DNA from: Prosthecobacter sp.
GTDB taxonomy: Bacteria > Verrucomicrobiota > Verrucomicrobiia > Verrucomicrobiales > Verrucomicrobiaceae
NCBI RefSeq assembly: GCF_014879935.1
Contig: NZ_JACSRD010000146.1
Location: 1-64,000 of the forward strand
Direction of reading: 5' to 3'
DNA: 64,000 nucleotides
Shown: positions 1-64,000 of the stretch, piece after piece
Layout: every line of letters begins with the position of its first letter
Position numbering within the stretch: the first letter of the stretch is position 1
Notes under the pieces: model-generated
Database searches by the model: none
What the model saw: the letters and a program-made list of their open reading frames with translations, nothing else
What the model was told of the DNA's origin: nothing
Position numbers and translations under genes: made by a program

Positions 1-71
1 ATCCGTTATCCAACCCGTGAGTACAACTTCTTTCTCTCGCCTTTTGAGGTTTTAAAACACTGCCTAGTAAC

Positions 72-3000
72 GTGGTGGCTGTGGCAGCGGGATGGGCTCA
101 CACGGTGGCGCTGAAGGCCGATGGCACCGTGGTGGCCTGGGGGTACAATTATTACGGTCAGACGAATGTGCCTGCTGGCCTCGGTGGCGTGGGGGACATC
201 GCGGCTGGAGGGTTGCATACAGTGGCGCTGAAAGGCGATGGCACCGTCGTGGCTTGGGGATACAATACCTACGGCCAAGCGACGGTGCCCTCTGGACTCA
301 CTGGCGTGGTAGCTGTGGCGGCAGGATGGGCAGAAACATTAGCGATTAAGGTCGATGGCACTGTGGTAGCCTGGGGCGAGTACTCAGATGTGCCCACTGG
401 ACTCAGTGGCGTTTCAGCCATTGCGGCGGGAACCGATTATAAAGCCGCCATTGTCCCTTTGCGCCCATTGGCAGAGCTGGGAACCTCAAGCGCCATCACT
501 TCGGTAAGCGCGATCCTACATGGTAGCATCCAGCCTTACGGGAAGACCACGAGTGCCGCTTTTCAATATAGCACGGATGGTAGCTTCAGCAGCAGCGCAT
601 CTATTCCACTCACTCCCGCCGATGGCACAACGCCCCAGAGTTTCAGCGTACCCTTGACTGGTCTGCAGCCCGCCACCACCTATTTCTATCGCATCAGCGC
701 CACCAGCACGAACGGCACGACCATTACGTCGGTTAGGACGTTCATGACTGATCCCACCAATTCGGAGATCACAATCAGCGGGCTGGGGATCGAGATACCT
801 AAAGGCGACACCAGTCCATGGGGAGGAGATGGGACCGAATATGGGCATCTAGGAACGCCTGGCCCCTTCACCGACACCACCTATTCGATCGCGAACGCAG
901 GCCCGGACACGCTGGTGCTCACTGACACGCCCCGGGTGCGTCTCACAGGTCCAAATGCGGCGGATTTCACCGTGACCAGCCAGCCAGCGGCCAGTGTGGC
1001 TGCTGGGCAGAGCACGAGCTTCACGGTGCGCTTTCAACCTTTCTCCACCGGGCTGAAGACGGCCACGGTGAGCATCCTGAACAGTGATCCTGACGAGTCG
1101 GCTTACACCTTTGCCATCCAGGGCTCCTGCGGCACCGGTGTCATGGATGCACGCTTCAGCGTGGATGGTGTGCAATCCTCTGTTTTCACCACCAGCGGCA
1201 CACCGAGAAACACGCAGGGGCGGGATGTGGTGGTGCAGCCGGATGGGAAGATCGTGGTGGTGGGCTTTGGGCACAATGGCACGAGCAATGACACGGTGCT
1301 GGCCCGGTTCCTGCCGGATGGCACGCCGGATGCCACGTTTGGAACGAACGGGCAGGCGCGCACAGATTTTGGTGCGAATGATGGTTGCTACTCGGTGGGG
1401 ATTCAGGCGGATGGCAAGATCGTGGTGGGCGGTGAGGCCGACGTGGGGAGCCACTACGATTTCGCGCTCGCCAGATATCTTCCCAACGGCACACTTGACC
1501 CCAGCTTTGATGAGGATGGCAAGGTGACCACGGACTGGTTTGCGGGCAATGACTCCGCAGCAGAGTTGCTGATTCAACCGGATGGTAAGATCATCGCCGT
1601 CGGCACTGCCGGGACGCCGACAGGCTCTCACTTTGCTTTGGCCCGCTATAATGCGGATGGCAGCATGGACACGAGGTTTGGCACAGGAGGCAAAGTGAAC
1701 ACCGCCATCGGCAGTCTGGGGGCGAATGCGTATGCCGCCGTGCTTCAACTGAATGGCAACATTGTGGTGGGTGGGAGATCGGCACTCCCGGGTGGCGAGT
1801 CATTTGCTTTGGCACGCTACACATCCAGCGGTGTGCTTGACAGCAGCTTTGGCGCGAACGGCATCACCACAACAACGCTGGCGAGCGGTGAAGATCGGAT
1901 TCTCGGCCTGGCCCTGCAGCCGGATGGCCGGATTCTGGCGGTGGGTCGCTCGTTCACCGCAGGAATCAGCTACGACTTTGGCATTGCCCGCTACCTGTCG
2001 AATGGATCCCTCGACACGAGCTTCGACGGCGACGGCATGCGAACGGTGGGCTTTGGCCCGTATTCCGACTGGGCGGAGGCGGTGGAAGTGCAGCCGGATG
2101 GGAAAATCGTGTTGTCAGGTTTCTACTCGGAAGCCAGTCGGCAAGGCATGGGCATCCTGCGCCTGAACAGCAACGGCAGTTACGATCAAACCTACGGACC
2201 AGATGGCATCGTGAAGATTACCCCCGGCCCGACCAACGACCGCCTTCATGGCTCGGCGCTGGATGCGAATGGCAATTTCGTCGGCGCTGGCTTCACGACG
2301 GACTCTGGCGGCACCTCGAATCTGGCAGTCGTGCGCGTGCTGGGTGCTTCTGCTCCCGCACTGCCCCTGGTCACCGCTAGCGTGGCTCCGGCTGGTGCGG
2401 GGCTGCTCATCAGTGGTCAGGTGCAGCCAGCGGGTGCCAGCACCACGCTCACCGTGGACTACGGCACCACGAACGCTCTCGGCAGCACCGCGACCATCGG
2501 GACCTTCACCGGTGGTGGCACGCAGAGCTTTGAAACGACGCTCTACCCCGGCAGCCTCGCAGTCGGCGCGAATTACTACTACCGGGTCACCGCGGCGAGT
2601 GTGAATGGCACGACAACCACGGACATTCAAAGCTTCATGGCCCCGCCGCCAGACATCCAGGTGGAGCAGCCGGTGGGTTCGCTGCTGGTAGATGGCGCTT
2701 CCAGTGTGAACTTCGGCACCGCCCCGCTGGGCACGCCGGTGACACGGACCTTCCGTGTTACGAACACAGGCAGCTCCACACTGAATGTCACCGCGCTGAC
2801 CCTGCCCGAGGGGTATGAGCACGTCGGCCCCTTTGCTGCTTATGTCTTGGAACCGAATGCCACGCACAGCTTCGACGTGCGGTTTCTAGCGAACACGGTG
2901 CCCGGCACCTTCACAGGACCGATGACTATTGAAAGTAATGATCCAGATGCGGAGGGAAGCTTTGCATTGGGGCTGACGGGGCGGGCAGCGTTGGTTTATC

Positions 3001-5378
3001 CCGGAGCCATGGCGATCAAGCAGACGATTCCATCGGCCACCAATGGGGTCTATACACTCGATCCGGATGGGCCGGGCGGAGCAGACCCTTTTGATGCTTA
3101 CTGCGATATGACGACCAACGGCGGAGGTTGGACACTGCTACTGAAGGCTAATGGATCGCAGACGACCTTCCAATACTCGTCGGCGCTATGGACCAACACC
3201 ACCACCCTCAATGATGGCAGTCCGGGGTTGGATAACACCGAATTCAAATCCCAAGGGTTCTCGACGATTCCCTTCAATGCCCTCATGGTGGGATTAGGGA
3301 CAAAGCGTTTGCAACTTAATCTGCCCGGCCTCAGCAAAACTTCCCTCCGCGACATGTTCTCCGGTGGCACCCTTGTTGCCAGTAACAGCCGCACAGACTG
3401 GCTGGCCCTGACGCCCAGTCCTGGAAACTTCACCTTGATGAGTGCCACCCAGTTCGGCGGTGTGAATGTGACTGCATCCGGCGGGGGGTATCTGAATGTC
3501 AGAGTTGGCATGCTGATGAACAACGTGGCGGACATGGTCACTCCTGATGCCTATGTCGGCGTCGGGGCATCTTCTTGGCAAGGTGATCTCACTACGACGG
3601 CCGGCGCGTCAAACTACGTCTCTCCTGTGGTCCACTACCCTGATACAAGCTACCTCTTTGTACGGGACACCACGCCCGGAGCCGTGCCGTCCTACGCTGC
3701 CGAAGTAGCCAACTCCCCTGCATCTTCGATCACCTCCGATACGGCCATCGTCAACGGTGCCGTGAACCCGAAAGGCATTACCACCAACGTGTGGTTCGAG
3801 TATGGCACGACCACGACATACGGCAGCAGCACCAGCAGCCAGGCCGTGGGCTCCGGCACCAGCGCCGTGCCCGTGAGCGCAAACCTCATCGGGCTCTCCC
3901 CCGGAACGCTCTACCACTACCGGCTCGTGGCCCAAAACGGTGTCACTACCACCTACGGCGCAGACATGACTTTCACCATGGTTAGCACCAACGCCAACCT
4001 CTCCGGGTTGGTCCTGAGCCAGGGGGCCTTGAGTCCGGCATTCAGCAGCGGCACGACCCAGTATGCCGCTCGTGTCCCCGCCAGCACGCTTGACATGACG
4101 CTGACCGCGACCGTGGCCGATCCCAACGCCACCTTCACCCTCAACGGCAATGCCGCAGTGTCCAACGTGCCGTCCCCGATCTGGGTTTCCGTCCCAGGGG
4201 AGAACATCTTCACCGTGCAGGTCGTGGCACAGGACGGTGTGACGACGAAAAACTATGTCGTGACGGTCACGAAGACAGATCCCATCTTTTCCGGTGGGGA
4301 TGATTTCAATGACAGCACTCGCGATGCGGCGAAGTGGGCACCTGCGGACATCGCCAGCGGGAATGGCTCCCTGGTCGAGGCCAACGGGCGGCTCGAATAC
4401 CGGGTGGCGACGCCGGACCTCGTCGAAGGTTTTGACGAGGTCAGACGTGAATGGGTGCTGAATAGCGCTGTCTTTCCCATCCAGGCATTCGATGTCATCG
4501 TGGATGTGCATAACAGCGTGGAGCCTGACGCGGACCACAACGCCTGCATCGGCATCACCGTGACCAACCTGGCCAATGCGGAGGACTACCTCACCCTGGA
4601 GCTCTTCCGCAGCGGGCCGGAGGGCGACGGTGAGGGGATACTGGCCATCCTAAGTTCGGCTGCCGCACAGGGAGAGGTGCTGCCCCTGACGCAACCCACC
4701 GATCACCCGGCGCTCACCGATGCCTGTCTGCGGCTGACCTACGATCCCGGGCCGGGCGTCTTCACCGCCAGCTATGATCCCACCGGACGGAGTGACGGCC
4801 TCCAATGGCAGGAGTACGGCACCTTTGGCATCAGCGGCCTGCCCATGACGGCTACACGCCAAACCTCCTGGTCCATGCCCCCCGGGGGCGGGTTCAAGGT
4901 CAGCGTGACCGCCTTCTCCGAGGGCCTGAGCATCACCAGTGGACAGGTGCATGCGGATAACTTTCAGACTGGCACTGGCGCTGCGGGGTGGCGTCTGACC
5001 ACCTTTGGCATCGCAGAGGCCACGGGTGCCGCCGCCGATGACGCGGATCCCGATGGTGACGGCATGGTGAACTTCCTGGAATACGCGGTCGGCCACCACG
5101 GAGGCGTGGCTGGCGTGCTGCACACACCGCTTTCCAAGGGCTCGGGGGGAATGCTGGAGTATTTCTATCCCCGGAGCTTCCGGGCGGTGAGTGACGGCAT
5201 CGTCTTTGATGTGGAATGGAGCGACAGCCTGCTGCCAGGCTCCTGGAGCACGGAGGGTGTGGTCAGCGAATGGCTGTCCACAGCAGGCGGTGCCATGCAG
5301 ATGCGTGCCCTTGTTCCCTCAGGCACCGGTGGCAGGCGTTTTGTCCGGCTTCGTATCAGCCCGCCGCCGCCCCCGTGA
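72..5378 (+). CDS. Mosaic secreted/surface protein: RCC1, delta-60 and fibrinogen-like domains (N-terminus incomplete)
   Basis: Large extracellular mosaic protein, probably surface-attached; function unknown. Domains in order: RCC1-type repeats (about 1-135, recurring GTVVAWGYN); an Fn3-like unit; a choice-of-anchor-D/ASPM-type beta domain (about 232-355); delta-60 repeats (about 357-756, recurring QPDGKIVVVG and ARYLPNGTLD); a second Fn3 and a second anchor-D domain (about 860-973); a fibrinogen-like domain (from about 977, with YCDMTTNGGGWTLLLKANG); Fn3; a cadherin-like beta sandwich (about 1306-1400); a lectin-like stretch; and a C-terminal module with DPDGDGMVNFLEYAVG. No signal peptide is visible. 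The frame opens after a TGA at 45-47, and the residues just before the GTG (LPSN) still fit an RCC1 repeat. The real start is therefore probably upstream and cut off by a frameshift, a deletion or a sequence join. The GTG at 72 is nominal. Confidence 0.8.
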   Translation: MVAVAAGWAHTVALKADGTVVAWGYNYYGQTNVPAGLGGVGDIAAGGLHTVALKGDGTVVAWGYNTYGQATVPSGLTGVVAVAAGWAETLAIKVDGTVVAWGEYSDVPTGLSGVSAIAAGTDYKAAIVPLRPLAELGTSSAITSVSAILHGSIQPYGKTTSAAFQYSTDGSFSSSASIPLTPADGTTPQSFSVPLTGLQPATTYFYRISATSTNGTTITSVRTFMTDPTNSEITISGLGIEIPKGDTSPWGGDGTEYGHLGTPGPFTDTTYSIANAGPDTLVLTDTPRVRLTGPNAADFTVTSQPAASVAAGQSTSFTVRFQPFSTGLKTATVSILNSDPDESAYTFAIQGSCGTGVMDARFSVDGVQSSVFTTSGTPRNTQGRDVVVQPDGKIVVVGFGHNGTSNDTVLARFLPDGTPDATFGTNGQARTDFGANDGCYSVGIQADGKIVVGGEADVGSHYDFALARYLPNGTLDPSFDEDGKVTTDWFAGNDSAAELLIQPDGKIIAVGTAGTPTGSHFALARYNADGSMDTRFGTGGKVNTAIGSLGANAYAAVLQLNGNIVVGGRSALPGGESFALARYTSSGVLDSSFGANGITTTTLASGEDRILGLALQPDGRILAVGRSFTAGISYDFGIARYLSNGSLDTSFDGDGMRTVGFGPYSDWAEAVEVQPDGKIVLSGFYSEASRQGMGILRLNSNGSYDQTYGPDGIVKITPGPTNDRLHGSALDANGNFVGAGFTTDSGGTSNLAVVRVLGASAPALPLVTASVAPAGAGLLISGQVQPAGASTTLTVDYGTTNALGSTATIGTFTGGGTQSFETTLYPGSLAVGANYYYRVTAASVNGTTTTDIQSFMAPPPDIQVEQPVGSLLVDGASSVNFGTAPLGTPVTRTFRVTNTGSSTLNVTALTLPEGYEHVGPFAAYVLEPNATHSFDVRFLANTVPGTFTGPMTIESNDPDAEGSFALGLTGRAALVYPGAMAIKQTIPSATNGVYTLDPDGPGGADPFDAYCDMTTNGGGWTLLLKANGSQTTFQYSSALWTNTTTLNDGSPGLDNTEFKSQGFSTIPFNALMVGLGTKRLQLNLPGLSKTSLRDMFSGGTLVASNSRTDWLALTPSPGNFTLMSATQFGGVNVTASGGGYLNVRVGMLMNNVADMVTPDAYVGVGASSWQGDLTTTAGASNYVSPVVHYPDTSYLFVRDTTPGAVPSYAAEVANSPASSITSDTAIVNGAVNPKGITTNVWFEYGTTTTYGSSTSSQAVGSGTSAVPVSANLIGLSPGTLYHYRLVAQNGVTTTYGADMTFTMVSTNANLSGLVLSQGALSPAFSSGTTQYAARVPASTLDMTLTATVADPNATFTLNGNAAVSNVPSPIWVSVPGENIFTVQVVAQDGVTTKNYVVTVTKTDPIFSGGDDFNDSTRDAAKWAPADIASGNGSLVEANGRLEYRVATPDLVEGFDEVRREWVLNSAVFPIQAFDVIVDVHNSVEPDADHNACIGITVTNLANAEDYLTLELFRSGPEGDGEGILAILSSAAAQGEVLPLTQPTDHPALTDACLRLTYDPGPGVFTASYDPTGRSDGLQWQEYGTFGISGLPMTATRQTSWSMPPGGGFKVSVTAFSEGLSITSGQVHADNFQTGTGAAGWRLTTFGIAEATGAAADDADPDGDGMVNFLEYAVGHHGGVAGVLHTPLSKGSGGMLEYFYPRSFRAVSDGIVFDVEWSDSLLPGSWSTEGVVSEWLSTAGGAMQMRALVPSGTGGRRFVRLRISPPPPP

Positions 5379-5443
5379 GGGATGGGACACATGAGTTGCG
5401 ATGGGCAAGACGCGTGCCTGGCCTGATGCAGGCGCATCAAAGC

Positions 5444-5486
5444 TCCGGTGACCAGACGAAAGGGGCCGAGCCGGGGCGTCACCGGA
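5444..5486. terminator. Inverted repeat between convergent genes, possible bidirectional terminator
   Basis: TCCGGTGAC at 5444-5452 is perfectly complementary to GTCACCGGA at 5478-5486. It lies between the end of the plus-strand mosaic gene and the stop of the minus-strand gene, and overlaps that stop by a few bases. The loop is long (25 nt) and no T run follows, so the terminator role is weak inference from position and symmetry. Confidence 0.25.
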
Positions 5487-6120
5487 TGATCAGCTTCACC
5501 GCGCCCTGACCTTGTCGGTCATCGGCGGAGGACACCAGAACCTGGGCCAGGTGATGGCCGGTGCGCCACGGAGCACCGGTGATCGGCTTCACCTGGAGGA
5601 GATAAGCCCCCGTGCCGACATTGCGAAAGGACGTGATGTTGTTACTGAAGGGCGCCTGCTGTCCGGGCACTTCGAAATACTCCATGATCGTGAAGTGATC
5701 CTTGGTCAGGTCTGTCACCGGCCAGCCAGCGCTGCTCACCAGCACCAGGATGTTGGCCGGATGGGTGTTTCCATTGGCCGCAGCCCCCGCTGAGGCCTGG
5801 CAGGCGAGTGTCAGCGCGGAATTGCCAGGAGCGCTGGCCTTGGGCGCGGCGCCCGGCATGGCTGGCGCTGCCGGTTTGGGCGGGGGAGCTTCATACACAG
5901 GCTTCATGACCGGAGTAGGCTCCGCTTTCTTCACGGGAACCGGAGCAGGAGCGGGTTTGGGGGCGGGGGCGGACTTCGCTGGAGCGGCTTTTTTCGGCGG
6001 CGAGGCTTTTTTGGCAGGAACCGGCTTTTTGGCTGGCGCTGGCTTCTTTGGGGAAGGCTGCGGCTTTTTCGCTGCGGGCTTTTTGGCAGGTGCCTTTTTG
6101 GGAGCAGGTTTCTTGGCCAT
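5479..6120 (-). CDS. Lys/Ala/Pro-rich tail protein with C-terminal Ig-like domain
   Basis: Hypothetical protein of 213 residues. About the first 90 are low complexity, built from Lys, Ala and Pro (MAKKPAPKKAPAKKP and similar), then a Pro/Ala linker. This resembles histone-H1-like or cell-wall-penetrating tails. The last 115 residues look like one compact beta-sandwich (segments ANILVLVSSAGWPVTDLT and GAYLLQVKPITGAPWRTG), similar in style to Ig-like or macroglobulin-like domains. There is no signal peptide or membrane helix, so whether it acts on DNA or elsewhere cannot be told. It converges with the mosaic surface-protein gene and diverges from the dcw cluster. The ATG is the only sensible start, because the basic tail begins there. 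Confidence 0.75.
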   Translation of the reverse strand: MAKKPAPKKAPAKKPAAKKPQPSPKKPAPAKKPVPAKKASPPKKAAPAKSAPAPKPAPAPVPVKKAEPTPVMKPVYEAPPPKPAAPAMPGAAPKASAPGNSALTLACQASAGAAANGNTHPANILVLVSSAGWPVTDLTKDHFTIMEYFEVPGQQAPFSNNITSFRNVGTGAYLLQVKPITGAPWRTGHHLAQVLVSSADDRQGQGAVKLIIR

Positions 6121-6389
6121 GGCGTTGGGTCAGAATTGTTTCAATTTCCCTGAGGCTAGCAATAGTTCGGGTGCTCTGTCCAGATTCCTCTTGGTGGAGA
6201 GGCCCTCGACCGCGGCGGCCGCTTACTACGGAGAAAGTGTTGAAGTGCCGTCAAAACGGAGGAAAACCGCCCGCGCGGAGATCGATGCCACTGTCCGATG
6301 GTTTGCGAGTATCTCTAGCTTCTTTGAATACTCGCATGAACACCATGTGAATAATTTGAATCATGTGCAAAAATTCTGAAAATCGCCGA

Positions 6390-6418
6390 TTGCCAAAACA
6401 AGCAACCGTAGATTATAA
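6390..6418 (+). promoter_or_regulatory. Candidate sigma-70-type promoter for the dcw cluster
   Basis: TTGCCA (6390-6395) and TTATAA (6413-6418) are separated by 17 bases in an A+T-rich stretch. This would start a leader of roughly 300 nt ahead of rsmH. It is supported only by hexamer match and spacing. Confidence 0.35.
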
Positions 6419-6654
6419 GGATTGGTTAGAATTTTAGTCTGGCGTGACATTTCACACCCCAATCAGTGCGAATGGCCGCCGAAGGTCTTCAGTTTATCAT
6501 GAACGCGCACGCCGAAACCGGACTTTTCCTGCCGCGTCTCCTTCGTCCTCAAGGTCGGAAGGGGGGCTCGTCTGCGCGTTCGTGGCTCTCTGTGGTTTCC
6601 AGACTGATTGCATTTCCTCAAGTAGGAAGCTGGCCCTGGTTCGGGTCCACGGAT

Positions 6655-6704
6655 GGCATGGATGACCTCATGCCGTGGGGGCGTGGCACTTTGGTGACAC
6701 GTCC
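6655..6704 (+). promoter_or_regulatory. Two consecutive hairpins in the rsmH leader
   Basis: GGCATG and CATGCC (6655-6674) form a 6-bp stem with an 8-nt loop. GGGCGTGGCAC, loop TTTG, GTGACACGTCC (6679-6704) forms an 11-bp stem with one G-A mismatch and one G-U pair. Together they end 10 nt before the Shine-Dalgarno core. They may control translation of rsmH; this is inference. Confidence 0.35.
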
Positions 6705-6714
6705 AGGAGCCGGG

Positions 6715-6729
6715 GGAGGGGGGGATGTG
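6715..6729 (+). promoter_or_regulatory. Strong ribosome-binding site that fixes the rsmH GTG start
   Basis: GGAGG at 6715-6719, inside a G-rich run, lies 7 nt before the GTG at 6727. No comparable site precedes the in-frame ATGs at 6658 and 6670 or the far-upstream ATG at 6466. This, and the family length, decide the start of rsmH. Confidence 0.55.
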
Positions 6730-7689
6730 CCGGAATCCGGCCAGCCCGGCCACAGCACGCGCAATCTGCCATTCTATCACGCTCCTGTTTTGCTCCAGGA
6801 AGTTCTCGATTTGCTCCAGCCCGCCCCGGGCAAGCTGATCTTTGACGGAACACTCGGGGGCGGCGGTCATTCCGAGGCATTGCTGCAGCACGGTGCTCGC
6901 GTGGTGGCCATGGACCAGGACGCGAATGCCCTGAGGCATGCGACGGACCGTTTGAAGCCCTACGCGGCACAGTTTTGCGCCCTGCGCGGCAATTTTCGTC
7001 ATTTTCCGCAGATCGTTGAAGAAACCGGCGTCTCGGGCTTCGACGGCATGTTGGTGGACATCGGTGTGTCGAGCCATCAACTCGATGAAGCCGTCCGCGG
7101 CTTCTCTTTCGCCAAGGATGCGCCGCTGGACATGCGCATGGACACCGACGCTCCACGCACGGCGGCAGACATCGTCAATCAGGAGGATGAGGCGGAACTC
7201 ACCCGCATCTTCAATGAGTATGGTGAGGAACCCAACGCCCGCCGGATCGCCCGTGCGATCATCAAGGCGCGTGCCTCCCGTCGCATCGAATCCACGCTGC
7301 ACCTGGCCGAGATCGTCGCCACCGCCTCGCCAAAACGCTCCAAGCGCCATCCGGCCACACTGGTGTTCCAGGCCCTGCGCATCGCGGTGAATGATGAACT
7401 CGCCGCGTTGCGCGATTTCCTCGCCGCCGCTCCCCGCTGGTTGAAACCCGGCGGCAGGCTCGCCGTGATCTCCTTCCACTCGCTGGAGGACCGCATCGTC
7501 AAACAAACGCTGCAGCACCTTTCCACGCCCTTCCTTGACCGCCCGGAATGGCCGGAGCCGCGCAAGAATCCCGACTGCGTGCTGAAACTCATCACCCGCA
7601 AACCGGTCGAAGCCGGCCCGCATGAGATCGAATTGAACCCGCGTGCCCGCAGCGCCCGGCTGCGCGTCGCCGAACGCCTTTCCGCATGA
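6727..7689 (+). CDS. rsmH: 16S rRNA (cytosine-1402-N4)-methyltransferase RsmH (MraW)
   Basis: Methylates N4 of C1402 in 16S rRNA using S-adenosylmethionine, in the cytoplasm. The start chosen gives 320 residues; the E. coli protein has 313. The family N-terminus FYHAPVLLQEVL follows at about residue 16. Then come the SAM-binding loop FDGTLGGGGHSEALL, the conserved VDIGVSSHQLDEAVRGFSF block with DMRMD, and the late ISFHSLEDRIVK motif. It is the first gene of the division cluster and overlaps the FtsL-like gene by 4 nt (ATGA), so the two are translationally coupled. The ORF track's longer form from 6466 adds residues with no family support. Confidence 0.93.
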   Translation: MPESGQPGHSTRNLPFYHAPVLLQEVLDLLQPAPGKLIFDGTLGGGGHSEALLQHGARVVAMDQDANALRHATDRLKPYAAQFCALRGNFRHFPQIVEETGVSGFDGMLVDIGVSSHQLDEAVRGFSFAKDAPLDMRMDTDAPRTAADIVNQEDEAELTRIFNEYGEEPNARRIARAIIKARASRRIESTLHLAEIVATASPKRSKRHPATLVFQALRIAVNDELAALRDFLAAAPRWLKPGGRLAVISFHSLEDRIVKQTLQHLSTPFLDRPEWPEPRKNPDCVLKLITRKPVEAGPHEIELNPRARSARLRVAERLSA

Positions 7690-8072
7690 AGCCACGCCAG
7701 CGCAACCGCTACCGCAACAGCCTGGGCCTGCCCGCGATCACGGGCATTCTCATTGTCGTGGCCTCGCTTGCCTTCGTGGGCCTCGGCATCGTCGTCAGCA
7801 AGAACCGTGTCCGCGCCATCGGCGACGAGCAGCGCAAGGTCGAATCCGAGATGCGCCTGCTGAACGCCGAGATTCTCGCCTTGAACAACAAGATCGAAAC
7901 GCTGCTCACACGCGATCGCGTCCAGCCGCGCCTCACCGCCGCTGGAACGCTGCTGCGGCCGATCACCAAGCACAGCCTGCTCGTTCTCAAAACGCTGCCG
8001 GCTCAGCCTGCGGCGGCAGCAGCGGCCGTTTCCTCGCCTTCCATCGCTCAAACCAACGCCAATCATCCGTGA
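7686..8072 (+). CDS. ftsL: FtsL-like bitopic divisome protein
   Basis: 128 residues: a short basic cytoplasmic tail (MKPRQRNRYRNS), one membrane helix at about 14-38 (LPAITGILIVVASLAFVGLGIVV), a predicted coiled coil (about 44-78) and an Ala/Pro-rich end. Sequence conservation in FtsL is poor. The call rests on size, topology and its fixed position between rsmH and ftsI. In other bacteria FtsL, with FtsB and FtsQ, activates the FtsW-FtsI septal synthase from the periplasmic side. Overlaps both neighbours by 4 nt (ATGA before, GTGA after). Confidence 0.75.
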   Translation: MKPRQRNRYRNSLGLPAITGILIVVASLAFVGLGIVVSKNRVRAIGDEQRKVESEMRLLNAEILALNNKIETLLTRDRVQPRLTAAGTLLRPITKHSLLVLKTLPAQPAAAAAAVSSPSIAQTNANHP

Positions 8073-9931
8073 GCCAGCCTCTCCCGAGCCAGATCCAGCT
8101 CCGTCGCGACCGTCCTGTGTGCCGGCGCATGTTTGTGCTGCTCTTTGTGCTGCTGGCGGGCTTTTCGCTCGTCACCTGGAGGCTCGCGGTCATCCACATC
8201 AAGGAATCGCCGCGTCTTTCCAGCCTCGCCGCGAAGAAATACCAGCGTCACATCGTCCTGCCGGCGCATCGCGGCGCCATCAAGGACTTCAATGGCGAAT
8301 ACCTCGCCCATGACGAGGACGTCAGCGAGCTCTACACCGACCGCACCCATCTGCGCGAGATCATCACCGTCCGTCATCATCTCGCTGCCGTGCGTGGGAT
8401 GAAAGCACTGGACCTGCGTGGACAGCTCGACGAGGCGCAGACCATCGCCGCGTATCACGACCACGTCGCCAGGGTGCTCGCGGGCATCCTGCCTCAGCCG
8501 GAGGCTGAGATCCGCTCCCAGGTCGCCTCCGACAAGCCGGAGATCGTGCTGGCAAAGCAGATCGACGAGGAAACCGCGAAACAGTGGGCCGTGCTGTTCA
8601 AGGCCGAGCACATTTTTGGCATTCACATGCGCCCGACGGTCGCCCGCCGTTTCCCGGCGAAGGACCGCCTTTCGCTCGTGTTGGGGGACACCGACACCAG
8701 CAACAAAGGACGCTGGGGCGTCGAAAAGCTCATGGACGCAAGGCTCGCAGGTGTCGCGGGTGAGCAGTTCATCGAGCGCGACAAGTCCGGCAACGAGCTG
8801 CCGGCCTATCGAGGCAGCGTCGTCGAACCGCAAAACGGCAGCGATGTGCATCTCACCATCGACATGCAGCTTCAGGACAACGTCGAGGCCATCTGTGAGC
8901 GTGCGTGGAAGGCCAACAACGCCCGCCGCGTCGTCATCGTCGTCACCGAACCCGCCACCGGCACCGTCCTGGCGATGGCCGCGCGTCCGCATCGTGACGT
9001 CAGCAATCCGGACCTCAGCACCTGGACCAATCACGTGATTGCGGAGCCGTATGAGCCCGGGTCGATCTTCAAGGTCGTCACCCTTGCCGCGGCGCTCGAC
9101 AATCACAAGGTCACCCCCGGCGAGCGCATCGACTGCGGCCAGATGTTTTATGAGGATCCCGTCCGCAAAGTGAAGCTCAGCGACGACGAACCGCTCGGCA
9201 TGCAGACCGTCAAAGGCGTGCTCGTCCATTCCTCCAACATCGGCATGTACAAGATCAGCAAGCGTGTCGGCCAGGACCTGATGCTCGATTACACCTCGCG
9301 TTTTGGTTTCGGTGCCGTCACCGGCATCGGACTGATGGGAGAAAAGGCCGGCTACGTGAACACCGGCCGCTGGAGCAACACCACCTACTCCCGCATGCCC
9401 ATCGGCTATGAGGTCTCCGTCACGCCGCTCCAGATGTGCATGGCCTACGGTGCCATCGCCAATGGTGGCGTGCTGATGAAGCCGCGCCTCATCGACCGCG
9501 TCGTCAAACCCAATGGCGAGGCCGAAGTCATCCCGCCACAGCCGGTCTGGCAGGCCTGCACCGCGAAGACAGCGGCCTCCCTGCGTGACTTCCTCGAAGG
9601 AGTCGTGCTGGAAGGCACCGGGAGCCGTGCGGCCGTCCCGGATGTGCGCGTCGGCGGCAAGACCGGCACCACACGTCGTTATGACCCCGAAAAGAAACGC
9701 TACATCGATGGCGCCTACCTCACCTCGTTCGTCGGCATGGCTCCGATCGACAACCCCCAGCTCGTCTGCCTCGTGATGCTCGACGATCCCCAGGCTGAAA
9801 GCTCGAAAATGATCCGCGGCGGCCGCGTCGCCGCCCCCATCTTCGCCGAAGTCGTGCGTGAGACGCTGGATCACCTCGCCATCCGCAACCAGCGCCCCAT
9901 CAAAGTCGCCGCGAAAGGAGGTGCACAATGA
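8069..9931 (+). CDS. ftsI: Septal peptidoglycan transpeptidase FtsI (PBP3)
   Basis: Class B penicillin-binding protein that cross-links septal peptidoglycan together with FtsW. Start at the GTG overlapping the ftsL stop (GTGA), giving 620 residues: a short basic tail, one membrane helix (about 21-39, MFVLLFVLLAGFSLVTWRL), the class B dimerisation domain, then the transpeptidase. Catalytic motifs are all present: SIFK (Ser332, Lys335), SSN (388-390) and KTGT (531-534). The ORF track extends the frame to 7643, but that part is the out-of-frame shadow of ftsL. Overlaps murE by ATGA. Confidence 0.93.
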   Translation: MSQPLPSQIQLRRDRPVCRRMFVLLFVLLAGFSLVTWRLAVIHIKESPRLSSLAAKKYQRHIVLPAHRGAIKDFNGEYLAHDEDVSELYTDRTHLREIITVRHHLAAVRGMKALDLRGQLDEAQTIAAYHDHVARVLAGILPQPEAEIRSQVASDKPEIVLAKQIDEETAKQWAVLFKAEHIFGIHMRPTVARRFPAKDRLSLVLGDTDTSNKGRWGVEKLMDARLAGVAGEQFIERDKSGNELPAYRGSVVEPQNGSDVHLTIDMQLQDNVEAICERAWKANNARRVVIVVTEPATGTVLAMAARPHRDVSNPDLSTWTNHVIAEPYEPGSIFKVVTLAAALDNHKVTPGERIDCGQMFYEDPVRKVKLSDDEPLGMQTVKGVLVHSSNIGMYKISKRVGQDLMLDYTSRFGFGAVTGIGLMGEKAGYVNTGRWSNTTYSRMPIGYEVSVTPLQMCMAYGAIANGGVLMKPRLIDRVVKPNGEAEVIPPQPVWQACTAKTAASLRDFLEGVVLEGTGSRAAVPDVRVGGKTGTTRRYDPEKKRYIDGAYLTSFVGMAPIDNPQLVCLVMLDDPQAESSKMIRGGRVAAPIFAEVVRETLDHLAIRNQRPIKVAAKGGAQ

Positions 9932-11484
9932 AACTGCGTGACATCATCCCGCACCTGGAACGGCCGGCCGTTTCGGGAAGCCTCGACACGGAGGTGACCG
10001 GCTTCACCTACGATTCGCGCAAAGCCGGTCCTGGCATCGTTTTCGTCGCCATGCGTGGCTCGAATGCGGACGGCCACAGCTTCATTCCGAAGGCCATCGA
10101 ACTCGGCGCCGCCGCCATCATCGCCGAACAGGCTCCGGCGGAGGATTGTGCCACGCCGTGGGTTCACGTGCGCCATTCGCGCATCGCCCTGGCCCAGGCG
10201 GCCGCGGCTTTGAACGGCCATCCGGCCAAGGTGCTCACCATCGCCGGTGTCACGGGCACGAACGGGAAGACCACCACGGCCTTCCTCATGCATCACCTTT
10301 TCAACGCCGCCCAGTTGCGCAGCGGCCTGCTCGGCACCGTGTTCTACGATCTCGGTGGCGAGCAGCACATGCCCGCCACGCACACCACGCCCGAATCGCT
10401 CGAGATCCAGGGCCTGCTGGGCCAGATGCGGGACAATGGCTGCCGCGCCTGCGCCATGGAGGTTTCCTCTCATGCGCTCGATCAGGATCGCGTGTTCGGC
10501 CTGCCTTTCGCCGCTGCGATCTTCACCAACCTCACGCAGGACCATCTCGATTATCACGGCACGATGGAGAAATACTTCGAGGCCAAGGTGCGGCTGTTTG
10601 AAATGTCCGCCGCCCTGCCGCGCTCGTCGCTCATCATCAATGGGGACGACTCCTGGGGCCGCAAGCTGGTGGACCGCTTCCAAAACACCGGCCGCGTCAC
10701 GCGTTTCGGCTTCGGCGTGCACAATGAGTTCCGCGCCATCAACGTGCGGTACGACTTCACCGGCACCACCTTCGAACTGGAGGCCCGGGGCCGCAGTTTC
10801 CTCGTCCGCACGCCTCTGATCGGCGACTTCAATGTGTACAACACGCTCGGCGCGCTCGCAGCCGCTCACGGCGTCGGTTTGAACCTGCGTGAAGCCATCC
10901 GTCATATGCAAAACGCCCCGCAGGTGCCCGGACGGCTCGAACGCGTGTCGGAAAACACCCGTTTCCATGTCTTCGTCGATTACGCCCACACGCCGGACGG
11001 CATCGTGAACGCCTTGAAGACCGTCCGTGCGCTGCGTCCACGCCGCATCATCACCGTTTTCGGCTGCGGGGGCGACCGCGACCGCATGAAGCGGCCGAAG
11101 ATGGCTGCTGCGGCCGAGGAAGGCAGCGACATTTGCGTGCTCACGTCCGACAATCCGCGCACCGAGGACCCGGAACAGATCCTGAACGACGCCAAGGCCG
11201 GCTTTGCCCGTCCGAAGGGCCATGCCATCATCCCCGACCGTCGCGAGGCCATCCGCGTCGCCTTCGAAGGCGCCCGTGAGGGCGACATCGTCGTCATCGC
11301 CGGCAAAGGCCACGAAGATTACCAGGACATCAAGGGCAAGAAGCATCCCTTCGACGACCGCAAGGTCGCCCGCCAGCTCCTGCACGACCTCAAAGCTGCC
11401 CGCGCCCAGGAGCGCGAGGAGAAAGCCGCCGAGCGCGAAGCCCAGCGCGGCGGTTTTGGACGCCCACCCCGATTCGACCGCTGA
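9928..11484 (+). CDS. murE: UDP-MurNAc-tripeptide synthetase MurE, probably adding meso-diaminopimelate
   Basis: Cytoplasmic Mur ligase adding the third residue of the peptidoglycan stem peptide at the cost of ATP. 518 residues. The P-loop GVTGTNGKTTT is near residue 107; the middle-domain segments AMEVSSHALDQ and NLTQDHLDYH and the C-terminal SDNPRTEDP follow. The DNPR signature is known from meso-diaminopimelate-adding MurE enzymes, whereas lysine-adding ones carry a different motif, so a DAP-type wall is expected. The last 35 residues are a charged Arg/Glu-rich tail not typical of the family. This is the last ATGA-coupled gene before the first break in the cluster. Confidence 0.95.
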   Translation: MKLRDIIPHLERPAVSGSLDTEVTGFTYDSRKAGPGIVFVAMRGSNADGHSFIPKAIELGAAAIIAEQAPAEDCATPWVHVRHSRIALAQAAAALNGHPAKVLTIAGVTGTNGKTTTAFLMHHLFNAAQLRSGLLGTVFYDLGGEQHMPATHTTPESLEIQGLLGQMRDNGCRACAMEVSSHALDQDRVFGLPFAAAIFTNLTQDHLDYHGTMEKYFEAKVRLFEMSAALPRSSLIINGDDSWGRKLVDRFQNTGRVTRFGFGVHNEFRAINVRYDFTGTTFELEARGRSFLVRTPLIGDFNVYNTLGALAAAHGVGLNLREAIRHMQNAPQVPGRLERVSENTRFHVFVDYAHTPDGIVNALKTVRALRPRRIITVFGCGGDRDRMKRPKMAAAAEEGSDICVLTSDNPRTEDPEQILNDAKAGFARPKGHAIIPDRREAIRVAFEGAREGDIVVIAGKGHEDYQDIKGKKHPFDDRKVARQLLHDLKAARAQEREEKAAEREAQRGGFGRPPRFDR

Positions 11485-11497
11485 TGATCGCCGCTCC

Positions 11498-11578
11498 AAT
11501 GACGAATGCCGAATGCCGAATGCCGAATGCCCTCGGCATCTGGCCTGCATTTGTCATTCGTCATTCGTCATTCGTTAT
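11498..11578 (+). repeat. Inverted pair of short tandem repeats just before the murF start
   Basis: The left arm is AATGACG followed by repeated AATGCCG units (11498-11530). The right arm is repeated TCATTCG (from 11553). ATGACGAATG on the left pairs with CATTCGTCAT on the right, and the arms could fold over the short G+C-rich middle. The right arm ends only 6 nt before the murF ATG, so a hairpin would lie on its translation start region. It fills most of the 100-nt murE-murF gap in an otherwise overlapping cluster. Confidence 0.7.
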
Positions 11579-11584
11579 TTTTTC

Positions 11585-12949
11585 ATGAAGCCGACCCCGA
11601 TCCAGACTCTCGCCCAATTCGCCGCAGGCACGCTGCGGGGCGACGGATCGCGCCTGGTCACGAAGGTGAACACCGATTCGCGCAAAATCGCTGATGGCGA
11701 CGTGTTCGTGGCGCTGGTCGGGGAAAAGTTCGACGCGCATGACTTCATCCCGCAGGTCGCTGCCGCCGGAGCCGCCGTTGTTGTTGTCAGCAAGGTGAAC
11801 TCCGCCTGGGGCACCCTGCCTTGCGCGGTGATCGAAGTGGGTGACACGCTGGTCGCGCTGCAAAGCATGGCCCGTGGTTATCGCCAGCAGCACAACCCGC
11901 TGATCATCGGCCTGACCGGCAGCAACGGCAAAACCTCCACCAAAGACCTCACCGCCATCGTGATGGCGAAGAAGCTCCAGACCCGGGCCACCTTTGGCAA
12001 TTTGAACAACCACATCGGTGTTCCGCTCACGTTGCTGTCGCTCCGCGATGGCGATGAATGCTGCGTCACCGAGATGGGCATGAATCATCCCGGCGAGATC
12101 AAGGTGCTCACCGACATCGCCATTCCCGACGCCGGAATCGTCACGAACGTCGGCATGGCGCACATCGAACACATGGGCACGCAGGATGCGATTGCGTGGG
12201 AAAAGGCCACGCTGCCAGCCCAGGTGAAGCGCGGCGGTGTCGTGGTGCTCAATGCCAACGACAAGTACAGCGCTGTGATCGCCCGCCATTGCCAGGGCAG
12301 TGTCTCGACGGCCGGAGTCGGCTGTGGGGACGTGGCGGCATCGAATCTGCGCGCTGATGCCACCGGAACCAGTTTCTCGCTCGACTTCAGCGGTGAGAAG
12401 ATTGAGGCGCGCCTGCCGATTTTGGGCGAACACATGGTTGGAAACGCCGCCTTGGCTGCCTGCATGGGCTGGAGGCAGGGAATTTCACCGGCGGACATCG
12501 CCGATGCGCTGAATCAGGCCAAGCTGACCGGCGGTCGGGTCGAACCGAAAGTCGTCAAAGGCGTTCGTTTCATCGATGACTCCTACAACGCGAATCCGGA
12601 CAGCATGATCGCTGGCTTGCGCACGCTGAGCACGCTGGGAGAGCCTCAAAGCCGCCGCGTGGCTGTGCTGGGCCGCATGGGCGAGCTGGGGCCGATCGCC
12701 GAGGCCGAACATCGCCGCGTGGGCGAATTCGCCGGCTCGCTGAAGCTCGACGCCGTCTTCAGCGTCGGCGGCAACGAGGCCGCATGGATCACCGAGGCCT
12801 CGAAGGCTTCCTCCTCCGAGCATTTTCCAGATCATGCCGCCTGCGCCGCCCGGCTGCGCGAGTGGCTGCGTGAGGGGGATGTCGTGCTGCTGAAGGGCAG
12901 CCGCTCCGCGCGCATGGAGCAGGTTCTCACGCACTTTTCCGCATCATGA
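11585..12949 (+). CDS. murF: UDP-MurNAc-tripeptide:D-alanyl-D-alanine ligase MurF
   Basis: Cytoplasmic Mur ligase that adds D-Ala-D-Ala to complete the UDP-MurNAc-pentapeptide. The ATG at 11585 gives 454 residues, the usual size, with the N-terminal domain matching from MKPTPIQTLAQFAAG. P-loop GLTGSNGKTSTKDL near residue 108; NHIGVPLTLLSL and EMGMNHPGEI in the central domain; FIDDSYNANPDSM in the C-terminal half. The frame is open to 11204, but that stretch overlaps murE out of frame and is discarded. Its stop overlaps the mraY start (ATGATG). Confidence 0.95.
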   Translation: MKPTPIQTLAQFAAGTLRGDGSRLVTKVNTDSRKIADGDVFVALVGEKFDAHDFIPQVAAAGAAVVVVSKVNSAWGTLPCAVIEVGDTLVALQSMARGYRQQHNPLIIGLTGSNGKTSTKDLTAIVMAKKLQTRATFGNLNNHIGVPLTLLSLRDGDECCVTEMGMNHPGEIKVLTDIAIPDAGIVTNVGMAHIEHMGTQDAIAWEKATLPAQVKRGGVVVLNANDKYSAVIARHCQGSVSTAGVGCGDVAASNLRADATGTSFSLDFSGEKIEARLPILGEHMVGNAALAACMGWRQGISPADIADALNQAKLTGGRVEPKVVKGVRFIDDSYNANPDSMIAGLRTLSTLGEPQSRRVAVLGRMGELGPIAEAEHRRVGEFAGSLKLDAVFSVGGNEAAWITEASKASSSEHFPDHAACAARLREWLREGDVVLLKGSRSARMEQVLTHFSAS

Positions 12950-14091
12950 TGTATTGGCTCTACGAACTCAGGGAATGGATGACCGCTCACGGCTGGATGA
13001 GCGATGACGCAGCCCTGTACAAAATCCTCAATCTCTTCAAGTACCACACCTTCCGTGCGGGTGGAGCCGCGATCACCGCCTTCCTGCTCTCTCTTTTTTA
13101 TGGCGAGCGCCTGATCCGCAAGCTGATCTCCCTCAAGATCGGCCAGCCGATCCGCACGGCCGAGGAAGTGCACAAGCTCTACGAACTGCATGGCAAGAAA
13201 GCCGGCACGCCGACCATGGGCGGCATCTTGATCCTCGGCGCGATCGTGGTTTCCACGCTCGTCTGGGCCAAGTGGGACAACATCATGGTCTGGATCGTCT
13301 TGCTCACGACGATCGGCCTCGGTGCGCTAGGGTTCCGTGACGATTACCTGAAGATCAGCAAGAAGAACTCCAAGGGCGTGAGCGCACGCACCAAGCTCAT
13401 CTGGCAGACCTCCGTGGCCGTGGTGGCCGGGTTCCTTTTCGCCTACGCGGTCCCCGGCGACAACGGCCTCACGTTGCGGGCGCTTTACATCCCGTTCGTG
13501 AAGGACGCGGTGATCACCGACATGCACGTCTTCGCGGTCGCCTTGTTCGCGCTCATCATCGTCGGCGCGTCGAACGCCGTGAATCTCACGGACGGGCTCG
13601 ACGGGCTCGCCACCGGCTGCTCGATCACGACCGCCATCGCGTATGCCGCGTTCGGCTACATCTGCGGCAATGCGCGTTATTCTGACTACCTCGGCGTCGC
13701 GCACAACAGCCTCGCGAACGAGCTTCCCATCATCGCCATGGCGCTGGCGGGCGCCTGCCTTGGCTTTTTGTGGTTCAATGCGCATCCGGCCCGGATGTTC
13801 ATGGGGGACACTGGATCGCTGGCCCTCGGCGGATGCATCGCGACGCTCGCCATCGGCTGCAAGCAGGAGATCGTGCTGGCCCTTGTCGGCGGCGTGTTCG
13901 TGATGGAGGCCTGCAGCGTCATTCTTCAGGTCTGGAGCTTCAAGAAACGCGGCAAGCGCATTTTCCGCATGGCTCCGATTCATCATCACTTCGAGCTCGG
14001 CGGCTGGCATGAGAACCAGGTCATCGTGCGCTTCTGGGTGCTCTCCCTGCTCTTCGCCATGCTCGGCCTCGCCACGCTCAAGATTCGTTAA
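12946..14091 (+). CDS. mraY: Phospho-MurNAc-pentapeptide translocase MraY
   Basis: Integral membrane enzyme that transfers phospho-MurNAc-pentapeptide to undecaprenyl phosphate, making lipid I. 381 residues with about ten hydrophobic segments. Family motifs: GKKAGTPTMGGI, GFRDDYLKISKKNSKG, NLTDGLDGLATG with the metal-binding Asp, FMGDTGSLALGG and PIHHHFELGG. The N-terminus is somewhat longer than in E. coli (360 residues). Starts inside the murF stop and is followed after 3 nt by murD. Confidence 0.96.
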   Translation: MMYWLYELREWMTAHGWMSDDAALYKILNLFKYHTFRAGGAAITAFLLSLFYGERLIRKLISLKIGQPIRTAEEVHKLYELHGKKAGTPTMGGILILGAIVVSTLVWAKWDNIMVWIVLLTTIGLGALGFRDDYLKISKKNSKGVSARTKLIWQTSVAVVAGFLFAYAVPGDNGLTLRALYIPFVKDAVITDMHVFAVALFALIIVGASNAVNLTDGLDGLATGCSITTAIAYAAFGYICGNARYSDYLGVAHNSLANELPIIAMALAGACLGFLWFNAHPARMFMGDTGSLALGGCIATLAIGCKQEIVLALVGGVFVMEACSVILQVWSFKKRGKRIFRMAPIHHHFELGGWHENQVIVRFWVLSLLFAMLGLATLKIR

Positions 14092-14094
14092 GTC

Positions 14095-15399
14095 ATGAAA
14101 TTCGCCTCCCAGCACTTCGCCATTCTCGGTGCCGGCCGCAGCGGCCTCGGCGCCGCCCGGCTGGCGCGTCTGCATGGTGCGGAGGTGACGATCTTCGATG
14201 AAGGCGACAAGGCGAAGCCGGTGGAGGATTTCCCGTGCGTGCTGGGCCAGCCGGCGCGCGATCTCGTGGTCAAGCCGGGTGATTTTGATCTCGTCATCAT
14301 CAGTCCGGGTTTGGATGAGCACTGGCCGCTGCCGAAGAAATTCACCGACGCAGGTGTCCCGCTCGTTGGCGAGACTGAATTCGCCTTCAACCTGACGGAC
14401 ATGCCCATGGCGGCCATCACCGGCACCAATGGCAAGAGCACCTGCACGGAGCTGATCGCGGCGCTGTTCAACGGCTGCGGCATGAAGTCGATCCCCTGCG
14501 GCAATCACGGCATGTCCTTGAGCGAAGTCGTCGCCAGCGGCGTGCGCCACGACGTGCTGGCGCTCGAAATCAGCAGCTTCCAGCTCGAAACGATCAAAAA
14601 CTTCCGCGCCAAGGCCAGTCTGTGGCTCAACTTCGCCCCGGATCACCTCGACCGCTATCCCGGCATGCCGGAATACTTCGCCGCGAAGGCCCGCATCTTC
14701 GAAAACGTCACCGCTGACGATGTCGCCATCGTGCGCGCCGGTGAAAACGTCTCCAGCGGCCAGGCGCAGCGTTGGACCTTCAGCGCTTACGGTGCGGAAG
14801 CCGACTACACCTATGCTGGCGGCAAGTTTTACCTCCACGGCGGCGAGATCGGCAGCGCCGCCGGTTTGAAGCTGCGCGGCAAGCACAACATGGAGAACGT
14901 GCTCGCGGCATTGATGACGGGGCGCGTGTTCGGTCTGGAGTTTTCCGCGATGCTGAAGGCGATGGAAAGCTATGAGCCGCCGCGTCATCGCTGCGAACTG
15001 GTGCGGACGCTGCGGGATCGCGAGTATATCAATGATTCCAAGGCCACGAACCTGCACGCGCTGGAGGCCTGCCTGCGCTCGCAGGAGCGTCCGATCGTCC
15101 TGATTGCCGGTGGCAAGGACAAGCAGCTCGATTACACGCCTCTGAGGGCCGAATTGAAGGGCCAAGTGCGTGCGATGGTCTTCATCGGTGAGATTGCGCA
15201 GCAACTGGAGCAGACCTTCGGCGATCTGCTGCCCTGCAAGCGTGGCAAGGACATGGCGGAGGCTGTTTCCATCGCCACCGAGCTCGCCCAGGCCGGCGAT
15301 GCGATCATCCTGAGCCCCGGCACCTCCTCTTTCGACATGTACACCGGTTATGCCCAGCGCGGCGATGTGTTCCGCGACGCCGTCAATTCCCTGAACTGA
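14095..15399 (+). CDS. murD: UDP-MurNAc-L-alanine:D-glutamate ligase MurD
   Basis: Cytoplasmic Mur ligase that adds D-glutamate to UDP-MurNAc-L-Ala. 434 residues. N-terminal Rossmann-like part AILGAGRSGLGAARLARL, ATP loop AITGTNGKSTCTELI near residue 104, LEISSFQLE and FAPDHLDRYPGM in the central domain, YINDSKATNLHA and LIAGGKDK in the C-terminal domain. Standard length for the family, and in the expected place between mraY and ftsW. Confidence 0.95.
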   Translation: MKFASQHFAILGAGRSGLGAARLARLHGAEVTIFDEGDKAKPVEDFPCVLGQPARDLVVKPGDFDLVIISPGLDEHWPLPKKFTDAGVPLVGETEFAFNLTDMPMAAITGTNGKSTCTELIAALFNGCGMKSIPCGNHGMSLSEVVASGVRHDVLALEISSFQLETIKNFRAKASLWLNFAPDHLDRYPGMPEYFAAKARIFENVTADDVAIVRAGENVSSGQAQRWTFSAYGAEADYTYAGGKFYLHGGEIGSAAGLKLRGKHNMENVLAALMTGRVFGLEFSAMLKAMESYEPPRHRCELVRTLRDREYINDSKATNLHALEACLRSQERPIVLIAGGKDKQLDYTPLRAELKGQVRAMVFIGEIAQQLEQTFGDLLPCKRGKDMAEAVSIATELAQAGDAIILSPGTSSFDMYTGYAQRGDVFRDAVNSLN

Positions 15400-15434
15400 T
15401 TTTGAAATACAAACTCCCGCCACCCTCACGTCCC

Positions 15435-16589
15435 ATGAAAATGAAGACGACACCCAAGACCAAGGACAAGAAGCTGCTGCTCAATCTCATCGATGGAGAG
15501 CGGCATCGTCATCGCGTGGCGCTCGTCACGGAAGAGGGCGAATGGAACCAGCATGAGCCGAACTCCGGCATGGCGCGCATGTTTGTCGTCATGTTGCTGG
15601 TTCACGTCGTGCTGATCGGCGGCATCATCATCTACGATTTCATGGGTGAGGATGAGTCTCCGCAGCAGACCGTGACACAGGCCGCCCGTGCCATGACGAC
15701 CAGCTCCGGCCTGCCGCAGACGGCGCCTGAGATCGTTACCGCGCAGGCGCAAGCCGCGGCGGACACGGTGCAATTCGACAGCTACGAGATGCGGTCGGGC
15801 GATTCGCTCAAGAGCATCGCCACGAAGTTCGGCACGACGGAGGAGGAGATCACGCGGCTGAACATGATCGACAAAGGACTGCAAATCGGCCCTGGAACGA
15901 TGTTGCGCGTGCCGAAACAACCGGTGTTGAGCGCCATCCCGGTGGACCGGCAGACCTTGAAGCCGCAACTGCCCGAACCTGATGCGACGAAGCCGTTGGC
16001 GGTGCAGGATCAGCCGCCCACGGTGACGAAGGAACCGAGTGAGGCGGTGAAACCGTCCGAAGCTCCCGCCAGCCTTTCGGCCGCGCTGACTCCGATGTCC
16101 CTGCTGACACCCGGCGAGACGCCGCCGGCCACCAGTGCGATCGCCTCGGCCGACATCCCGGCCACCACGGCCGCTCCGAAGGAGGACATCGCCGCCCTGC
16201 CGGCACCGACGAGACCTGGTGTTGCTTCCCTGCTGCAATCGGAGGCGCCCGAACACTCCGGGTCGAAGGAAACGCCGAAACGTGCGGAGCCCAAAGCCCT
16301 GCCCAAGCCCGCACCGGTGCTGCCGCCGACCCAGATGCTCAAAAAAATCGCCGACACGCCGCCTGCGCCGGTGAAGAAGAGCGAGCCGGCACGGAAGCCG
16401 GTGGAAACGCCTTCCAAGTCCGTCGCGAAGGCGACACCGGTGCGCATGCACGCCTTGCAGTCGGGCGAGACGCTCTATCGCTTGTCATCGAAGTATGGCG
16501 TCTCCGTGACTGCGATTCAGAAGGCCAACAACATCAAGAATCCCAATGCCATGCGTGAAGGCATGAAGCTGGTGATCCCGGCGAAATAG
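15435..16589 (+). CDS. Membrane-anchored protein with two LysM domains
   Basis: 384 residues from the ATG; a TTG 11 codons earlier is possible. Basic cytoplasmic tail, one membrane helix (about 48-69, MFVVMLLVHVVLIGGIIIYDF), then a periplasmic part with a LysM domain (about 110-155, MRSGDSLKSIATKFGTTEEE), a long Pro/Ala/Lys linker, and a second LysM domain at the very C-terminus (MHALQSGETLYRLSSKYGV). LysM domains bind peptidoglycan glycans, so this probably tethers the membrane, or a division complex, to the wall. Its place between murD and ftsW suggests a division role; no catalytic domain is visible. Other dcw clusters known to me do not carry a LysM gene here. Confidence 0.85.
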   Translation: MKMKTTPKTKDKKLLLNLIDGERHRHRVALVTEEGEWNQHEPNSGMARMFVVMLLVHVVLIGGIIIYDFMGEDESPQQTVTQAARAMTTSSGLPQTAPEIVTAQAQAAADTVQFDSYEMRSGDSLKSIATKFGTTEEEITRLNMIDKGLQIGPGTMLRVPKQPVLSAIPVDRQTLKPQLPEPDATKPLAVQDQPPTVTKEPSEAVKPSEAPASLSAALTPMSLLTPGETPPATSAIASADIPATTAAPKEDIAALPAPTRPGVASLLQSEAPEHSGSKETPKRAEPKALPKPAPVLPPTQMLKKIADTPPAPVKKSEPARKPVETPSKSVAKATPVRMHALQSGETLYRLSSKYGVSVTAIQKANNIKNPNAMREGMKLVIPAK

Positions 16590-16595
16590 CAAGGA

Positions 16596-16699
16596 GCGTA
16601 GAGCGAAGGGCAAAGAGACAGGCTCAGGTCCACATCGCTCCAAACCATTTGTGAATCGTCCAACTTCAGACTCTTCGCTCTTTGCCCTTAGCCCTACGC
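16596..16699 (+). repeat. 22-bp inverted repeat flanking the region before the ftsW start
   Basis: The arm at 16596-16617 (GCGTAGAGCGAAGGGCAAAG...) matches the reverse complement of 16678-16699 (...CTTAGCCCTACGC) at 20 of 22 positions, with a 60-nt spacer. The right arm ends 4 nt before the ftsW ATG and would cover its ribosome-binding region if the repeat pairs. It fills the gap between the LysM gene and ftsW. Confidence 0.7.
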
Positions 16700-16703
16700 T
16701 TTC

Positions 16704-17864
16704 ATGGCCAGACACTCCATCTTCCTGCTCATCCTGGCGGCGGTCTCATTGATCGCTCTCGGCATCACGATGCTGGCGAGCACCACGTTCGAAGTCGCTG
16801 GCGAAGGCGCGGAGGATTATGTGACGCTCTGGCGGCAGCTCGTCTGGCTGGGCGTTTCCGTTGCCGGCTGCATGGTGGCGGCATTGATCGACTACAATGT
16901 CTGGATGCGCTGGCGCTGGCACATCCTGATCACCGCGGCGGTGCTGCTGGCGCTCTGCTACGCGCCGCTGATCGGCGTGAAGATCAATGGCTCGCGCCGC
17001 TGGATCGGCATGCAGGGCTTTGGCATCTCTAGCTTCCGCGTGCAGCCCTCCGAATTCGGCAAGATCGCCCTGATCATCGTGCTGGCGGGCTGGTTTGCCA
17101 CGCATGAGACGCTCACCCGGACGTTCTGGCGTGGATTCGCCCTGCCGGGTCTGATTTTGATGGGAGTGGTGGGGCTGATCGGCTGCGAGTTCGATCTCGG
17201 CAGCGCCCTGCTCACGGCGACTGTGGGCATGGGGGTGATGTTTGTGGCCGGAACGAAGATCCGCTATCTCGTGCTGATCATTCTGGCCTGCGGAGCGGGT
17301 TTGTGGGCGGGCGTGAAATACCTGCCGAACCGCTTTGACCGCATCATGGTCACCTTTGACCTCGAAAAGCACAAGGAGGGCCTCGGTTTGCAGCAGTGGG
17401 TGTCCAAGCTGGCCTTCGGCTCCGGCGGCGTCGATGGCCGGGGCTTGGGCGAAGGGCGCATGAAGCTGTCCTACCTGCCCGAAGCACACACTGACTTCAT
17501 TTTCCCGATGGTGGGGGAGGAACTGGGCCTGCGCGGCACGGCGGCCGTCGTCCTGGCCTTCGCGGTGCTGGTGATGAGCGGCTTCATGGTCTCCGCCTAT
17601 GCGCCCAATCGTTTTGGCAAGCTGCTCGGCGCAGGTCTCACGTTTCTGCTGGGGATGGAAGCACTCTTGAACATGGGGGTGACGACCGCGTTGCTGCCGA
17701 ACAAGGGCCTCCCGCTGCCCTTCGTGAGCTACGGTGGTTCCAGCCTGGTGGCTGCGATGGTCGCGGTGGGCATCCTGATCAACATCCATCGCCAGGGCGT
17801 GCATCTGACCTGGGATCAACTTCCCGTGATCCGCCGGAAGCGCCGCTGGACGCCGCAGTTGTAG
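16704..17864 (+). CDS. ftsW: Septal peptidoglycan glycosyltransferase FtsW
   Basis: SEDS-family membrane enzyme that polymerises lipid II at the septum with FtsI. 386 residues and about ten membrane segments. Family features: KINGSRRWIGMQGFG and VQPSEFGKIALIIVLAGW in the first half, the conserved loop DFIFPMVGEELGLRG, and the C-terminal PLPFVSYGGSSLVAAM. The cluster position supports FtsW rather than its paralogue RodA. Translation may be affected by the inverted repeat ending just before its ATG. Confidence 0.93.
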   Translation: MARHSIFLLILAAVSLIALGITMLASTTFEVAGEGAEDYVTLWRQLVWLGVSVAGCMVAALIDYNVWMRWRWHILITAAVLLALCYAPLIGVKINGSRRWIGMQGFGISSFRVQPSEFGKIALIIVLAGWFATHETLTRTFWRGFALPGLILMGVVGLIGCEFDLGSALLTATVGMGVMFVAGTKIRYLVLIILACGAGLWAGVKYLPNRFDRIMVTFDLEKHKEGLGLQQWVSKLAFGSGGVDGRGLGEGRMKLSYLPEAHTDFIFPMVGEELGLRGTAAVVLAFAVLVMSGFMVSAYAPNRFGKLLGAGLTFLLGMEALLNMGVTTALLPNKGLPLPFVSYGGSSLVAAMVAVGILINIHRQGVHLTWDQLPVIRRKRRWTPQL

Positions 17865-17990
17865 GCGGTCTTAGCCCTTGATCATGGACGCTTCGTGGCT
17901 TTCCTCAGCTTTGCCGGGGTCGTCCTCCGCCAGGGTCAACGGGACCCGCGAAGTGCTTCCGGTTCAACCCTTTCAGCCTTTTGAATCTCA

Positions 17991-19118
17991 GTGAAACAGA
18001 AAAATCCGAAGTCCGTCCACGTGCTCATTGCGTGTGGCGGCACCGGGGGGCATTTGTTCCCCGGCATCGCCGTGGGTGAGGTGCTCGCCTCACGCGGCCA
18101 TGACGTCACGCTGCTCATCAGCGAAAAGAAAATCGATTCCCTGGCCGCCTCCGGCCACAAGGAGCTGCGCTTCGAGAAAATGCCGTTCCTGGCCATGCCG
18201 AAGCCGTGGTCGCCGAAGATGATCGGCTTTTTGAAAGGACTGTGGCAGGGCACGAAACGCTGCCGCCAGATCATCCGGGATCATGATGTCAAAGTGGTGC
18301 TCGGCATGGGCGGCTTCACGTCGTTCGCGCCGCTTTATGCGGGCCGCAAGGAAGGCTGCCGCACCTTGATTCACGAAAGCAATGCGATCCCCGGCAAGGC
18401 GAACCGCCTGAACGCCCGCTTCAGCGACATCGTGCTGTGCGGGCTCGAAGCCTGCAAAGAGCACTTCCCGAAACACGGCGATGTGCGTGTCGTCGGCACG
18501 CCGATCCGCAGCAGCATGAAGCAGCAGAACGGCGACGACCCGAGGGCGTTTTTCAAGCTGGACAAGGACAGGCGTACGCTGCTCGTCATGGGCGGCAGCC
18601 AGGGAGCTCGTGGCGTGAACCGCGCGGTGGGCATGGCGCTCGAGCAATTCGAGAGCATGGGCATCCAGGTGCTGCACATCGCCGGACCGACCGATTACGA
18701 GGAGGTGCGTGATGTTTATGCGAAGATCCCGATGCTGAAGCAGCATGTGGCCGCGTTCTGCCATCGCATGGATCTGGCGTATCGCGCAGCGGATGTCGCC
18801 GTCGCACGTTCAGGGGCCTCGTCGATGTCGGAGCTGGCTTACTTCGGCGTGCCGAGCCTGCTGGTGCCTTATCCGTATGCCGCTGAGGATCATCAGACGC
18901 GGAACGCGGAGATTTTCGACCAGGTGGGTGCTGGTCGCATGATCAAGGAGAGCGATTTGAACGCCGACTCGCTCGCCGACGCCGTGCGGAGCATCGTGAA
19001 TGACACGCGGAAGGCTGGCGACATGAAGAAGGCGGCGCAGAAGCTCGCGGTGAAGAATTCCGCCGAGAAAATCGCCGACCTGATCGTCAAGGAGGCTGAC
19101 AAGGCCCAGACCGCGTAA
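17991..19118 (+). CDS. murG: Lipid II-forming GlcNAc transferase MurG
   Basis: Peripheral membrane glycosyltransferase that adds GlcNAc to lipid I. 375 residues from a GTG; the family N-terminus ACGGTGGHLFPGIAVGEVL follows at about residue 13. HESNAIPGKANR, MGGSQGARGVNRAV and the C-terminal donor-site block GASSMSELAYFGVPSLLVPYP are all present. A 126-nt gap separates it from ftsW. It is the last cell-wall gene of the cluster here: murC, murB, ddl, ftsQ, ftsA and ftsZ are not in the window, although in many bacteria they follow murG. Confidence 0.95.
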   Translation: MKQKNPKSVHVLIACGGTGGHLFPGIAVGEVLASRGHDVTLLISEKKIDSLAASGHKELRFEKMPFLAMPKPWSPKMIGFLKGLWQGTKRCRQIIRDHDVKVVLGMGGFTSFAPLYAGRKEGCRTLIHESNAIPGKANRLNARFSDIVLCGLEACKEHFPKHGDVRVVGTPIRSSMKQQNGDDPRAFFKLDKDRRTLLVMGGSQGARGVNRAVGMALEQFESMGIQVLHIAGPTDYEEVRDVYAKIPMLKQHVAAFCHRMDLAYRAADVAVARSGASSMSELAYFGVPSLLVPYPYAAEDHQTRNAEIFDQVGAGRMIKESDLNADSLADAVRSIVNDTRKAGDMKKAAQKLAVKNSAEKIADLIVKEADKAQTA

Positions 19119-19144
19119 ATCCAGCCGATCTTGCCATTTCCTGT

Positions 19145-19165
19145 GCTTCTGGCCGGACCGGAAGC
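19145..19165 (+). terminator. Hairpin after murG, likely end of the dcw operon
   Basis: GCTTCTGG, 5-nt loop, CCGGAAGC forms an 8-bp stem with one G-U pair 26 nt after the murG stop, followed by ATCCTTGTTTG, which is only moderately T-rich. It also argues against the upstream start codons (19131 and 19197) of the next gene. Confidence 0.4.
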
Positions 19166-19232
19166 ATCCTTGTTTGAAACACCGGGCGGAACCGCTATGT
19201 ATCCAGCCCCTCAAACCCCAACCTCACCTCCT

Positions 19233-20354
19233 ATGAATCTCACACGCACGGCTTACGGCACCTGGAGTGGCGGCCGCTTCATGCACTACGGCGAACAACT
19301 CTCCGAAGAGCACTACATGCAGCTCATGCGCGATTCGTTTGCCAAGGGTGTGCGCACCTTCGTCACCGCGGATGTGTATGGCGTGGGTCGTGCCGATGCC
19401 CTGCTGGGCGAGGCGCTGAAAGGCATCCCGCGTGAGGAATACTGCCTCGTCGGCATCGTGGGCCACGACATTTACGAAGGCATCCGCCAGGGCTCCCGCG
19501 GCTACCCGCGCTTCACCGATCCCACGCTGCGCGGGCCGGAGAAGTATTACGACTACCTCAAGATGGCGACGGAAAAGAGCCTCGAACGTTGCCAGACCAG
19601 CAAGTTTGATCTCCTGATGCTTCACAACCCGGACAGCATCAGCTACACGAGCGAAAAAGTGTGGGATGCCTTCACCAATATCCGCGATGAAGGCCTCACC
19701 GACCGTCTCGGCATTGCTCCCGGACCGGCGAACGGCTTCACGCTCGACATGATCGAGTGCTTCGAGCGCTACGGCGACCGCATGGACTGGGCGATGATCA
19801 TTTTGAATCCCTTCGAGCCCTGGCCCGGTCAGCACGTGCTCGCCGCGGCGGAGAAGAACAAGGTCGATATCCTCGCCCGCGTCGTCGATTACGGCGGTCT
19901 CTTCCACGATGACGTGAAGCCCGGCCACAAATTCCGCGATGGCGATCATCGCACGCACCGCCCCGGCGAGTGGATCGAGCACGGCGTGGAGCGTCTCGAA
20001 AAAGTGCGCCCCATCGCGCAGAAGCACGGTTTGAGCATGCTACAGCTCGCCTGCTTGTGGACTTTGGGGAACACAGCCGTGAAAAGTGTCGTCCCCACGC
20101 TCATCCAGGAGCACGGCGAAGGTGCGCGCAGCATTGAGAGCAAGCTCGACGACCTCGCCGCACTGCCGGAGCAATGCCTGAGCAAGGAAGAGATCGAAAC
20201 CATCCGTCAAATCGGCGACAACACCGGCTGCATGGCCCTCAAAGGCGCCAGCCAGCGTCATCCGGGTGACATGGAACCGCGTGCCGACGAATGGGCGATG
20301 CGCGATGATCTCATGGCTCTCGCAGGCCGTTTCGGCGTGCAGTGGGCGTGGTGA
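19233..20354 (+). CDS. Aldo/keto reductase family protein
   Basis: 373 residues from the ATG at 19233. In-frame starts at 19131 and 19197 exist but would include the hairpin region. It shows the TIM-barrel pattern of NADPH-dependent aldo/keto reductases: an N-terminal strand with an active-site-like Tyr (TADVYGVGRADALLGEAL), the strand-4 motif LLMLHNPD with the conserved His, and a C-terminal half ending in ESKLDDLAALP. The RSIES-type loop that normally binds the nucleotide phosphate is near GARSIESKLDD. The substrate is unknown. It is not obviously tied to the cell-wall genes before it or the kinase/nadB pair after it. Confidence 0.85.
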   Translation: MNLTRTAYGTWSGGRFMHYGEQLSEEHYMQLMRDSFAKGVRTFVTADVYGVGRADALLGEALKGIPREEYCLVGIVGHDIYEGIRQGSRGYPRFTDPTLRGPEKYYDYLKMATEKSLERCQTSKFDLLMLHNPDSISYTSEKVWDAFTNIRDEGLTDRLGIAPGPANGFTLDMIECFERYGDRMDWAMIILNPFEPWPGQHVLAAAEKNKVDILARVVDYGGLFHDDVKPGHKFRDGDHRTHRPGEWIEHGVERLEKVRPIAQKHGLSMLQLACLWTLGNTAVKSVVPTLIQEHGEGARSIESKLDDLAALPEQCLSKEEIETIRQIGDNTGCMALKGASQRHPGDMEPRADEWAMRDDLMALAGRFGVQWAW

Positions 20355-20414
20355 ACTCCTGATTGACGCATCCTGCGGGCGAAACCAGATTCATCCAAAC
20401 ATCCGTTACTCGTT

Positions 20415-21179
20415 TTGAACCATGACGAAGCTCCTTCCGCCCTCGAATCGCGTCTTGAAAGCCAGGCGCGTGCTTTCCACTCTGCCGCGGAAGACCTTCA
20501 ACGGCGAACAGGCGGCGGAACAAGTGCGACAGCACCTCGCGGAGGCGAAACGGCACATCTTGCAGAGTGGGCACGGGAACGAGGCGTCCTGACTGACGGG
20601 CGGGAATTTGAAATCTGCGCGCTTGTCTCCAACAGCACCAGTGAACATGAGGTGCGGTATCACAAAGACCAAAACCGTGCATGGAAGCGCACATGGGCGG
20701 GTTTTTACGGCCAGGTGCCTTGCCCCGATAACGGCCGCCTTGGACGACGAAACGCCACGCCCTCCGAGTACCTGCGGCGCATGGCGCTGCAGATCCGTGT
20801 GTTCGCCAGCGACATCCGGTTGGAGGGAGTCTGTGTGTCGGAAAAGCCCAGCATGATCATCGGGCAGCCCGCAGGCGAGCCTTCCTTTATCATCTCCCAA
20901 GACTGGCTGGACAGGGTCCGGGACACGACTCCCTCGGACATCGCCGCTTTTCTCAACGACGAAGGCTTTGAACCTGTGACACGCTCGTATTTCGGCTGGT
21001 ATCGCGACGCGGATGGCACGGTGATCGTTGATGCCAAGGCGGACAATTTCATCACCACCGAGGCGGATATCATCGCGCTCGACCTGCAAATGGCCCAGTT
21101 TTCGCGTGAAGAAGCCCTTGCAGCGGGTTTGACATCTCCGCCAGACATGGACGAAGACTCCAGCCTATTCTCTTCATGA
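20415..21179 (+). CDS. Polyvalent-protein-type kinase, coupled to nadB
   Basis: Resembles the Ser/Thr/Tyr kinase domain family first described in phage polyvalent proteins. From about residue 50: LAEWARERGVLTDG, SEHEVRYHKD, AWKRTWAGFYG, TPSEYLRRMALQIRVF, DIRLEGVCV, then GTVIVDAKADNFITT and IIALDL, where a kinase would have its catalytic and metal-binding segments. The first 50 residues in this frame do not look coding and the only start is a TTG. An ATG frame at 20422 is more gene-like there, so the true N-terminus probably comes from that frame (see 20422-20592). The stop overlaps the nadB ATG (ATGA). Targets unknown. Confidence 0.7.
   Translation: MNHDEAPSALESRLESQARAFHSAAEDLQRRTGGGTSATAPRGGETAHLAEWARERGVLTDGREFEICALVSNSTSEHEVRYHKDQNRAWKRTWAGFYGQVPCPDNGRLGRRNATPSEYLRRMALQIRVFASDIRLEGVCVSEKPSMIIGQPAGEPSFIISQDWLDRVRDTTPSDIAAFLNDEGFEPVTRSYFGWYRDADGTVIVDAKADNFITTEADIIALDLQMAQFSREEALAAGLTSPPDMDEDSSLFSS
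20422..20592 (+). CDS. Small ORF overlapping the kinase gene, probably its true N-terminal part
   Basis: 56 residues starting MTKLLPPSNRVLKARRVLST, ATG start, too short for the ORF track. Its third codon positions are mostly G or C, as in neighbouring genes, while the overlapping kinase frame is much less biased here. If one A is added to the AAA in GGCGAAACGG, this frame runs into the kinase as ...AEAKTAHLAEWARERG, a natural-looking join. Either a base is missing from the sequence, the gene has a real -1 frameshift, or this is a separate small protein translated ahead of the kinase. Confidence 0.45.
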   Translation: MTKLLPPSNRVLKARRVLSTLPRKTFNGEQAAEQVRQHLAEAKRHILQSGHGNEAS

Positions 21180-22780
21180 TCGAATCCGATTTCATCATCG
21201 TCGGAACCGGCGCGGGTGGCCTTAGCGCGGCGTTACATGCCTCGGAGCATGGGAACGTGGTGATGATCACGAAAAGAGGCGCGCTCGATTCGAATTCGAA
21301 CTGGGCGCAGGGCGGCATCGCCTGCGTCACGGCGGAGAACGACTCCATCGAGAAACACGTGAGCGACACGCTGATTGCCGGCGCCGGTTTGTGCAAGGAG
21401 AGCGCGGTGCGCACGATCGTGAGCGAGGGGCCGGCCCGCATTGCCGAACTGGTGAAGTGGGGCGTTCATTTTGACCAGCGTGAGTCCGAGAGCGGCCATC
21501 TGGAGTTCGATCTGACCAAGGAAGGCGGCCACACCGCCCGTCGTGTGCTGCATGCCGCCGATGCCACCGGGCGCGAGATCACGGAAAAGCTGCTCGCGGC
21601 CGTTCGCGCGAAGCCAAACATCACGATTTACGAGAATCATTACGCCATCGACCTCATCACGACGGCGAAACTGGGCCTCGTGTCCGAGGATCGCGTGCTC
21701 GGGCTCTACGTGCTCGATGAAACCACGGGTGAGGTGCACACCTTCCGCTCGGATCGTGTCATCCTGGCCACCGGCGGCTGCGGACGCGTTTATTTGTACA
21801 CGACGAACCCACGGGTGGCGACGGGCGATGGCGTGGCGATGGCCTGGCGGGCCGGAGCGACGATCTCGGACATGGAGTTCATCCAGTTCCATCCGACCTG
21901 TCTCTACCATCCGCAGAAGCGCTCGTTTTTGATCACCGAGGCCATGCGTGGTGAAGGAGCGCGTCTGATCGGCAAGGACGGCGAGGAGTTCATGCAGAGT
22001 TACGACCCGCGTGGGTCGCTCGCCCCGCGTGACATCGTGGCGCGTGCCATCGACCACGAGATCAAGCGCACCGGCGGTCCCTGCGTGTACCTCGACATCA
22101 GCCACAAGCCGGCAGACTTCATCGCACACCACTTCCCGAACATCCAGAAGGCCTGCCTTGAAGTCGGGATCGACATCACGAAAGAGCCGATCCCCGTCGT
22201 TCCCGCTGCGCATTATCAGTGCGGTGGTGTTTTGACCGATGTGAACGGCGCCACCAACATCCGCGGCTTGTGCGCGGTGGGTGAAGTCGGCTGCACCGGA
22301 TTGCATGGTGCGAACCGTCTGGCGAGCAACTCGCTGCTCGAATGCTGTGTCACCGCGTATCGGGCCGTGAATCACCTCCTCAAAAAGATTCCGCCGGGCA
22401 AAAAAGCCGAGCAGAGCTACGAACTGCGGCCCTGGCAGGTCAGCGGCGTCGTGGAAAATGACGAACTCGTCGTCATCTACCACAACTGGGATGAGATCCG
22501 CCGCCTGATGTGGGACTACGTCTCGATCGTGCGCACCAACAAGCGCCTCCAACGCGCCGCCGCCCGTCTGCGGAACCTCAAACGCGAGGTACAGGAGTTT
22601 TACTGGAACAACCGCGTGACGAGCGAGATCCTAGAACTGCGCAACCTCGTTGAAACCGCCTCCCTCATCGTCGAATGCGCCATCCGCCGCCACGAAAGCC
22701 GCGGGCTGCATTTCACGCTCGACTACCCGCAGCCGGACGACTCCAGGAGTCCGCAGGACACCACCCTGAGACGCTACTGA
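21176..22780 (+). CDS. nadB: L-aspartate oxidase NadB
   Basis: FAD enzyme oxidising L-aspartate to iminoaspartate, the first step of de novo NAD synthesis; cytoplasmic. 534 residues. N-terminal FAD loop DFIIVGTGAGGLSAALHASE, SNWAQGGIACVT, the active-site segment HTARRVLHAADATG, MEFIQFHPTCLYHP, RGEGARLIGKDGEEFM, AHYQCGGVLTDVNGATNIRGL and EVGCTGLHGANRLASNSLLE, then the helical C-terminal domain. The usual partner nadA is not in the window. Coupled to the kinase gene upstream and followed by a good terminator. Confidence 0.95.
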   Translation: MIESDFIIVGTGAGGLSAALHASEHGNVVMITKRGALDSNSNWAQGGIACVTAENDSIEKHVSDTLIAGAGLCKESAVRTIVSEGPARIAELVKWGVHFDQRESESGHLEFDLTKEGGHTARRVLHAADATGREITEKLLAAVRAKPNITIYENHYAIDLITTAKLGLVSEDRVLGLYVLDETTGEVHTFRSDRVILATGGCGRVYLYTTNPRVATGDGVAMAWRAGATISDMEFIQFHPTCLYHPQKRSFLITEAMRGEGARLIGKDGEEFMQSYDPRGSLAPRDIVARAIDHEIKRTGGPCVYLDISHKPADFIAHHFPNIQKACLEVGIDITKEPIPVVPAAHYQCGGVLTDVNGATNIRGLCAVGEVGCTGLHGANRLASNSLLECCVTAYRAVNHLLKKIPPGKKAEQSYELRPWQVSGVVENDELVVIYHNWDEIRRLMWDYVSIVRTNKRLQRAAARLRNLKREVQEFYWNNRVTSEILELRNLVETASLIVECAIRRHESRGLHFTLDYPQPDDSRSPQDTTLRRY

Positions 22781-22813
22781 AGCCACCGTCGAGGGCGGCT
22801 TCGCGGTCGTTTT
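22779..22813 (+). terminator. Intrinsic terminator after nadB
   Basis: GAAGCC pairs with GGCTTC, and after one mismatch CC pairs with GG; the 35-base element begins inside the nadB stop and ends in TTTT at 22810-22813. Confidence 0.45.
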
Positions 22814-22925
22814 GAACGGTTGTGCCTCGGCTGTGTCCAGCATCCTCCCCGCAAGGTGGACTGCGAATTACCCATTGCGGGTTCTGCCCTTTACCTGTTA
22901 CAATTCCCAAAACTTTGCCAACCCC

Positions 22926-23882
22926 ATGCCTGTCGGACATCTTTACTGCCTGATCAGTGTCGCCTCGCTGGCTGCCGCCATGCCGGCTGTCGGCCAGGGG
23001 GCGGGTTCGGTCTCCGCTGCGGGTGCTGTGGCCGCGCTGAAGAAGACCGGTGCCAGTCCGGCCGCAAAAACCATCCAGGTCCGGCCGCCGTCTCCCAGCA
23101 AGCCCGAGACGACCCGGAACATCAGCATCGCCGTTCCAAGTTTCAGCACGGGAGGGATCCCCAACCTCGGCTACGCGAGGTATCCGTGGAAGCTGGACAT
23201 CGTGGCCACCGTGTTCTGGGTGGGCGAGGAGCCGACGGAAAACAACCCCACGCCGAACGACAAAAGCTCGTGGGACACCAAGTGGATGGAGAGTTTCGGC
23301 GGCTACGACGACCCCGATCCAACCAAGCGCACGGAAGCCTTCACGCCGATCGGTTTCACGCCGAAACAAAACCCGTTCTATGTGGCGCTGCCGTACAACG
23401 ACTGCATCGACTACAACTCGCACAAGCCTGAGGCGTCAAAAATCATCCCCTGGTTCAAGACCCGCTTCACCCGTTCCGGCCGTACGGTGCTCAAAGGCCA
23501 GTGGGTGGCGATCCGTCACGGCAACCGCGTCTGCTACGCCCAGTGGGAGGATTGCGGCCCGTTCGTCACCGACGACCATGAGTACGTCTTTGGCAACTCA
23601 CGGCCGAAAAACACCAGCAACAACGGCGCGGGCATCGACATCTCCCCCGCCATCCGCGATTACCTGGGCCTGAAAAGCATGTCACGCTGCGACTGGCGCT
23701 TTGTGGATGTCAGCGAGGTTCCCGCCGGTCCTTGGCGCACCTTCGGCACGAACAACCACTTCGTTCATCAGCAGAAGGTCGAGAAGGAGCGCGAGCACTC
23801 GGCGATCTCCTCCCGTCTGGAGGAACTCCGCCGCATGCGTGACGAGTACTTCCGCCAGAACGGCACTGGCGCTGTGCGTTGA
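22926..23882 (+). CDS. Exported protein of unknown function, possibly a double-psi beta-barrel
   Basis: 318 residues from the ATG at 22926, which begins a signal peptide (MPVGHLYCLISVASLAAAMPAVGQG). The in-frame start at 22812 would bury it. A Lys/Pro-rich linker follows, then a 220-residue domain. The segment GRTVLKGQWVAIRHGNRVCYAQWEDCGPF, the block GAGIDISPAIRDYLGL and the late WRFVDVSEVPAGPW recall RlpA-like double-psi beta-barrels, which act on or bind peptidoglycan. That match is from memory and not certain. The C-terminus is a charged helix (EKEREHSAISSRLEELRRM). It converges with the Ser/Thr kinase gene, with only 3 nt between stops. Confidence 0.75.
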   Translation: MPVGHLYCLISVASLAAAMPAVGQGAGSVSAAGAVAALKKTGASPAAKTIQVRPPSPSKPETTRNISIAVPSFSTGGIPNLGYARYPWKLDIVATVFWVGEEPTENNPTPNDKSSWDTKWMESFGGYDDPDPTKRTEAFTPIGFTPKQNPFYVALPYNDCIDYNSHKPEASKIIPWFKTRFTRSGRTVLKGQWVAIRHGNRVCYAQWEDCGPFVTDDHEYVFGNSRPKNTSNNGAGIDISPAIRDYLGLKSMSRCDWRFVDVSEVPAGPWRTFGTNNHFVHQQKVEKEREHSAISSRLEELRRMRDEYFRQNGTGAVR

Positions 23883-23885
23883 CGC

Positions 23886-26800
23886 TCAGCGGGGTGGAGT
23901 TTGAAAGTCCAGCCGCCCGCGCTGGAAGACATGTGGCAGCGTCGCGCCGACGGGTGATGCGAGTTGCGCCGTCGGGCGGGCTTCGATGCTGCGTCCGGCA
24001 CCCGCTTTGGGCTGGTTCAGGCAGTCCTGCACATAAACGACCGCTTTCAGCGGGGATTTGACCGGCAGCTTCTCCTCCGGCTCTCCGAAGGTGCATTTTT
24101 CAAAGACGCAGTTCCGCGTGGCCAGCGCGAAGCTCTCCGGCACGCGGCAGTTGATGAAGCGGCAGTTCTGGATGCTGAGCCAGTCCTTCGTCACCTCCAT
24201 GCCCGCGTCCTCCTTGAAGACGATGGGGACCAAATCCGCATCGTGCATCGTGCAGCCGTCCAGTTTCATGCCCACGTCACCGATCTTCCAGTTCTGCATG
24301 AAGCCACCGGTGATAACGCAGTTGGCGAAATTCCAGCGGCTGCTGAAGTAGGCGGTGAACCAACCCCCTTCTTTGGCAAACGCGCAGTCCTGGAAGAGGC
24401 TGTTTTTCGCCTCGAAACTGCCGCCAAGGTCCGCAGTGACCTTCACATCGCGAAAGTGTCCGCCGTCGGTCTTCCACGAGCCTTCGCGCATGTGGAATCG
24501 CACATTCTCGATGCGCATGCCGGGCAGGCTGGTCACATCGCACCGCTGCTCGTCGTAATTGGCCTTCGGGTCCTTCTTGCCGGGCGCTCCGATGTCGATC
24601 CGGCGCAGCGGACGGTAGGTGCCGGCCGGCAGGGTGAGTTTGCCGGCCCACTCCAGCTTGTGCAGCAGCGGCTCCTTCAGCTCCGGCACGCTCGACACCT
24701 CATTTTCGAGCGTTTGAAGGTCCACTTCCTTCAATTGGATGGATTTGATCGTCACGACGTCGTCGAGCCCGAAGATCTCCAGCGGTTTGTTCAGCTTGGA
24801 ATAGTCGCCGAAGTGCAGGTAGCGTCGTTCGCCGTTCACGTTGAGGCTCTGCATGTGGGGCATGACCCGCCACGTGATGGTGACGAAGGTGTCCTCGGGA
24901 ATGCGGCCCTTGCCGGCGGCGTGACGTCCACCTGCAAAGTCTGCGTCCATCCGCAGTTCGTCCTGATTGCGCTCCCAGTTGAAGATCACCTGCTTCGCCG
25001 TGTAGGCCAGCCGTAGATTGTTCTTCTGCGTCTTGGCCGTGATCGTGAGCACCAGCGGCGGCTGGAAGCTTTCTGCAGTCGTGAAGCGCTCGCCACGGTT
25101 GAGCACGAGTTCCTTGCCTCCGGGCAGCAGTTCCCGGGCTTCGTCGAGCACCGTGAGCTTTTGCCGCGCCAGGTTGCGGATGCGTTGCGCAGCCAGACTG
25201 GCGTCGTCGCTCTTCCCCGCCTGGGTCCATTCCGCTTCGGTGGCTTTGAGCAACTCTTCGTATTTCAGGAACAGATTGATCACCCCATTGTGGCGGGCGA
25301 GTTCGATGGGACGAAGGCTGGTGCGATAGGTGGAACGCAGATTTTTCAGCGACACGGGCAGATCCGCCGCGTCGTCGGGCGGCAGCGGACTTTGAGCAGC
25401 CACACGGTCTTTCTCGGCCCGCAGGACGAGGCTCTCGGACTCCTGAGAGGCAGCGGCCAGCGCACGGTCGAGCGCTGCCGCATACTTGGAGTTCAGATCG
25501 GCCAGGGCGCTTCGATGAACGGCAAGGACATCGCGCTCCAACGCGGCGTGGAAGCTCGCATCCAGCTCACGCAGACGCTTCGCTCCTTCACTTTCCACGA
25601 CAGGCTCCGGCATCGGTGCGGGTGTGGTGGGTGCCGTTTGCGTCTTCCCATCCCACTCGATGATGAACGAGCGGCCGGCGGTTTCGAATCCGCTGCCCCA
25701 GCCGAGCACCGGGTCGGTGCCGAGCGTCATCTTGAGCACGAAGGTCTTCTCGGGCTCCTGGTCCTTCGGGCCGGAAGCCCAGCGGGTGTATTCAAACGGC
25801 TCCCCGGTGATCCAGCGCCACACACCTTTCTCACGAATCGCTCCAATCGTGACCATGCGGGCGGACACCTCCTGCACATACACCGGCATCACACGCTCCA
25901 GCCACTCCTGCTCTTCCTGGCTGGTGACGGTAAGCAGGTGGGCACCCAGACTTTCCGCGTGTTTGACCGCAGTGCTGAAGCTCATGCGCTGCTCCACCAC
26001 CTGATAATGATGTCCGTTGTGGCTCAGCACAGGAAAGTTCGTCAAAGGACTGCCTTTGGGGGCATCGGGAGCGGATTCCACCACGACGGGCATGGGCGGC
26101 GGAGGAGTTGGCGGCGGAGAAGGGATCGTCGCCGTTGCGACCGGCTTCGCATCGTTCGAATCCGTCGGCGCGGGCTTGTTTTCGACCGTCGTGACGTCGG
26201 ACGACGGTTTTTTCGAATCGCCGCTCCGCAGGAAAAAGAATGCCGCGCCGCCCAACACCACGACCGCCGTCATGATGAGGCCCCATGGGGCGCCTTGCTG
26301 CGGCGGCGGGGTGAACGGCTGCGGACGCGGGCGCGGCGGCATGCCTGCCTGGCGTTGCGGCTGGGTCCGGGCCTTCGCCACCGGCACGGTGAGGATCTGG
26401 TCGAGATCACGCCGGATTTCGCGGGCGCTCTGGTAGCGTTTCGCCACGTCCTGCTCCATGGCCTTGCGCACGATGGCATCGAAGCGCGTGTCGCAGCCCG
26501 TCTTCTCGCTCGGCAGCTTGAAAAAGCCGCGCGGGATCTCCCCGGTCAGCATGTTGTAGAGCATCACGCCCACCGCGTAGAGATCAGCACGGCCGTCCAC
26601 CATCATGTTGGTGATCAAGGCCTCCGGCGCCACGTAATCCGGCGTCCCCATCGTCATCCCACCCTGCGTGAGGCCGCTGGTCTGCGCAGGATCGTGCATC
26701 CGTGCCAGGCCGAAGTCGGCCACCTTCACCGCCCCCTCCATGTTGATGAGAACGTTGGCCGGTTTGATGTCCCGGTGGATGACACCGTGCTCGTGCGCGT

Positions 26801-27245
26801 ATGCCAGGGCGTCGCACACATGCGCCGTGACCGCCAGGGCGTGGTCCGGCGTCAGGCGGCCCTGCGCCTGGATCATCTTCGCCACATCCGTGCCGTCGAT
26901 GTGCTCCATCACAAAGTAAAGCAGGCCGTCGGCGGTCGCGCCGAAGTCATACACGGACACGATCCCCGTGTGGTTCATCTTCGCCATCGTGCGTGCCTCG
27001 TTGGTGAAGCGCTCCACGAACTCCGCCTCGTCCTCCGCCGCCTGTGGAGGCAGCACCTTGATGGCCACCAGCCGGTCCAGCGAAGTCTGCCGCGCTTGGT
27101 AAACCGCACCCATCCCGCCACACCCCAGCATGGTCCATTCGTCGTACTGCGGCAGCATCGCGTGCAGGTGCTCCGGAGCCGGCGGCACCCAGCGCACCAC
27201 GCCTCCGGAGGAAGAAGTCTCTTCGCGTTGAGGATTCTCATTCAT
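23886..27245 (-). CDS. Membrane Ser/Thr protein kinase with C-type-lectin-like and beta-helix domains
   Basis: About 1,119 residues from the ATG at 27245. The cytoplasmic kinase (about 34-295) is complete: glycine loop LGCGGMGAVYQ, VAIK lysine, HRDIKPANV, DFGLA and GTPDYVAPEAL. A Pro-rich linker and one membrane helix follow (about 330-353, GLIMTAVVVLGGAAFFFLRSG), then outside the membrane a C-type-lectin-like domain (about 400-532, HNGHHYQVVEQRMSF, GAHLLTVTSQEEQEWLERV), a helical stretch, a concanavalin-like domain (about 725-845) and a C-terminal right-handed beta-helix with pentapeptide-like turns (CRFINCRV, CVFEKCTFGEPE). It would pass an external binding signal to the kinase; ligand and substrates unknown. 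Lies 69 nt after the Hsp70 gene, probably in one transcript. Confidence 0.92.
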   Translation of the reverse strand: MNENPQREETSSSGGVVRWVPPAPEHLHAMLPQYDEWTMLGCGGMGAVYQARQTSLDRLVAIKVLPPQAAEDEAEFVERFTNEARTMAKMNHTGIVSVYDFGATADGLLYFVMEHIDGTDVAKMIQAQGRLTPDHALAVTAHVCDALAYAHEHGVIHRDIKPANVLINMEGAVKVADFGLARMHDPAQTSGLTQGGMTMGTPDYVAPEALITNMMVDGRADLYAVGVMLYNMLTGEIPRGFFKLPSEKTGCDTRFDAIVRKAMEQDVAKRYQSAREIRRDLDQILTVPVAKARTQPQRQAGMPPRPRPQPFTPPPQQGAPWGLIMTAVVVLGGAAFFFLRSGDSKKPSSDVTTVENKPAPTDSNDAKPVATATIPSPPPTPPPPMPVVVESAPDAPKGSPLTNFPVLSHNGHHYQVVEQRMSFSTAVKHAESLGAHLLTVTSQEEQEWLERVMPVYVQEVSARMVTIGAIREKGVWRWITGEPFEYTRWASGPKDQEPEKTFVLKMTLGTDPVLGWGSGFETAGRSFIIEWDGKTQTAPTTPAPMPEPVVESEGAKRLRELDASFHAALERDVLAVHRSALADLNSKYAAALDRALAAASQESESLVLRAEKDRVAAQSPLPPDDAADLPVSLKNLRSTYRTSLRPIELARHNGVINLFLKYEELLKATEAEWTQAGKSDDASLAAQRIRNLARQKLTVLDEARELLPGGKELVLNRGERFTTAESFQPPLVLTITAKTQKNNLRLAYTAKQVIFNWERNQDELRMDADFAGGRHAAGKGRIPEDTFVTITWRVMPHMQSLNVNGERRYLHFGDYSKLNKPLEIFGLDDVVTIKSIQLKEVDLQTLENEVSSVPELKEPLLHKLEWAGKLTLPAGTYRPLRRIDIGAPGKKDPKANYDEQRCDVTSLPGMRIENVRFHMREGSWKTDGGHFRDVKVTADLGGSFEAKNSLFQDCAFAKEGGWFTAYFSSRWNFANCVITGGFMQNWKIGDVGMKLDGCTMHDADLVPIVFKEDAGMEVTKDWLSIQNCRFINCRVPESFALATRNCVFEKCTFGEPEEKLPVKSPLKAVVYVQDCLNQPKAGAGRSIEARPTAQLASPVGATLPHVFQRGRLDFQTPPR

Positions 27246-27314
27246 GACCGGTGAAAAAATGGGGTTCGCTGCAGAACGTATCTGCCGCACGCCCTCTTGG
27301 GAATCCTAAAAAAC

Positions 27315-29063
27315 TCAAACCAGGCCGCGTCGCTCCAGCGACTCCTCCATCGCACGGTCGATCAGCATCACCGCGAGGGATTGGGTGGCGTCGTCGAGGA
27401 GTTGAGTGGCGGCTTTGAGGGCCTTGGCGTCGTGTTCGGCGGATTCGAGCAGGGATCGCACCAAGGCGGCGGCATTCAGCACGGTTTGTTTCTCCTCGGC
27501 GCTGACGACATCGCCAAGCTGGCCAAGCGCGGCATCCACGGCGGGCAGCAGTTCCTCGGCTTTCAGCTTCGCCTCGGTCCAGATGCGCTCGTTCATGTCC
27601 TCGAAGGCGAAATCGACGCTCTCGGCGATCATCTGCTCCACGCGTTCATCAGCGACATCGACGGCGGTGCCGCGGATTTCGAGCGTGGTGTCCGTGTTCG
27701 TGGCCGTGTCACGGGCCAGCACGTGGAGAATGCCGTCCGCGTCGAGGCTGAACTGCACGCCCACCCGGGCGCTGCCTTTCGGGCCGGCGGGGAAGGGGAC
27801 TTCAATGCGTCCCAGCTCCCAGTTGTCCTTCGCCAGCTCACGTTCGCCTTGGAGAATGCGGATCAGCATCGAATCCTGGTTGGCGACGGCATTCGTGAAC
27901 ATTTCGCCCGCTTTGGCGGGAATCGTCGTGTTGCGTGGGATGATGATGTTCATCAAACCGCCGAACGTTTCGATCCCGAGCGAGAGCGGCGTGACATCGA
28001 GCAGCAAAACCTGGCGCAAGCTGCCGCTGAGGATGCCGGCTTGGATCGTGGCACCCAAGGCAATCGCCTCGTCTGGATTTTGTGAGGTGTTCGGCTCACG
28101 ACCGAAGATCTCGCGCACGTATTCGCGCACCAGCGGCATGCGGGTGCTGCCACCGACGAGGATGATTTCATCGAGCTGCTCCGGCTTCACGCCGGCGTCG
28201 CTCAGGGCGCGCAGACAGTGCAAACGGGTGCGCTCGATCCACGGCCGGGCTAGTTTGTCGAGTTCGCCCCGGCTGATTTCGAGACTGCCGGCGAGTGGAA
28301 TGTCGATGCGCGTCGTTTCGTCGCTGGAGAGGCGTTTTTTGGCCAGTTCAGCCGCCTCGATGAGTCGGATGTCGTTGGCGGGCAGGTTTAACCGCTCGGC
28401 GACGAATTGAGCGAGCAAGCGATCGAGATCATCGCCGCCGAGTTGCGTGTCACCCGCGGTGGAAAGCACCTGGAAGACGCCGTCGCGCATTTCGAGCACG
28501 CTGATGTCGAAAGTGCCGCCGCCGAGGTCATAGACAGCGATCTTTTGATGCTCGGAAAGCTTGTCGAGGCCGTAGGCGAGCGCCGCGGCGGTCGGTTCGC
28601 TCAAGATGCGAACGACTTCGAGTCCGGCGAGTTCGCCCGCGCGTTTGGTGGCGTTGCGTTGAGCGTCGTTGAAGTAAGCCGGCACGGTGATGGCGGCCTG
28701 CGTCACGCCTTGTTCCAGCGCTTGTTCGGCGATGGCCTTCAAGTGCTTCAAGATCTCCGCCGAAACTTCGACAGGCGTCGTCTTCAAATCGCTGAGCACG
28801 TAAGGCGGCACCCATCCGCCTTCGCCCGGACGACGGCCGATGAGGCGTTTCACGGAGGTGATGGTGCGTGCGGGGTGCAGCGCCCGTTGCCGTAATGCAG
28901 CGGCGCCGACGGTGATCTTGCCATCCTCACCAAACACGACGGCACTCGGTGTGCTGCGATCACCGTTCTCATCGGCCAGCAGGATCGGAAAGCCGCTGTC
29001 CACGACGCCGACGAGGGAGTTCGTGGTGCCGAGGTCGATGCCGAGGATCGGTTTCGAGTTCAA
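27315..29063 (-). CDS. Hsp70-family chaperone (DnaK/HscA-like)
   Basis: ATP-dependent chaperone. 582 residues from a TTG that gives the family start MNSKPILGIDLGTTNSLVG; no ATG is available and the frame stays open upstream only as the shadow of trpD. Nucleotide-binding motifs: DLGTTNS, AVITVPAYF-like AITVPAYFNDAQR, YDLGGGTFDISVLEM, LVGGSTRMPLVREYV. Substrate domain: LLLDVTPLSLGIETFGG. It is shorter than DnaK (about 640) and lacks the usual acidic C-terminal tail, closer to HscA-type proteins, but no iron-sulphur genes are nearby. Diverges from trpD by 60 nt and precedes the kinase gene. Confidence 0.9.
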   Translation of the reverse strand: MNSKPILGIDLGTTNSLVGVVDSGFPILLADENGDRSTPSAVVFGEDGKITVGAAALRQRALHPARTITSVKRLIGRRPGEGGWVPPYVLSDLKTTPVEVSAEILKHLKAIAEQALEQGVTQAAITVPAYFNDAQRNATKRAGELAGLEVVRILSEPTAAALAYGLDKLSEHQKIAVYDLGGGTFDISVLEMRDGVFQVLSTAGDTQLGGDDLDRLLAQFVAERLNLPANDIRLIEAAELAKKRLSSDETTRIDIPLAGSLEISRGELDKLARPWIERTRLHCLRALSDAGVKPEQLDEIILVGGSTRMPLVREYVREIFGREPNTSQNPDEAIALGATIQAGILSGSLRQVLLLDVTPLSLGIETFGGLMNIIIPRNTTIPAKAGEMFTNAVANQDSMLIRILQGERELAKDNWELGRIEVPFPAGPKGSARVGVQFSLDADGILHVLARDTATNTDTTLEIRGTAVDVADERVEQMIAESVDFAFEDMNERIWTEAKLKAEELLPAVDAALGQLGDVVSAEEKQTVLNAAALVRSLLESAEHDAKALKAATQLLDDATQSLAVMLIDRAMEESLERRGLV

Positions 29064-29123
29064 AGTGTTTTGAGTTTCAAGTTCGAGGGTTGCTAAACAC
29101 GGGGCGGCATTCAAAATCAAATC

Positions 29124-30161
29124 ATGGAATCGCTCACCAGCCAGCTTCTCTCCCACGTGCATCTTAACGACGGCCAGATCGCGCAGGCGGCGGCCGGCCT
29201 GGTCGATCTTGCGGTCGAGTCGGTGGCGAAGGCGGATTTTCTGCGGGCGCTGGCCCGGAAAGGCGAGACGCCGGCGGAAATCGCGTCGTTTGTGCGGGAG
29301 TTTTTGAAGCTGGCCGTCGATCCGTGCCTGGATCGCGCCAAGCTGCCCGGCCCGATGCTCGATGTGGTGGGCACAGGCGGGGACAAGCTGCATCTCTTCA
29401 ATGTGTCGAGCACGGCGATGTTCATCCTGGCTGCCGGCGGCGTGTGTGTGACGAAACATGGCAACCGCGGCATCACTTCGAAAGCAGGCGGCGCGGATGT
29501 GTTGGAGGCGCTGGGCATCAAGATTGACCTTCCGGTGGCCACCGTGGTGCGTGGCATCGAACAAATCGGCCTCGGGTTCTTTTTTGCGCCGCTCTACCAT
29601 CCGGCCTTCAAGGCGGTGGCCGAGGCGCGGAAGATGCTCGCCGCGGAGGGCCAGCGCTCGATTTTCAACGTGCTGGGACCGCTGCTGAATCCAGGGCGGC
29701 CGGATTACCAGCTCATCGGTGTGTTCGATCCGAAGCTGACGCGGGCGTTTGGCGAGATCCTGGTGCAGCTCGGTCGCAAGGGCGCGTGGGTCGTCCACGG
29801 CAGCGCCGGAGGCGGCCAGGGCATGGATGAACTCTCCACGCTCGACATGAATGACGTTTGCGAACTCAAGGATGGCGTCTTGAACGAGATGAAGATCGAC
29901 CCGAGGGCGCTCGGCTTCGGCAAAGCATCGCTGCAGGACCTCGTCGGCGGTGATGCGGGTGAGAACGCGATCATTCTCGAAGGTGTGCTCGCTGGCACGA
30001 TCAAGGGGGCGAAGCGTGACATCGCCGTGCTGAACGCGGCGGCGGGCTTTGTGATCACCGGCAAGGCGGCGGATCTTCCCGCTGGCAGAGCCCTTGCCGA
30101 GGAGTTGCTGAATCGCGGAGCGGCCCATGCGAAGCTGCGGGCGATGCAGGATTTGTGCTGA
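29124..30161 (+). CDS. trpD: Anthranilate phosphoribosyltransferase TrpD
   Basis: Transfers phosphoribose from PRPP to anthranilate in tryptophan synthesis; cytoplasmic. 345 residues. Motifs: DVVGTGGDKLHLFNVSS (PRPP site), CVTKHGNRGITSKAGGADVLEALG, FFFAPLYHPAFKAV, RSIFNVLGPLLNPG, and VVHGSAGGGQGMDELS. Stands alone here; no other trp gene is in the window. The next gene begins 47 nt after its stop. Confidence 0.95.
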   Translation: MESLTSQLLSHVHLNDGQIAQAAAGLVDLAVESVAKADFLRALARKGETPAEIASFVREFLKLAVDPCLDRAKLPGPMLDVVGTGGDKLHLFNVSSTAMFILAAGGVCVTKHGNRGITSKAGGADVLEALGIKIDLPVATVVRGIEQIGLGFFFAPLYHPAFKAVAEARKMLAAEGQRSIFNVLGPLLNPGRPDYQLIGVFDPKLTRAFGEILVQLGRKGAWVVHGSAGGGQGMDELSTLDMNDVCELKDGVLNEMKIDPRALGFGKASLQDLVGGDAGENAIILEGVLAGTIKGAKRDIAVLNAAAGFVITGKAADLPAGRALAEELLNRGAAHAKLRAMQDLC

Positions 30162-30208
30162 GCTGCTGGCGTGATTTCCCGCGAGACAGCGCGGCGGGAG
30201 GTGTTACG

Positions 30209-31114
30209 ATGCGCGCAAGTTTTTCCGCCGTGCCACTGCCCGCGACCGCCAACGAAGTCCTCGAAACCGTCCAGAAGGTGCCCTCCAGCACGTGGGTGAC
30301 GTGGGCCACCATCGGCTTCATGTGCTTCGCGGCCGGCATTGCTTTCGTGAAAGGCGTGATGCAGCAGATCATGCGGGTGCTGACGCTGGCCGTGTCCGTG
30401 GGCGCGGCTTATTACGTGTTCCGTCATCGCGCCCAGTTCTTTGGAAACACCAATGTCAGCACGGATCACCTGCTGCTGCTGTGCGTCGCGGCCGGGCTGC
30501 TGACGTTCTTTCTCTGCAAAGGCGTGCTGTATCTCGTCGCCGGCTTTGGTTTGCTGCGGCTGACAGGCGGCATCGCTGGCTGGAAGGGCATGATGATGAG
30601 CTTCCTGCCCTCGGGAGCGTTGCTGTGGATCGCGTCCTTGGTGCTGCGGCTGATGGGCAACCTGGAGGGCATGGAAAGCGCCGCCGACATGGTGAAGAAG
30701 GGCGGTGCTTTGGAAAGTCAGGCCAAGTCGATCTGGCACAGCCTCAGCCAACGCATGGACGGGACACCTTTCGGGAAGCTGTCGGCGAAATTCGACCCCT
30801 ACGACATCAAGGCCACGGCAAACCTGGCCCGGTTGCTCATTCTCTGGCCGGAAGGCAGCATGTGGCAGCGGCTCGCCGCACAAAGTCCCGCCACCGCACA
30901 GGCCCTGAACCATCCGCGGCTGGTCGAACTCGGGTATGACAAGGACGTGCAGAATGCCATCGACCGCCAGGACTTCGCGGGCCTGATGCAGATGCGCAAA
31001 GTCGAGGACGTGGCGCAGCATCCCGACCTGGCTCCGCTGCTCAGCAGGCTGGAACTCGAGCAGGCGATGGATTCCGTCGTCTATCAGCGCCCGCAGCCGG
31101 TGACGCTGCGGTGA
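30209..31114 (+). CDS. Multispanning membrane protein, CvpA-like topology
   Basis: 301 residues. The ATG at 30209 is preceded by GGGAGG at 8 nt, a clear ribosome-binding site; the longer form from 30155 overlaps trpD. Four hydrophobic segments in the first 160 residues (WATIGFMCFAAGIAFVKGV, MRVLTLAVSVGAAYYVF, LLLLCVAAGLLTFFLC, MMMSFLPSGALLWIASLVLRL) followed by a soluble 150-residue C-terminal part with HPRLVELGYDKDVQNAI. The topology recalls CvpA-family proteins, but I cannot confirm homology. It converges with the DUF1552 gene. Confidence 0.8.
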   Translation: MRASFSAVPLPATANEVLETVQKVPSSTWVTWATIGFMCFAAGIAFVKGVMQQIMRVLTLAVSVGAAYYVFRHRAQFFGNTNVSTDHLLLLCVAAGLLTFFLCKGVLYLVAGFGLLRLTGGIAGWKGMMMSFLPSGALLWIASLVLRLMGNLEGMESAADMVKKGGALESQAKSIWHSLSQRMDGTPFGKLSAKFDPYDIKATANLARLLILWPEGSMWQRLAAQSPATAQALNHPRLVELGYDKDVQNAIDRQDFAGLMQMRKVEDVAQHPDLAPLLSRLELEQAMDSVVYQRPQPVTLR

Positions 31115-31133
31115 AACGGCGGCCTGTGCATCA

Positions 31134-32396
31134 TCACACGATGTCCAGCCCGCTCATCTCGCCCGTGCTCGTCGCGAAGGTCTCATCCTGCATGCCGAGA
31201 CGATGCAGGGCGCTCAGGTAGAGGTTCGGCAGCGGGTAGTTGTTCTTCTGGTCGAACGCCAGGTGACGCCCATGCCTGAAGCCACCGCCGGCGAAGAGCA
31301 GCGGCATGTTCTTGTTGTCGTGGCTGCTCGCATTGCCCAGGTTCGAGGTCAGGACGACCATCGTCTCGTCGAGAAGCTTGTCCGCCTTCAGCTTGCGGAT
31401 GAAGGAGCCCCACGTGTTCACCACGCCCTGCTCCACCAGGGAGAGCTGCGTCAGCTTCTCCTCGTCCATCCCGTGATGGCTGAGCGTGTGATAGCTCTCA
31501 TCCACGCCTTCGATGCCGTTCACGTTGTTTCCGGTCACATGCAGTGTGACGAAGCGCGTGCTGTCCGTCGCCAACGCCATGTGGACGATGTCGAGGAAGA
31601 TGCGGTCCACCTCCACCTCGTTGTCACGCGGGATCTTGGTGGGGGCGGCGAGACTCACTTTGGGCTTCGGCTTGTGCGTCCAGGCCTCGTTCGCGGCGAG
31701 GCGTTGCTCCAGTTCGCGCACGCTGGTGAACCAGGCGTCCAGCTTGTCACGATCGCCGGAGCCGACCTCGCGCATGAGCGATTTCGCCTCCGCGCCCACC
31801 ACATCCATCACGCTGCGGCCACGGCGGATCAGTTCCGCCTGGCGCTCCTGCTCGGCGGGCGTGTCATTCACAAACAGGCGCGTGAACAGGCGCATCGCGT
31901 TGTTTTCCGCCGGGATCATCGAGCCGTTCTCCGTGTAGCTCGGGCTGCTCTGGCTGTTTGTATTCAGCACCAGCGAGGGAAAGCGCGTCTCATGCCCCAG
32001 ATGCTTCGCCATGTATTGGTCGAGTGAGATGGTGTTCCTCGATGTGGCTCCGCGTGAATTCGGGCAGGCTGAAAAGATGCTCCCTTCGGCCGAATGGCCG
32101 CCCGAAACCCCGGGATGCGACGAACCGGACACGATGGTGAAGTCGTTCCGGATGTCCTGCAGCGACGTCAGGTAACGCGATGGCTTGTAATCCGTGCCGG
32201 CTCCTTCCGGAACCAGGTTCGGATTGTGCAAACCGAGCGCCAGGCTCATGCCGACAAAGCGTTTCGCCTGCCTCGTCTCCCGGGCAGCCGCAAAGGCAGG
32301 CGTCATCGCATCGAGCAACGGCAGGCCGAGCGTGATGCCGGCCCCCCGCAGCATGGCGCGGCGGGAAAGGTGTTTTTGAAAGGTAAAGGTGCTCAT
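31134..32396 (-). CDS. DUF1552 family exported (Tat) protein
   Basis: 420 residues, Tat signal at the N-terminus (FQKHLSRRAMLRGAGITLGLPLLDA), then the DUF1552 body: GMSLALGLHNPNLVPE, SGSSHPGVSGGHSAEG, SLDQYMAKHLG, HHGMDEEKLTQL, VVLTSNLGNASSHDNKNMPLLFAGG. The family is related in fold to DUF1501/sulfatase-type proteins and is common in Planctomycetota and Verrucomicrobiota; its biochemical role is not established. It usually lies directly after a DUF1592 cytochrome gene; here that gene is 4 kb away, with two ATPase genes between. The start is fixed by the Tat signal; the ORF track's longer form is not supported. Confidence 0.9.
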   Translation of the reverse strand: MSTFTFQKHLSRRAMLRGAGITLGLPLLDAMTPAFAAARETRQAKRFVGMSLALGLHNPNLVPEGAGTDYKPSRYLTSLQDIRNDFTIVSGSSHPGVSGGHSAEGSIFSACPNSRGATSRNTISLDQYMAKHLGHETRFPSLVLNTNSQSSPSYTENGSMIPAENNAMRLFTRLFVNDTPAEQERQAELIRRGRSVMDVVGAEAKSLMREVGSGDRDKLDAWFTSVRELEQRLAANEAWTHKPKPKVSLAAPTKIPRDNEVEVDRIFLDIVHMALATDSTRFVTLHVTGNNVNGIEGVDESYHTLSHHGMDEEKLTQLSLVEQGVVNTWGSFIRKLKADKLLDETMVVLTSNLGNASSHDNKNMPLLFAGGGFRHGRHLAFDQKNNYPLPNLYLSALHRLGMQDETFATSTGEMSGLDIV

Positions 32397-32460
32397 GGGG
32401 GGATAATGCGCCAACGATGGTGATTCATCTGTCTTTCGGCTTTCGCTGCGTATCGCTTTC

Positions 32461-35160
32461 TCACGCTGAGTGGTTCGTGTTCGCAAGCTGGTAGCGTTGA
32501 CGAGTTCGTGCTGAAAGGTTTTGCGAGTATGACTGAATGGTTTGCGCCCAATCTGGCTCGAACTGGCCGAGCATTCGAGGTCGATCTTTCGGTTTGGCTT
32601 CGAGATAGTCCAGCCAGGTGCCCAGCATTCTAAAAACATCAGATTCAAACGTCGCGGGCGTAAATATGCCTGCCCCCTCCGAAAAGAGGTCACGCAGCAA
32701 GTTCAGTGGAAGCCCGGCATCGACTATTCTGAAAAAGATAAAGAATTGCTCTTTCAGCCCGTCGGTTCCTAGAGCGATGAGAATGCGTTTTCCGAGTTGG
32801 AAGGCTCCTGCTTCGCCTTTGTCATTCCAAGCATCCCAGATTGCCTCGGCAAACTCCTCAACGGTGACATCCCAATCAAACAAATTCGTGCCTTTGTGAG
32901 TAGTTGCATAGTCCCACGCGGATTCGAATGATGAAAGGCGGCAGAGATGGCGTGCAATCTGTCCGTGATTATACGCCAGGCGCTCTGTTAGTGGCTGGCC
33001 TTCCCAGGCTTGAAGAGCCTGCTTTTGGTATTTCATCGCCTCAGCAGTCTTGCCTGTGGCCGCAAGGCACCAAGCCATCTGCTCCAGGCTGTCCACGGTC
33101 GAAATCGGGTGATTATCGCCAAACGCGAGCGATGCCTCGAACGCCTTCACCGCATCATCAAACTGCTCGGATTCTTTGAGGAGGATGCCTTTCAAGCGAC
33201 AAGCTCGACAGGCGTCTTTGCGGTCCATCTTCTTCAGAACCTCTTCAATCGGCGCTAGGATGCGCAGAGCAGGTTGTTGCGCGTTCTGCCCCCTGCTGAG
33301 CTGAAGCAAAAAGTGCTCTGCCAGCATCCAGGATTTCGCTGTTGTTTCTCGAATGCCTGCATTTGCCCACAGGCAAACTGCTCGGGCGGCCCATTCGGCG
33401 GCTTGTTGGATGGTTGGGCCCGCCAATCCATCTAGATGCTGGAACGCAAAATCAGATGCTTCCGTCAATGAAGAGGCGAGGGGATATGCTGAATCGAGTT
33501 CGACCAATGCATGAACCCATTCCGAATTTGTGAAGACAGATTGCAAAGCTTCCGCTGACTGGGAAAACCGGGAAAGAGTTCTTTTCCTGTCATCGGCAGA
33601 GTGCTGCTTCAGTAGGCTAGCGTGGAAATGATACTTTATGACTGAAGAAACTGGCATTCCAGCTAGTAGCTGGAGCGGCCGTCGCTCGCTTTCTACAGTA
33701 ATAGCAGCATCTGCCAGATGCTTCGCCTGCTCACATGCCGTCCGAAGTTCCTCATCGGTTTTGAATCTGTCGAAAACCTGCGCGTAAAATGTGGGCATGT
33801 CCTGGCCTGTGAATAGCACTTCATCCATCCAAAGCCATTCTCGGCCCAGCCGAACCAAGCTTTCCGCGTCTCGCATGCTCTCAGGCAGCAGCTTCACATC
33901 CACGCCGCGTTCGGAGCAGGCGAGTTTAGCCATGAACTCGGCCTCGGCGGGTTTGGCGCTGCCGAGGTAGCCTTCAGCGAAGTGCCACTTGTGGCGGAAC
34001 TCGATGCTGGTGGCGAGCAGGTCGGCGAGGATGGCTAGTTGGCAGGGCTGGTCAGGATCGACGTAGCGCATGCGGTAGAACTGGACGAAAAGCCGGTCGG
34101 TGACTCGGTAGGAGTGCTCCTTGTTGCCAGGGCGGCGCTCATTGACGACGTAGCCGTAGTCCACGAGCCAGCGGAAGGCACGTGAGATGTCATTTTGCCG
34201 GGCGTGAACACGGGCGGCGAGTTCGACCTGCGAAGCGGGCTCGCCACCGCGGATGAGAGCGTCAAAGACCTTGCGCGTGTTCGCCGGGAGGCGCTCGATG
34301 AGCGAGCGGTAGTAGTCGGACATGCGGTCGAGCGTGGCGGTGAGGTCAGCACTGGCGCTGACGGGGTCCTGCTCGTCGAGAATGGCGGAGGCAAGCACGG
34401 CTGCCACGCGGGCGCTGCCACCGGTGAAGCGGCTGTAGGCATCAATGCGGGCGAGCTGGCGCTGCGTGGGCACTTTCCCAATCAACTCGGCACGACGGGT
34501 CAGGTAGTGACGGTGGTCCAGCTCGTTCCAGCGCGGCATGGGATGGTGCTCAAACTGCCGGAAGAGCCTTTTTTCATAGGCCTCGTCAAACTCTCCTTCA
34601 ACCGCCGTGGCGAGGAGCATGATGCGCGGCTCGTTTTCCATGAGCGAACGCAGGCGTGAGGCGCGGACGGGCGAGTCAAAGGCCTGCTGGAGCAGCATGT
34701 CGAAGTTTTCGACCCCGATGACGAGCAGCGTGCCGGTGAAAGCCTCGAGCAGGGACTTCAAGGCAGTCTCCCAGGCGGCGGCCTCGTCTTTTTCACTCGT
34801 CTGCCAGGCGGGCGAGCTGCCTTTGCTACGCGGTTTGCCGGGGAGCAGCCTCTCCACCTCGCGCAGCCACTCGTGCGGGGCATAGACATTGGGCAGTTCT
34901 TCCGGCAGCAGGACAAACGCGGCGCTTTCGGTCATGACCTTAGGCCACATGGCCTGCACGAGGCAGAGGAAGAAGGACTTCCCCGCGCCACGCGGCCCGG
35001 TGACGAGCCAGTGGCGGCCTGCCGCTGGCTCCCGGTGCCGCTGGCGGACAAGAAGATAAAAATCATGCAGCAACTCCTCCCGTCCGGTGCTGAGCCGCAG
35101 AACGGTTTCCGAGCTCATTTGACGCGGATTGAACCACGGGATGTCCTTGGCGGCGGTCAT
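32461..35160 (-). CDS. ATPase with winged helix and TPR-like C-terminal repeats
   Basis: 899 residues from the ATG at 35160; a GTG at 35217 is possible and would overlap the upstream gene. P-loop GPRGAGKS (55-62). The Walker B position reads LLVIGVENFD, so the usual Asp is replaced while the Glu remains. A winged-helix domain lies at about 300-370 (VFDALIRGGEPASQVELAARV, DYGYVVNERRPGNKEHSYRVTD). The C-terminal half is helical with TPR-like repeats (EQFDDAVKAFEASLAFGDNHP, TGKTAEAMKYQKQALQAWEG). This is the architecture of STAND/ORC-type signalling ATPases, where the repeats sense and the ATPase switches. G+C changes near residue 415: a 60-base sample at 34321 has 42 G/C, samples at 33301 and 33541 have 30 each. 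Function unknown. Confidence 0.85.
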   Translation of the reverse strand: MTAAKDIPWFNPRQMSSETVLRLSTGREELLHDFYLLVRQRHREPAAGRHWLVTGPRGAGKSFFLCLVQAMWPKVMTESAAFVLLPEELPNVYAPHEWLREVERLLPGKPRSKGSSPAWQTSEKDEAAAWETALKSLLEAFTGTLLVIGVENFDMLLQQAFDSPVRASRLRSLMENEPRIMLLATAVEGEFDEAYEKRLFRQFEHHPMPRWNELDHRHYLTRRAELIGKVPTQRQLARIDAYSRFTGGSARVAAVLASAILDEQDPVSASADLTATLDRMSDYYRSLIERLPANTRKVFDALIRGGEPASQVELAARVHARQNDISRAFRWLVDYGYVVNERRPGNKEHSYRVTDRLFVQFYRMRYVDPDQPCQLAILADLLATSIEFRHKWHFAEGYLGSAKPAEAEFMAKLACSERGVDVKLLPESMRDAESLVRLGREWLWMDEVLFTGQDMPTFYAQVFDRFKTDEELRTACEQAKHLADAAITVESERRPLQLLAGMPVSSVIKYHFHASLLKQHSADDRKRTLSRFSQSAEALQSVFTNSEWVHALVELDSAYPLASSLTEASDFAFQHLDGLAGPTIQQAAEWAARAVCLWANAGIRETTAKSWMLAEHFLLQLSRGQNAQQPALRILAPIEEVLKKMDRKDACRACRLKGILLKESEQFDDAVKAFEASLAFGDNHPISTVDSLEQMAWCLAATGKTAEAMKYQKQALQAWEGQPLTERLAYNHGQIARHLCRLSSFESAWDYATTHKGTNLFDWDVTVEEFAEAIWDAWNDKGEAGAFQLGKRILIALGTDGLKEQFFIFFRIVDAGLPLNLLRDLFSEGAGIFTPATFESDVFRMLGTWLDYLEAKPKDRPRMLGQFEPDWAQTIQSYSQNLSARTRQRYQLANTNHSA

Positions 35161-35186
35161 GGATGGTGGGAGGTTTTTTTCCAAAT

Positions 35187-36350
35187 TCAGCTCACGCCGC
35201 GCTCGGCCCGCCACCACTGCCGAAGGAGGTTCAGGCTGAAGAGCCAGCGAAAGTCGGCTCCTTCGAGAATGAAGTTGTCGTATTGCAGCATCTGCACGAC
35301 CCGGCGGTAGCCTTCGGGCAGCTTTTTGCCGTTCAACCTCGCTCCAGCGGCTGTTTTGGCCCGCGCGATGGTGTCGAGCACTTGCTCGGCGATGGGGAGT
35401 TCTTCGCGAGAGTAGTGCTTCGAGAGCCTCTCACGGAATTGCTGGAGGAAGGAGCGGTTGATGGCAGGAAGCACGTCATCGTGCATCAGCGCCTCAAGCG
35501 AATCCTGTGGGCGCATTTGCGAGAGGTATTGCGTGGTAATGTTCAAGAACTCGGGAACGAAGTCAGGCAGGATCTGGAGCGTCGATTCGATGTGAGCGGG
35601 CTTTGAGGCTGTTTTTCCTTGGAGACGGCTGGCGAGGTATTCCTGCGCTTCCTCTTTGGAAAATGGCCGGATCGGCAGGCGAAAGAGCCCTCCGAGCACG
35701 GTATCTGGAATGCCGTGCAGAGTAAGCAGGTTTTCCATGCTGATGGAGCCTGCGATGATCATGCGAAGACCGGCATCGCGGAGCTTGCGCAGGCTGGCGA
35801 GCGCTACCGTCAGCTCCACATCTGGCACTCCGGCCCGGATGAGATTTTCGAGGAGGAAAGGTAGCTCGTCGATGCAGAGAACAGGCAGCTTTTCCGCCGG
35901 ATGCTTTGACAAAACCTGGCCCAGCGCCTCCACGAGCGGCTGCCAGTAGCGCGGCAGGGATTCGGGTGCCTGAAACTCGATCACGGGACCATCCGGGATG
36001 CCCACCTTGCCCACATGCTCGCGAAGCCACCCCATGAGCTTGTCCGGGACGCTGCCGAGCGTTTTGAGCAAATCTGTGGTCTCTGCTAGCAGGGATTTGG
36101 GCATCTCCCGTAGCAGATCGCGGTAGAAGTCATGCAAGCTCGTGTAGTCCTGAACATTGAGGAATCCGATCTGACCTCCCGCATCGGCATGCCGCACCAG
36201 CGCCTCTTTGGCCACCCAGCTCTTGCCAGTGCGACGGATGCCGGTCAGGAGCACGCTTTGGCGGCTCTGCCAGCAGTCGCGAATGAGTGCGAGTTCCTTG
36301 TCACGAAAGCGAAAGGATGGGTTGCGGAGCTGGTTGGAAGAGATGGGCAT
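35187..36350 (-). CDS. AAA/ORC-type ATPase with winged helix, first gene of a two-ATPase operon
   Basis: 387 residues. It starts with the archaeal-ATPase-like block FRFRDKELALIRDCWQSRQ, then P-loop GIRRTGKS (37-44), Walker B PVLCIDE (156-162) and a sensor-like strand MIIAGSI. The C-terminal 80 residues look like a winged helix (YRRVVQMLQYDNFILEG). The fold resembles ATPase_2/AAA_14-type proteins of mobile and defence loci. Its stop lies 26 nt before the start of the larger ATPase, so the two are surely co-expressed. A promoter and a palindrome lie directly upstream. No nuclease or other effector domain is seen in either protein. Confidence 0.85.
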   Translation of the reverse strand: MPISSNQLRNPSFRFRDKELALIRDCWQSRQSVLLTGIRRTGKSWVAKEALVRHADAGGQIGFLNVQDYTSLHDFYRDLLREMPKSLLAETTDLLKTLGSVPDKLMGWLREHVGKVGIPDGPVIEFQAPESLPRYWQPLVEALGQVLSKHPAEKLPVLCIDELPFLLENLIRAGVPDVELTVALASLRKLRDAGLRMIIAGSISMENLLTLHGIPDTVLGGLFRLPIRPFSKEEAQEYLASRLQGKTASKPAHIESTLQILPDFVPEFLNITTQYLSQMRPQDSLEALMHDDVLPAINRSFLQQFRERLSKHYSREELPIAEQVLDTIARAKTAAGARLNGKKLPEGYRRVVQMLQYDNFILEGADFRWLFSLNLLRQWWRAERGVS

Positions 36351-36365
36351 GGCGGAAGTTTTGTA

Positions 36366-36379
36366 AATTCATATGAATT
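36366..36379. promoter_or_regulatory. Perfect 14-bp palindrome, likely operator of the ATPase operon
   Basis: AATTCATATGAATT is fully self-complementary and begins 16 nt before the ATPase start codon. It sits just after the predicted -10 box, so a bound protein would block transcription. Either ATPase, both with winged helices, could be the repressor; that is inference. Confidence 0.5.
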
Positions 36380-36383
36380 GCAA

Positions 36384-36412
36384 ATCATATTTATGGCGGG
36401 CTGGCTTTGGAA
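36384..36412 (-). promoter_or_regulatory. Candidate promoter of the two-ATPase operon
   Basis: Read on the minus strand: TTCCAA (36412-36407), 17 bases, TATGAT (36389-36384). The -10 box is good, the -35 weak. The region is much richer in A+T than its surroundings. Start of transcription would fall inside the palindrome. Confidence 0.45.
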
Positions 36413-36450
36413 GGGCCTGCCAATGCGAGTCACCCAGTGCCAAGAAGTGG

Positions 36451-38904
36451 CTACTTCCTTCGAAACACCTCGCTCAACACCACCTCGCGCATGATCGAAC
36501 GCAGACCGTGGTCGGATGTTGCGGTGTCCGTGACGATCTGGTCGAGCGCGGCGGCATCGCTGAAACGCGGGGCGGCACCGGTTGCATAAGTGACGAAATG
36601 CGCGGCAAAGCCACGGGCCAGCTGCGCCTTGCGTGCGCTGTAGAGGCCCTTCCAGACAACGAGGTCGTCGAACGGCGTGCCATCGGGCGTTTTGCCCGAT
36701 GGATCGACTTTCGCGCCTTTGCCCATGCCGTAGCTGGCGCGCCAGCCGCCGACGGGATCGTAGTTTTCCAGCGCAAAACCCGGCGGGTCGATGGTTTGAT
36801 GGCAGCTCGCACAGCTTTCGTTGTTGCGATGCTTGTCGAGCTGGTCGCGGATCGACGTCGCCCCGCGAATGTCCGGCTCGATGGCAGGCACACCGGGCGG
36901 TGGCGGCGGAATCGCCTCGCCGAGGATGCGTTCGTTGATGAACACCCCGCGCACCACAGGCGAGGTCGTCGTGCCATCCGCCGTGACCTTCAGCACGGCG
37001 CCCTGCGTCAGCAGTCCTCCCCGTCGGCTGTCTTTCGGCAGCGACACCTTTTGCAAGCCGGAGCCAGACTCCAGACCCAGCGATTGCAGGGCACTCTCCA
37101 CATCGACACGAGCTGTCGTTTTGTCCTGTGGCTGCGGTTTGGCCCCCTTCCGCTTCTTGTCCTTTTCCGTTGGTTTCACAGCGTCCGCACGGGCGAAGTA
37201 ATGCCGCGCCAGACGACCATTCAGGAACGTGAAGCTGGAATCGACGAAGTGGCTGATGCCCAGGTCGCTCCGGATCATTTCGGCGAAGTAAGTCCGTGTC
37301 TCTTGCAGCATCGACTGCTGCAGCACGGTGTCGAACGTGCGGAACTGACGTGGGTCAGGGGTCGTGAAGTCGATCTCCTTCAATTTCAGCCACTGATCGG
37401 TGAAGCTCGCGATGAAACGCTCCGCTTTTTTGTCTGCCAGCATGCGTTCCACCTGCTTCGTCAGCACCGCCGGCTTGTTCAGCTCGCCCCGGTCCGCCAG
37501 CTTCATGAGCTGCCCGTCCGGCATGCTCACCCACAATGCGTAACTCAGCCGCGTGGCGATGGCGTGATCATCGAGCGCGCCAGGAGCTTCGATGAACGTC
37601 AGAAAACGCGGTGAGCACAGCATCGCACGATAGCTGGCCCGCAAAGCCTCAGTGAACGAATCCCCCTCGGAGAGCGACTTGCGTCCGATGTCGCGATAGG
37701 GAGCCAGATGCTCCTTTGTTTCGGGCCGACGGAACGCACGCCGTGCGAATTCGCCCACCAAACGGTCAAGATCCTCCGCTGTGCCCTTCTTTGGATCGAC
37801 ATCGCCGAAAAGATGACGGCGCACCGTCGCACCATCGGCATAAGGGTGGATGCGCTCCATCAAAATGCCCCGATGCGCGATGCCGCGATAGCCTTCCTTC
37901 TCAAGATCGCGGCCGATGAAGCTGACGTTGCCGCCCTTGGCCCCCGTGGGCGCCACCTTGTTCTCCCCATCGTTCGGACGCAGTTCCAGGCGGTGCGTTT
38001 CCTGAATCCACGCCTCGAAAACCATGTCCCGCGGCTGCGCGGTCGCCTCGACCAGGCCGATCATGTAGAGCATCGGCGCGTTCGACTCGCACTCACCGGA
38101 GCGCAGCGTGCCCCACGCCGCGCCATCGGGTCCGGGATTGATCGCCTGCACGTCCTTCAGCGTGATCCGATACCACCCGCCATCAGGAACACGCGTGGCA
38201 TTCATGCGCCCGAAGAACTGGAGCCCGATCGGCCATGAGATGCTGCGTCCGCCGCGAAAATCCGGCCCGCGGTAATTGCCGCGGCCGTTTTGTGTCGTGT
38301 CCTTGGCAGTGGTGAAGCGTGAGAAAGGCTTGTCGCCCTCCAGGGCGCGCGAGAAGGCGTCGTCCAGCGCCAGATCCGCCACATCCAGGTAGCGGGCCAG
38401 TTGATGATGCGAAAGCTGCTGGCCGTCGGAAACCGTCTCAAAGCCATGCGAGGCGCGATCCTCCGGCAGCAGGTCCTTCAGCGGGATGTCGATGCCGAGC
38501 AGATCGTGAATCGTGTGCTCATACTCCGTGCGTGTCAGCCTGCGGCTCCGCACGCGGCCATTGGCCGCGATGTCGTCGGCATCCGCCTTGACCAGCGGCG
38601 TCTTCAGGGCAGCGAGAAAGCCGTCTTTCTCCGCCTTTTCCGGCTGCGGCTTCTTCTTCGGCGGCATCTCGCCATCGCGCACGCGTTCGAAGACGTGCTG
38701 CCAGGTTTTAAGCGAGGCGGCGTCGAGCTTGTCAAAGTGCAAGGCGGTCAAATCGAGGCCGCCCTTCTTCACGTCCGCGTCGTGGCATTCGACGCAGTGC
38801 TGATCGAGAAAAGAGGCGAACTTCGGTGGTGTCCCGGCGTGGAGGCATCCGGTGAAAATGGTCAGGATGGCGGACAAGGTCGTGCGCATTCGATGAGGGG
38901 TCAT
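36451..38904 (-). CDS. Exported cytochrome-type protein, DUF1587/DUF1595/DUF1592/DUF1588/DUF1585
   Basis: 817 residues from the ATG that overlaps the oxidoreductase stop (ATGA). Signal peptide (MRTTLSAILTIFTGCLHAG), a haem-binding CVECH motif in a planctomycete-type cytochrome c domain, then the known DUF chain: RSRRLTRTEYEHTIHDLLGID (DUF1587), a central carbohydrate-binding-like part, AFRRPETKEHLAPY and LSYALWVSMPDGQLM (DUF1595/DUF1592), LLTQGAVLKVTADGTTTSPVVRGVF (DUF1588) and GLRSIMREVVLSEVF (DUF1585). Second likely haem site CASCH. Probably a periplasmic redox protein; the substrate is unknown. The usual next gene, DUF1552, is displaced by the ATPase operon. Confidence 0.92.
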   Translation of the reverse strand: MTPHRMRTTLSAILTIFTGCLHAGTPPKFASFLDQHCVECHDADVKKGGLDLTALHFDKLDAASLKTWQHVFERVRDGEMPPKKKPQPEKAEKDGFLAALKTPLVKADADDIAANGRVRSRRLTRTEYEHTIHDLLGIDIPLKDLLPEDRASHGFETVSDGQQLSHHQLARYLDVADLALDDAFSRALEGDKPFSRFTTAKDTTQNGRGNYRGPDFRGGRSISWPIGLQFFGRMNATRVPDGGWYRITLKDVQAINPGPDGAAWGTLRSGECESNAPMLYMIGLVEATAQPRDMVFEAWIQETHRLELRPNDGENKVAPTGAKGGNVSFIGRDLEKEGYRGIAHRGILMERIHPYADGATVRRHLFGDVDPKKGTAEDLDRLVGEFARRAFRRPETKEHLAPYRDIGRKSLSEGDSFTEALRASYRAMLCSPRFLTFIEAPGALDDHAIATRLSYALWVSMPDGQLMKLADRGELNKPAVLTKQVERMLADKKAERFIASFTDQWLKLKEIDFTTPDPRQFRTFDTVLQQSMLQETRTYFAEMIRSDLGISHFVDSSFTFLNGRLARHYFARADAVKPTEKDKKRKGAKPQPQDKTTARVDVESALQSLGLESGSGLQKVSLPKDSRRGGLLTQGAVLKVTADGTTTSPVVRGVFINERILGEAIPPPPPGVPAIEPDIRGATSIRDQLDKHRNNESCASCHQTIDPPGFALENYDPVGGWRASYGMGKGAKVDPSGKTPDGTPFDDLVVWKGLYSARKAQLARGFAAHFVTYATGAAPRFSDAAALDQIVTDTATSDHGLRSIMREVVLSEVFRRK

Positions 38905-40259
38905 GCTTTCCACAAATCTTCACCGTAATTCCATCCTTCGCGAACAGGCTCTTTGATCCAGGAGTCGAATTCGGGGGCGTCTTTGACTTTCATGGCCGCG
39001 GCGTCCCATTCGATGGTTTTGCCGCTGCGGATGGCCAGCACGCCGACGTTCACGAGTTCGGTCAAAGGGCACGCGTAATCGAAATGGGAGCCGGCGTGCG
39101 GGATATCACCCCGGATGGCAGCAAAAAGCTCGCCAATCGGCTCCCCCGCAACCGAGCGCGGCAGCGGTTTGCGACGCAGCACATCGATGATCGGCGTCAT
39201 GCGTTCGCGAGGCCAGAGCTGCGGGCTTTGCACACGCATGCCTTCTGAGAAGAGCGTTTCCTTGCTGCCCTTCATGATCATGCCGTTGTCAGGCAGGCCT
39301 TTTTCCATGCCCGGCAGCGCCTCGGGCAGCAGGCCGCCCTCATACCAATGAATCTCCACCGGCGGCATCTCGCCACGTGCGGCGAAGTGGAAGATGATGT
39401 GCGATTTCGGCGCGGTGTAAGCCTTCAAATTGCCCGGCGTCTGCTCCACCACCTCCACCTTCTCCGGCATGCCGAGCTGCAACGCCCAGAATGGCGCATC
39501 AAGGCAGTGGCAGCCGATGTCGCCGAGCCCGCCGCAGCCATAGTTCCACCAGCCGCGCCAGAATTGCGGCAGGTATTGCGCGCTGTATTCCGCGTCGGCC
39601 ACGGGGCCCTGCCATTGCTTCCAATCGAGACCTTCCGGCACGGGCTCACTTTTGGGAATCTCCGTCGGAAACGTCTGTGCAAACCCCACCTTGCCCGAAG
39701 GACGGTCGGTCCAGCAATGCACCTCCTTCACCTCGCCGAGCACACCGGCCTCGAACCACTCCTTCACCAGGCGGATGCCTTCCCAGCAGTGGCCCTGGTT
39801 GCCCATCACCGTCTGCACGCCGTGCTTCTTCGCGGCCTTCTGCAGCGTGCGCACCTGCCAGATGTTGTGCGCGAGCGGCTTTTGCACAAAAACGTGCTTC
39901 TTCGCCTCCATCGCAGCCATCGCCGCCGCGAAGTGCGTGTGGTCCGGCGTCGAGATGAGCACGGCGTCGATCTCAGAGCCCTTCTTGTCCAGCATCTCGC
40001 GGAAGTCGGTGAACTTCGGGATCTTGGGATGCTTCTCCGCGATCACGCCCGCGCTGCGTGTCCCGAGTTTCCGCCAGTCCACATCACAAAAGGCGACGAT
40101 CTCCTCGTCACGCGCCCCGCTGACCGCACCATTGCCCATCTGCCCGATGCCGACGCAGGCCACGCGGATTTTCTGCTTCGAGTCTTGCGCCCGCAAAACG
40201 TTCGGCGCGGCGATGGCGCCCAGGGCGGCGGTTTGGAGGAAATGACGGCGGGTGGACAT
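38901..40259 (-). CDS. Gfo/Idh/MocA-family oxidoreductase with Tat signal
   Basis: 452 residues. Tat signal MSTRRHFLQTAALGAIAAPNVLRAQ fixes the start at 40259; the ORF track's form is 41 codons longer. Rossmann motif IRVACVGIGQMGNGAVSG, then the family active-site region HVFVQKPLAHNIWQV with the EKP-like Lys, and GGLGDIGCHCLDAPFWAL. Such exported members in Planctomycetota/Verrucomicrobiota usually act on sugars or inositols using tightly bound NAD(P); the substrate is not readable here. Translationally coupled to the DUF1592 gene. Confidence 0.92.
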   Translation of the reverse strand: MSTRRHFLQTAALGAIAAPNVLRAQDSKQKIRVACVGIGQMGNGAVSGARDEEIVAFCDVDWRKLGTRSAGVIAEKHPKIPKFTDFREMLDKKGSEIDAVLISTPDHTHFAAAMAAMEAKKHVFVQKPLAHNIWQVRTLQKAAKKHGVQTVMGNQGHCWEGIRLVKEWFEAGVLGEVKEVHCWTDRPSGKVGFAQTFPTEIPKSEPVPEGLDWKQWQGPVADAEYSAQYLPQFWRGWWNYGCGGLGDIGCHCLDAPFWALQLGMPEKVEVVEQTPGNLKAYTAPKSHIIFHFAARGEMPPVEIHWYEGGLLPEALPGMEKGLPDNGMIMKGSKETLFSEGMRVQSPQLWPRERMTPIIDVLRRKPLPRSVAGEPIGELFAAIRGDIPHAGSHFDYACPLTELVNVGVLAIRSGKTIEWDAAAMKVKDAPEFDSWIKEPVREGWNYGEDLWKA

Positions 40260-40360
40260 GGGAAGGCAAAACGCGGCATCGCGTCCCACATTACGTTGAA
40301 ATGCTCGTTGCTGCCTCACGGCTTCTGGCGACTGCTTCCTGATGCCCCGCAAAAGTCGCA

Positions 40361-40692
40361 TCAACGAGCCTGACATTCCCATTTGTGCTCGGGCGTGATG
40401 TCCTCGTAAAGTTTCTCCCGTGACTTCCTTTCGTTCGCCAAAGCATGCTGCCCCTGTTCGATCAACTCGGGCAGGTCGGGGGCTTCCAGCATGGCGTGGA
40501 GTGCGGCGGCGCTGATTCGATCATCGTGCACCACCCTTGGGAAACCGTTAAGAGGGCGCAAAACGCGTTGGCACCATTGTCCCGCGCCTGCTCAATGGCC
40601 TGCATGCTTTCTTCGGTCCCCAACGAGATGATCCTCGGCTCCGCGGCATGGTGGTCACGCTTTGACCGGCTTTGCTCAAGCCGTCCAGGCTT
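40361..40692 (-). pseudogene. Broken remnant resembling the N-terminus of a Uma2-like nuclease
   Basis: Two frames combine into one protein-like stretch: RDHHAAEPRIISLGTEESMQ and AIEQARDNGANAF in one, GFPRVVHDDRISAAALHAML and REKLYEDITPEHKWE in the other. The join is at GCGTTTTGCGC, and one more T would make it continuous. REKxYEDITPEHKWE recalls the N-terminal region of Uma2-family endonucleases, where FINGE would follow; here a stop comes five codons later and the catalytic part is absent. The family match is from memory. Confidence 0.4.
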
Positions 40693-41159
40693 TCATTCGG
40701 ACCGGAAGCTCATCTGCTCCGCAGGCACATCCAGCCGGATGCGGGTGCCGTAGCCGAGTCCTTCTGTCCACGGCAGCAGCAGTTCGAGCACGTCCGGCGT
40801 CTGGAAATGCGTGGGTTTCGTGTCGGGATGCGGGAAGTAGATCCAGCCGCTCACGGGCGGCGCGTCTTCGCGATGCACCGCGACGTCAAAGAACGAAAAT
40901 CCTCCGCCGGGTCCTCCGGATGCCATTTCAACTGCCGGAACGTGTGCCGTGCCCTGCCGATCCGATAGCTGAAGGGCGCGATGCTCACGTTCAGCGTGCC
41001 TGGATAAAATGCGCCCAGATCCAGCCCCAGCGCCGCGAAATGCGGGAGCTGCATGCGAACGGTGCCGCCGGGATACTTGGGGTTTTCATTCAGACCGGAC
41101 GCGACGCGGTGGCCTGGGACGATGACGGCGGGGATCATGGGCTGAGTTGGTTGTCCCAT
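40693..41159 (-). pseudogene. Frameshifted gene resembling CTP-dependent riboflavin kinase
   Basis: The first frame carries VIVPGHRVASGLNENPKYPG and LGAFYPGTLNVSIAPFSYRI. The second carries FFDVAVHREDAPPVSGWIYF and VLELLLPWTEGLGYGTRIRLDV. The order and motifs (SGL, YPGTLNV, late hydrophobic strand) fit the cradle-loop barrel of archaeal-type CTP-dependent riboflavin kinases. Adding one T to the TTTT in GAGGATTTTCG joins them without loss. Start could be 41159 or 41138. Either a real pseudogene, a -1 frameshift, or a base-calling error; the sequence alone cannot tell. Confidence 0.5.
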
Positions 41160-41690
41160 GGACGAGGCTTCATCGTTTTGCGAGTGGAGTTCTGATGCCG
41201 ACCCTGGCGCGGGTTCCGGCTGGGGGTCAGGGGAAAAGAGGGGTGGTCTGGTGCGAGTTTCGCCGCAGGCACCCTCTGGAAGATCACTGAGCGCGTGGAC
41301 CGGGGCGGGGGAGGAGGTCTGTGGCTGTATTTTCCACGAAAGGCAGGACATTTGGGAATTCAGGCACGGCGAGGGAGCAGGGGTGGATTCGCTGCAAGGC
41401 CTTGAGGCTGAATGGATTACCGCGCATCAAGGCATAATTCTGAGATTGCGTGAACTAAGTCACTACTTAGAGCTTGGCTTTGGAGCGGGACTTGCTACAG
41501 ATGGCCGCCGGTAATTTCTGCTTTTCTGCCCATGTCCCGCATCCGCCTCTTTTCCCGCATGCTTCAACCGCGGTGCTTCCACCTCACGGGACAGCTTTGC
41601 GCCCGGGTTTCCTCCTGGCCGCAGAAAGCAGGTTTCCTGCGCCTTTTGATTCCCTCTGTTTGGTCCTGCTGCCTCAATCCTGCTCCTGCC
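41160..41690. other. Intergenic region before the giant surface-protein gene
   Basis: About 530 bases. The giant gene's frame is open from 41532, but those 53 residues are Cys/Arg-rich, unlike a signal peptide, and are treated as leader. The region includes the palindrome at 41455-41470. No promoter with good spacing was found, and no RNA gene. Confidence 0.5.
41455..41470. promoter_or_regulatory. 16-bp palindrome upstream of the giant surface-protein gene
   Basis: CTAAGT, 4-base centre, ACTTAG: perfect 6-bp arms about 220 nt before the ATG. Could be an operator or a short hairpin; no direct evidence for either. Confidence 0.25.
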
Positions 41691-44600
41691 ATGAACACTC
41701 GTTCCTCCCTCCTGCGCTCAACCCGCGCTCTGCTTAACGCCTTGGTTGCTCGAAGCCGGCTGCTGGTCGTGCTAACTCCAGTTTTGCTGGGAACCCTTTA
41801 TGCCGGCACAGCCGTTCAGTTCACGGCACCGGGCACTGTCAGGACCAATTTTACCGGGACAGTTGGGTTCACCTTCACGCCGTCTTCGTCAATTACTGTG
41901 ACACATGTGGGCTTCTGGGACAACGGTGACGACGGATTGGCGGTGAGCCATCAAGTCGGCATTTGGCAAAACACTGGATTAACGCTCCTGGCATCTGAGT
42001 CAGTTCCCTCAGGCACCACCGCGCCGCTGACGGGTGGGTTCAGATATGTCGAACTTTCCTCACCTTTGGTGCTGTCTGCGGGGGTGCTCTATCGTATCGG
42101 GGCGAGCGTGGAAAGTTCTGATGGCTTTTGTCAGGATCCCACGGGGTTCACATCGGACTCTAAGGTCGGATATGCCAACAGTGCCTATGAAACAGCGCCT
42201 TTTGGCTTTCCCGGCAGCAACGCCAATCCCACCATCGGTTTTTTTGGGGTCAACTTTGTATTCGTTGCTTCCCCGACAGTGACAGGCATCACCCCAAACT
42301 CCGGTAGCACGGTGGGTGGCACGAGTGTGACAATTAGCGGCACGGAGTTGACTGGTGCGACGGCCGTGAAGTTCGGTGGCACGGATGCCCAGGCATTCAC
42401 GGTTGACAGCGCCACGCAGATCACGGCTACGACACCTGCCCATGGTGTCGGAGCAGTCAGTGTTCAAGTGACGACGCCCGGCGGCACCAATGCGGCGAAC
42501 ACCCTGTTCACCTACGTGAACTTTGCTCCGACTGACATCGCTCTTTCGTCCTCCAGCATCGCTGAGAACAACGCGCTTGGAGCCACGGTGGGCATGCTGA
42601 GCGCCACGGATGCCGATGCTGGCCAGACGCACACCTTCAGCCTCGTGACCGGCACGGGAGACACGGACAACAGCAGTTTCGACATCACCGGCAGCACCCT
42701 GACCCTCAATGGCAGCGCCAATTATGAATCCAAGAACAGCTACAGCATCCGGGTGCAGGCCAATGATGGCAATGGCGGAACGTTTCAGAAACAGTTCACG
42801 GTAACTGTGACCGACTTGAACGAGGCGCCGGTGATCACCAGCAACGGTGGCGGGGCGGCGGACAGCGTCACTGTGGCTGAGAACACGACTGCAGTGACCA
42901 CCGTGGTGGCCACGGACCCTGAGGTGCCGGCCACGCAGACGCTGACGTATTCCAAATCGGGAACGGATGCCGCATTCTTCACGATCAACAGCAGCACGGG
43001 GGTGCTCAGTTTCACCAGCGCGCCGAACTATGAAAGCCCGTCGGATGCTGGAAACAACAACGTGTACAATGTGACCGTCACGGCGACGGACAACGGCACA
43101 GGGACGCTGAGCGATTCACAAGATCTGGCGGTGACGGTGACGAATGTGAACGAGGCACCAAGCTTCGCCAAGGGCGCGGATCAGTTGCTTCCCAGCAATA
43201 CGAACAGCCTGCAAACGGTGACCAACTGGGCTACGGCCATCGACGACGGCGACAGCACGGTGACTCAGGGGCTGACCTTCAACGTCAGCAACAACAACGC
43301 CGGCCTTTTCACGACGGCACCCTCCATCAGCAGCAGCGGCACGCTGACCTACACCCCCAGTGGCACCGCGGGCACGGCGACGGTGACGGTGTCCTTGACT
43401 GATGACAACACGATCAACGGCAACCCGGCGCTGACGACCGCGGACCAGACCTTCACCATCACAGTGGAGGTGGTGGCGGACTACACCGTGTCCACGGCGG
43501 GCAATGCTGTCGTGATCACTGACAACAGCGGCAACGCGGACACGCTGTCCATCAGCGAACCCAGCGCGGGGAACATCAACTTTGCCGCCACAGGCCGCAC
43601 CTTCAGTGTCAACGGCGGGCTCAATCTCACGGGTGCCTCGGGCAGCCTTGCCCTCGCCGGTGTGACCAGCATCACGGTCAACGCCGGGGCGGGTGCGGAT
43701 GCCATCAGTGTGGGTGCCTTCACCGGCACGCTGCCGAGCCTCACTCTGAATGGCGGCATCGGCGACGACACCGTGAATTTCAACGGCGACATTACCTTTG
43801 CTTCCGGTGCGAGCCTGGACGTGGACCTGCAGAACGACAATGTCACACCAGGCACGGACGCTGTGATTGTGGCGGCCAATGCGAACGTGATCACCGCCGG
43901 CTCGGGCACTGTGGCGGTCAAGGTCAGCAAGAACATCGCGCTGGCCAGCGGGTCGAGCTTTGAAACGGTGGATGGTGGCATCACGCTGGAGGCCAATCAG
44001 CAGGGGACGCCAACAAGTGGCGGCTTTGTGGGTGTGGATGTCAGCAACGGCCTGGTCCGTTCGACCGGCACAGGAGTGGTTTCTGTTCTGGGCAAAGGCG
44101 GCAGCACAGGGAACGACCAGATCGGTGTACGCGTGCATGCTGGCGGCGACATCATTGGCGGCACGAGCGGCACCCTGACGGTCATCGGTGCTGGTGGCGC
44201 TTCGACTGGCACGGGTAACGCGGGTGTCAATGTAAACGGCAGTGGTTCCACGATCACAGCTCTCGGTGCGCATGTGCAGGTCACGGGCACGGGTGGAGGG
44301 GGTACATATAGCATGGGACTTGACCTCTATAGCTCGCCCCAAATCACCTCAACGGGAGCGGGCAATCTCACGATCACTGGCAATGGCGGGCTCAACCCTG
44401 CTGCTGGTGCGTTCAATCATGGCATCATCATGAGCGCAACCACGTTTGCCTCGACCGGAGGCAACATCAGCGTGACCGGCAACGGTGGTTCTGGTTCAAA
44501 TGCCAGCGGAGACTTCACCGGGATTCAAATGGACGACAGCACGATTACCTCAAGTGGTAGCGGCTCGGTGACGGTGAATGCCACAGCAGGAACAGCAGCA

Positions 44601-47600
44601 ACGTCGCAAACCACCATTGGCCTGGATATCCGGTTCACCTCACAAATCACCTCCTCTGGAGGCGATGTCAGCGTCACGGGCACGGGTGGCAACACGAGTG
44701 GCTCATCGACAGGTGCGGGCGCTGGCGTGCGACTCATCGGCAATGGCACGATCACGGCGGGCGGGACGGGTTCAGTCAGTGTCACCGGCGCGGGTGTGGG
44801 GGGCTCTGCCGCTGGCCATGAAGGCATCGTGATCAATGGTTCTGGCTTGAATTCGAATCTGGCGCGCATCGGTGCCGCCAATGGCGCGACGACGTTGACC
44901 GCTACCTCGGGCAACAGCGCCAGTCATGCCTTGGTGGTCGGGAGTTCCAACGCCGGGCGTATCACCACTGGCAACAACAATCCGATCATCATCAACGCCG
45001 ACAGCATTAACTTTGCTGGCTCTGCCATTGTTTCCAGCGGTACGGCCCCGACGACCATCAACACCCGCACAGCAGGCACCTTGATCAACCTCGGCGGCGC
45101 TGACGTGCTCTCAGGCAGTCCCCTCACTCTCGGACTTACGGACGCTGAACTGGATACGATCACCGCCAGCACGCTCATCATCGGCAGTGCCAGCAGCGGA
45201 AATGTGACCGTGAGCGCGGCCATCAGCCCAGCCAGCTATGCGACTTTGGACATCCAAAAAGGAGTCACCTTCTCCGCTACTGGCGGATTCGCCTCGGATG
45301 TGACTTCGATGGCCGTGTTTGAGAAGATGAAGGCCAACGGTGCCGTGGTCATCAACACCAGCGCCACGCTGACGGCGACCGCCCTCGGCGGCTATGTCCC
45401 CACCCAGTCGGATTCGTTCACGATCCTCGACAACATCTCCGCCAGCACGACGACGGGTAATTTCAGCGGCAAGTCCGAGGGCACGCTGGTCGCCATCGGT
45501 GGCACCAACCGCGCCATCACCTACACCGGGGGCACTGGCAATGATGTGGTGTTCACCTCCCTGGCACCGACGCTCACCACTCCCACCAGCACGGCACTGG
45601 CGGCTCTCACGGCCACGCTGGGCGGCAATGTCACGAGTGATGGTGGTGCCGATGTCACCGCACGGGGGGTGGTCTATTCGGTCACCACCACCAATGGCGA
45701 TCCCCAGATCGGGGGGACGGGAGTCACCACGGTCACAGGGACCGGGACCACGGGCGTGTTCACCGTCGATGTCAGCAGCCTTTCAGCGAGCACCGGCTAC
45801 ACCTATGCCGCCTATGCTACCAATGCGGCAGGCACCAGCTACAGTGCCACAGGCACCTTCACCACGACGGGTGACTTTGCTCCCACGCCGGGTGTCCCGG
45901 TCCATTACAGCGATGTGATCGGCGGCTCAGGTCCCGTCAAGATCACGGGAGGTGGCGAACTAGTGCTCAGCGGCGCCAACACCTACACGGGAAACACGCT
46001 GGTGCAGAACGGCAAGGTGTCCATCAACTCCGTCGCCCCCGGCTCGGCTCCGCAGCCCCTCGGCCGGTCAACCGACGTGCACCTGGGCGTGGCGGGCGCC
46101 TCCTCCGGCACGCTGGTTTACACCGGCGGCGCAGGCACTTTGGACAAGCACATCAGCGCCTTGGGCAATGGCTCTGACACCATCCAGAACTCCGGCAGTG
46201 GTCTGCTCACTCTCTCTGGGACGCTCACGAAAACAGGCACCACGCTCACCTTGAAGGGCGGCGCCTCTGGCATCCGGGTGACCGGCGCGATCACGGGCAA
46301 CACGGGTAGCCGGAACTCCGACCTGGTCATTGACGGTGGCACCACCACGCTGGCCAGCGCAAACACCTACAACGGCCCCACTTACATCATCAACGGCGGC
46401 ACGCTGAACGCGGACGCGGTGGACGCCCTTCCCACCAGCCCGGCGCGTTCGGACATCCTGATGGACCAGACCGGCACGGGCGGCTCCACGCTGGCCCTCG
46501 GCGTCAGCCAGTCGGTATTCTCCCTCACCGGGGCTGCCACCTCCTCCCTGAACCTCAATGCGAACTCGCTGACGGTGGGGGACGCCTCCGGCAGCAGCAC
46601 CTTTGCCGGCGTGATCAGCGGCGTCGGCGGCAGCCTCATCAAGGATGGGGCCAGTGAGCTGACCCTCACAGGAGCGAACACCTACACTGGTGGTACGACG
46701 GTGAGTGCCGGAACGATTGTCCTGGGCAACCAGGACGGCTTCGGCACAGGAACCGTGACCCTCGCCGACGGGGTCACATTCCGCACGGCCAATTTTGAGG
46801 GGAACAGCGCGGCGGGAGCTCTTCCGAACGACTTCGTGCTCAGTGGCGGGACGGTGAACGTGGATGTCAGCTTCGCGACCGGCAAGGACATCTGGATCAA
46901 CACGTCGGTATCAGGGACTGGCGGCCTGTCAGTGTCGGGCTCAGGACGAGATCCTGGATTGATGCTCTCTGGTGCCAAGACTTTCAGTGGCGGCGTCACG
47001 ATCGGCAGCGACAGCCGGGTGACGATTGATCACAACTCCTCCCTGGGAACGGGCGGCCTGCAAATCAGTGGCGGTACAGGCACCCTGCGAGTGGCTGGCA
47101 ATGTTTCAGGAGTGGCCAACGACATCTCCGTCGCCAGCGGGGCGATTCTCGGCGCCGTGGTGGACAGCGGCCTGACGGGCGTGCTGTCCGGGGTGATCAG
47201 CGGCTCCGGCGGTGGTCTGACCAAGAGCGGCGATGGCACCCTGGCTCTGAGCGGAGCGAACACCTACACGGGAGACACGACGATCAGCGCGGGCACCCTT
47301 CAGATCAACAATGGCGGCTCGCTTTCCACCAGCAGCGCGATCATCAACAACGCCACCCTGACCTTCAACCGCAGCACGGACATCACGCAGGGAACGCACT
47401 TTGCCAGTGTGATCAGTGGCACCGGTGCGGTGAGGAAGTCTGGCAGCGGCATCCTCGTGCTCACGGGAGCGAACACCTACACGGGCTCCACGATCATCAG
47501 TGGAGGCACGCTGCAGATCGGCAATGGCGGCACCACCGGCTCGCTTTCCACCAGCAGTGCGATCACCAACAACGCGACTTTAGTCTTCAATCGCAGCGAC

Positions 47601-50600
47601 ACGATCACGCAGGGCGCCGACTTCAACAGTGTCATCGGTGGCAGCGGCGGGACAGTGACGCAGTCGGGCAGCGGTACGTTGGTGTTCAATGGAAACAACA
47701 CCTACACGGGTGCCACGACAGTGAGCACGGGCGTGTTGAACATCCGGCACGCGAACGCTTTGGGCACGACGGCGGCGGGCACGAGCGTGACCTCTGGGGC
47801 TGCGTTGCAGATCCAGGGCGGCATCACCACCGGAGCGGAGGCCTTGACCCTGAACGGCACGGGCGTGAGTACCACCGGTGCTCTGCGCAATATCAGCGGC
47901 AACAATGACTTTGCGGGTCTGGTGACGCTGGGCAGCGCGACGCGGATCAACTCGGACTCCTCGGGTGAAACATTGACCCTGAGCAACACGGGCACGATCA
48001 CCGGTACTTTTGGATTGACCGTTGGTGGCGCAGGAAACACGACGATCGCCAGCATCATTGGAACCGACAGCGGAACCCTGACCAAGGATGGCGCGGGGAC
48101 GCTGACTCTCACGGCCGCGAACACTTACACGGGAACGACAACGATCAGCGCAGGCACCCTGGCCCTCAGTGGCAGCGGCCGCCTTTCCAACAGTTCCGCT
48201 GTCTCGGTTTCTGGCGGCACTTTCGACATCGGCAGCGTGAGCGACACGGTGGGAGCGGTGACCTTGGGTTCAGGCAGCATCACCGGCAGCACGGGGGTGC
48301 TGACGGGATCGAGCTACGCCGTGGCCTCCGGCAGTGTGAGCGCGATCCTGGGCGGTTCCGGAGTGGCTCTGACGAAGACGACGGCCAGCACGGTCACGCT
48401 CTCCGGAGTGAATACTTACACCGGGGCGACCACCATCAGTGCAGGCACCCTGGCCCTGAGCGGGGCGGGGGCGTTGTCCGACAGCACCGCCGTGAATCTG
48501 ACCGGAGCGACCGGTGTTTTTGACATCTCCGGCATCACGGCGTCTGGCGAGACCGTCGGCTCACTGGCCGGCGTGGCCTCGTCTTCGGTGGTGATCACCG
48601 GGAAGACGCTGACCGCAGGTGGAACGAATGCCAACACGACCTTCGCCGGTGTGATCAGCGGCGTTGGCGGGGCGCTGACGAAAGCGGGGGCCGGCGAGCT
48701 CACCCTGAGCGGAGCCAACACCTACTCTGGCAACACGACGATCGATGGTGGGGCGATCTTCATCAACCATGCCACGGCGATCGGTTCCGGAGCCTTGGTG
48801 GCCGGTGCAACGGCCCGGATCGACAACACATCGGGGAGCGCCATCACTCTTTCGAACAACAACAACGTGACCCTGAGCGGTGGCAGCCTGACCTTCACCG
48901 GTTCCAATAATCTGAGCTTCGGCTCGGGCGTCCTGACCATCAGCGGCAATAACCGCACGATCACCACCGATGGAGGTGTGCTGACCTTTGGTGGCATTGA
49001 TGCCGCTGGCTCCAGCCCCACGACGCGGAGCCTGACGAAGAGCGGAACGGGCACGCTGGTCATCACCGGTGCGGCTGGTGCCAATTTCCAAGGAGGATTC
49101 ATCCACGATGACGGAACGCTGATCCTTGGAAACAAGGCGTCTTTGGGCACCGGGGCGCTGACGATGCAGGGAGGCATACTTCAGGCCTCCACCGACCTGG
49201 ATGGGGCCAATGCGCTCACGGTTTCCGGCTGGAGCCTGGCAGCCAGTTCCAACTTCAGTGGGAACAGCAGCATCACGCTCGGAAACAGTACCGTTGGCAT
49301 GGGGGCCAGCCGTTCGATTTTCAATGACATCACCGCAGGAAAGGCCCTGACACTGGGTGCCTTCGCGATTTCCAGTGACTCGACTTCGCAAACCCTGACC
49401 ATCAGCGGGAGCGGGGCGACCACAGTGAATGGAGTCATCAGCAATGGCGGCACCTCGACGGGCAGCGCCCTGACCAAGAACGGAACGGGGGTGCTGACCT
49501 TGACGGCCGCCAATACGTATGCCGGTGCGACGACCATCACCGCTGGCACTCTGGCCTTGAGCGGTGCGGGTGCCCTTTCCGACAGCTCTGCGGTGAATTT
49601 GAACGGGGCTACAGCGGTGTTTGACATCTCCGGCATCACGGCTGCAAGCGAGTCCGTGGGCTCGCTGGCGGGTGTGGTGAGTTCGTCAGCGGTCCTGGGT
49701 GCCAAAACCCTGACCGCAGGCGGCAACGATGGCACCACCAGCTTTGCCGGGGTGATCAGTGGAACTGACGGCAGCCTGACCAAAGCGGGCACCGGAACCT
49801 TGACGCTGTCTGTAACGAACACGTTCACAGGCACGACGACGGTGAGCGCCGGAACGCTGTCGATCACCGGCAGCATCAATAACTCGGCCACCATTGCGGT
49901 GAATGGGGGCCTGCTTTCGACCAACGGTGCCAACAAACTGGCCGATACGGCGGCGGTGACGGTGTCAGGTGGTACTCTCACGGTGGGTGGGGCGGACACG
50001 GTTGGAACGCTGACAACCAGTGGCAGCGGCAGCACGATCGGCGGTTCGGCCACGTTGACGGCATTGACTTATGCCCTGGGTGGCACCGGCACGACCGTAA
50101 CGGGCAACCTGGGAGCGGGAACGATCAACAGCAGCGGCACAGTGGCGCTGAACGGAACGGCGGCGGCGGCGACGGTGAACGTCACCGCTGGAGCGCTGAC
50201 GCTGGGAGCCAGCAGCGCGATCAACAGCGCCACGGTCGTGGCCATCAGCGGTGGCAGCCTGACTCTGGGAGCCTCCAACCAGATCGGCGACGCGGCGGTG
50301 ACGGTTTCCAGCACGGGCACCCTGGCCTTGGGAACCAACAGTGACACGGTCGCCTCGGTCAGCCTGACCGGGACAGGCAGCATCACCGGCAGCACCGGGG
50401 TGCTGACCAGCACGGCGGCCTACGACATGCAGGCAGGCAGCGTGAGCGCGATTTTGGGCGGCACGGCCGGGCTGAACAAGACCACGACAGGGACAGTGAC
50501 CCTGAGCGGAGCGAACACCTACACCGGCACGACCCAGATCAGCGCGGGAACGCTGGCCTTGAGCGGGTCGGGTGCCCTCTCCAACAGTTCATCCGTGATC

Positions 50601-53600
50601 GTAACCGGCGGCACCTTCGACATCGGCTCGGTGAGTGACACGGTGGCCGGGGTGCAACTGGCATCCGGCAGCATCACCGGCACCAGCGGGGTGCTGACGA
50701 GCAGCAGCACCTACGATGTGCGTTCTGGCGATGTCAGCGCGATCCTGGGCGGCACGGTGGGACTGACCAAGACAACGACCGGTACGGTGACCCTGACGGG
50801 GGCCAACAACTACACAGGTCTGTCCGCTGTGAGCGCGGGCATTCTGAACATCCGGCATGCAACGGCTTTGGGCACCACCGCAGGCGGCACCTCGGTGAGC
50901 AATGGAGCCACCTTGCAGCTGCAGGGCGGCATCACCGTGGGAGCGGAAGCCCTGACCCTCAATGGCGGTGCCGCGAGCGGCGAGACGGGAGCCCTTGTGA
51001 ATGTGAGCGGAACCAACACCTATGGTGGAGCGATCACCGTGGCGGCCAGCAGCTCGATCTCGGCAGCGACTGGATCGGAGCTCAACCTGACGGGCGGTGT
51101 GGTCAAGAATGGCACCACAGCGACCTTCAACGGCGGCGGCACCATCAACGTGGGTACGGTCGGCATCAGTGGAGCCTCGGCGAACTCGGACCTGATCATT
51201 GATGGTGTCACGGTGAATCTGAATGTGGCCAACACCTACAATGGGCCGACAATCATCCGCAACAGCGGCACGCTCAAGGCCAACGTGGTCAACGCATTGC
51301 CCACGGCCAACGGGCGCACGGCGGTCACCTTCGACGGCTCGGGGACATCGGTGCTGACGCTGGGCGCGGCGCAGTCGGTGGCGTCGTTGACCTCCGCTGG
51401 GGTAGCGACGATCACACTGGACACCAACACGCTCACGGTGGGAACCTCGGCTGGCAGCACGACCTTTGCTGGGACTATTGGCGGCACGGGCGGCCTCACG
51501 AAAGATGGAGCGAGCACGCTGGTGCTCAGCGGCAGCAACACTTACACGGGCTTGACGGACGTGCAGGCCGGGACGCTCAGCTTTGGTGCCAGCGATGTCA
51601 TCGCTGACACCGCCAGCGTGAGGGTTTCGGGCGGCGCCCTGGCCGTCAGCACGTTCAGCGACACTGTGGCAGGCGTCCAATTGACGTCCGGCAGCATCAC
51701 GGGGAGCAGTGGCGTGCTGACCAGCACCAGCGCCTATGACATGCAGGCTGGCAGCGTGAGTGCGATCCTGAGCGGGGCGGTGGGGCTTACAAAGACCACG
51801 ACAGGCACGGTGACCCTCACTGGAGCCAACCTCTACACCGGGCTCACGACTGTGTCCGCAGGGATCCTCAACATTCAAAACGCCAGTGCCCTGGGAACGG
51901 TGGCGGCCGGGACCAGTGTGGCTTCAGGAGCCGCATTGGAACTCCAAGGCGGTATCACGACTTTGGCCGAAGCACTGACCTTGAACGGCACCGGCGTCAG
52001 CAATGGCGGCGCACTGCGCAATATCGGCGGGAATAACGATTTCGCCGGTCTGGTGACCCTGGGCGGAGCGGCGCGGGTCAACTCGGATGCTGGGACGCTG
52101 ACCTTGAGCAATACAGGAGCGATCACCGGTTCTGGACTTGGATTGACAGTCGGAGGTGCGGGCAACACAACGATTAACAGCATCATCGGCACAGGCACAG
52201 GTTCATTGACCAAGGATGGCTCTGGAACACTGACTTTGACTGGTGCAAACACCTTCACAGGTGCAACCGCGATCAATGCCGGGACGTTGCAAGTGAGCGG
52301 ATCGCTCGCTGCTGGCAGCAACGTGGCTGTAGCCACGGGAGGCACCCTGACGGGTGCCGGCACGGTGAACGGAAACGCGACCTTGACGGGCAATGGGGTG
52401 ATCAACCTCACCAATCCAGGTGTGATCAGCGGCACCTTGGGAGTGACCGGAGGCAACTGGAACGGAGCTGGTAGTGTGACCGGTGTTGTCACCTCCAGCA
52501 GCGGCACCTTCAACATTGGCAGCGGGGCGAATTTGACCGCGACCAGCGGACTGAACGTCACCGGGGGCACCATCGCGAGCGGCAGTGGCACTAGTACCAT
52601 CACGGGCAGTGTGAACTACACGAGCGCCAGTTCCAGCACCTTCAACGGTGTGATTGCTGGCAGCGGCAAGACGGTGACCATGAACAACGGCTCAGGCAGC
52701 CTGACGCTCGGTGGCAGCAACACCTATACTGGATTGACGGACGTCCAGGCTGGGACGTTGGCCTTCGGTGCCAGCAATGTCATTGCTGATACAGCCAGCG
52801 TGAAGGTCTCTGGCGGCACCCTGGCCATCGGAACACGCAGCGACACAGTGGCTGGCGTGCAATTGACCGCCGGCAGTATCACCGGAAGCAGTGGTGTCCT
52901 CACCAGTACCAGCACCTACGATGTCCAGGCCGGCAGCATCAGCGCAATCTTGGGTGGAACAGTTGGCCTGACCAAGACCACGGCGGGCACGGTCATCCTC
53001 TCAGGCACCAACACCTACACAGGGGCCACGCTCTTGAGTGCGGGCAGCCTGGTGGTCAATGGCAGCATCGGCAGCAGCAGCCTGACGACCATCGAAAGCG
53101 GTGCCACTCTGCTCGGCACGGGGACGGTCGGAGCGATCCAGCTCAACAGCGGCGGGGCGATCAATGCCGGCGGTGTTTCCTCGGCAGGCACTTTGAACAC
53201 CGGCAGCATTGCCATTGTGGACGGCCAGTTGGTGTTCAACCTTGGCGGCACAGGCAGCTACGACAGCTTGAACACGACCGGGACAATCGATCTGACCGCA
53301 GGCGGCACAGGTGCACAACTGGTTCTTAACGCGATCAGTGCTTATACGGCCACGCTTAACAACGCGTTTACTCTTGTGACCAACGATTTTGCTGACAGCA
53401 TCAGCGGGGCGTTTGCCAAGGGAACGTTCGGCGGCACGAAGGTGATCACCCTGAGTGGTGTGGACTATGTGGAGAATGTTCTGGGCTCAAATTATTACGG
53501 GCGCATCAACTATGCGGGCAGCTCCGCCACGCCAGCCAACCTCAGTGCTTCTGGCAATGACTTGGTGCTCAAAGTGGTGACACCGGAGATCACCATCACA

Positions 53601-56600
53601 GAGTCTGGCAACAACCAGACGGACGGCGGGACCTACAACTTTGGTGATGTGGACAAAGTCGTGCCAGCCGTCCCTCTCACCAAGACATTCACCATCAAGA
53701 ATGACGGCGAGGTGGATCTTCTGGACATCTACGTGAACGACCCGACCGGAGCCCATGCCGGCGACTATTCGGTCAATCGCACTGGAACAGCGACCTTCCT
53801 GCCTCCAGGAGCGAGCACCACTTTCACCGTTACTTTCGACCCGAGCCGGATCGGAACGCGCACTGCTGCCATCACGATCGACAGCACCGATCTGGATGAA
53901 AACCCGTTCAATCTGGCGCTTACAGGTGTTGGATCGATCGCGCGTGATCTCAGTGAGCCTTGGACGGTGCTCTATGGGGGCGTCGATGCTCCTGCCACAC
54001 GGCGTGACGGCGTGGCCATGGCGGTGGCCATCCAGCGCAGCACGACAAGGGACGAGGCGCTGGCTGTCTTCGCCACCGGCTATACGACCAATGCAAACGG
54101 CGACCGTGACATCTACACGGCCAAATATGACCCGGTGACTGGGGCGAAGTTGTGGGACCAGATCTTTGCTGGAGCGGCTGGCGGTGCTGACGAGGCGGCT
54201 GCCATAGCGGTGGATGCCAATGGGGACGTGGTAATCACAGGGTTTACGACCGTCGGCACCAGCAATACTGACGTATATATCGCGAAGTACTCCGGGGTAA
54301 ACGGGGTGGCCCTCTGGGAGGACACATATGCCGGGAGCGGAGGTAGCTTTGACGAAGGCAACAGCATCGCCGTGCATTCGAGCGGCCGTGTTTTGGTAAC
54401 GGGTTATGGCAGGACGTCCACCACCGGAGCAGACATGTATGTGGCAGGATACTCCCCGGCGGGCGGGCTTTTGTTCGAACGGTTGATTGATGGAGGCAGC
54501 AACGGAGACGATGTGGCTCGTAGCATCGCCGTGGACAGCGCGGGCGATGCCGCTATCGCCGGTTATGCTCGCGGATCTGGAAAAGACTTCAGAATCTACA
54601 AGGTCAACGGCTTCACAGGGGCCACTTCCTGGCAATGGAACGTCAATGGCAGCACCAACACCGATGACGAGGCTTTTTCCGTGGCATTCGACTCAACCGG
54701 TCAGGTGGCTGCCACCGGCACGGTCCGCAGCACGAATTATGATCTTTACACAGTCAAACTCACCGCCGCAGGCGGGCTTGTATGGCAGAAACAATGGAAC
54801 AGTTCGTTCAATTCGTCGGATGCGGGGTATGACATCGCCGTGGATTCCTCTGGCAACGTGATCGTGGGTGGGACCAGCTATCGTGCCGCCAGCATCATGG
54901 ACGGTTATGTCGTTAAGTATGCGGCTGCGAATGGAGCTTTGGTCTGGGATCGCCGTTTTAATGGATCAGTGTCAAACCAGGATGTCATCAACTCAGTCGA
55001 TCTCGACGGCCTCGACAACGTGATCGCGACGGGATTTTCGTTCAATGCCATTCCGAACTCCGATGTTCTGACAGCCAAGATGTTCGCCTCCGATGGCGGG
55101 CTCGTTTGGGAGAAGCGCTACAACAGCGCTGCTAGTGGCTGGGACAACGGAGTGTCAGTGGCTGTCTCTACCGATGGAAACGTGTTTGTGGGAGGTTATG
55201 CAGGCAGTTCGAGCGGCACATCCGACTTCCTCGTCAAAAACTATCAGGCCTTGGTTCCCCCGGTCCAAAATGCTCAGACCATCGCGTTTGCTAATCCCGG
55301 CGGTCCCCGGGTGGCTGGATCAGACCTGCCGCTATCTGCCTCCGCCTCCAGTGGCCTTGCCGTGAGGTTCTCGGTGGTAAGCGGACCCGCGACACTCAAC
55401 GATGGCAACAACACCTTGAGTTTCACAGGAACGGGCCCAGTGACCATCCGGGCCAGCCAGCAAGGCAATAGCACATGGGCCAAGGCGACGCCTGTGGACC
55501 AGTCATTCACCGTCATCAAGAGCAGCCAGACCATTGACTTTGCCCTTCCCTCCACCGTCCCTTACACGACCAGCACGGTGGTCCTCTCTGGGGCGGCCAC
55601 GAGCAATCTGGCGGTCACCTATGCGATCGTGAGCGGCCCTGGCACGATTACAGGAGACGTGCTGTCGTTCACCGGCAGCGGAGTGGTGACAGTGAGCGCG
55701 AATCAGGCCGGGGATGCCCGCTTCAACGCCGCCACCGAGGTGCAGCGAAGCATCAATGCTTCCAATACAGCTCCAGTGATCATTCCTGCTGGCGTCCAGC
55801 AAGGGTGGCTTTTGTCTTATGCTGGAAGTGGAGCTGGCGAGGGCCGAGCCGTGGCACTGGAGGTTTCTGGGAGCAGCGCTGTGGCGTCATTTGTTGCTGG
55901 CTACACTACAGTGGGTGGCAACAAGGACATTTACCTTATGAAGTTCAATAATGATGGAACTGCAGCATGGGGGGCGCCAACGATCGTCCCTGGTTCAGGC
56001 GGCGGCGATGACGAAGCTGTGGCCGTCGCAGTTGATGCCTCTGGGAATGTGTACATCAGCGGCTATGTCACCATGGGATCCGGCAACACAGATGTCTATG
56101 TGGCCAAATTCAATGGTGGCACAGGTGCGAATGTGTGGACGCGCACCTTCGCCGGAAGCGCTGGAGGTGCCGATGCGGCAGTGGGGCTTGCGCTTGATGG
56201 TGCAAGTAACGTGATTGTCGGGGGCTACACTCGCAGCATCGCGGGCACTGGCAATGATTTCTTCGCCGCCAAGCTCTCACAAGCGGCCGGCACCACTGTC
56301 TGGACGGCCACACACAACAGCAGTGGAGCAGTCTCGGATGTGCCCAATGCCGTCGCCGTCGGCGGCAGTGGGGACGTGGCACTTGCCGGAATCGCGGGTA
56401 GCGATGCGTGGACTCTTCTCCTTCATTCGAGCACGGGGGGCATCAAATGGCAACGTCGCTATGATGCGCAGAGCAAGCCTGATGCCGTTCGGGGCGTGGT
56501 GGTGGATGCTAACAACGATGTGATCATCACCGCCTACAGCCAGGCTGCCAACTACAACATCTACACTGCGAAATACTCGCGGGTGGATGGTGATATCATT

Positions 56601-57836
56601 TGGGAGCAGACATACAATAGCAGCTTCAACAGCTCCGATGCGCCTTGGGCGGCAGTCCTTGACTCCAATGGCGATATCATTGTCGCCGGGACCTCTTATA
56701 GTGCCGCAAGCACGCCAGACAGCATTACTTTGAAATACAACGGTGCCTCTGGGAGCCTGGTCTGGCAGCAGCGTTACAATGGTCCTGCTAGCAAGGCCGA
56801 CGAACATTTCGCGGTCGCCGTGGACGCCAATGACAATCCGGTCGTAACCGGATATTCGCTCAATAGCGACAACACTTCCGACATCTACACAGCAAAGCTC
56901 GCGAGTGGTACTGGTATGCCGATGTGGGAAACTCGCTTCAATGGAGCTGCGAACAAAAGTGACTATGGACGGGCGGTGGCTGCCGATCCGACTGGCCGAG
57001 CTTGGGTGGCAGGCTACCAGACCAATGCGTCCAATATCAAAGAGTTGCTCCATGTTAAATACCAGCCCGTCGGCGCGCCTCCGCCTCCGCTTCCGTTCCT
57101 GGCGGACGAGGACTCTGCTATGACCGCGCCTCCTCCGCCTCCGGGGCTTCAGATGTTCATGGAAGTCGAGCAGGGCGACGCAGCACAGTTCTCGGCTGGA
57201 TATTTCGATGCTGAAGGTAACAACACCGTCGGATTCAGCGCCGTGTTGGATGGCCTGCCGGCAGGGGTGGTGGAGTCCGACGCGTCCGCAGGAGCCTTCG
57301 AGTGGGAACATGATACCAGCACCCTTGCTCCAGGCCCTCACGAGTTGGTAATCACGGCAACTGACTCGGCGGGTGCCAGTGCCAGCGTAAACGTCCAGAT
57401 CAACGTCACGTCCAATCTCGCTGATCGAGCATGGCGCTTTGCCCACTTTGGCACCACCGCGGCAGGTGGTATTGCAGATTTCGGAGCCGACCCGGACGGC
57501 GACGGTCTGGACAACCTCGGTGAATTTGCGTTTGGACTGAACCCCCTCCAGGCTGCTGATGCTCGCCAGACCTCCCGCGTGTCGGTCGCAGACGCAGAGG
57601 GCGGGCTCCGCGCCATCTTCCGCCGTCGCAAAGATTATTCTTCGGCGGGCCTGACCTATGTGACGCAATTCTCCAGTGATCTCTCCAATTGGTTCAACAG
57701 CACGGCCATCCCGCAAGTGCTGGCCGATGACGGAACGATTGAGGAGGTGTCACTGACCTTCCCGGTCCTGCCCAATGGGCAGCAAGGCAGGTTCTTCCGC
57801 GTCGTGGTGGATTCGGAATCGTCACCGGCGCAATAA
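41691..57836 (+). CDS. Giant surface protein with autotransporter-associated beta-strand repeats and two beta-propellers
   Basis: About 5,381 residues. The ATG at 41691 opens a signal peptide with a long basic start (hydrophobic core LLVVLTPVLLGTLYA); 41532 is the alternative. In order: a DUF4082-like beta domain (about 42-193), IPT/TIG (195-277), cadherin-like repeats (279-600), a Gly/Ser/Thr-rich beta-helix region (600-1290), an Fn3-like unit, about 19 beta-strand repeats of the type GANTYTGxTTxSAGTL (1400-3805), an anchor-D domain (3966-4083), a beta-propeller (4087-4520), two Ig-like MBG-type units, a second propeller (4700-5125), an Ig/He_PIG domain and a C-terminal module with DPDGDGLDNLGEFAFGLNP. 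No autotransporter barrel and no PEP-CTERM. Probably an adhesin or matrix protein. Confidence 0.9.
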   Translation: MNTRSSLLRSTRALLNALVARSRLLVVLTPVLLGTLYAGTAVQFTAPGTVRTNFTGTVGFTFTPSSSITVTHVGFWDNGDDGLAVSHQVGIWQNTGLTLLASESVPSGTTAPLTGGFRYVELSSPLVLSAGVLYRIGASVESSDGFCQDPTGFTSDSKVGYANSAYETAPFGFPGSNANPTIGFFGVNFVFVASPTVTGITPNSGSTVGGTSVTISGTELTGATAVKFGGTDAQAFTVDSATQITATTPAHGVGAVSVQVTTPGGTNAANTLFTYVNFAPTDIALSSSSIAENNALGATVGMLSATDADAGQTHTFSLVTGTGDTDNSSFDITGSTLTLNGSANYESKNSYSIRVQANDGNGGTFQKQFTVTVTDLNEAPVITSNGGGAADSVTVAENTTAVTTVVATDPEVPATQTLTYSKSGTDAAFFTINSSTGVLSFTSAPNYESPSDAGNNNVYNVTVTATDNGTGTLSDSQDLAVTVTNVNEAPSFAKGADQLLPSNTNSLQTVTNWATAIDDGDSTVTQGLTFNVSNNNAGLFTTAPSISSSGTLTYTPSGTAGTATVTVSLTDDNTINGNPALTTADQTFTITVEVVADYTVSTAGNAVVITDNSGNADTLSISEPSAGNINFAATGRTFSVNGGLNLTGASGSLALAGVTSITVNAGAGADAISVGAFTGTLPSLTLNGGIGDDTVNFNGDITFASGASLDVDLQNDNVTPGTDAVIVAANANVITAGSGTVAVKVSKNIALASGSSFETVDGGITLEANQQGTPTSGGFVGVDVSNGLVRSTGTGVVSVLGKGGSTGNDQIGVRVHAGGDIIGGTSGTLTVIGAGGASTGTGNAGVNVNGSGSTITALGAHVQVTGTGGGGTYSMGLDLYSSPQITSTGAGNLTITGNGGLNPAAGAFNHGIIMSATTFASTGGNISVTGNGGSGSNASGDFTGIQMDDSTITSSGSGSVTVNATAGTAATSQTTIGLDIRFTSQITSSGGDVSVTGTGGNTSGSSTGAGAGVRLIGNGTITAGGTGSVSVTGAGVGGSAAGHEGIVINGSGLNSNLARIGAANGATTLTATSGNSASHALVVGSSNAGRITTGNNNPIIINADSINFAGSAIVSSGTAPTTINTRTAGTLINLGGADVLSGSPLTLGLTDAELDTITASTLIIGSASSGNVTVSAAISPASYATLDIQKGVTFSATGGFASDVTSMAVFEKMKANGAVVINTSATLTATALGGYVPTQSDSFTILDNISASTTTGNFSGKSEGTLVAIGGTNRAITYTGGTGNDVVFTSLAPTLTTPTSTALAALTATLGGNVTSDGGADVTARGVVYSVTTTNGDPQIGGTGVTTVTGTGTTGVFTVDVSSLSASTGYTYAAYATNAAGTSYSATGTFTTTGDFAPTPGVPVHYSDVIGGSGPVKITGGGELVLSGANTYTGNTLVQNGKVSINSVAPGSAPQPLGRSTDVHLGVAGASSGTLVYTGGAGTLDKHISALGNGSDTIQNSGSGLLTLSGTLTKTGTTLTLKGGASGIRVTGAITGNTGSRNSDLVIDGGTTTLASANTYNGPTYIINGGTLNADAVDALPTSPARSDILMDQTGTGGSTLALGVSQSVFSLTGAATSSLNLNANSLTVGDASGSSTFAGVISGVGGSLIKDGASELTLTGANTYTGGTTVSAGTIVLGNQDGFGTGTVTLADGVTFRTANFEGNSAAGALPNDFVLSGGTVNVDVSFATGKDIWINTSVSGTGGLSVSGSGRDPGLMLSGAKTFSGGVTIGSDSRVTIDHNSSLGTGGLQISGGTGTLRVAGNVSGVANDISVASGAILGAVVDSGLTGVLSGVISGSGGGLTKSGDGTLALSGANTYTGDTTISAGTLQINNGGSLSTSSAIINNATLTFNRSTDITQGTHFASVISGTGAVRKSGSGILVLTGANTYTGSTIISGGTLQIGNGGTTGSLSTSSAITNNATLVFNRSDTITQGADFNSVIGGSGGTVTQSGSGTLVFNGNNTYTGATTVSTGVLNIRHANALGTTAAGTSVTSGAALQIQGGITTGAEALTLNGTGVSTTGALRNISGNNDFAGLVTLGSATRINSDSSGETLTLSNTGTITGTFGLTVGGAGNTTIASIIGTDSGTLTKDGAGTLTLTAANTYTGTTTISAGTLALSGSGRLSNSSAVSVSGGTFDIGSVSDTVGAVTLGSGSITGSTGVLTGSSYAVASGSVSAILGGSGVALTKTTASTVTLSGVNTYTGATTISAGTLALSGAGALSDSTAVNLTGATGVFDISGITASGETVGSLAGVASSSVVITGKTLTAGGTNANTTFAGVISGVGGALTKAGAGELTLSGANTYSGNTTIDGGAIFINHATAIGSGALVAGATARIDNTSGSAITLSNNNNVTLSGGSLTFTGSNNLSFGSGVLTISGNNRTITTDGGVLTFGGIDAAGSSPTTRSLTKSGTGTLVITGAAGANFQGGFIHDDGTLILGNKASLGTGALTMQGGILQASTDLDGANALTVSGWSLAASSNFSGNSSITLGNSTVGMGASRSIFNDITAGKALTLGAFAISSDSTSQTLTISGSGATTVNGVISNGGTSTGSALTKNGTGVLTLTAANTYAGATTITAGTLALSGAGALSDSSAVNLNGATAVFDISGITAASESVGSLAGVVSSSAVLGAKTLTAGGNDGTTSFAGVISGTDGSLTKAGTGTLTLSVTNTFTGTTTVSAGTLSITGSINNSATIAVNGGLLSTNGANKLADTAAVTVSGGTLTVGGADTVGTLTTSGSGSTIGGSATLTALTYALGGTGTTVTGNLGAGTINSSGTVALNGTAAAATVNVTAGALTLGASSAINSATVVAISGGSLTLGASNQIGDAAVTVSSTGTLALGTNSDTVASVSLTGTGSITGSTGVLTSTAAYDMQAGSVSAILGGTAGLNKTTTGTVTLSGANTYTGTTQISAGTLALSGSGALSNSSSVIVTGGTFDIGSVSDTVAGVQLASGSITGTSGVLTSSSTYDVRSGDVSAILGGTVGLTKTTTGTVTLTGANNYTGLSAVSAGILNIRHATALGTTAGGTSVSNGATLQLQGGITVGAEALTLNGGAASGETGALVNVSGTNTYGGAITVAASSSISAATGSELNLTGGVVKNGTTATFNGGGTINVGTVGISGASANSDLIIDGVTVNLNVANTYNGPTIIRNSGTLKANVVNALPTANGRTAVTFDGSGTSVLTLGAAQSVASLTSAGVATITLDTNTLTVGTSAGSTTFAGTIGGTGGLTKDGASTLVLSGSNTYTGLTDVQAGTLSFGASDVIADTASVRVSGGALAVSTFSDTVAGVQLTSGSITGSSGVLTSTSAYDMQAGSVSAILSGAVGLTKTTTGTVTLTGANLYTGLTTVSAGILNIQNASALGTVAAGTSVASGAALELQGGITTLAEALTLNGTGVSNGGALRNIGGNNDFAGLVTLGGAARVNSDAGTLTLSNTGAITGSGLGLTVGGAGNTTINSIIGTGTGSLTKDGSGTLTLTGANTFTGATAINAGTLQVSGSLAAGSNVAVATGGTLTGAGTVNGNATLTGNGVINLTNPGVISGTLGVTGGNWNGAGSVTGVVTSSSGTFNIGSGANLTATSGLNVTGGTIASGSGTSTITGSVNYTSASSSTFNGVIAGSGKTVTMNNGSGSLTLGGSNTYTGLTDVQAGTLAFGASNVIADTASVKVSGGTLAIGTRSDTVAGVQLTAGSITGSSGVLTSTSTYDVQAGSISAILGGTVGLTKTTAGTVILSGTNTYTGATLLSAGSLVVNGSIGSSSLTTIESGATLLGTGTVGAIQLNSGGAINAGGVSSAGTLNTGSIAIVDGQLVFNLGGTGSYDSLNTTGTIDLTAGGTGAQLVLNAISAYTATLNNAFTLVTNDFADSISGAFAKGTFGGTKVITLSGVDYVENVLGSNYYGRINYAGSSATPANLSASGNDLVLKVVTPEITITESGNNQTDGGTYNFGDVDKVVPAVPLTKTFTIKNDGEVDLLDIYVNDPTGAHAGDYSVNRTGTATFLPPGASTTFTVTFDPSRIGTRTAAITIDSTDLDENPFNLALTGVGSIARDLSEPWTVLYGGVDAPATRRDGVAMAVAIQRSTTRDEALAVFATGYTTNANGDRDIYTAKYDPVTGAKLWDQIFAGAAGGADEAAAIAVDANGDVVITGFTTVGTSNTDVYIAKYSGVNGVALWEDTYAGSGGSFDEGNSIAVHSSGRVLVTGYGRTSTTGADMYVAGYSPAGGLLFERLIDGGSNGDDVARSIAVDSAGDAAIAGYARGSGKDFRIYKVNGFTGATSWQWNVNGSTNTDDEAFSVAFDSTGQVAATGTVRSTNYDLYTVKLTAAGGLVWQKQWNSSFNSSDAGYDIAVDSSGNVIVGGTSYRAASIMDGYVVKYAAANGALVWDRRFNGSVSNQDVINSVDLDGLDNVIATGFSFNAIPNSDVLTAKMFASDGGLVWEKRYNSAASGWDNGVSVAVSTDGNVFVGGYAGSSSGTSDFLVKNYQALVPPVQNAQTIAFANPGGPRVAGSDLPLSASASSGLAVRFSVVSGPATLNDGNNTLSFTGTGPVTIRASQQGNSTWAKATPVDQSFTVIKSSQTIDFALPSTVPYTTSTVVLSGAATSNLAVTYAIVSGPGTITGDVLSFTGSGVVTVSANQAGDARFNAATEVQRSINASNTAPVIIPAGVQQGWLLSYAGSGAGEGRAVALEVSGSSAVASFVAGYTTVGGNKDIYLMKFNNDGTAAWGAPTIVPGSGGGDDEAVAVAVDASGNVYISGYVTMGSGNTDVYVAKFNGGTGANVWTRTFAGSAGGADAAVGLALDGASNVIVGGYTRSIAGTGNDFFAAKLSQAAGTTVWTATHNSSGAVSDVPNAVAVGGSGDVALAGIAGSDAWTLLLHSSTGGIKWQRRYDAQSKPDAVRGVVVDANNDVIITAYSQAANYNIYTAKYSRVDGDIIWEQTYNSSFNSSDAPWAAVLDSNGDIIVAGTSYSAASTPDSITLKYNGASGSLVWQQRYNGPASKADEHFAVAVDANDNPVVTGYSLNSDNTSDIYTAKLASGTGMPMWETRFNGAANKSDYGRAVAADPTGRAWVAGYQTNASNIKELLHVKYQPVGAPPPPLPFLADEDSAMTAPPPPPGLQMFMEVEQGDAAQFSAGYFDAEGNNTVGFSAVLDGLPAGVVESDASAGAFEWEHDTSTLAPGPHELVITATDSAGASASVNVQINVTSNLADRAWRFAHFGTTAAGGIADFGADPDGDGLDNLGEFAFGLNPLQAADARQTSRVSVADAEGGLRAIFRRRKDYSSAGLTYVTQFSSDLSNWFNSTAIPQVLADDGTIEEVSLTFPVLPNGQQGRFFRVVVDSESSPAQ
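45900..53100 (+). repeat. In-gene array of beta-strand repeat units with segmental duplications
   Basis: About 19 copies of a unit encoding variants of LTLTGANTYTGTTTISAGTL, separated by 60-200 variable residues. Larger blocks are also copied: the stretch with ALGTTAAGTSVTSGAALQIQ then GGITTGAEALTLNGTGVS recurs near 47750, 50870 and 51890, and the block with SDTVAGVQLTSGSITGSSGV recurs near 50630, 51650 and 52840. Typical of repeat proteins that grow and shrink by recombination. Confidence 0.85.
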
Positions 57837-57847
57837 TCCAGGATTCG

Positions 57848-57900
57848 CGCCCGGGCCATTGCGGCTCGGGCGAGGCAGTCGCTGACGTTCAACTCAGCGA
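57848..57900. terminator. Two hairpins between convergent genes
   Basis: CGCCCGGGCC, loop ATTGC, GGCTCGGGCG (57848-57872) is a 10-bp stem with one G-U pair. TCGCTGA, 8-nt loop, TCAGCGA (57879-57900) is a perfect 7-bp stem. They lie between the stop of the giant gene and the stop of the DUF1501 gene. Neither has a long T run, so termination is inferred from position. Confidence 0.4.
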
Positions 57901-57949
57901 TTGTGTGACGGTCCGAGCACCATTGTTAGCTGTTGCACCGGCAGTTCTC

Positions 57950-59362
57950 TCATCCCACGATCTGCCTGATCACCTTGCACGGCTCCACGCCGGTGAGTTT
58001 GAAGTCGAGGCCAGCGGCACGGAAGGACAGCCTTTCGTGGTCCATGCCGAGCTGATGCAGGATCGTGGCGTGGATGTCGGCCACGTGGACTTCGTCTTCG
58101 ATGATGTTGAAGCCCATTTCGTCGGTCGCGCCCATCGTGACGCCGCCTTTGATGCCGCCGCCGGCCATCCACATGGTGAAGGCCTGCGGATGGTGATCGC
58201 GGCCCATGCTGCGGCCGAGCGACACGCTGGCCTCGACCATCGGCGTGCGGCCAAATTCGCCGCCCCACACGACAAGCGTGCTGTCGAGCAGACCGCGTTG
58301 CTTGAGGTCTTTGACGAGCGCGGCGCTGGCCTGGTCGGTGTTCTTGCAGTTGTTGCGCACGTTGCCTTCCACGTTGCTGTGCGCGTCCCAGCCTTCGTTG
58401 TAGATGTTGATGAAGCGCACGCCGCGCTCGACCATGCGACGTGCGAGCAGGCAGGCGCGGGCAAAGGACGGCACCTTCGGATCGCAGCCATACATTTTCA
58501 GCGTGGCCTCGTCTTCCTTCGTGAGGTCCATCAGCTCTGGCGCGGAGGTTTGCAGGCGATAGGCCATCTCGTAGTTCGCGATGCGTGTGGCCGTCTCGCC
58601 ATCGCCATCGAGCTTCAGTCGGCGGTGATTGAGCGAGTTGATGAGCTCGATGGTATCCTTCTGCGTGCCGGGTGTGATGCCTTCCGGCGTGCTCACATTC
58701 AAAATGGGATCGCCGGTGTTGCGGAAGCGCGTGCCGGAATACACGCTCGGCAGGAAACCGCTGCTCCAGCACGCCGCGCCGCCGCTGATGCCGCTGCCGG
58801 TGCTCATCACGACAAAGCTCGGCAGATCCCGCGTCTCCGCGCCGAGGCCGTAAGTGATCCACGAGCCCATGCTGGGCCTGCCGGGCTGCGAAAAGCCCGT
58901 GTTCATGTAAATCTGCGCCGGAGCGTGGTTGAACTGTGTCGTGCGGCAGGACTTCACGATGGCGATGTCGTCCACGATGGTCGCCAGATGCGGCAGCACC
59001 TCGGAAAGCTCCGCGCCGCACTGCCCATGCTTCGCGAACTTGAAGCGCGGCCCCAACACCGCCGCGTCCGGCCGGATGAAGGCATAACGCTGCCCGCCGA
59101 TCACCGAAGGCGGCAGCGGCTTGCCTTCATACTTCGTCAGCATCGGCTTGTGATCGAACATCTCGAGCTGCGACGGCGCGCCGGCCATGAACATGTGGAT
59201 GACCGCCTTCGCCTTCGGCTGAAAATGCGACGACGCGGCCACATTCGGGCTCTTCGCCGCTCCATAAGCCGATTCCGCCAGCAACGAAGCCAGCGCGATC
59301 TTGCCCGTGCCGACGGCGCAATCCTGGAAGAAGTGTCTGCGGGTGATGTTGGGGGTGTTCAT
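57950..59362 (-). CDS. DUF1501 family exported (Tat) protein
   Basis: 470 residues. Tat signal at the N-terminus (ITRRHFFQDCAVGTGKIALA), then the DUF1501 body, a sulfatase/alkaline-phosphatase-related fold: AVIHMFMAGAPSQLEMFDHK, the conserved HAPAQIYMNTGF and GSWITYGLG, RFINIYNEGWDAHSN, VVWGGEFGRTP and GRDHHPQAFTMWMAGGGIKGG. The His and Asp residues of these blocks are kept. No biochemical role is established. It normally sits right after a DUF1549/DUF1553 cytochrome gene; here a small gene lies between, and its stop overlaps this start (ATGA). Confidence 0.93.
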   Translation of the reverse strand: MNTPNITRRHFFQDCAVGTGKIALASLLAESAYGAAKSPNVAASSHFQPKAKAVIHMFMAGAPSQLEMFDHKPMLTKYEGKPLPPSVIGGQRYAFIRPDAAVLGPRFKFAKHGQCGAELSEVLPHLATIVDDIAIVKSCRTTQFNHAPAQIYMNTGFSQPGRPSMGSWITYGLGAETRDLPSFVVMSTGSGISGGAACWSSGFLPSVYSGTRFRNTGDPILNVSTPEGITPGTQKDTIELINSLNHRRLKLDGDGETATRIANYEMAYRLQTSAPELMDLTKEDEATLKMYGCDPKVPSFARACLLARRMVERGVRFINIYNEGWDAHSNVEGNVRNNCKNTDQASAALVKDLKQRGLLDSTLVVWGGEFGRTPMVEASVSLGRSMGRDHHPQAFTMWMAGGGIKGGVTMGATDEMGFNIIEDEVHVADIHATILHQLGMDHERLSFRAAGLDFKLTGVEPCKVIRQIVG

Positions 59363-59658
59363 GGGGTTTGAAATGTTGATTTGAACCAGTGCTCCATCGA
59401 TTCGCGCCGTTCAGTCGATACGTTAGACCATCTTGTTTCGGGCCCGAGACGCAACGAGCCTGCAATGGTCATGATATGGCTAAACCATTCGGGATATGTC
59501 CACTCTCTGGGCACTGGTGAATGAAGCCTTCTCAGTTTGGGATTCCAATGCACATCAGCTGCCTCCCGATAAATCATCGGAAAGGACTGTGATCGTGGGC
59601 ACAAGTAGAGCTTCCCCTCCTCATCAATTCCCACTTCATCTATGATGTCAGTCTCCAT
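59359..59658 (-). CDS. Small hypothetical protein inserted between DUF1553 and DUF1501 genes
   Basis: 99 residues (METDIIDEVGIDEEGKLYLC...), acidic at the start, with Trp-rich segments (VHWNPKLRR, PREWTYPEWFSHI); no signal peptide, so cytoplasmic, unlike both neighbours. I do not recognise the family; the look is of a small immunity-type or regulatory protein, which is only an impression. It begins 5 nt after the DUF1553 stop and ends in an ATGA overlap with DUF1501, so it is translated as part of this operon. Two 60-base samples (59461 and 59521) have 29 G/C each, well below the flanking genes. Confidence 0.7.
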   Translation of the reverse strand: METDIIDEVGIDEEGKLYLCPRSQSFPMIYREAADVHWNPKLRRLHSPVPREWTYPEWFSHIMTIAGSLRLGPETRWSNVSTERRESMEHWFKSTFQTP

Positions 59659-59663
59659 GGCAG

Positions 59664-62642
59664 TTACGGGTGAGTGATCGCCTCATCGAGATTCAACACC
59701 GCACGGCACACCGACGTCCACAGCGCTTCGCCGTCGAGTTTGTTGGCGCGTTGTTTGGCGAGGAAGGTTTTGAGCATGGTCAGCTCATCGGCGGCGGGCG
59801 GGCGGGTGAGGCAGCGGCGAAAGGTGTTGGTGAGGCGGGAGTCGTCGTCGGGGGATTCGGCGATGACGGCTTTGGCCATGGCTTGGGCGGCTTCCATGAA
59901 CATCTGGTCGTTGAGTAGCGTGAGGGCTTGCAGCGGGCTGTTGGAGACATCGCGACGGGCAAGACAGGCCTCGCCGGTGGGCGCGTCGAAGGTGGTGGCC
60001 ATGGCGAAGGGGGCGGTGCGCTTCGTGAAGGTGTAGAGGCTGCGACGGTAGCGGTCCTCGCCCTCGCTGGTCTTCCATTCCACTTTGCCGTAAGTGCCCT
60101 CGGTGGTGACGCTGGCTGGCTGCGGCGGATACACGCCCGGGCCGCCCATTTTGAGTGAGAGCACGCCGGCGGCTTTGAGCGCGGAATCGCGGATGATTTC
60201 GGCATCGAGGCGGAAGCGTGGGGCGATGACGTAGAGCGAGTTTTCCAACTCGCTGTTTTCTGAACGAGTTGGAAAACTCGTTCTACGGCTGGCCTGCTTA
60301 TACGTCTGCGACATCACGATGAGCTTGTGCAGCTTTTTGAGGCTCCAGCCTTGCTTCACAAACTCCACGGCGAGCCAGTCGAGCAGCTCAGGATGGCTCG
60401 GCGCCTCGCTTTGATAACCAAAGTCCTCCAAGCTCTTAACAAGGCCGCGTCCAAAAAAGGCCTGCCACTGGCGGTTCACGGTGACACGGGCGGTGAGCGG
60501 GTTTTCGGGGCTGAAAAGCCACTTCGCGAAGGTGAGTCGGTTGGCAGGCGCGTTCTTCGGCAGCGAGGGCAGGAAGGCGGGCACAGCAGGTGGCACGATT
60601 TCCTTCGGCTGGAGGTATTCGCCGCGATGGTAGCGATTCGTGGGACGCGGATTCGACGCCGGACGCTCCTTCAATGCCAGCGTGGCCTGTCCACGCGGCA
60701 TCTGACGACGCGCAGCAAGCAAAGGCGCGGCAGCTTGCTTCATCTCGGGAGCAGTTTCGAGAAAACGCATCAGCACTTCTGACTTCTGACCTCTGACTTC
60801 TGACTTCTGCTCCGCGAGTGCATTCTCGACTTCCAACGGATGCCCGGTGGCCTCAGCGTGATCGCTAGTGGTCACGGAGAGGCGGAAATGACCAAGCGGG
60901 CAGGCGAAGTGCTTCTCGAAGAGCATTTTCAAATCGAAGCCATTCGTGAGATCGACCGGCTTCTCGAAATGAAACACCGCGGCGTGGCTTTGACCGTAAC
61001 CGCCGAGCACCTGCCAGCCGCTGCTCATCTCGGCGTCGAGCGTGGCCATGGCGTTGTTGGTCTTTTTCGCGGCGGCTTTGCGTGCGGCTTTCTTCGTCGG
61101 CTTCGCAGCGGCGGCGGCATCGTTGATCTTGTCTTCCTCTTCTTCGTTGGTGGCCTCGGCGTTCGTGATCTTCACGCGCTGTCCGTTTTGGAAGGCCTGC
61201 AGCTCGCTGAGGAAGAATCCGCCGATGGGGCCTTCGTAGTAAGTGAGTCCGGGGCCGTCGTTCGGCAGGCTGGGATGGCTGGCGACCTCAAGTTTGATGG
61301 CGGTGACGCCTTTGATCGGCGCTTTGAAGCTCAAATCATAGACATCGCTCTTCGAGATGTCGCCACTGCCGAGGATGAAGCCGTCGGGCTGCTGCTCGAG
61401 ATGTGGCATGGTGGTCTTCATGGCCGTGGGGCGGATGATTTGCCAGTTCGAGGCCCGTTTCGACTCGCCTTCGATCCAGCCGGCAAAACGGCTCTGCATC
61501 GCCGCCTCGCCTCCGGGGAACCTTTTCGGCAAATCGGCCTCCAGCTTTGCGATGCGCTCCGCGTGGGCTTTTTGCTGCGCTTCGATGTCGGGCGTCGGGA
61601 TGTGGTAGGTCGGCTCGTCGGCGTTGTTGAGCAGCGCCATGACGCTGTAGTAGTCGGTGTGCAGGATGGGATCGTATTTGTGCGTGTGGCACTGGCAGCA
61701 GTTCAGCGTGAGGCCCATCCACGCCGTACCAGTGACGCCGACGCGATCGACCATGGCGTAAAAGCGGTATTCATTCGGATCGATGCCGCCTTCCTCGTTC
61801 AGCATCGTGTTTCGATGAAAGCCGGTCGCGATGATGTCCTCCGCCGTGGCATTTGGGAGCATGTCTCCGGCGAGCTGCTTGATGCTGAACTGGTCGAAGG
61901 GCATGTCGTCATTCAGCGCCTTCACCACCCAGTCACGGTAAGGCCAGATCTGACGCGGCCGATCTTTCTCAAACCCATTCGTGTCGGCGTAGCGTGCGAG
62001 ATCCAGCCAGCGACGCGCCCAGCGTTCGCCGTATGGTTTGGAGGCGAGGAGGGTATCGACGAGCTTTTCGTAGGCTTGACCGGATTGACCGGATTGACTT
62101 TGGACGAAGGCGTCGGCTTCGGCGGGTGTGGGGGGGAGGCCCGTGAGGTCGAGATAGAGGCGGCGGACGAGGGTGTAGGGGTCGGCTTCGGGGGAAGGTT
62201 TGAGACCTTCTTTTTCGAGACGCTCACGAATGAAATGATCGATGCTGGCCTTCGGGTCCTTCGAAGGCTGTGGCGGTGAGTAGGCCCAATGCGCCTCATA
62301 CTTGGCCCCTTCGGCAATCCATTGCTTCAGGATGCTCTTCTCCTTGTCGGAGAGCACCTTCTTCGTGTGCGGCGGCGGCATGATCTCGTCCTCGTCGGTG
62401 GAGAGGATGCGTTTCACGACCTCGCTGGCGCCCGGTTTGCCGGGAATGATGGCGATCTCGCCGGATTTGCCCGCGCCGTGGGCGGAGGCCTGCAAATCAA
62501 GGCGCAGCTTGCCTTTGCGGGCCTTGTCATCCATGCCGTGGCAGGTGAAGCACTGCTGCGCGAGCACCGGACGCACGTCCCGATTGAAATCGAGGGCAGT
62601 GGCGGTGCTGGCGAGCAGAAAAAGAAGGAAGGGGGGCTTCAT
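59664..62642 (-). CDS. Exported planctomycete-type cytochrome c protein, DUF1549/DUF1553
   Basis: 992 residues from the ATG that opens a signal peptide (MKPPFLLFLLASTATALDF). Haem motif CFTCH in the PSCyt1-type domain (VRPVLAQQCFTCHGMDDKAR), DUF1549 (IDHFIRERLEKEGLKPSPEAD, YLDLTGLPPTPAEAD, ARRWLDLARYADTNGFEKD), a central discoidin-like part, and DUF1553 (RLTFAKWLFSPENPLTARVT, VNRQWQAFFGRGLVKSLEDF, DAPTGEACLARRDVSNSPLQ). Probably a periplasmic redox protein working with the DUF1501 protein; the substrate is unknown, though such pairs are often linked to polysaccharide use. Two repeat elements lie inside the coding sequence and add residues in variable loops. Confidence 0.93.
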   Translation of the reverse strand: MKPPFLLFLLASTATALDFNRDVRPVLAQQCFTCHGMDDKARKGKLRLDLQASAHGAGKSGEIAIIPGKPGASEVVKRILSTDEDEIMPPPHTKKVLSDKEKSILKQWIAEGAKYEAHWAYSPPQPSKDPKASIDHFIRERLEKEGLKPSPEADPYTLVRRLYLDLTGLPPTPAEADAFVQSQSGQSGQAYEKLVDTLLASKPYGERWARRWLDLARYADTNGFEKDRPRQIWPYRDWVVKALNDDMPFDQFSIKQLAGDMLPNATAEDIIATGFHRNTMLNEEGGIDPNEYRFYAMVDRVGVTGTAWMGLTLNCCQCHTHKYDPILHTDYYSVMALLNNADEPTYHIPTPDIEAQQKAHAERIAKLEADLPKRFPGGEAAMQSRFAGWIEGESKRASNWQIIRPTAMKTTMPHLEQQPDGFILGSGDISKSDVYDLSFKAPIKGVTAIKLEVASHPSLPNDGPGLTYYEGPIGGFFLSELQAFQNGQRVKITNAEATNEEEEDKINDAAAAAKPTKKAARKAAAKKTNNAMATLDAEMSSGWQVLGGYGQSHAAVFHFEKPVDLTNGFDLKMLFEKHFACPLGHFRLSVTTSDHAEATGHPLEVENALAEQKSEVRGQKSEVLMRFLETAPEMKQAAAPLLAARRQMPRGQATLALKERPASNPRPTNRYHRGEYLQPKEIVPPAVPAFLPSLPKNAPANRLTFAKWLFSPENPLTARVTVNRQWQAFFGRGLVKSLEDFGYQSEAPSHPELLDWLAVEFVKQGWSLKKLHKLIVMSQTYKQASRRTSFPTRSENSELENSLYVIAPRFRLDAEIIRDSALKAAGVLSLKMGGPGVYPPQPASVTTEGTYGKVEWKTSEGEDRYRRSLYTFTKRTAPFAMATTFDAPTGEACLARRDVSNSPLQALTLLNDQMFMEAAQAMAKAVIAESPDDDSRLTNTFRRCLTRPPAADELTMLKTFLAKQRANKLDGEALWTSVCRAVLNLDEAITHP
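60231..60286. repeat. 22-bp inverted repeat inside the DUF1549/DUF1553 gene
   Basis: Arms 60231-60252 and 60265-60286 (core CGAGTTTTCCAACTCG) match at 21 of 22 positions with a 12-bp spacer. On the coding strand it encodes RTSFPTRSENSELENSLYV, in a place where no conserved motif is expected. It looks like an inserted mobile palindromic element kept in frame. Confidence 0.65.
60776..60810. repeat. Five tandem 7-bp repeats inside the DUF1549/DUF1553 gene
   Basis: CTTCTGA, CTTCTGA, CCTCTGA, CTTCTGA, CTTCTGC: five head-to-tail 7-base units. On the coding strand this gives AEQKSEVRGQKSEVLM, a charged loop. The unit is not a multiple of three, so gain or loss of one copy would break the frame. Confidence 0.7.
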
Positions 62643-62738
62643 CGCGGAATAAACGAACGACGAAGGCAGATTTCGCCAGTTGAACCGGGGAGAGGCCAAC
62701 ATGACAAGCCGGGGGCACGATCCGACAATCTCGGACGA

Positions 62739-64000
62739 TCACCGACGACGGCGACGCAGGAGGGCGATCAGGCCGAAAAGGACCAGCGTGGCCCGGCCCG
62801 GTTCCGGCACCACGACGACAATGCCATGGCTGAAGAACAGGCTGGTGTCATAGAGCAGATCCGGCAGGCTCAGGTCCGGCAGCCCGAGGTCGCCCACGAG
62901 GCCATCACCCCGTCCCATGCCGCCGGTGCTGAAGCCGTTGGGGTTCACGCTGGACCAGTCGAGCAGATTGAAGACATCACCAAAGACCGGCTGGTAATCA
63001 GCGCCATTGTCATTGGTGAAGCTGATGATGCCACCGCTGTTCATGGTGAAGGAGCCGGTCACGACGACGCGGTCGTGATTGCCGCCCGTCTGCGTGTCGT
63101 AGGCGTCGCCCTGGGTGGTGATCCAGGTGTCGAAATCGCCGGTCCCGAGGTGGAGGAGGAAATTGGCGGAGTCGTTGTAGTCAGCACCGTTGGTGGCACC
63201 CATCTGGAGGGTGAGTCGGGTGACTCCCGTCGCATCACCTGCCAGTTCGAGATTGCCGTTCACGGTGAAGGTGCCGATTGCATCGCCCGCAGTGGCGACG
63301 GAGGCAGGGTCGGAGGACATGCCGGGGCTGAGGAAGCCGGGGGAGCCACTCGTGCCGATGATGAATGTTCCAGAGCCCGTGGCCACGGTGCCGGCACCAC
63401 TGACGGGGCCGTTGAAGGTGAAGTCGCCAGCGTTGGAGGCGGAGAAATCGAGCGTGCCGGCCGCCGCGACCTCGATCCAGCTCGTGGAGGAGATGTCCGT
63501 GTCGCCAGCGAGGGCGAGTGTGCCTTCGGCGATGGTCGTCTTGCCGGTGTAAGTGGTGTTTGGATTGTCGAGTGTCACCGTTCCGGGGCCTTCCTTGCGA
63601 ATGTTGAGCGTGTCGCCGGGGTCTGCGGTGGTGATGGGGCCGGAGATGAGCACACCGCCGCCCGCGTCGTTGGAGGACGAGATCAGGGTCAGCTCGCGGA
63701 TGTTGTCCACGCCCGGAAGCGTGAGGTGCTGCAGGGTGATCGCTCCTGCGAACTCGGTGGTGCCGCTGGTGAAGGTGCCGCCGATGTAGGTGGCTCCGCT
63801 GCCGTTGGTGTCGTTGATGTCGATGTCGGTGCTGATGTAGAGATCCGGGACGGCGGCGATGAGGCCGACATCCGGGCCGGCATCATCGGCCAGCCAGTAA
63901 ACAGGATCCGTGCCGTCGCCATTGACGGTGGTGACGTCCGTCGTGGCCACAAAGAAACGGCCGCCAGCGTGCGTGGCACCGTGTGTGACGAGGATGCTGG
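62739..64000 (-). CDS. PEP-CTERM beta-strand-repeat surface protein (N-terminus beyond the window)
   Basis: At least 420 residues; the frame is open to the last base, reading SILVTHGATHAGGRFF before the GTG at 63950, so the gene continues past the window. One autotransporter-associated beta-strand unit (NPNTTYTGKTTIAEGTLALAG), then the usual late domain of such proteins (GTFTVNGNLELAG, NHDRVVVTGSF, GDVFNLLDW). The C-terminus is a PEP-CTERM sorting signal: VPEPGRAT, a hydrophobic helix (LVLFGLIALL) and RRRRR. Such proteins are exported and processed by an exosortase, which is not in this window. Confidence 0.9.
   Translation of the reverse strand, partial: SILVTHGATHAGGRFFVATTDVTTVNGDGTDPVYWLADDAGPDVGLIAAVPDLYISTDIDINDTNGSGATYIGGTFTSGTTEFAGAITLQHLTLPGVDNIRELTLISSSNDAGGGVLISGPITTADPGDTLNIRKEGPGTVTLDNPNTTYTGKTTIAEGTLALAGDTDISSTSWIEVAAAGTLDFSASNAGDFTFNGPVSGAGTVATGSGTFIIGTSGSPGFLSPGMSSDPASVATAGDAIGTFTVNGNLELAGDATGVTRLTLQMGATNGADYNDSANFLLHLGTGDFDTWITTQGDAYDTQTGGNHDRVVVTGSFTMNSGGIISFTNDNGADYQPVFGDVFNLLDWSSVNPNGFSTGGMGRGDGLVGDLGLPDLSLPDLLYDTSLFFSHGIVVVVPEPGRATLVLFGLIALLRRRRR

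What the first reader, a model, noticed from the sequence alone, without database searches (positions are those of the whole stretch)
32461..36412. Two-ATPase operon with its own promoter set between DUF1592 and DUF1552 genes
DUF1592 cytochrome genes and DUF1552 genes are normally neighbours in Planctomycetota/Verrucomicrobiota. Here they are 4 kb apart, and the space holds two ATPase genes on the same strand, 26 nt apart, with a private promoter and palindrome. Both proteins have a P-loop and a winged helix; the larger adds TPR-like repeats. The layout is that of STAND/ORC-type signalling or defence modules, but I recognise no named system and see no effector domain. This is the strongest candidate here for an undescribed system.
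Basis: partly seen in the sequence, partly recalled or inferred. Interest (0 to 1): 0.72.

Follow-up and report, generated by a model that had tools for sequence, protein, structure and literature searches.

The report
Paired ATPases with a swappable sensor
Two adjacent genes inserted between two ordinary bacterial genes form a travelling pair of NLR-like ATPases that recurs in at least two phyla, carries its own unique DNA switch, and has a sensor segment swapped between close relatives while the rest stays nearly identical, which looks like an undescribed recognition (probably immune) device.

Summary
Window 32461-36350 (minus strand) encodes A (387 aa) and B (899 aa), 26 nt apart. They form a 4,054-nt insert between DUF1592 and DUF1552 genes that lie about 15-40 nt apart in at least 19 congeners. 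No PADLOC, NCBIfam or PHROGs family fits either window protein. A is an ORC/NLR-like STAND ATPase. B is a STAND NOD plus TPR-like repeats.

The pair is a co-inherited unit: 46 of 47 sampled A loci (Verrucomicrobiota, Methylococcales) have B beside A, and A and B distances correlate at r=0.98.

(1) A palindromic operator sits just upstream of A and is unique in the genome: ATTCATATGAAT occurs once in the window genome, twice in each of two relatives, always there. Another clade has its own operator, once in each of 8 genomes. (2) B's middle is hypervariable: a 17-kb locus is about 96% identical between two Methylococcales except for about 800 nt inside B.

Defence genes are not enriched around the Verrucomicrobiota/Methylococcales pairs, but Moraxella plasmid pairs sit beside Qat or Avs4/PD-Lambda-4-like genes.

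Best reading: an undescribed self-regulated NLR-like sensor pair, probably anti-invader. Effector and activity are unknown.

The parts
35187..36350 (-). Gene A, 387 aa: AAA_22 / archaeal-ATPase-like (STAND/ORC) ATPase with C-terminal winged-helix-like part
   Evidence: Pfam AAA_22 4e-8; AlphaFold2 pLDDT 85.7, PDB matches Cdc6/Orc, CED-4, plant NLRs, Avs4
32461..35160 (-). Gene B, 899 aa: STAND NOD + winged helix + TPR-like repeats + conserved C-terminal cap
   Evidence: TPR_12 1.6e-5, weak AAA_16; model matches Cdc6/Orc1, STAND protein 6mfv, Dark (mean pLDDT only 68.9)
34053..35160 (-). B residues 1-~370: conserved NOD + winged helix
   Evidence: 66-67% aa identical to L035/L036; invariant GPRGAGKS, EN-D, GG-R
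32793..33873 (-). B residues ~430-790: hypervariable TPR-like cassette (limits approximate)
   Evidence: About 20% aa identical to L035/L036 against 65% for the NOD; GC 0.54 against 0.64 in the NOD; swap islands in relatives
32523..32793 (-). B residues ~790-880: conserved C-terminal cap
   Evidence: Cluster of invariant residues 823-872 across Verrucomicrobiota and Methylococcaceae
36367..36378 (.). Operator-like palindrome ATTCATATGAAT, only copy in the genome
   Evidence: two tandem copies at the same place in G060 and G044 and nowhere else in those genomes
32397..36450 (-). The whole insertion (4,054 nt) between DUF1592 stop and DUF1552 start
   Evidence: Empty sites in at least 19 congeners; no terminal or target-site repeats found

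Best explanation
A-B is a self-contained, self-regulated NLR-like (STAND) surveillance pair. Shown by sequence: the two ATPases are inherited as a unit; the promoter carries a palindrome found nowhere else in the genome; B keeps a conserved NOD and C-terminal cap around a hypervariable TPR-like middle that changes as a cassette between close relatives. Inferred: B is the receptor. Its TPR-like cassette binds a rapidly varying ligand, most likely a protein of a phage or other mobile element. Binding lets the NOD exchange ADP for ATP and oligomerise with the sensor-less partner A, as plant sensor and helper NLRs do. A winged helix of A and/or B holds the promoter off through the private operator, keeping a costly or toxic complex at low level, and activation may relieve it. 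The output is not visible: either the A-B assembly is itself the effector, or it recruits a protein in trans; in some plasmid relatives this could be the adjacent Avs4-like, CARF/PRTase or cyclase genes.
For: A nearly always with B: 16 of 16 A genomes in 143 relatives, 46 of 47 loci overall, Mantel r 0.98 over 45 pairs. Patchy presence with empty sites. Cross-phylum: Methylococcaceae contig with 44% A and 37% B and 15 further Methylococcales genomes. Operator unique per genome; inverted repeats upstream of A exceed control promoters, p=7e-8. Cassette islands: G660/G661 locus about 96% nt identical but 44-66% over ~800 nt in B; Moraxella strains A 99%, B end 44-74%; G044/G060 A 99%, B C-terminal part 61%; mean over 143 comparisons A 0.62, B-N 0.73, B-C 0.43. 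Plasmid relatives beside QatC/QatD, Avs4/PD-Lambda-4-like, PRTase/CARF genes and, for B alone, Pycsar, AbiE and TIR/JAB/E1-E2 genes. One B is fused to NACHT + FGE-sulfatase, a domain proposed as an antigen sensor in STAND conflict systems (PMC10907252).
Against: No effector domain in A or B. No enrichment of defence genes around 37 Verrucomicrobiota/Methylococcales pairs against controls. B-like proteins without A exist on plasmids, so B may work alone in some branches. The B model is weak (pLDDT 68.9), the TPR assignment in the window protein is below Pfam cut-offs, and the Foldseek TM-scores are low (0.2-0.5). No expression, binding or phage data. Several genomes are MAGs; the near-identity of G044 and G060 could partly reflect binning.
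Confidence: 0.55

Rival explanations
1. A STAND transcription regulator of the MalT/AfsR/PH0952 type that switches neighbouring or other genes in response to a small molecule or protein bound by the TPRs.
For: NOD + TPR + winged helix is the MalT/PH0952 layout (6mfv; PMC6468293). B wings match MarR/TrmB-like HTHs. In Sphingobium and Agrobacterium plasmids B stands divergently to cyclase genes with palindromes between them.
Against: The operator occurs only at the pair's own promoter in 11 genomes, so no regulon is visible. Neighbours differ from genome to genome. Cassette swapping fits no conserved metabolic ligand.
Confidence: 0.17
2. A toxin-antitoxin-like addiction or abortive-infection module in which one ATPase restrains the other.
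For: Two-gene, operator-autoregulated by inference, patchy and solitary. Several pairs lie on plasmids.
Against: Neither protein resembles a toxin or antitoxin family. Both are large ATPases with intact P-loops. A hypervariable repeat cassette is not a toxin-antitoxin hallmark. One A occurs without B, and B relatives without A exist.
Confidence: 0.15
3. An ORC/Cdc6-like initiator or partition pair of a decayed or integrated mobile replicon, with the palindromes as iterons.
For: Best PDB folds include Orc/Cdc6. Iteron-like repeats spaced 16 nt lie upstream of A in one clade.
Against: Mostly chromosomal and inserted without repeats, integrase or other replicon genes. B's hypervariable middle has no role in this model.
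Confidence: 0.07
4. A host-function pair serving the DUF1592/DUF1552 proteins, for example their maturation or export.
For: Sits exactly between the two genes on the same strand.
Against: At least 19 congeners have DUF1592-DUF1552 adjacent without it. No relative pair found shares this context.
Confidence: 0.02

Closest known systems
STAND proteins with TPR sensor (PH0952, MalT, AfsR)
   Same: P-loop NOD, winged helix, TPR sensor; 6mfv (PH0952) is a top PDB match of the B model
   Different: Those are single proteins with a DNA-binding effector domain at one end (PMC6468293 for PH0952). B has no added effector domain and a near-obligate partner ATPase A
Avs / bNACHT anti-phage NLR-like proteins
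   Same: STAND core with variable C-terminal repeat sensor; A model matches Avs4 among others
   Different: Avs and bNACHT proteins usually carry an N-terminal effector (stated in PMC10907252); neither A nor B does, and neither matches the PADLOC Avs models
CARD-NLR / LypABC
   Same: Orc1-like ATPase + TPR in an operon under tight repression (PMC13236601)
   Different: LypABC has peptidase effector proteins; here there are two ATPases and no peptidase
Plant paired NLRs (sensor + helper)
   Same: Adjacent NLR pair, one with a variable recognition part (own knowledge); A model aligns with plant NLR NOD regions
   Different: Analogy only: no shared domain organisation beyond the NOD, and function untested

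Membership tests
STAND NTPases | P-loop NOD followed by winged helix | tested here: met
   Conserved GxRRxGK(S/T) and GxRGxGK(S/T); wing HTH Pfam hits in B relatives; fold matches to STAND/ORC
STAND NTPases | C-terminal superstructure-forming sensor | tested here: met
   TPR hits strong in relatives, weak in the window B; hypervariable
STAND NTPases | Ligand-driven ADP/ATP switch and oligomerisation | not testable with these tools
   Needs biochemistry
Avs anti-phage systems | N-terminal effector domain fused to the STAND core | tested here: not met
   P-loops start near residues 37 (A) and 55 (B); no effector family found
Avs anti-phage systems | Match to Avs profiles | tested here: not met
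   Only P-loop-level hits to PDC-S01, PDC-S27 and mad8, and HTH-level hits in relatives, in PADLOC
Any PADLOC-listed defence system | Both proteins match system models | tested here: not met
Any PADLOC-listed defence system | Location in defence islands | tested here: inconclusive
   No excess around 37 chromosomal pairs; clear in Moraxella plasmids
Toxin-antitoxin modules | Bicistron with autoregulatory operator | tested here: inconclusive
   Bicistron and genome-unique operator-like site met; binding not testable
Toxin-antitoxin modules | Toxin or antitoxin fold | tested here: not met
ORC/Cdc6 replication initiators | AAA+ with winged helix binding origin repeats | tested here: inconclusive
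   Fold similarity and repeats present; origin function not testable

The most novel reading that the evidence does not exclude
A previously undescribed class of bacterial paired NLRs: a receptor ATPase with swap-in sensor cassettes plus a helper ATPase, with no effector domain of its own, moved between phyla together with its own dedicated operator, standing alone on chromosomes or placed in front of other defence operons on plasmids.
Probability: 0.35. Interest if true: 0.86.

Novelty: new variant of a known kind. Interest (0 to 1): 0.72.

Why it matters
Known bacterial NLR-like systems are mostly single proteins that fuse sensor, ATPase and effector. This would be a two-ATPase, effector-less arrangement resembling paired plant NLRs, with natural allele swaps that show where specificity lies. 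The G660/G661 and Moraxella strain pairs are ready-made cassette-swap experiments: nearly identical proteins apart from the presumed sensor.

Tried and rejected
Naming A or B from Pfam, NCBIfam, PADLOC, PHROGs or PDB sequence: only P-loop, TPR and weak HTH-level hits. Viral contigs: no relative of A or B. Plasmids and phages with the window A: none. Host function for DUF1592/1552: rejected by empty sites. Transposon-like ends or target-site duplication: none found. Defence islands around Verrucomicrobiota/Methylococcales pairs: 121 neighbours matched 19 PADLOC models, 118 control genes 23, no enrichment. The idea that A alone reads the operator, suggested by a solo A that keeps it (L119), was dropped because B-alone plasmid loci also have palindromes upstream. 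A sigma-70 promoter upstream of A in the window: not found. A profile scan of genome contigs with the whole A family failed for lack of a conserved stretch, so the close clade was used. Literature searches found no description of the pair; preprints and most subscription papers were not searchable.

Full report
Observation. On the minus strand the window has a DUF1592-type cytochrome gene, then A (387 aa, 36350-35187), B (899 aa from ATG 35160, stop at 32461) and a DUF1552 gene. The gap between A and B is 26 nt. Both have intact P-loops. A gives AAA_22 (4e-8); B gives weak TPR and AAA_16 hits. No PADLOC, NCBIfam or PHROGs model names either protein. Both are single-copy in the genome.

Insertion. 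In at least 19 congeners the DUF1592 stop and the DUF1552 start are about 15-40 nt apart. In the window 4,054 nt, containing exactly A and B, separate them. No terminal repeats or target duplication were seen, so the insertion route is unknown.

A linked, patchy unit. In 143 relatives A occurs in 16 genomes and always has B directly downstream on the same strand. A phylum sample of 388 genomes gave 15 genomes with A matched over most of its length; 14 have B, one (G430) does not. The closest clade also occurs in a Methylococcaceae MAG with A 44% and B 37% identical. Of 311 genomes of that order 16 have A; all 15 whose regions were fetched or already held apart from one unfetched contig have B adjacent. 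In all, 46 of 47 A loci examined have B. Distances of A and of B residues 1-400 correlate at r=0.98 over 45 pairs (2,000 permutations, maximum 0.29). Contexts differ, and some genomes hold two pairs. Limits: most loci were found by searching with A; B relatives without A exist on Sphingobium, Agrobacterium and Mycobacterium plasmids.

Private operator. ATTCATATGAAT lies 16 nt upstream of A and occurs once in the 7.7-Mb genome. In G060 and G044, whose A is 59% identical, two tandem copies sit at the same place and nowhere else. In another clade TTGACRYRYGT-N8-ACGTATGT occurs exactly once in each of 8 genomes, each time a few nt upstream of A; ACGTACGT-type sites recur in Methylococcales pairs. 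Other clades carry other motifs; Moraxella plasmids carry three ACTATA-N4-TATAGT sites. Inverted repeats upstream of A are stronger than in control promoters (mean z 2.4 against 0.15, p=7e-8); not every single locus is significant on its own. Autoregulation is inferred; no binding was tested. Since the window and clade operators are found only at A, a wider regulon using the same site is unlikely.

Hypervariable cassette. Two Methylococcales genomes share this 17-kb locus at about 96% nt identity, except about 800 nt inside B (residues ~473-740 of 845), where 300-nt windows fall to 44-66%; identity then returns to 94%. One of the two is a single-contig genome, so this is unlikely to be an assembly fault. 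L152/L153 show the same interruption. Moraxella osloensis plasmids: between NP7 and NBRC 115781 A is 92-100% identical in every 50-residue block, and B falls to 44-74% beyond residue ~400; in KSH B equals that of NP7 and A is cut by an IS. G044/G060 have A and B residues 1-380 at 99% and the rest of B at 61%. Over 143 comparisons with A above 50% identity the means are A 0.62, B-N 0.73, B-C 0.43. The window B shows the same layout: 66% then about 20-28% against its nearest relatives, with a GC drop from 0.64 to 0.54.

Structure. The A model (pLDDT 85.7) resembles Orc/Cdc6, CED-4, plant NLRs and Avs4. The B model (68.9) resembles Cdc6/Orc1, the TPR-STAND protein 6mfv and Dark. TM-scores are low, so only the STAND/ORC class is claimed.

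Defence link. Around 37 chromosomal pairs PADLOC families are no more frequent than in control genes of the same genomes. On plasmids the picture differs. In M. osloensis NP7 the pair is preceded by QatC/QatD-type genes and followed by dUTPase, PRTase-CE, ORC-CDC6-like, CARF and methylase genes; in strain NBRC 115781 an Avs4/PD-Lambda-4-like gene overlaps the end of B. B-alone relatives sit by Pycsar, AbiE, TIR and E1/E2 genes or by nucleotide cyclases. One B is fused to NACHT + FGE-sulfatase, domains discussed as antigen sensors (PMC10907252).

Verdict. A real two-ATPase STAND module, undescribed as far as could be searched, with a dedicated operator and a swapped sensor cassette. An immune or other non-self recognition role is the best reading (about 0.55). 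Mechanism beyond the anatomy is inferred, and the output is unknown.

Noticed in passing
L062:3825-4301 and L055:1015-1501 (same DUF1592-DUF1552 junction in two congeners): Two other genomes carry different ~0.47-kb inserts at exactly this junction; each holds one small ORF that looks like a four-helix-bundle (IVS-type) protein between short imperfect inverted repeats. The junction may be a tolerant landing site.
   Followed up: partly
L179:7122-10868: In Moraxella osloensis plasmid pSKB0120-2 an Avs4/PD-Lambda-4-like gene overlaps the 3' end of B, whereas in strains NP7 and KSH the same place holds a dUTPase/PRTase/ORC-CDC6/CARF/methylase operon: the gene set behind the pair is exchanged between strains.
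   Followed up: partly
L124:2820-8066: A 1748-aa B homologue continues into a NACHT domain and a C-terminal FGE-sulfatase domain.
   Followed up: no
L115:1-5413 and L116:5093-11204: B-like STAND-TPR genes without A lie divergently to nucleotide cyclase genes (Pycsar in Sphingobium) with palindromes in the shared promoter.
   Followed up: partly
window 41532-57836: Single open frame of 5,434 aa on the + strand, not examined.
   Followed up: no
Verrucomicrobiota pairs L039-L046, upstream of A: The -10-like TATGTT lies 6-8 nt before the ATG of A, which predicts a leaderless or nearly leaderless transcript in this clade.
   Followed up: no
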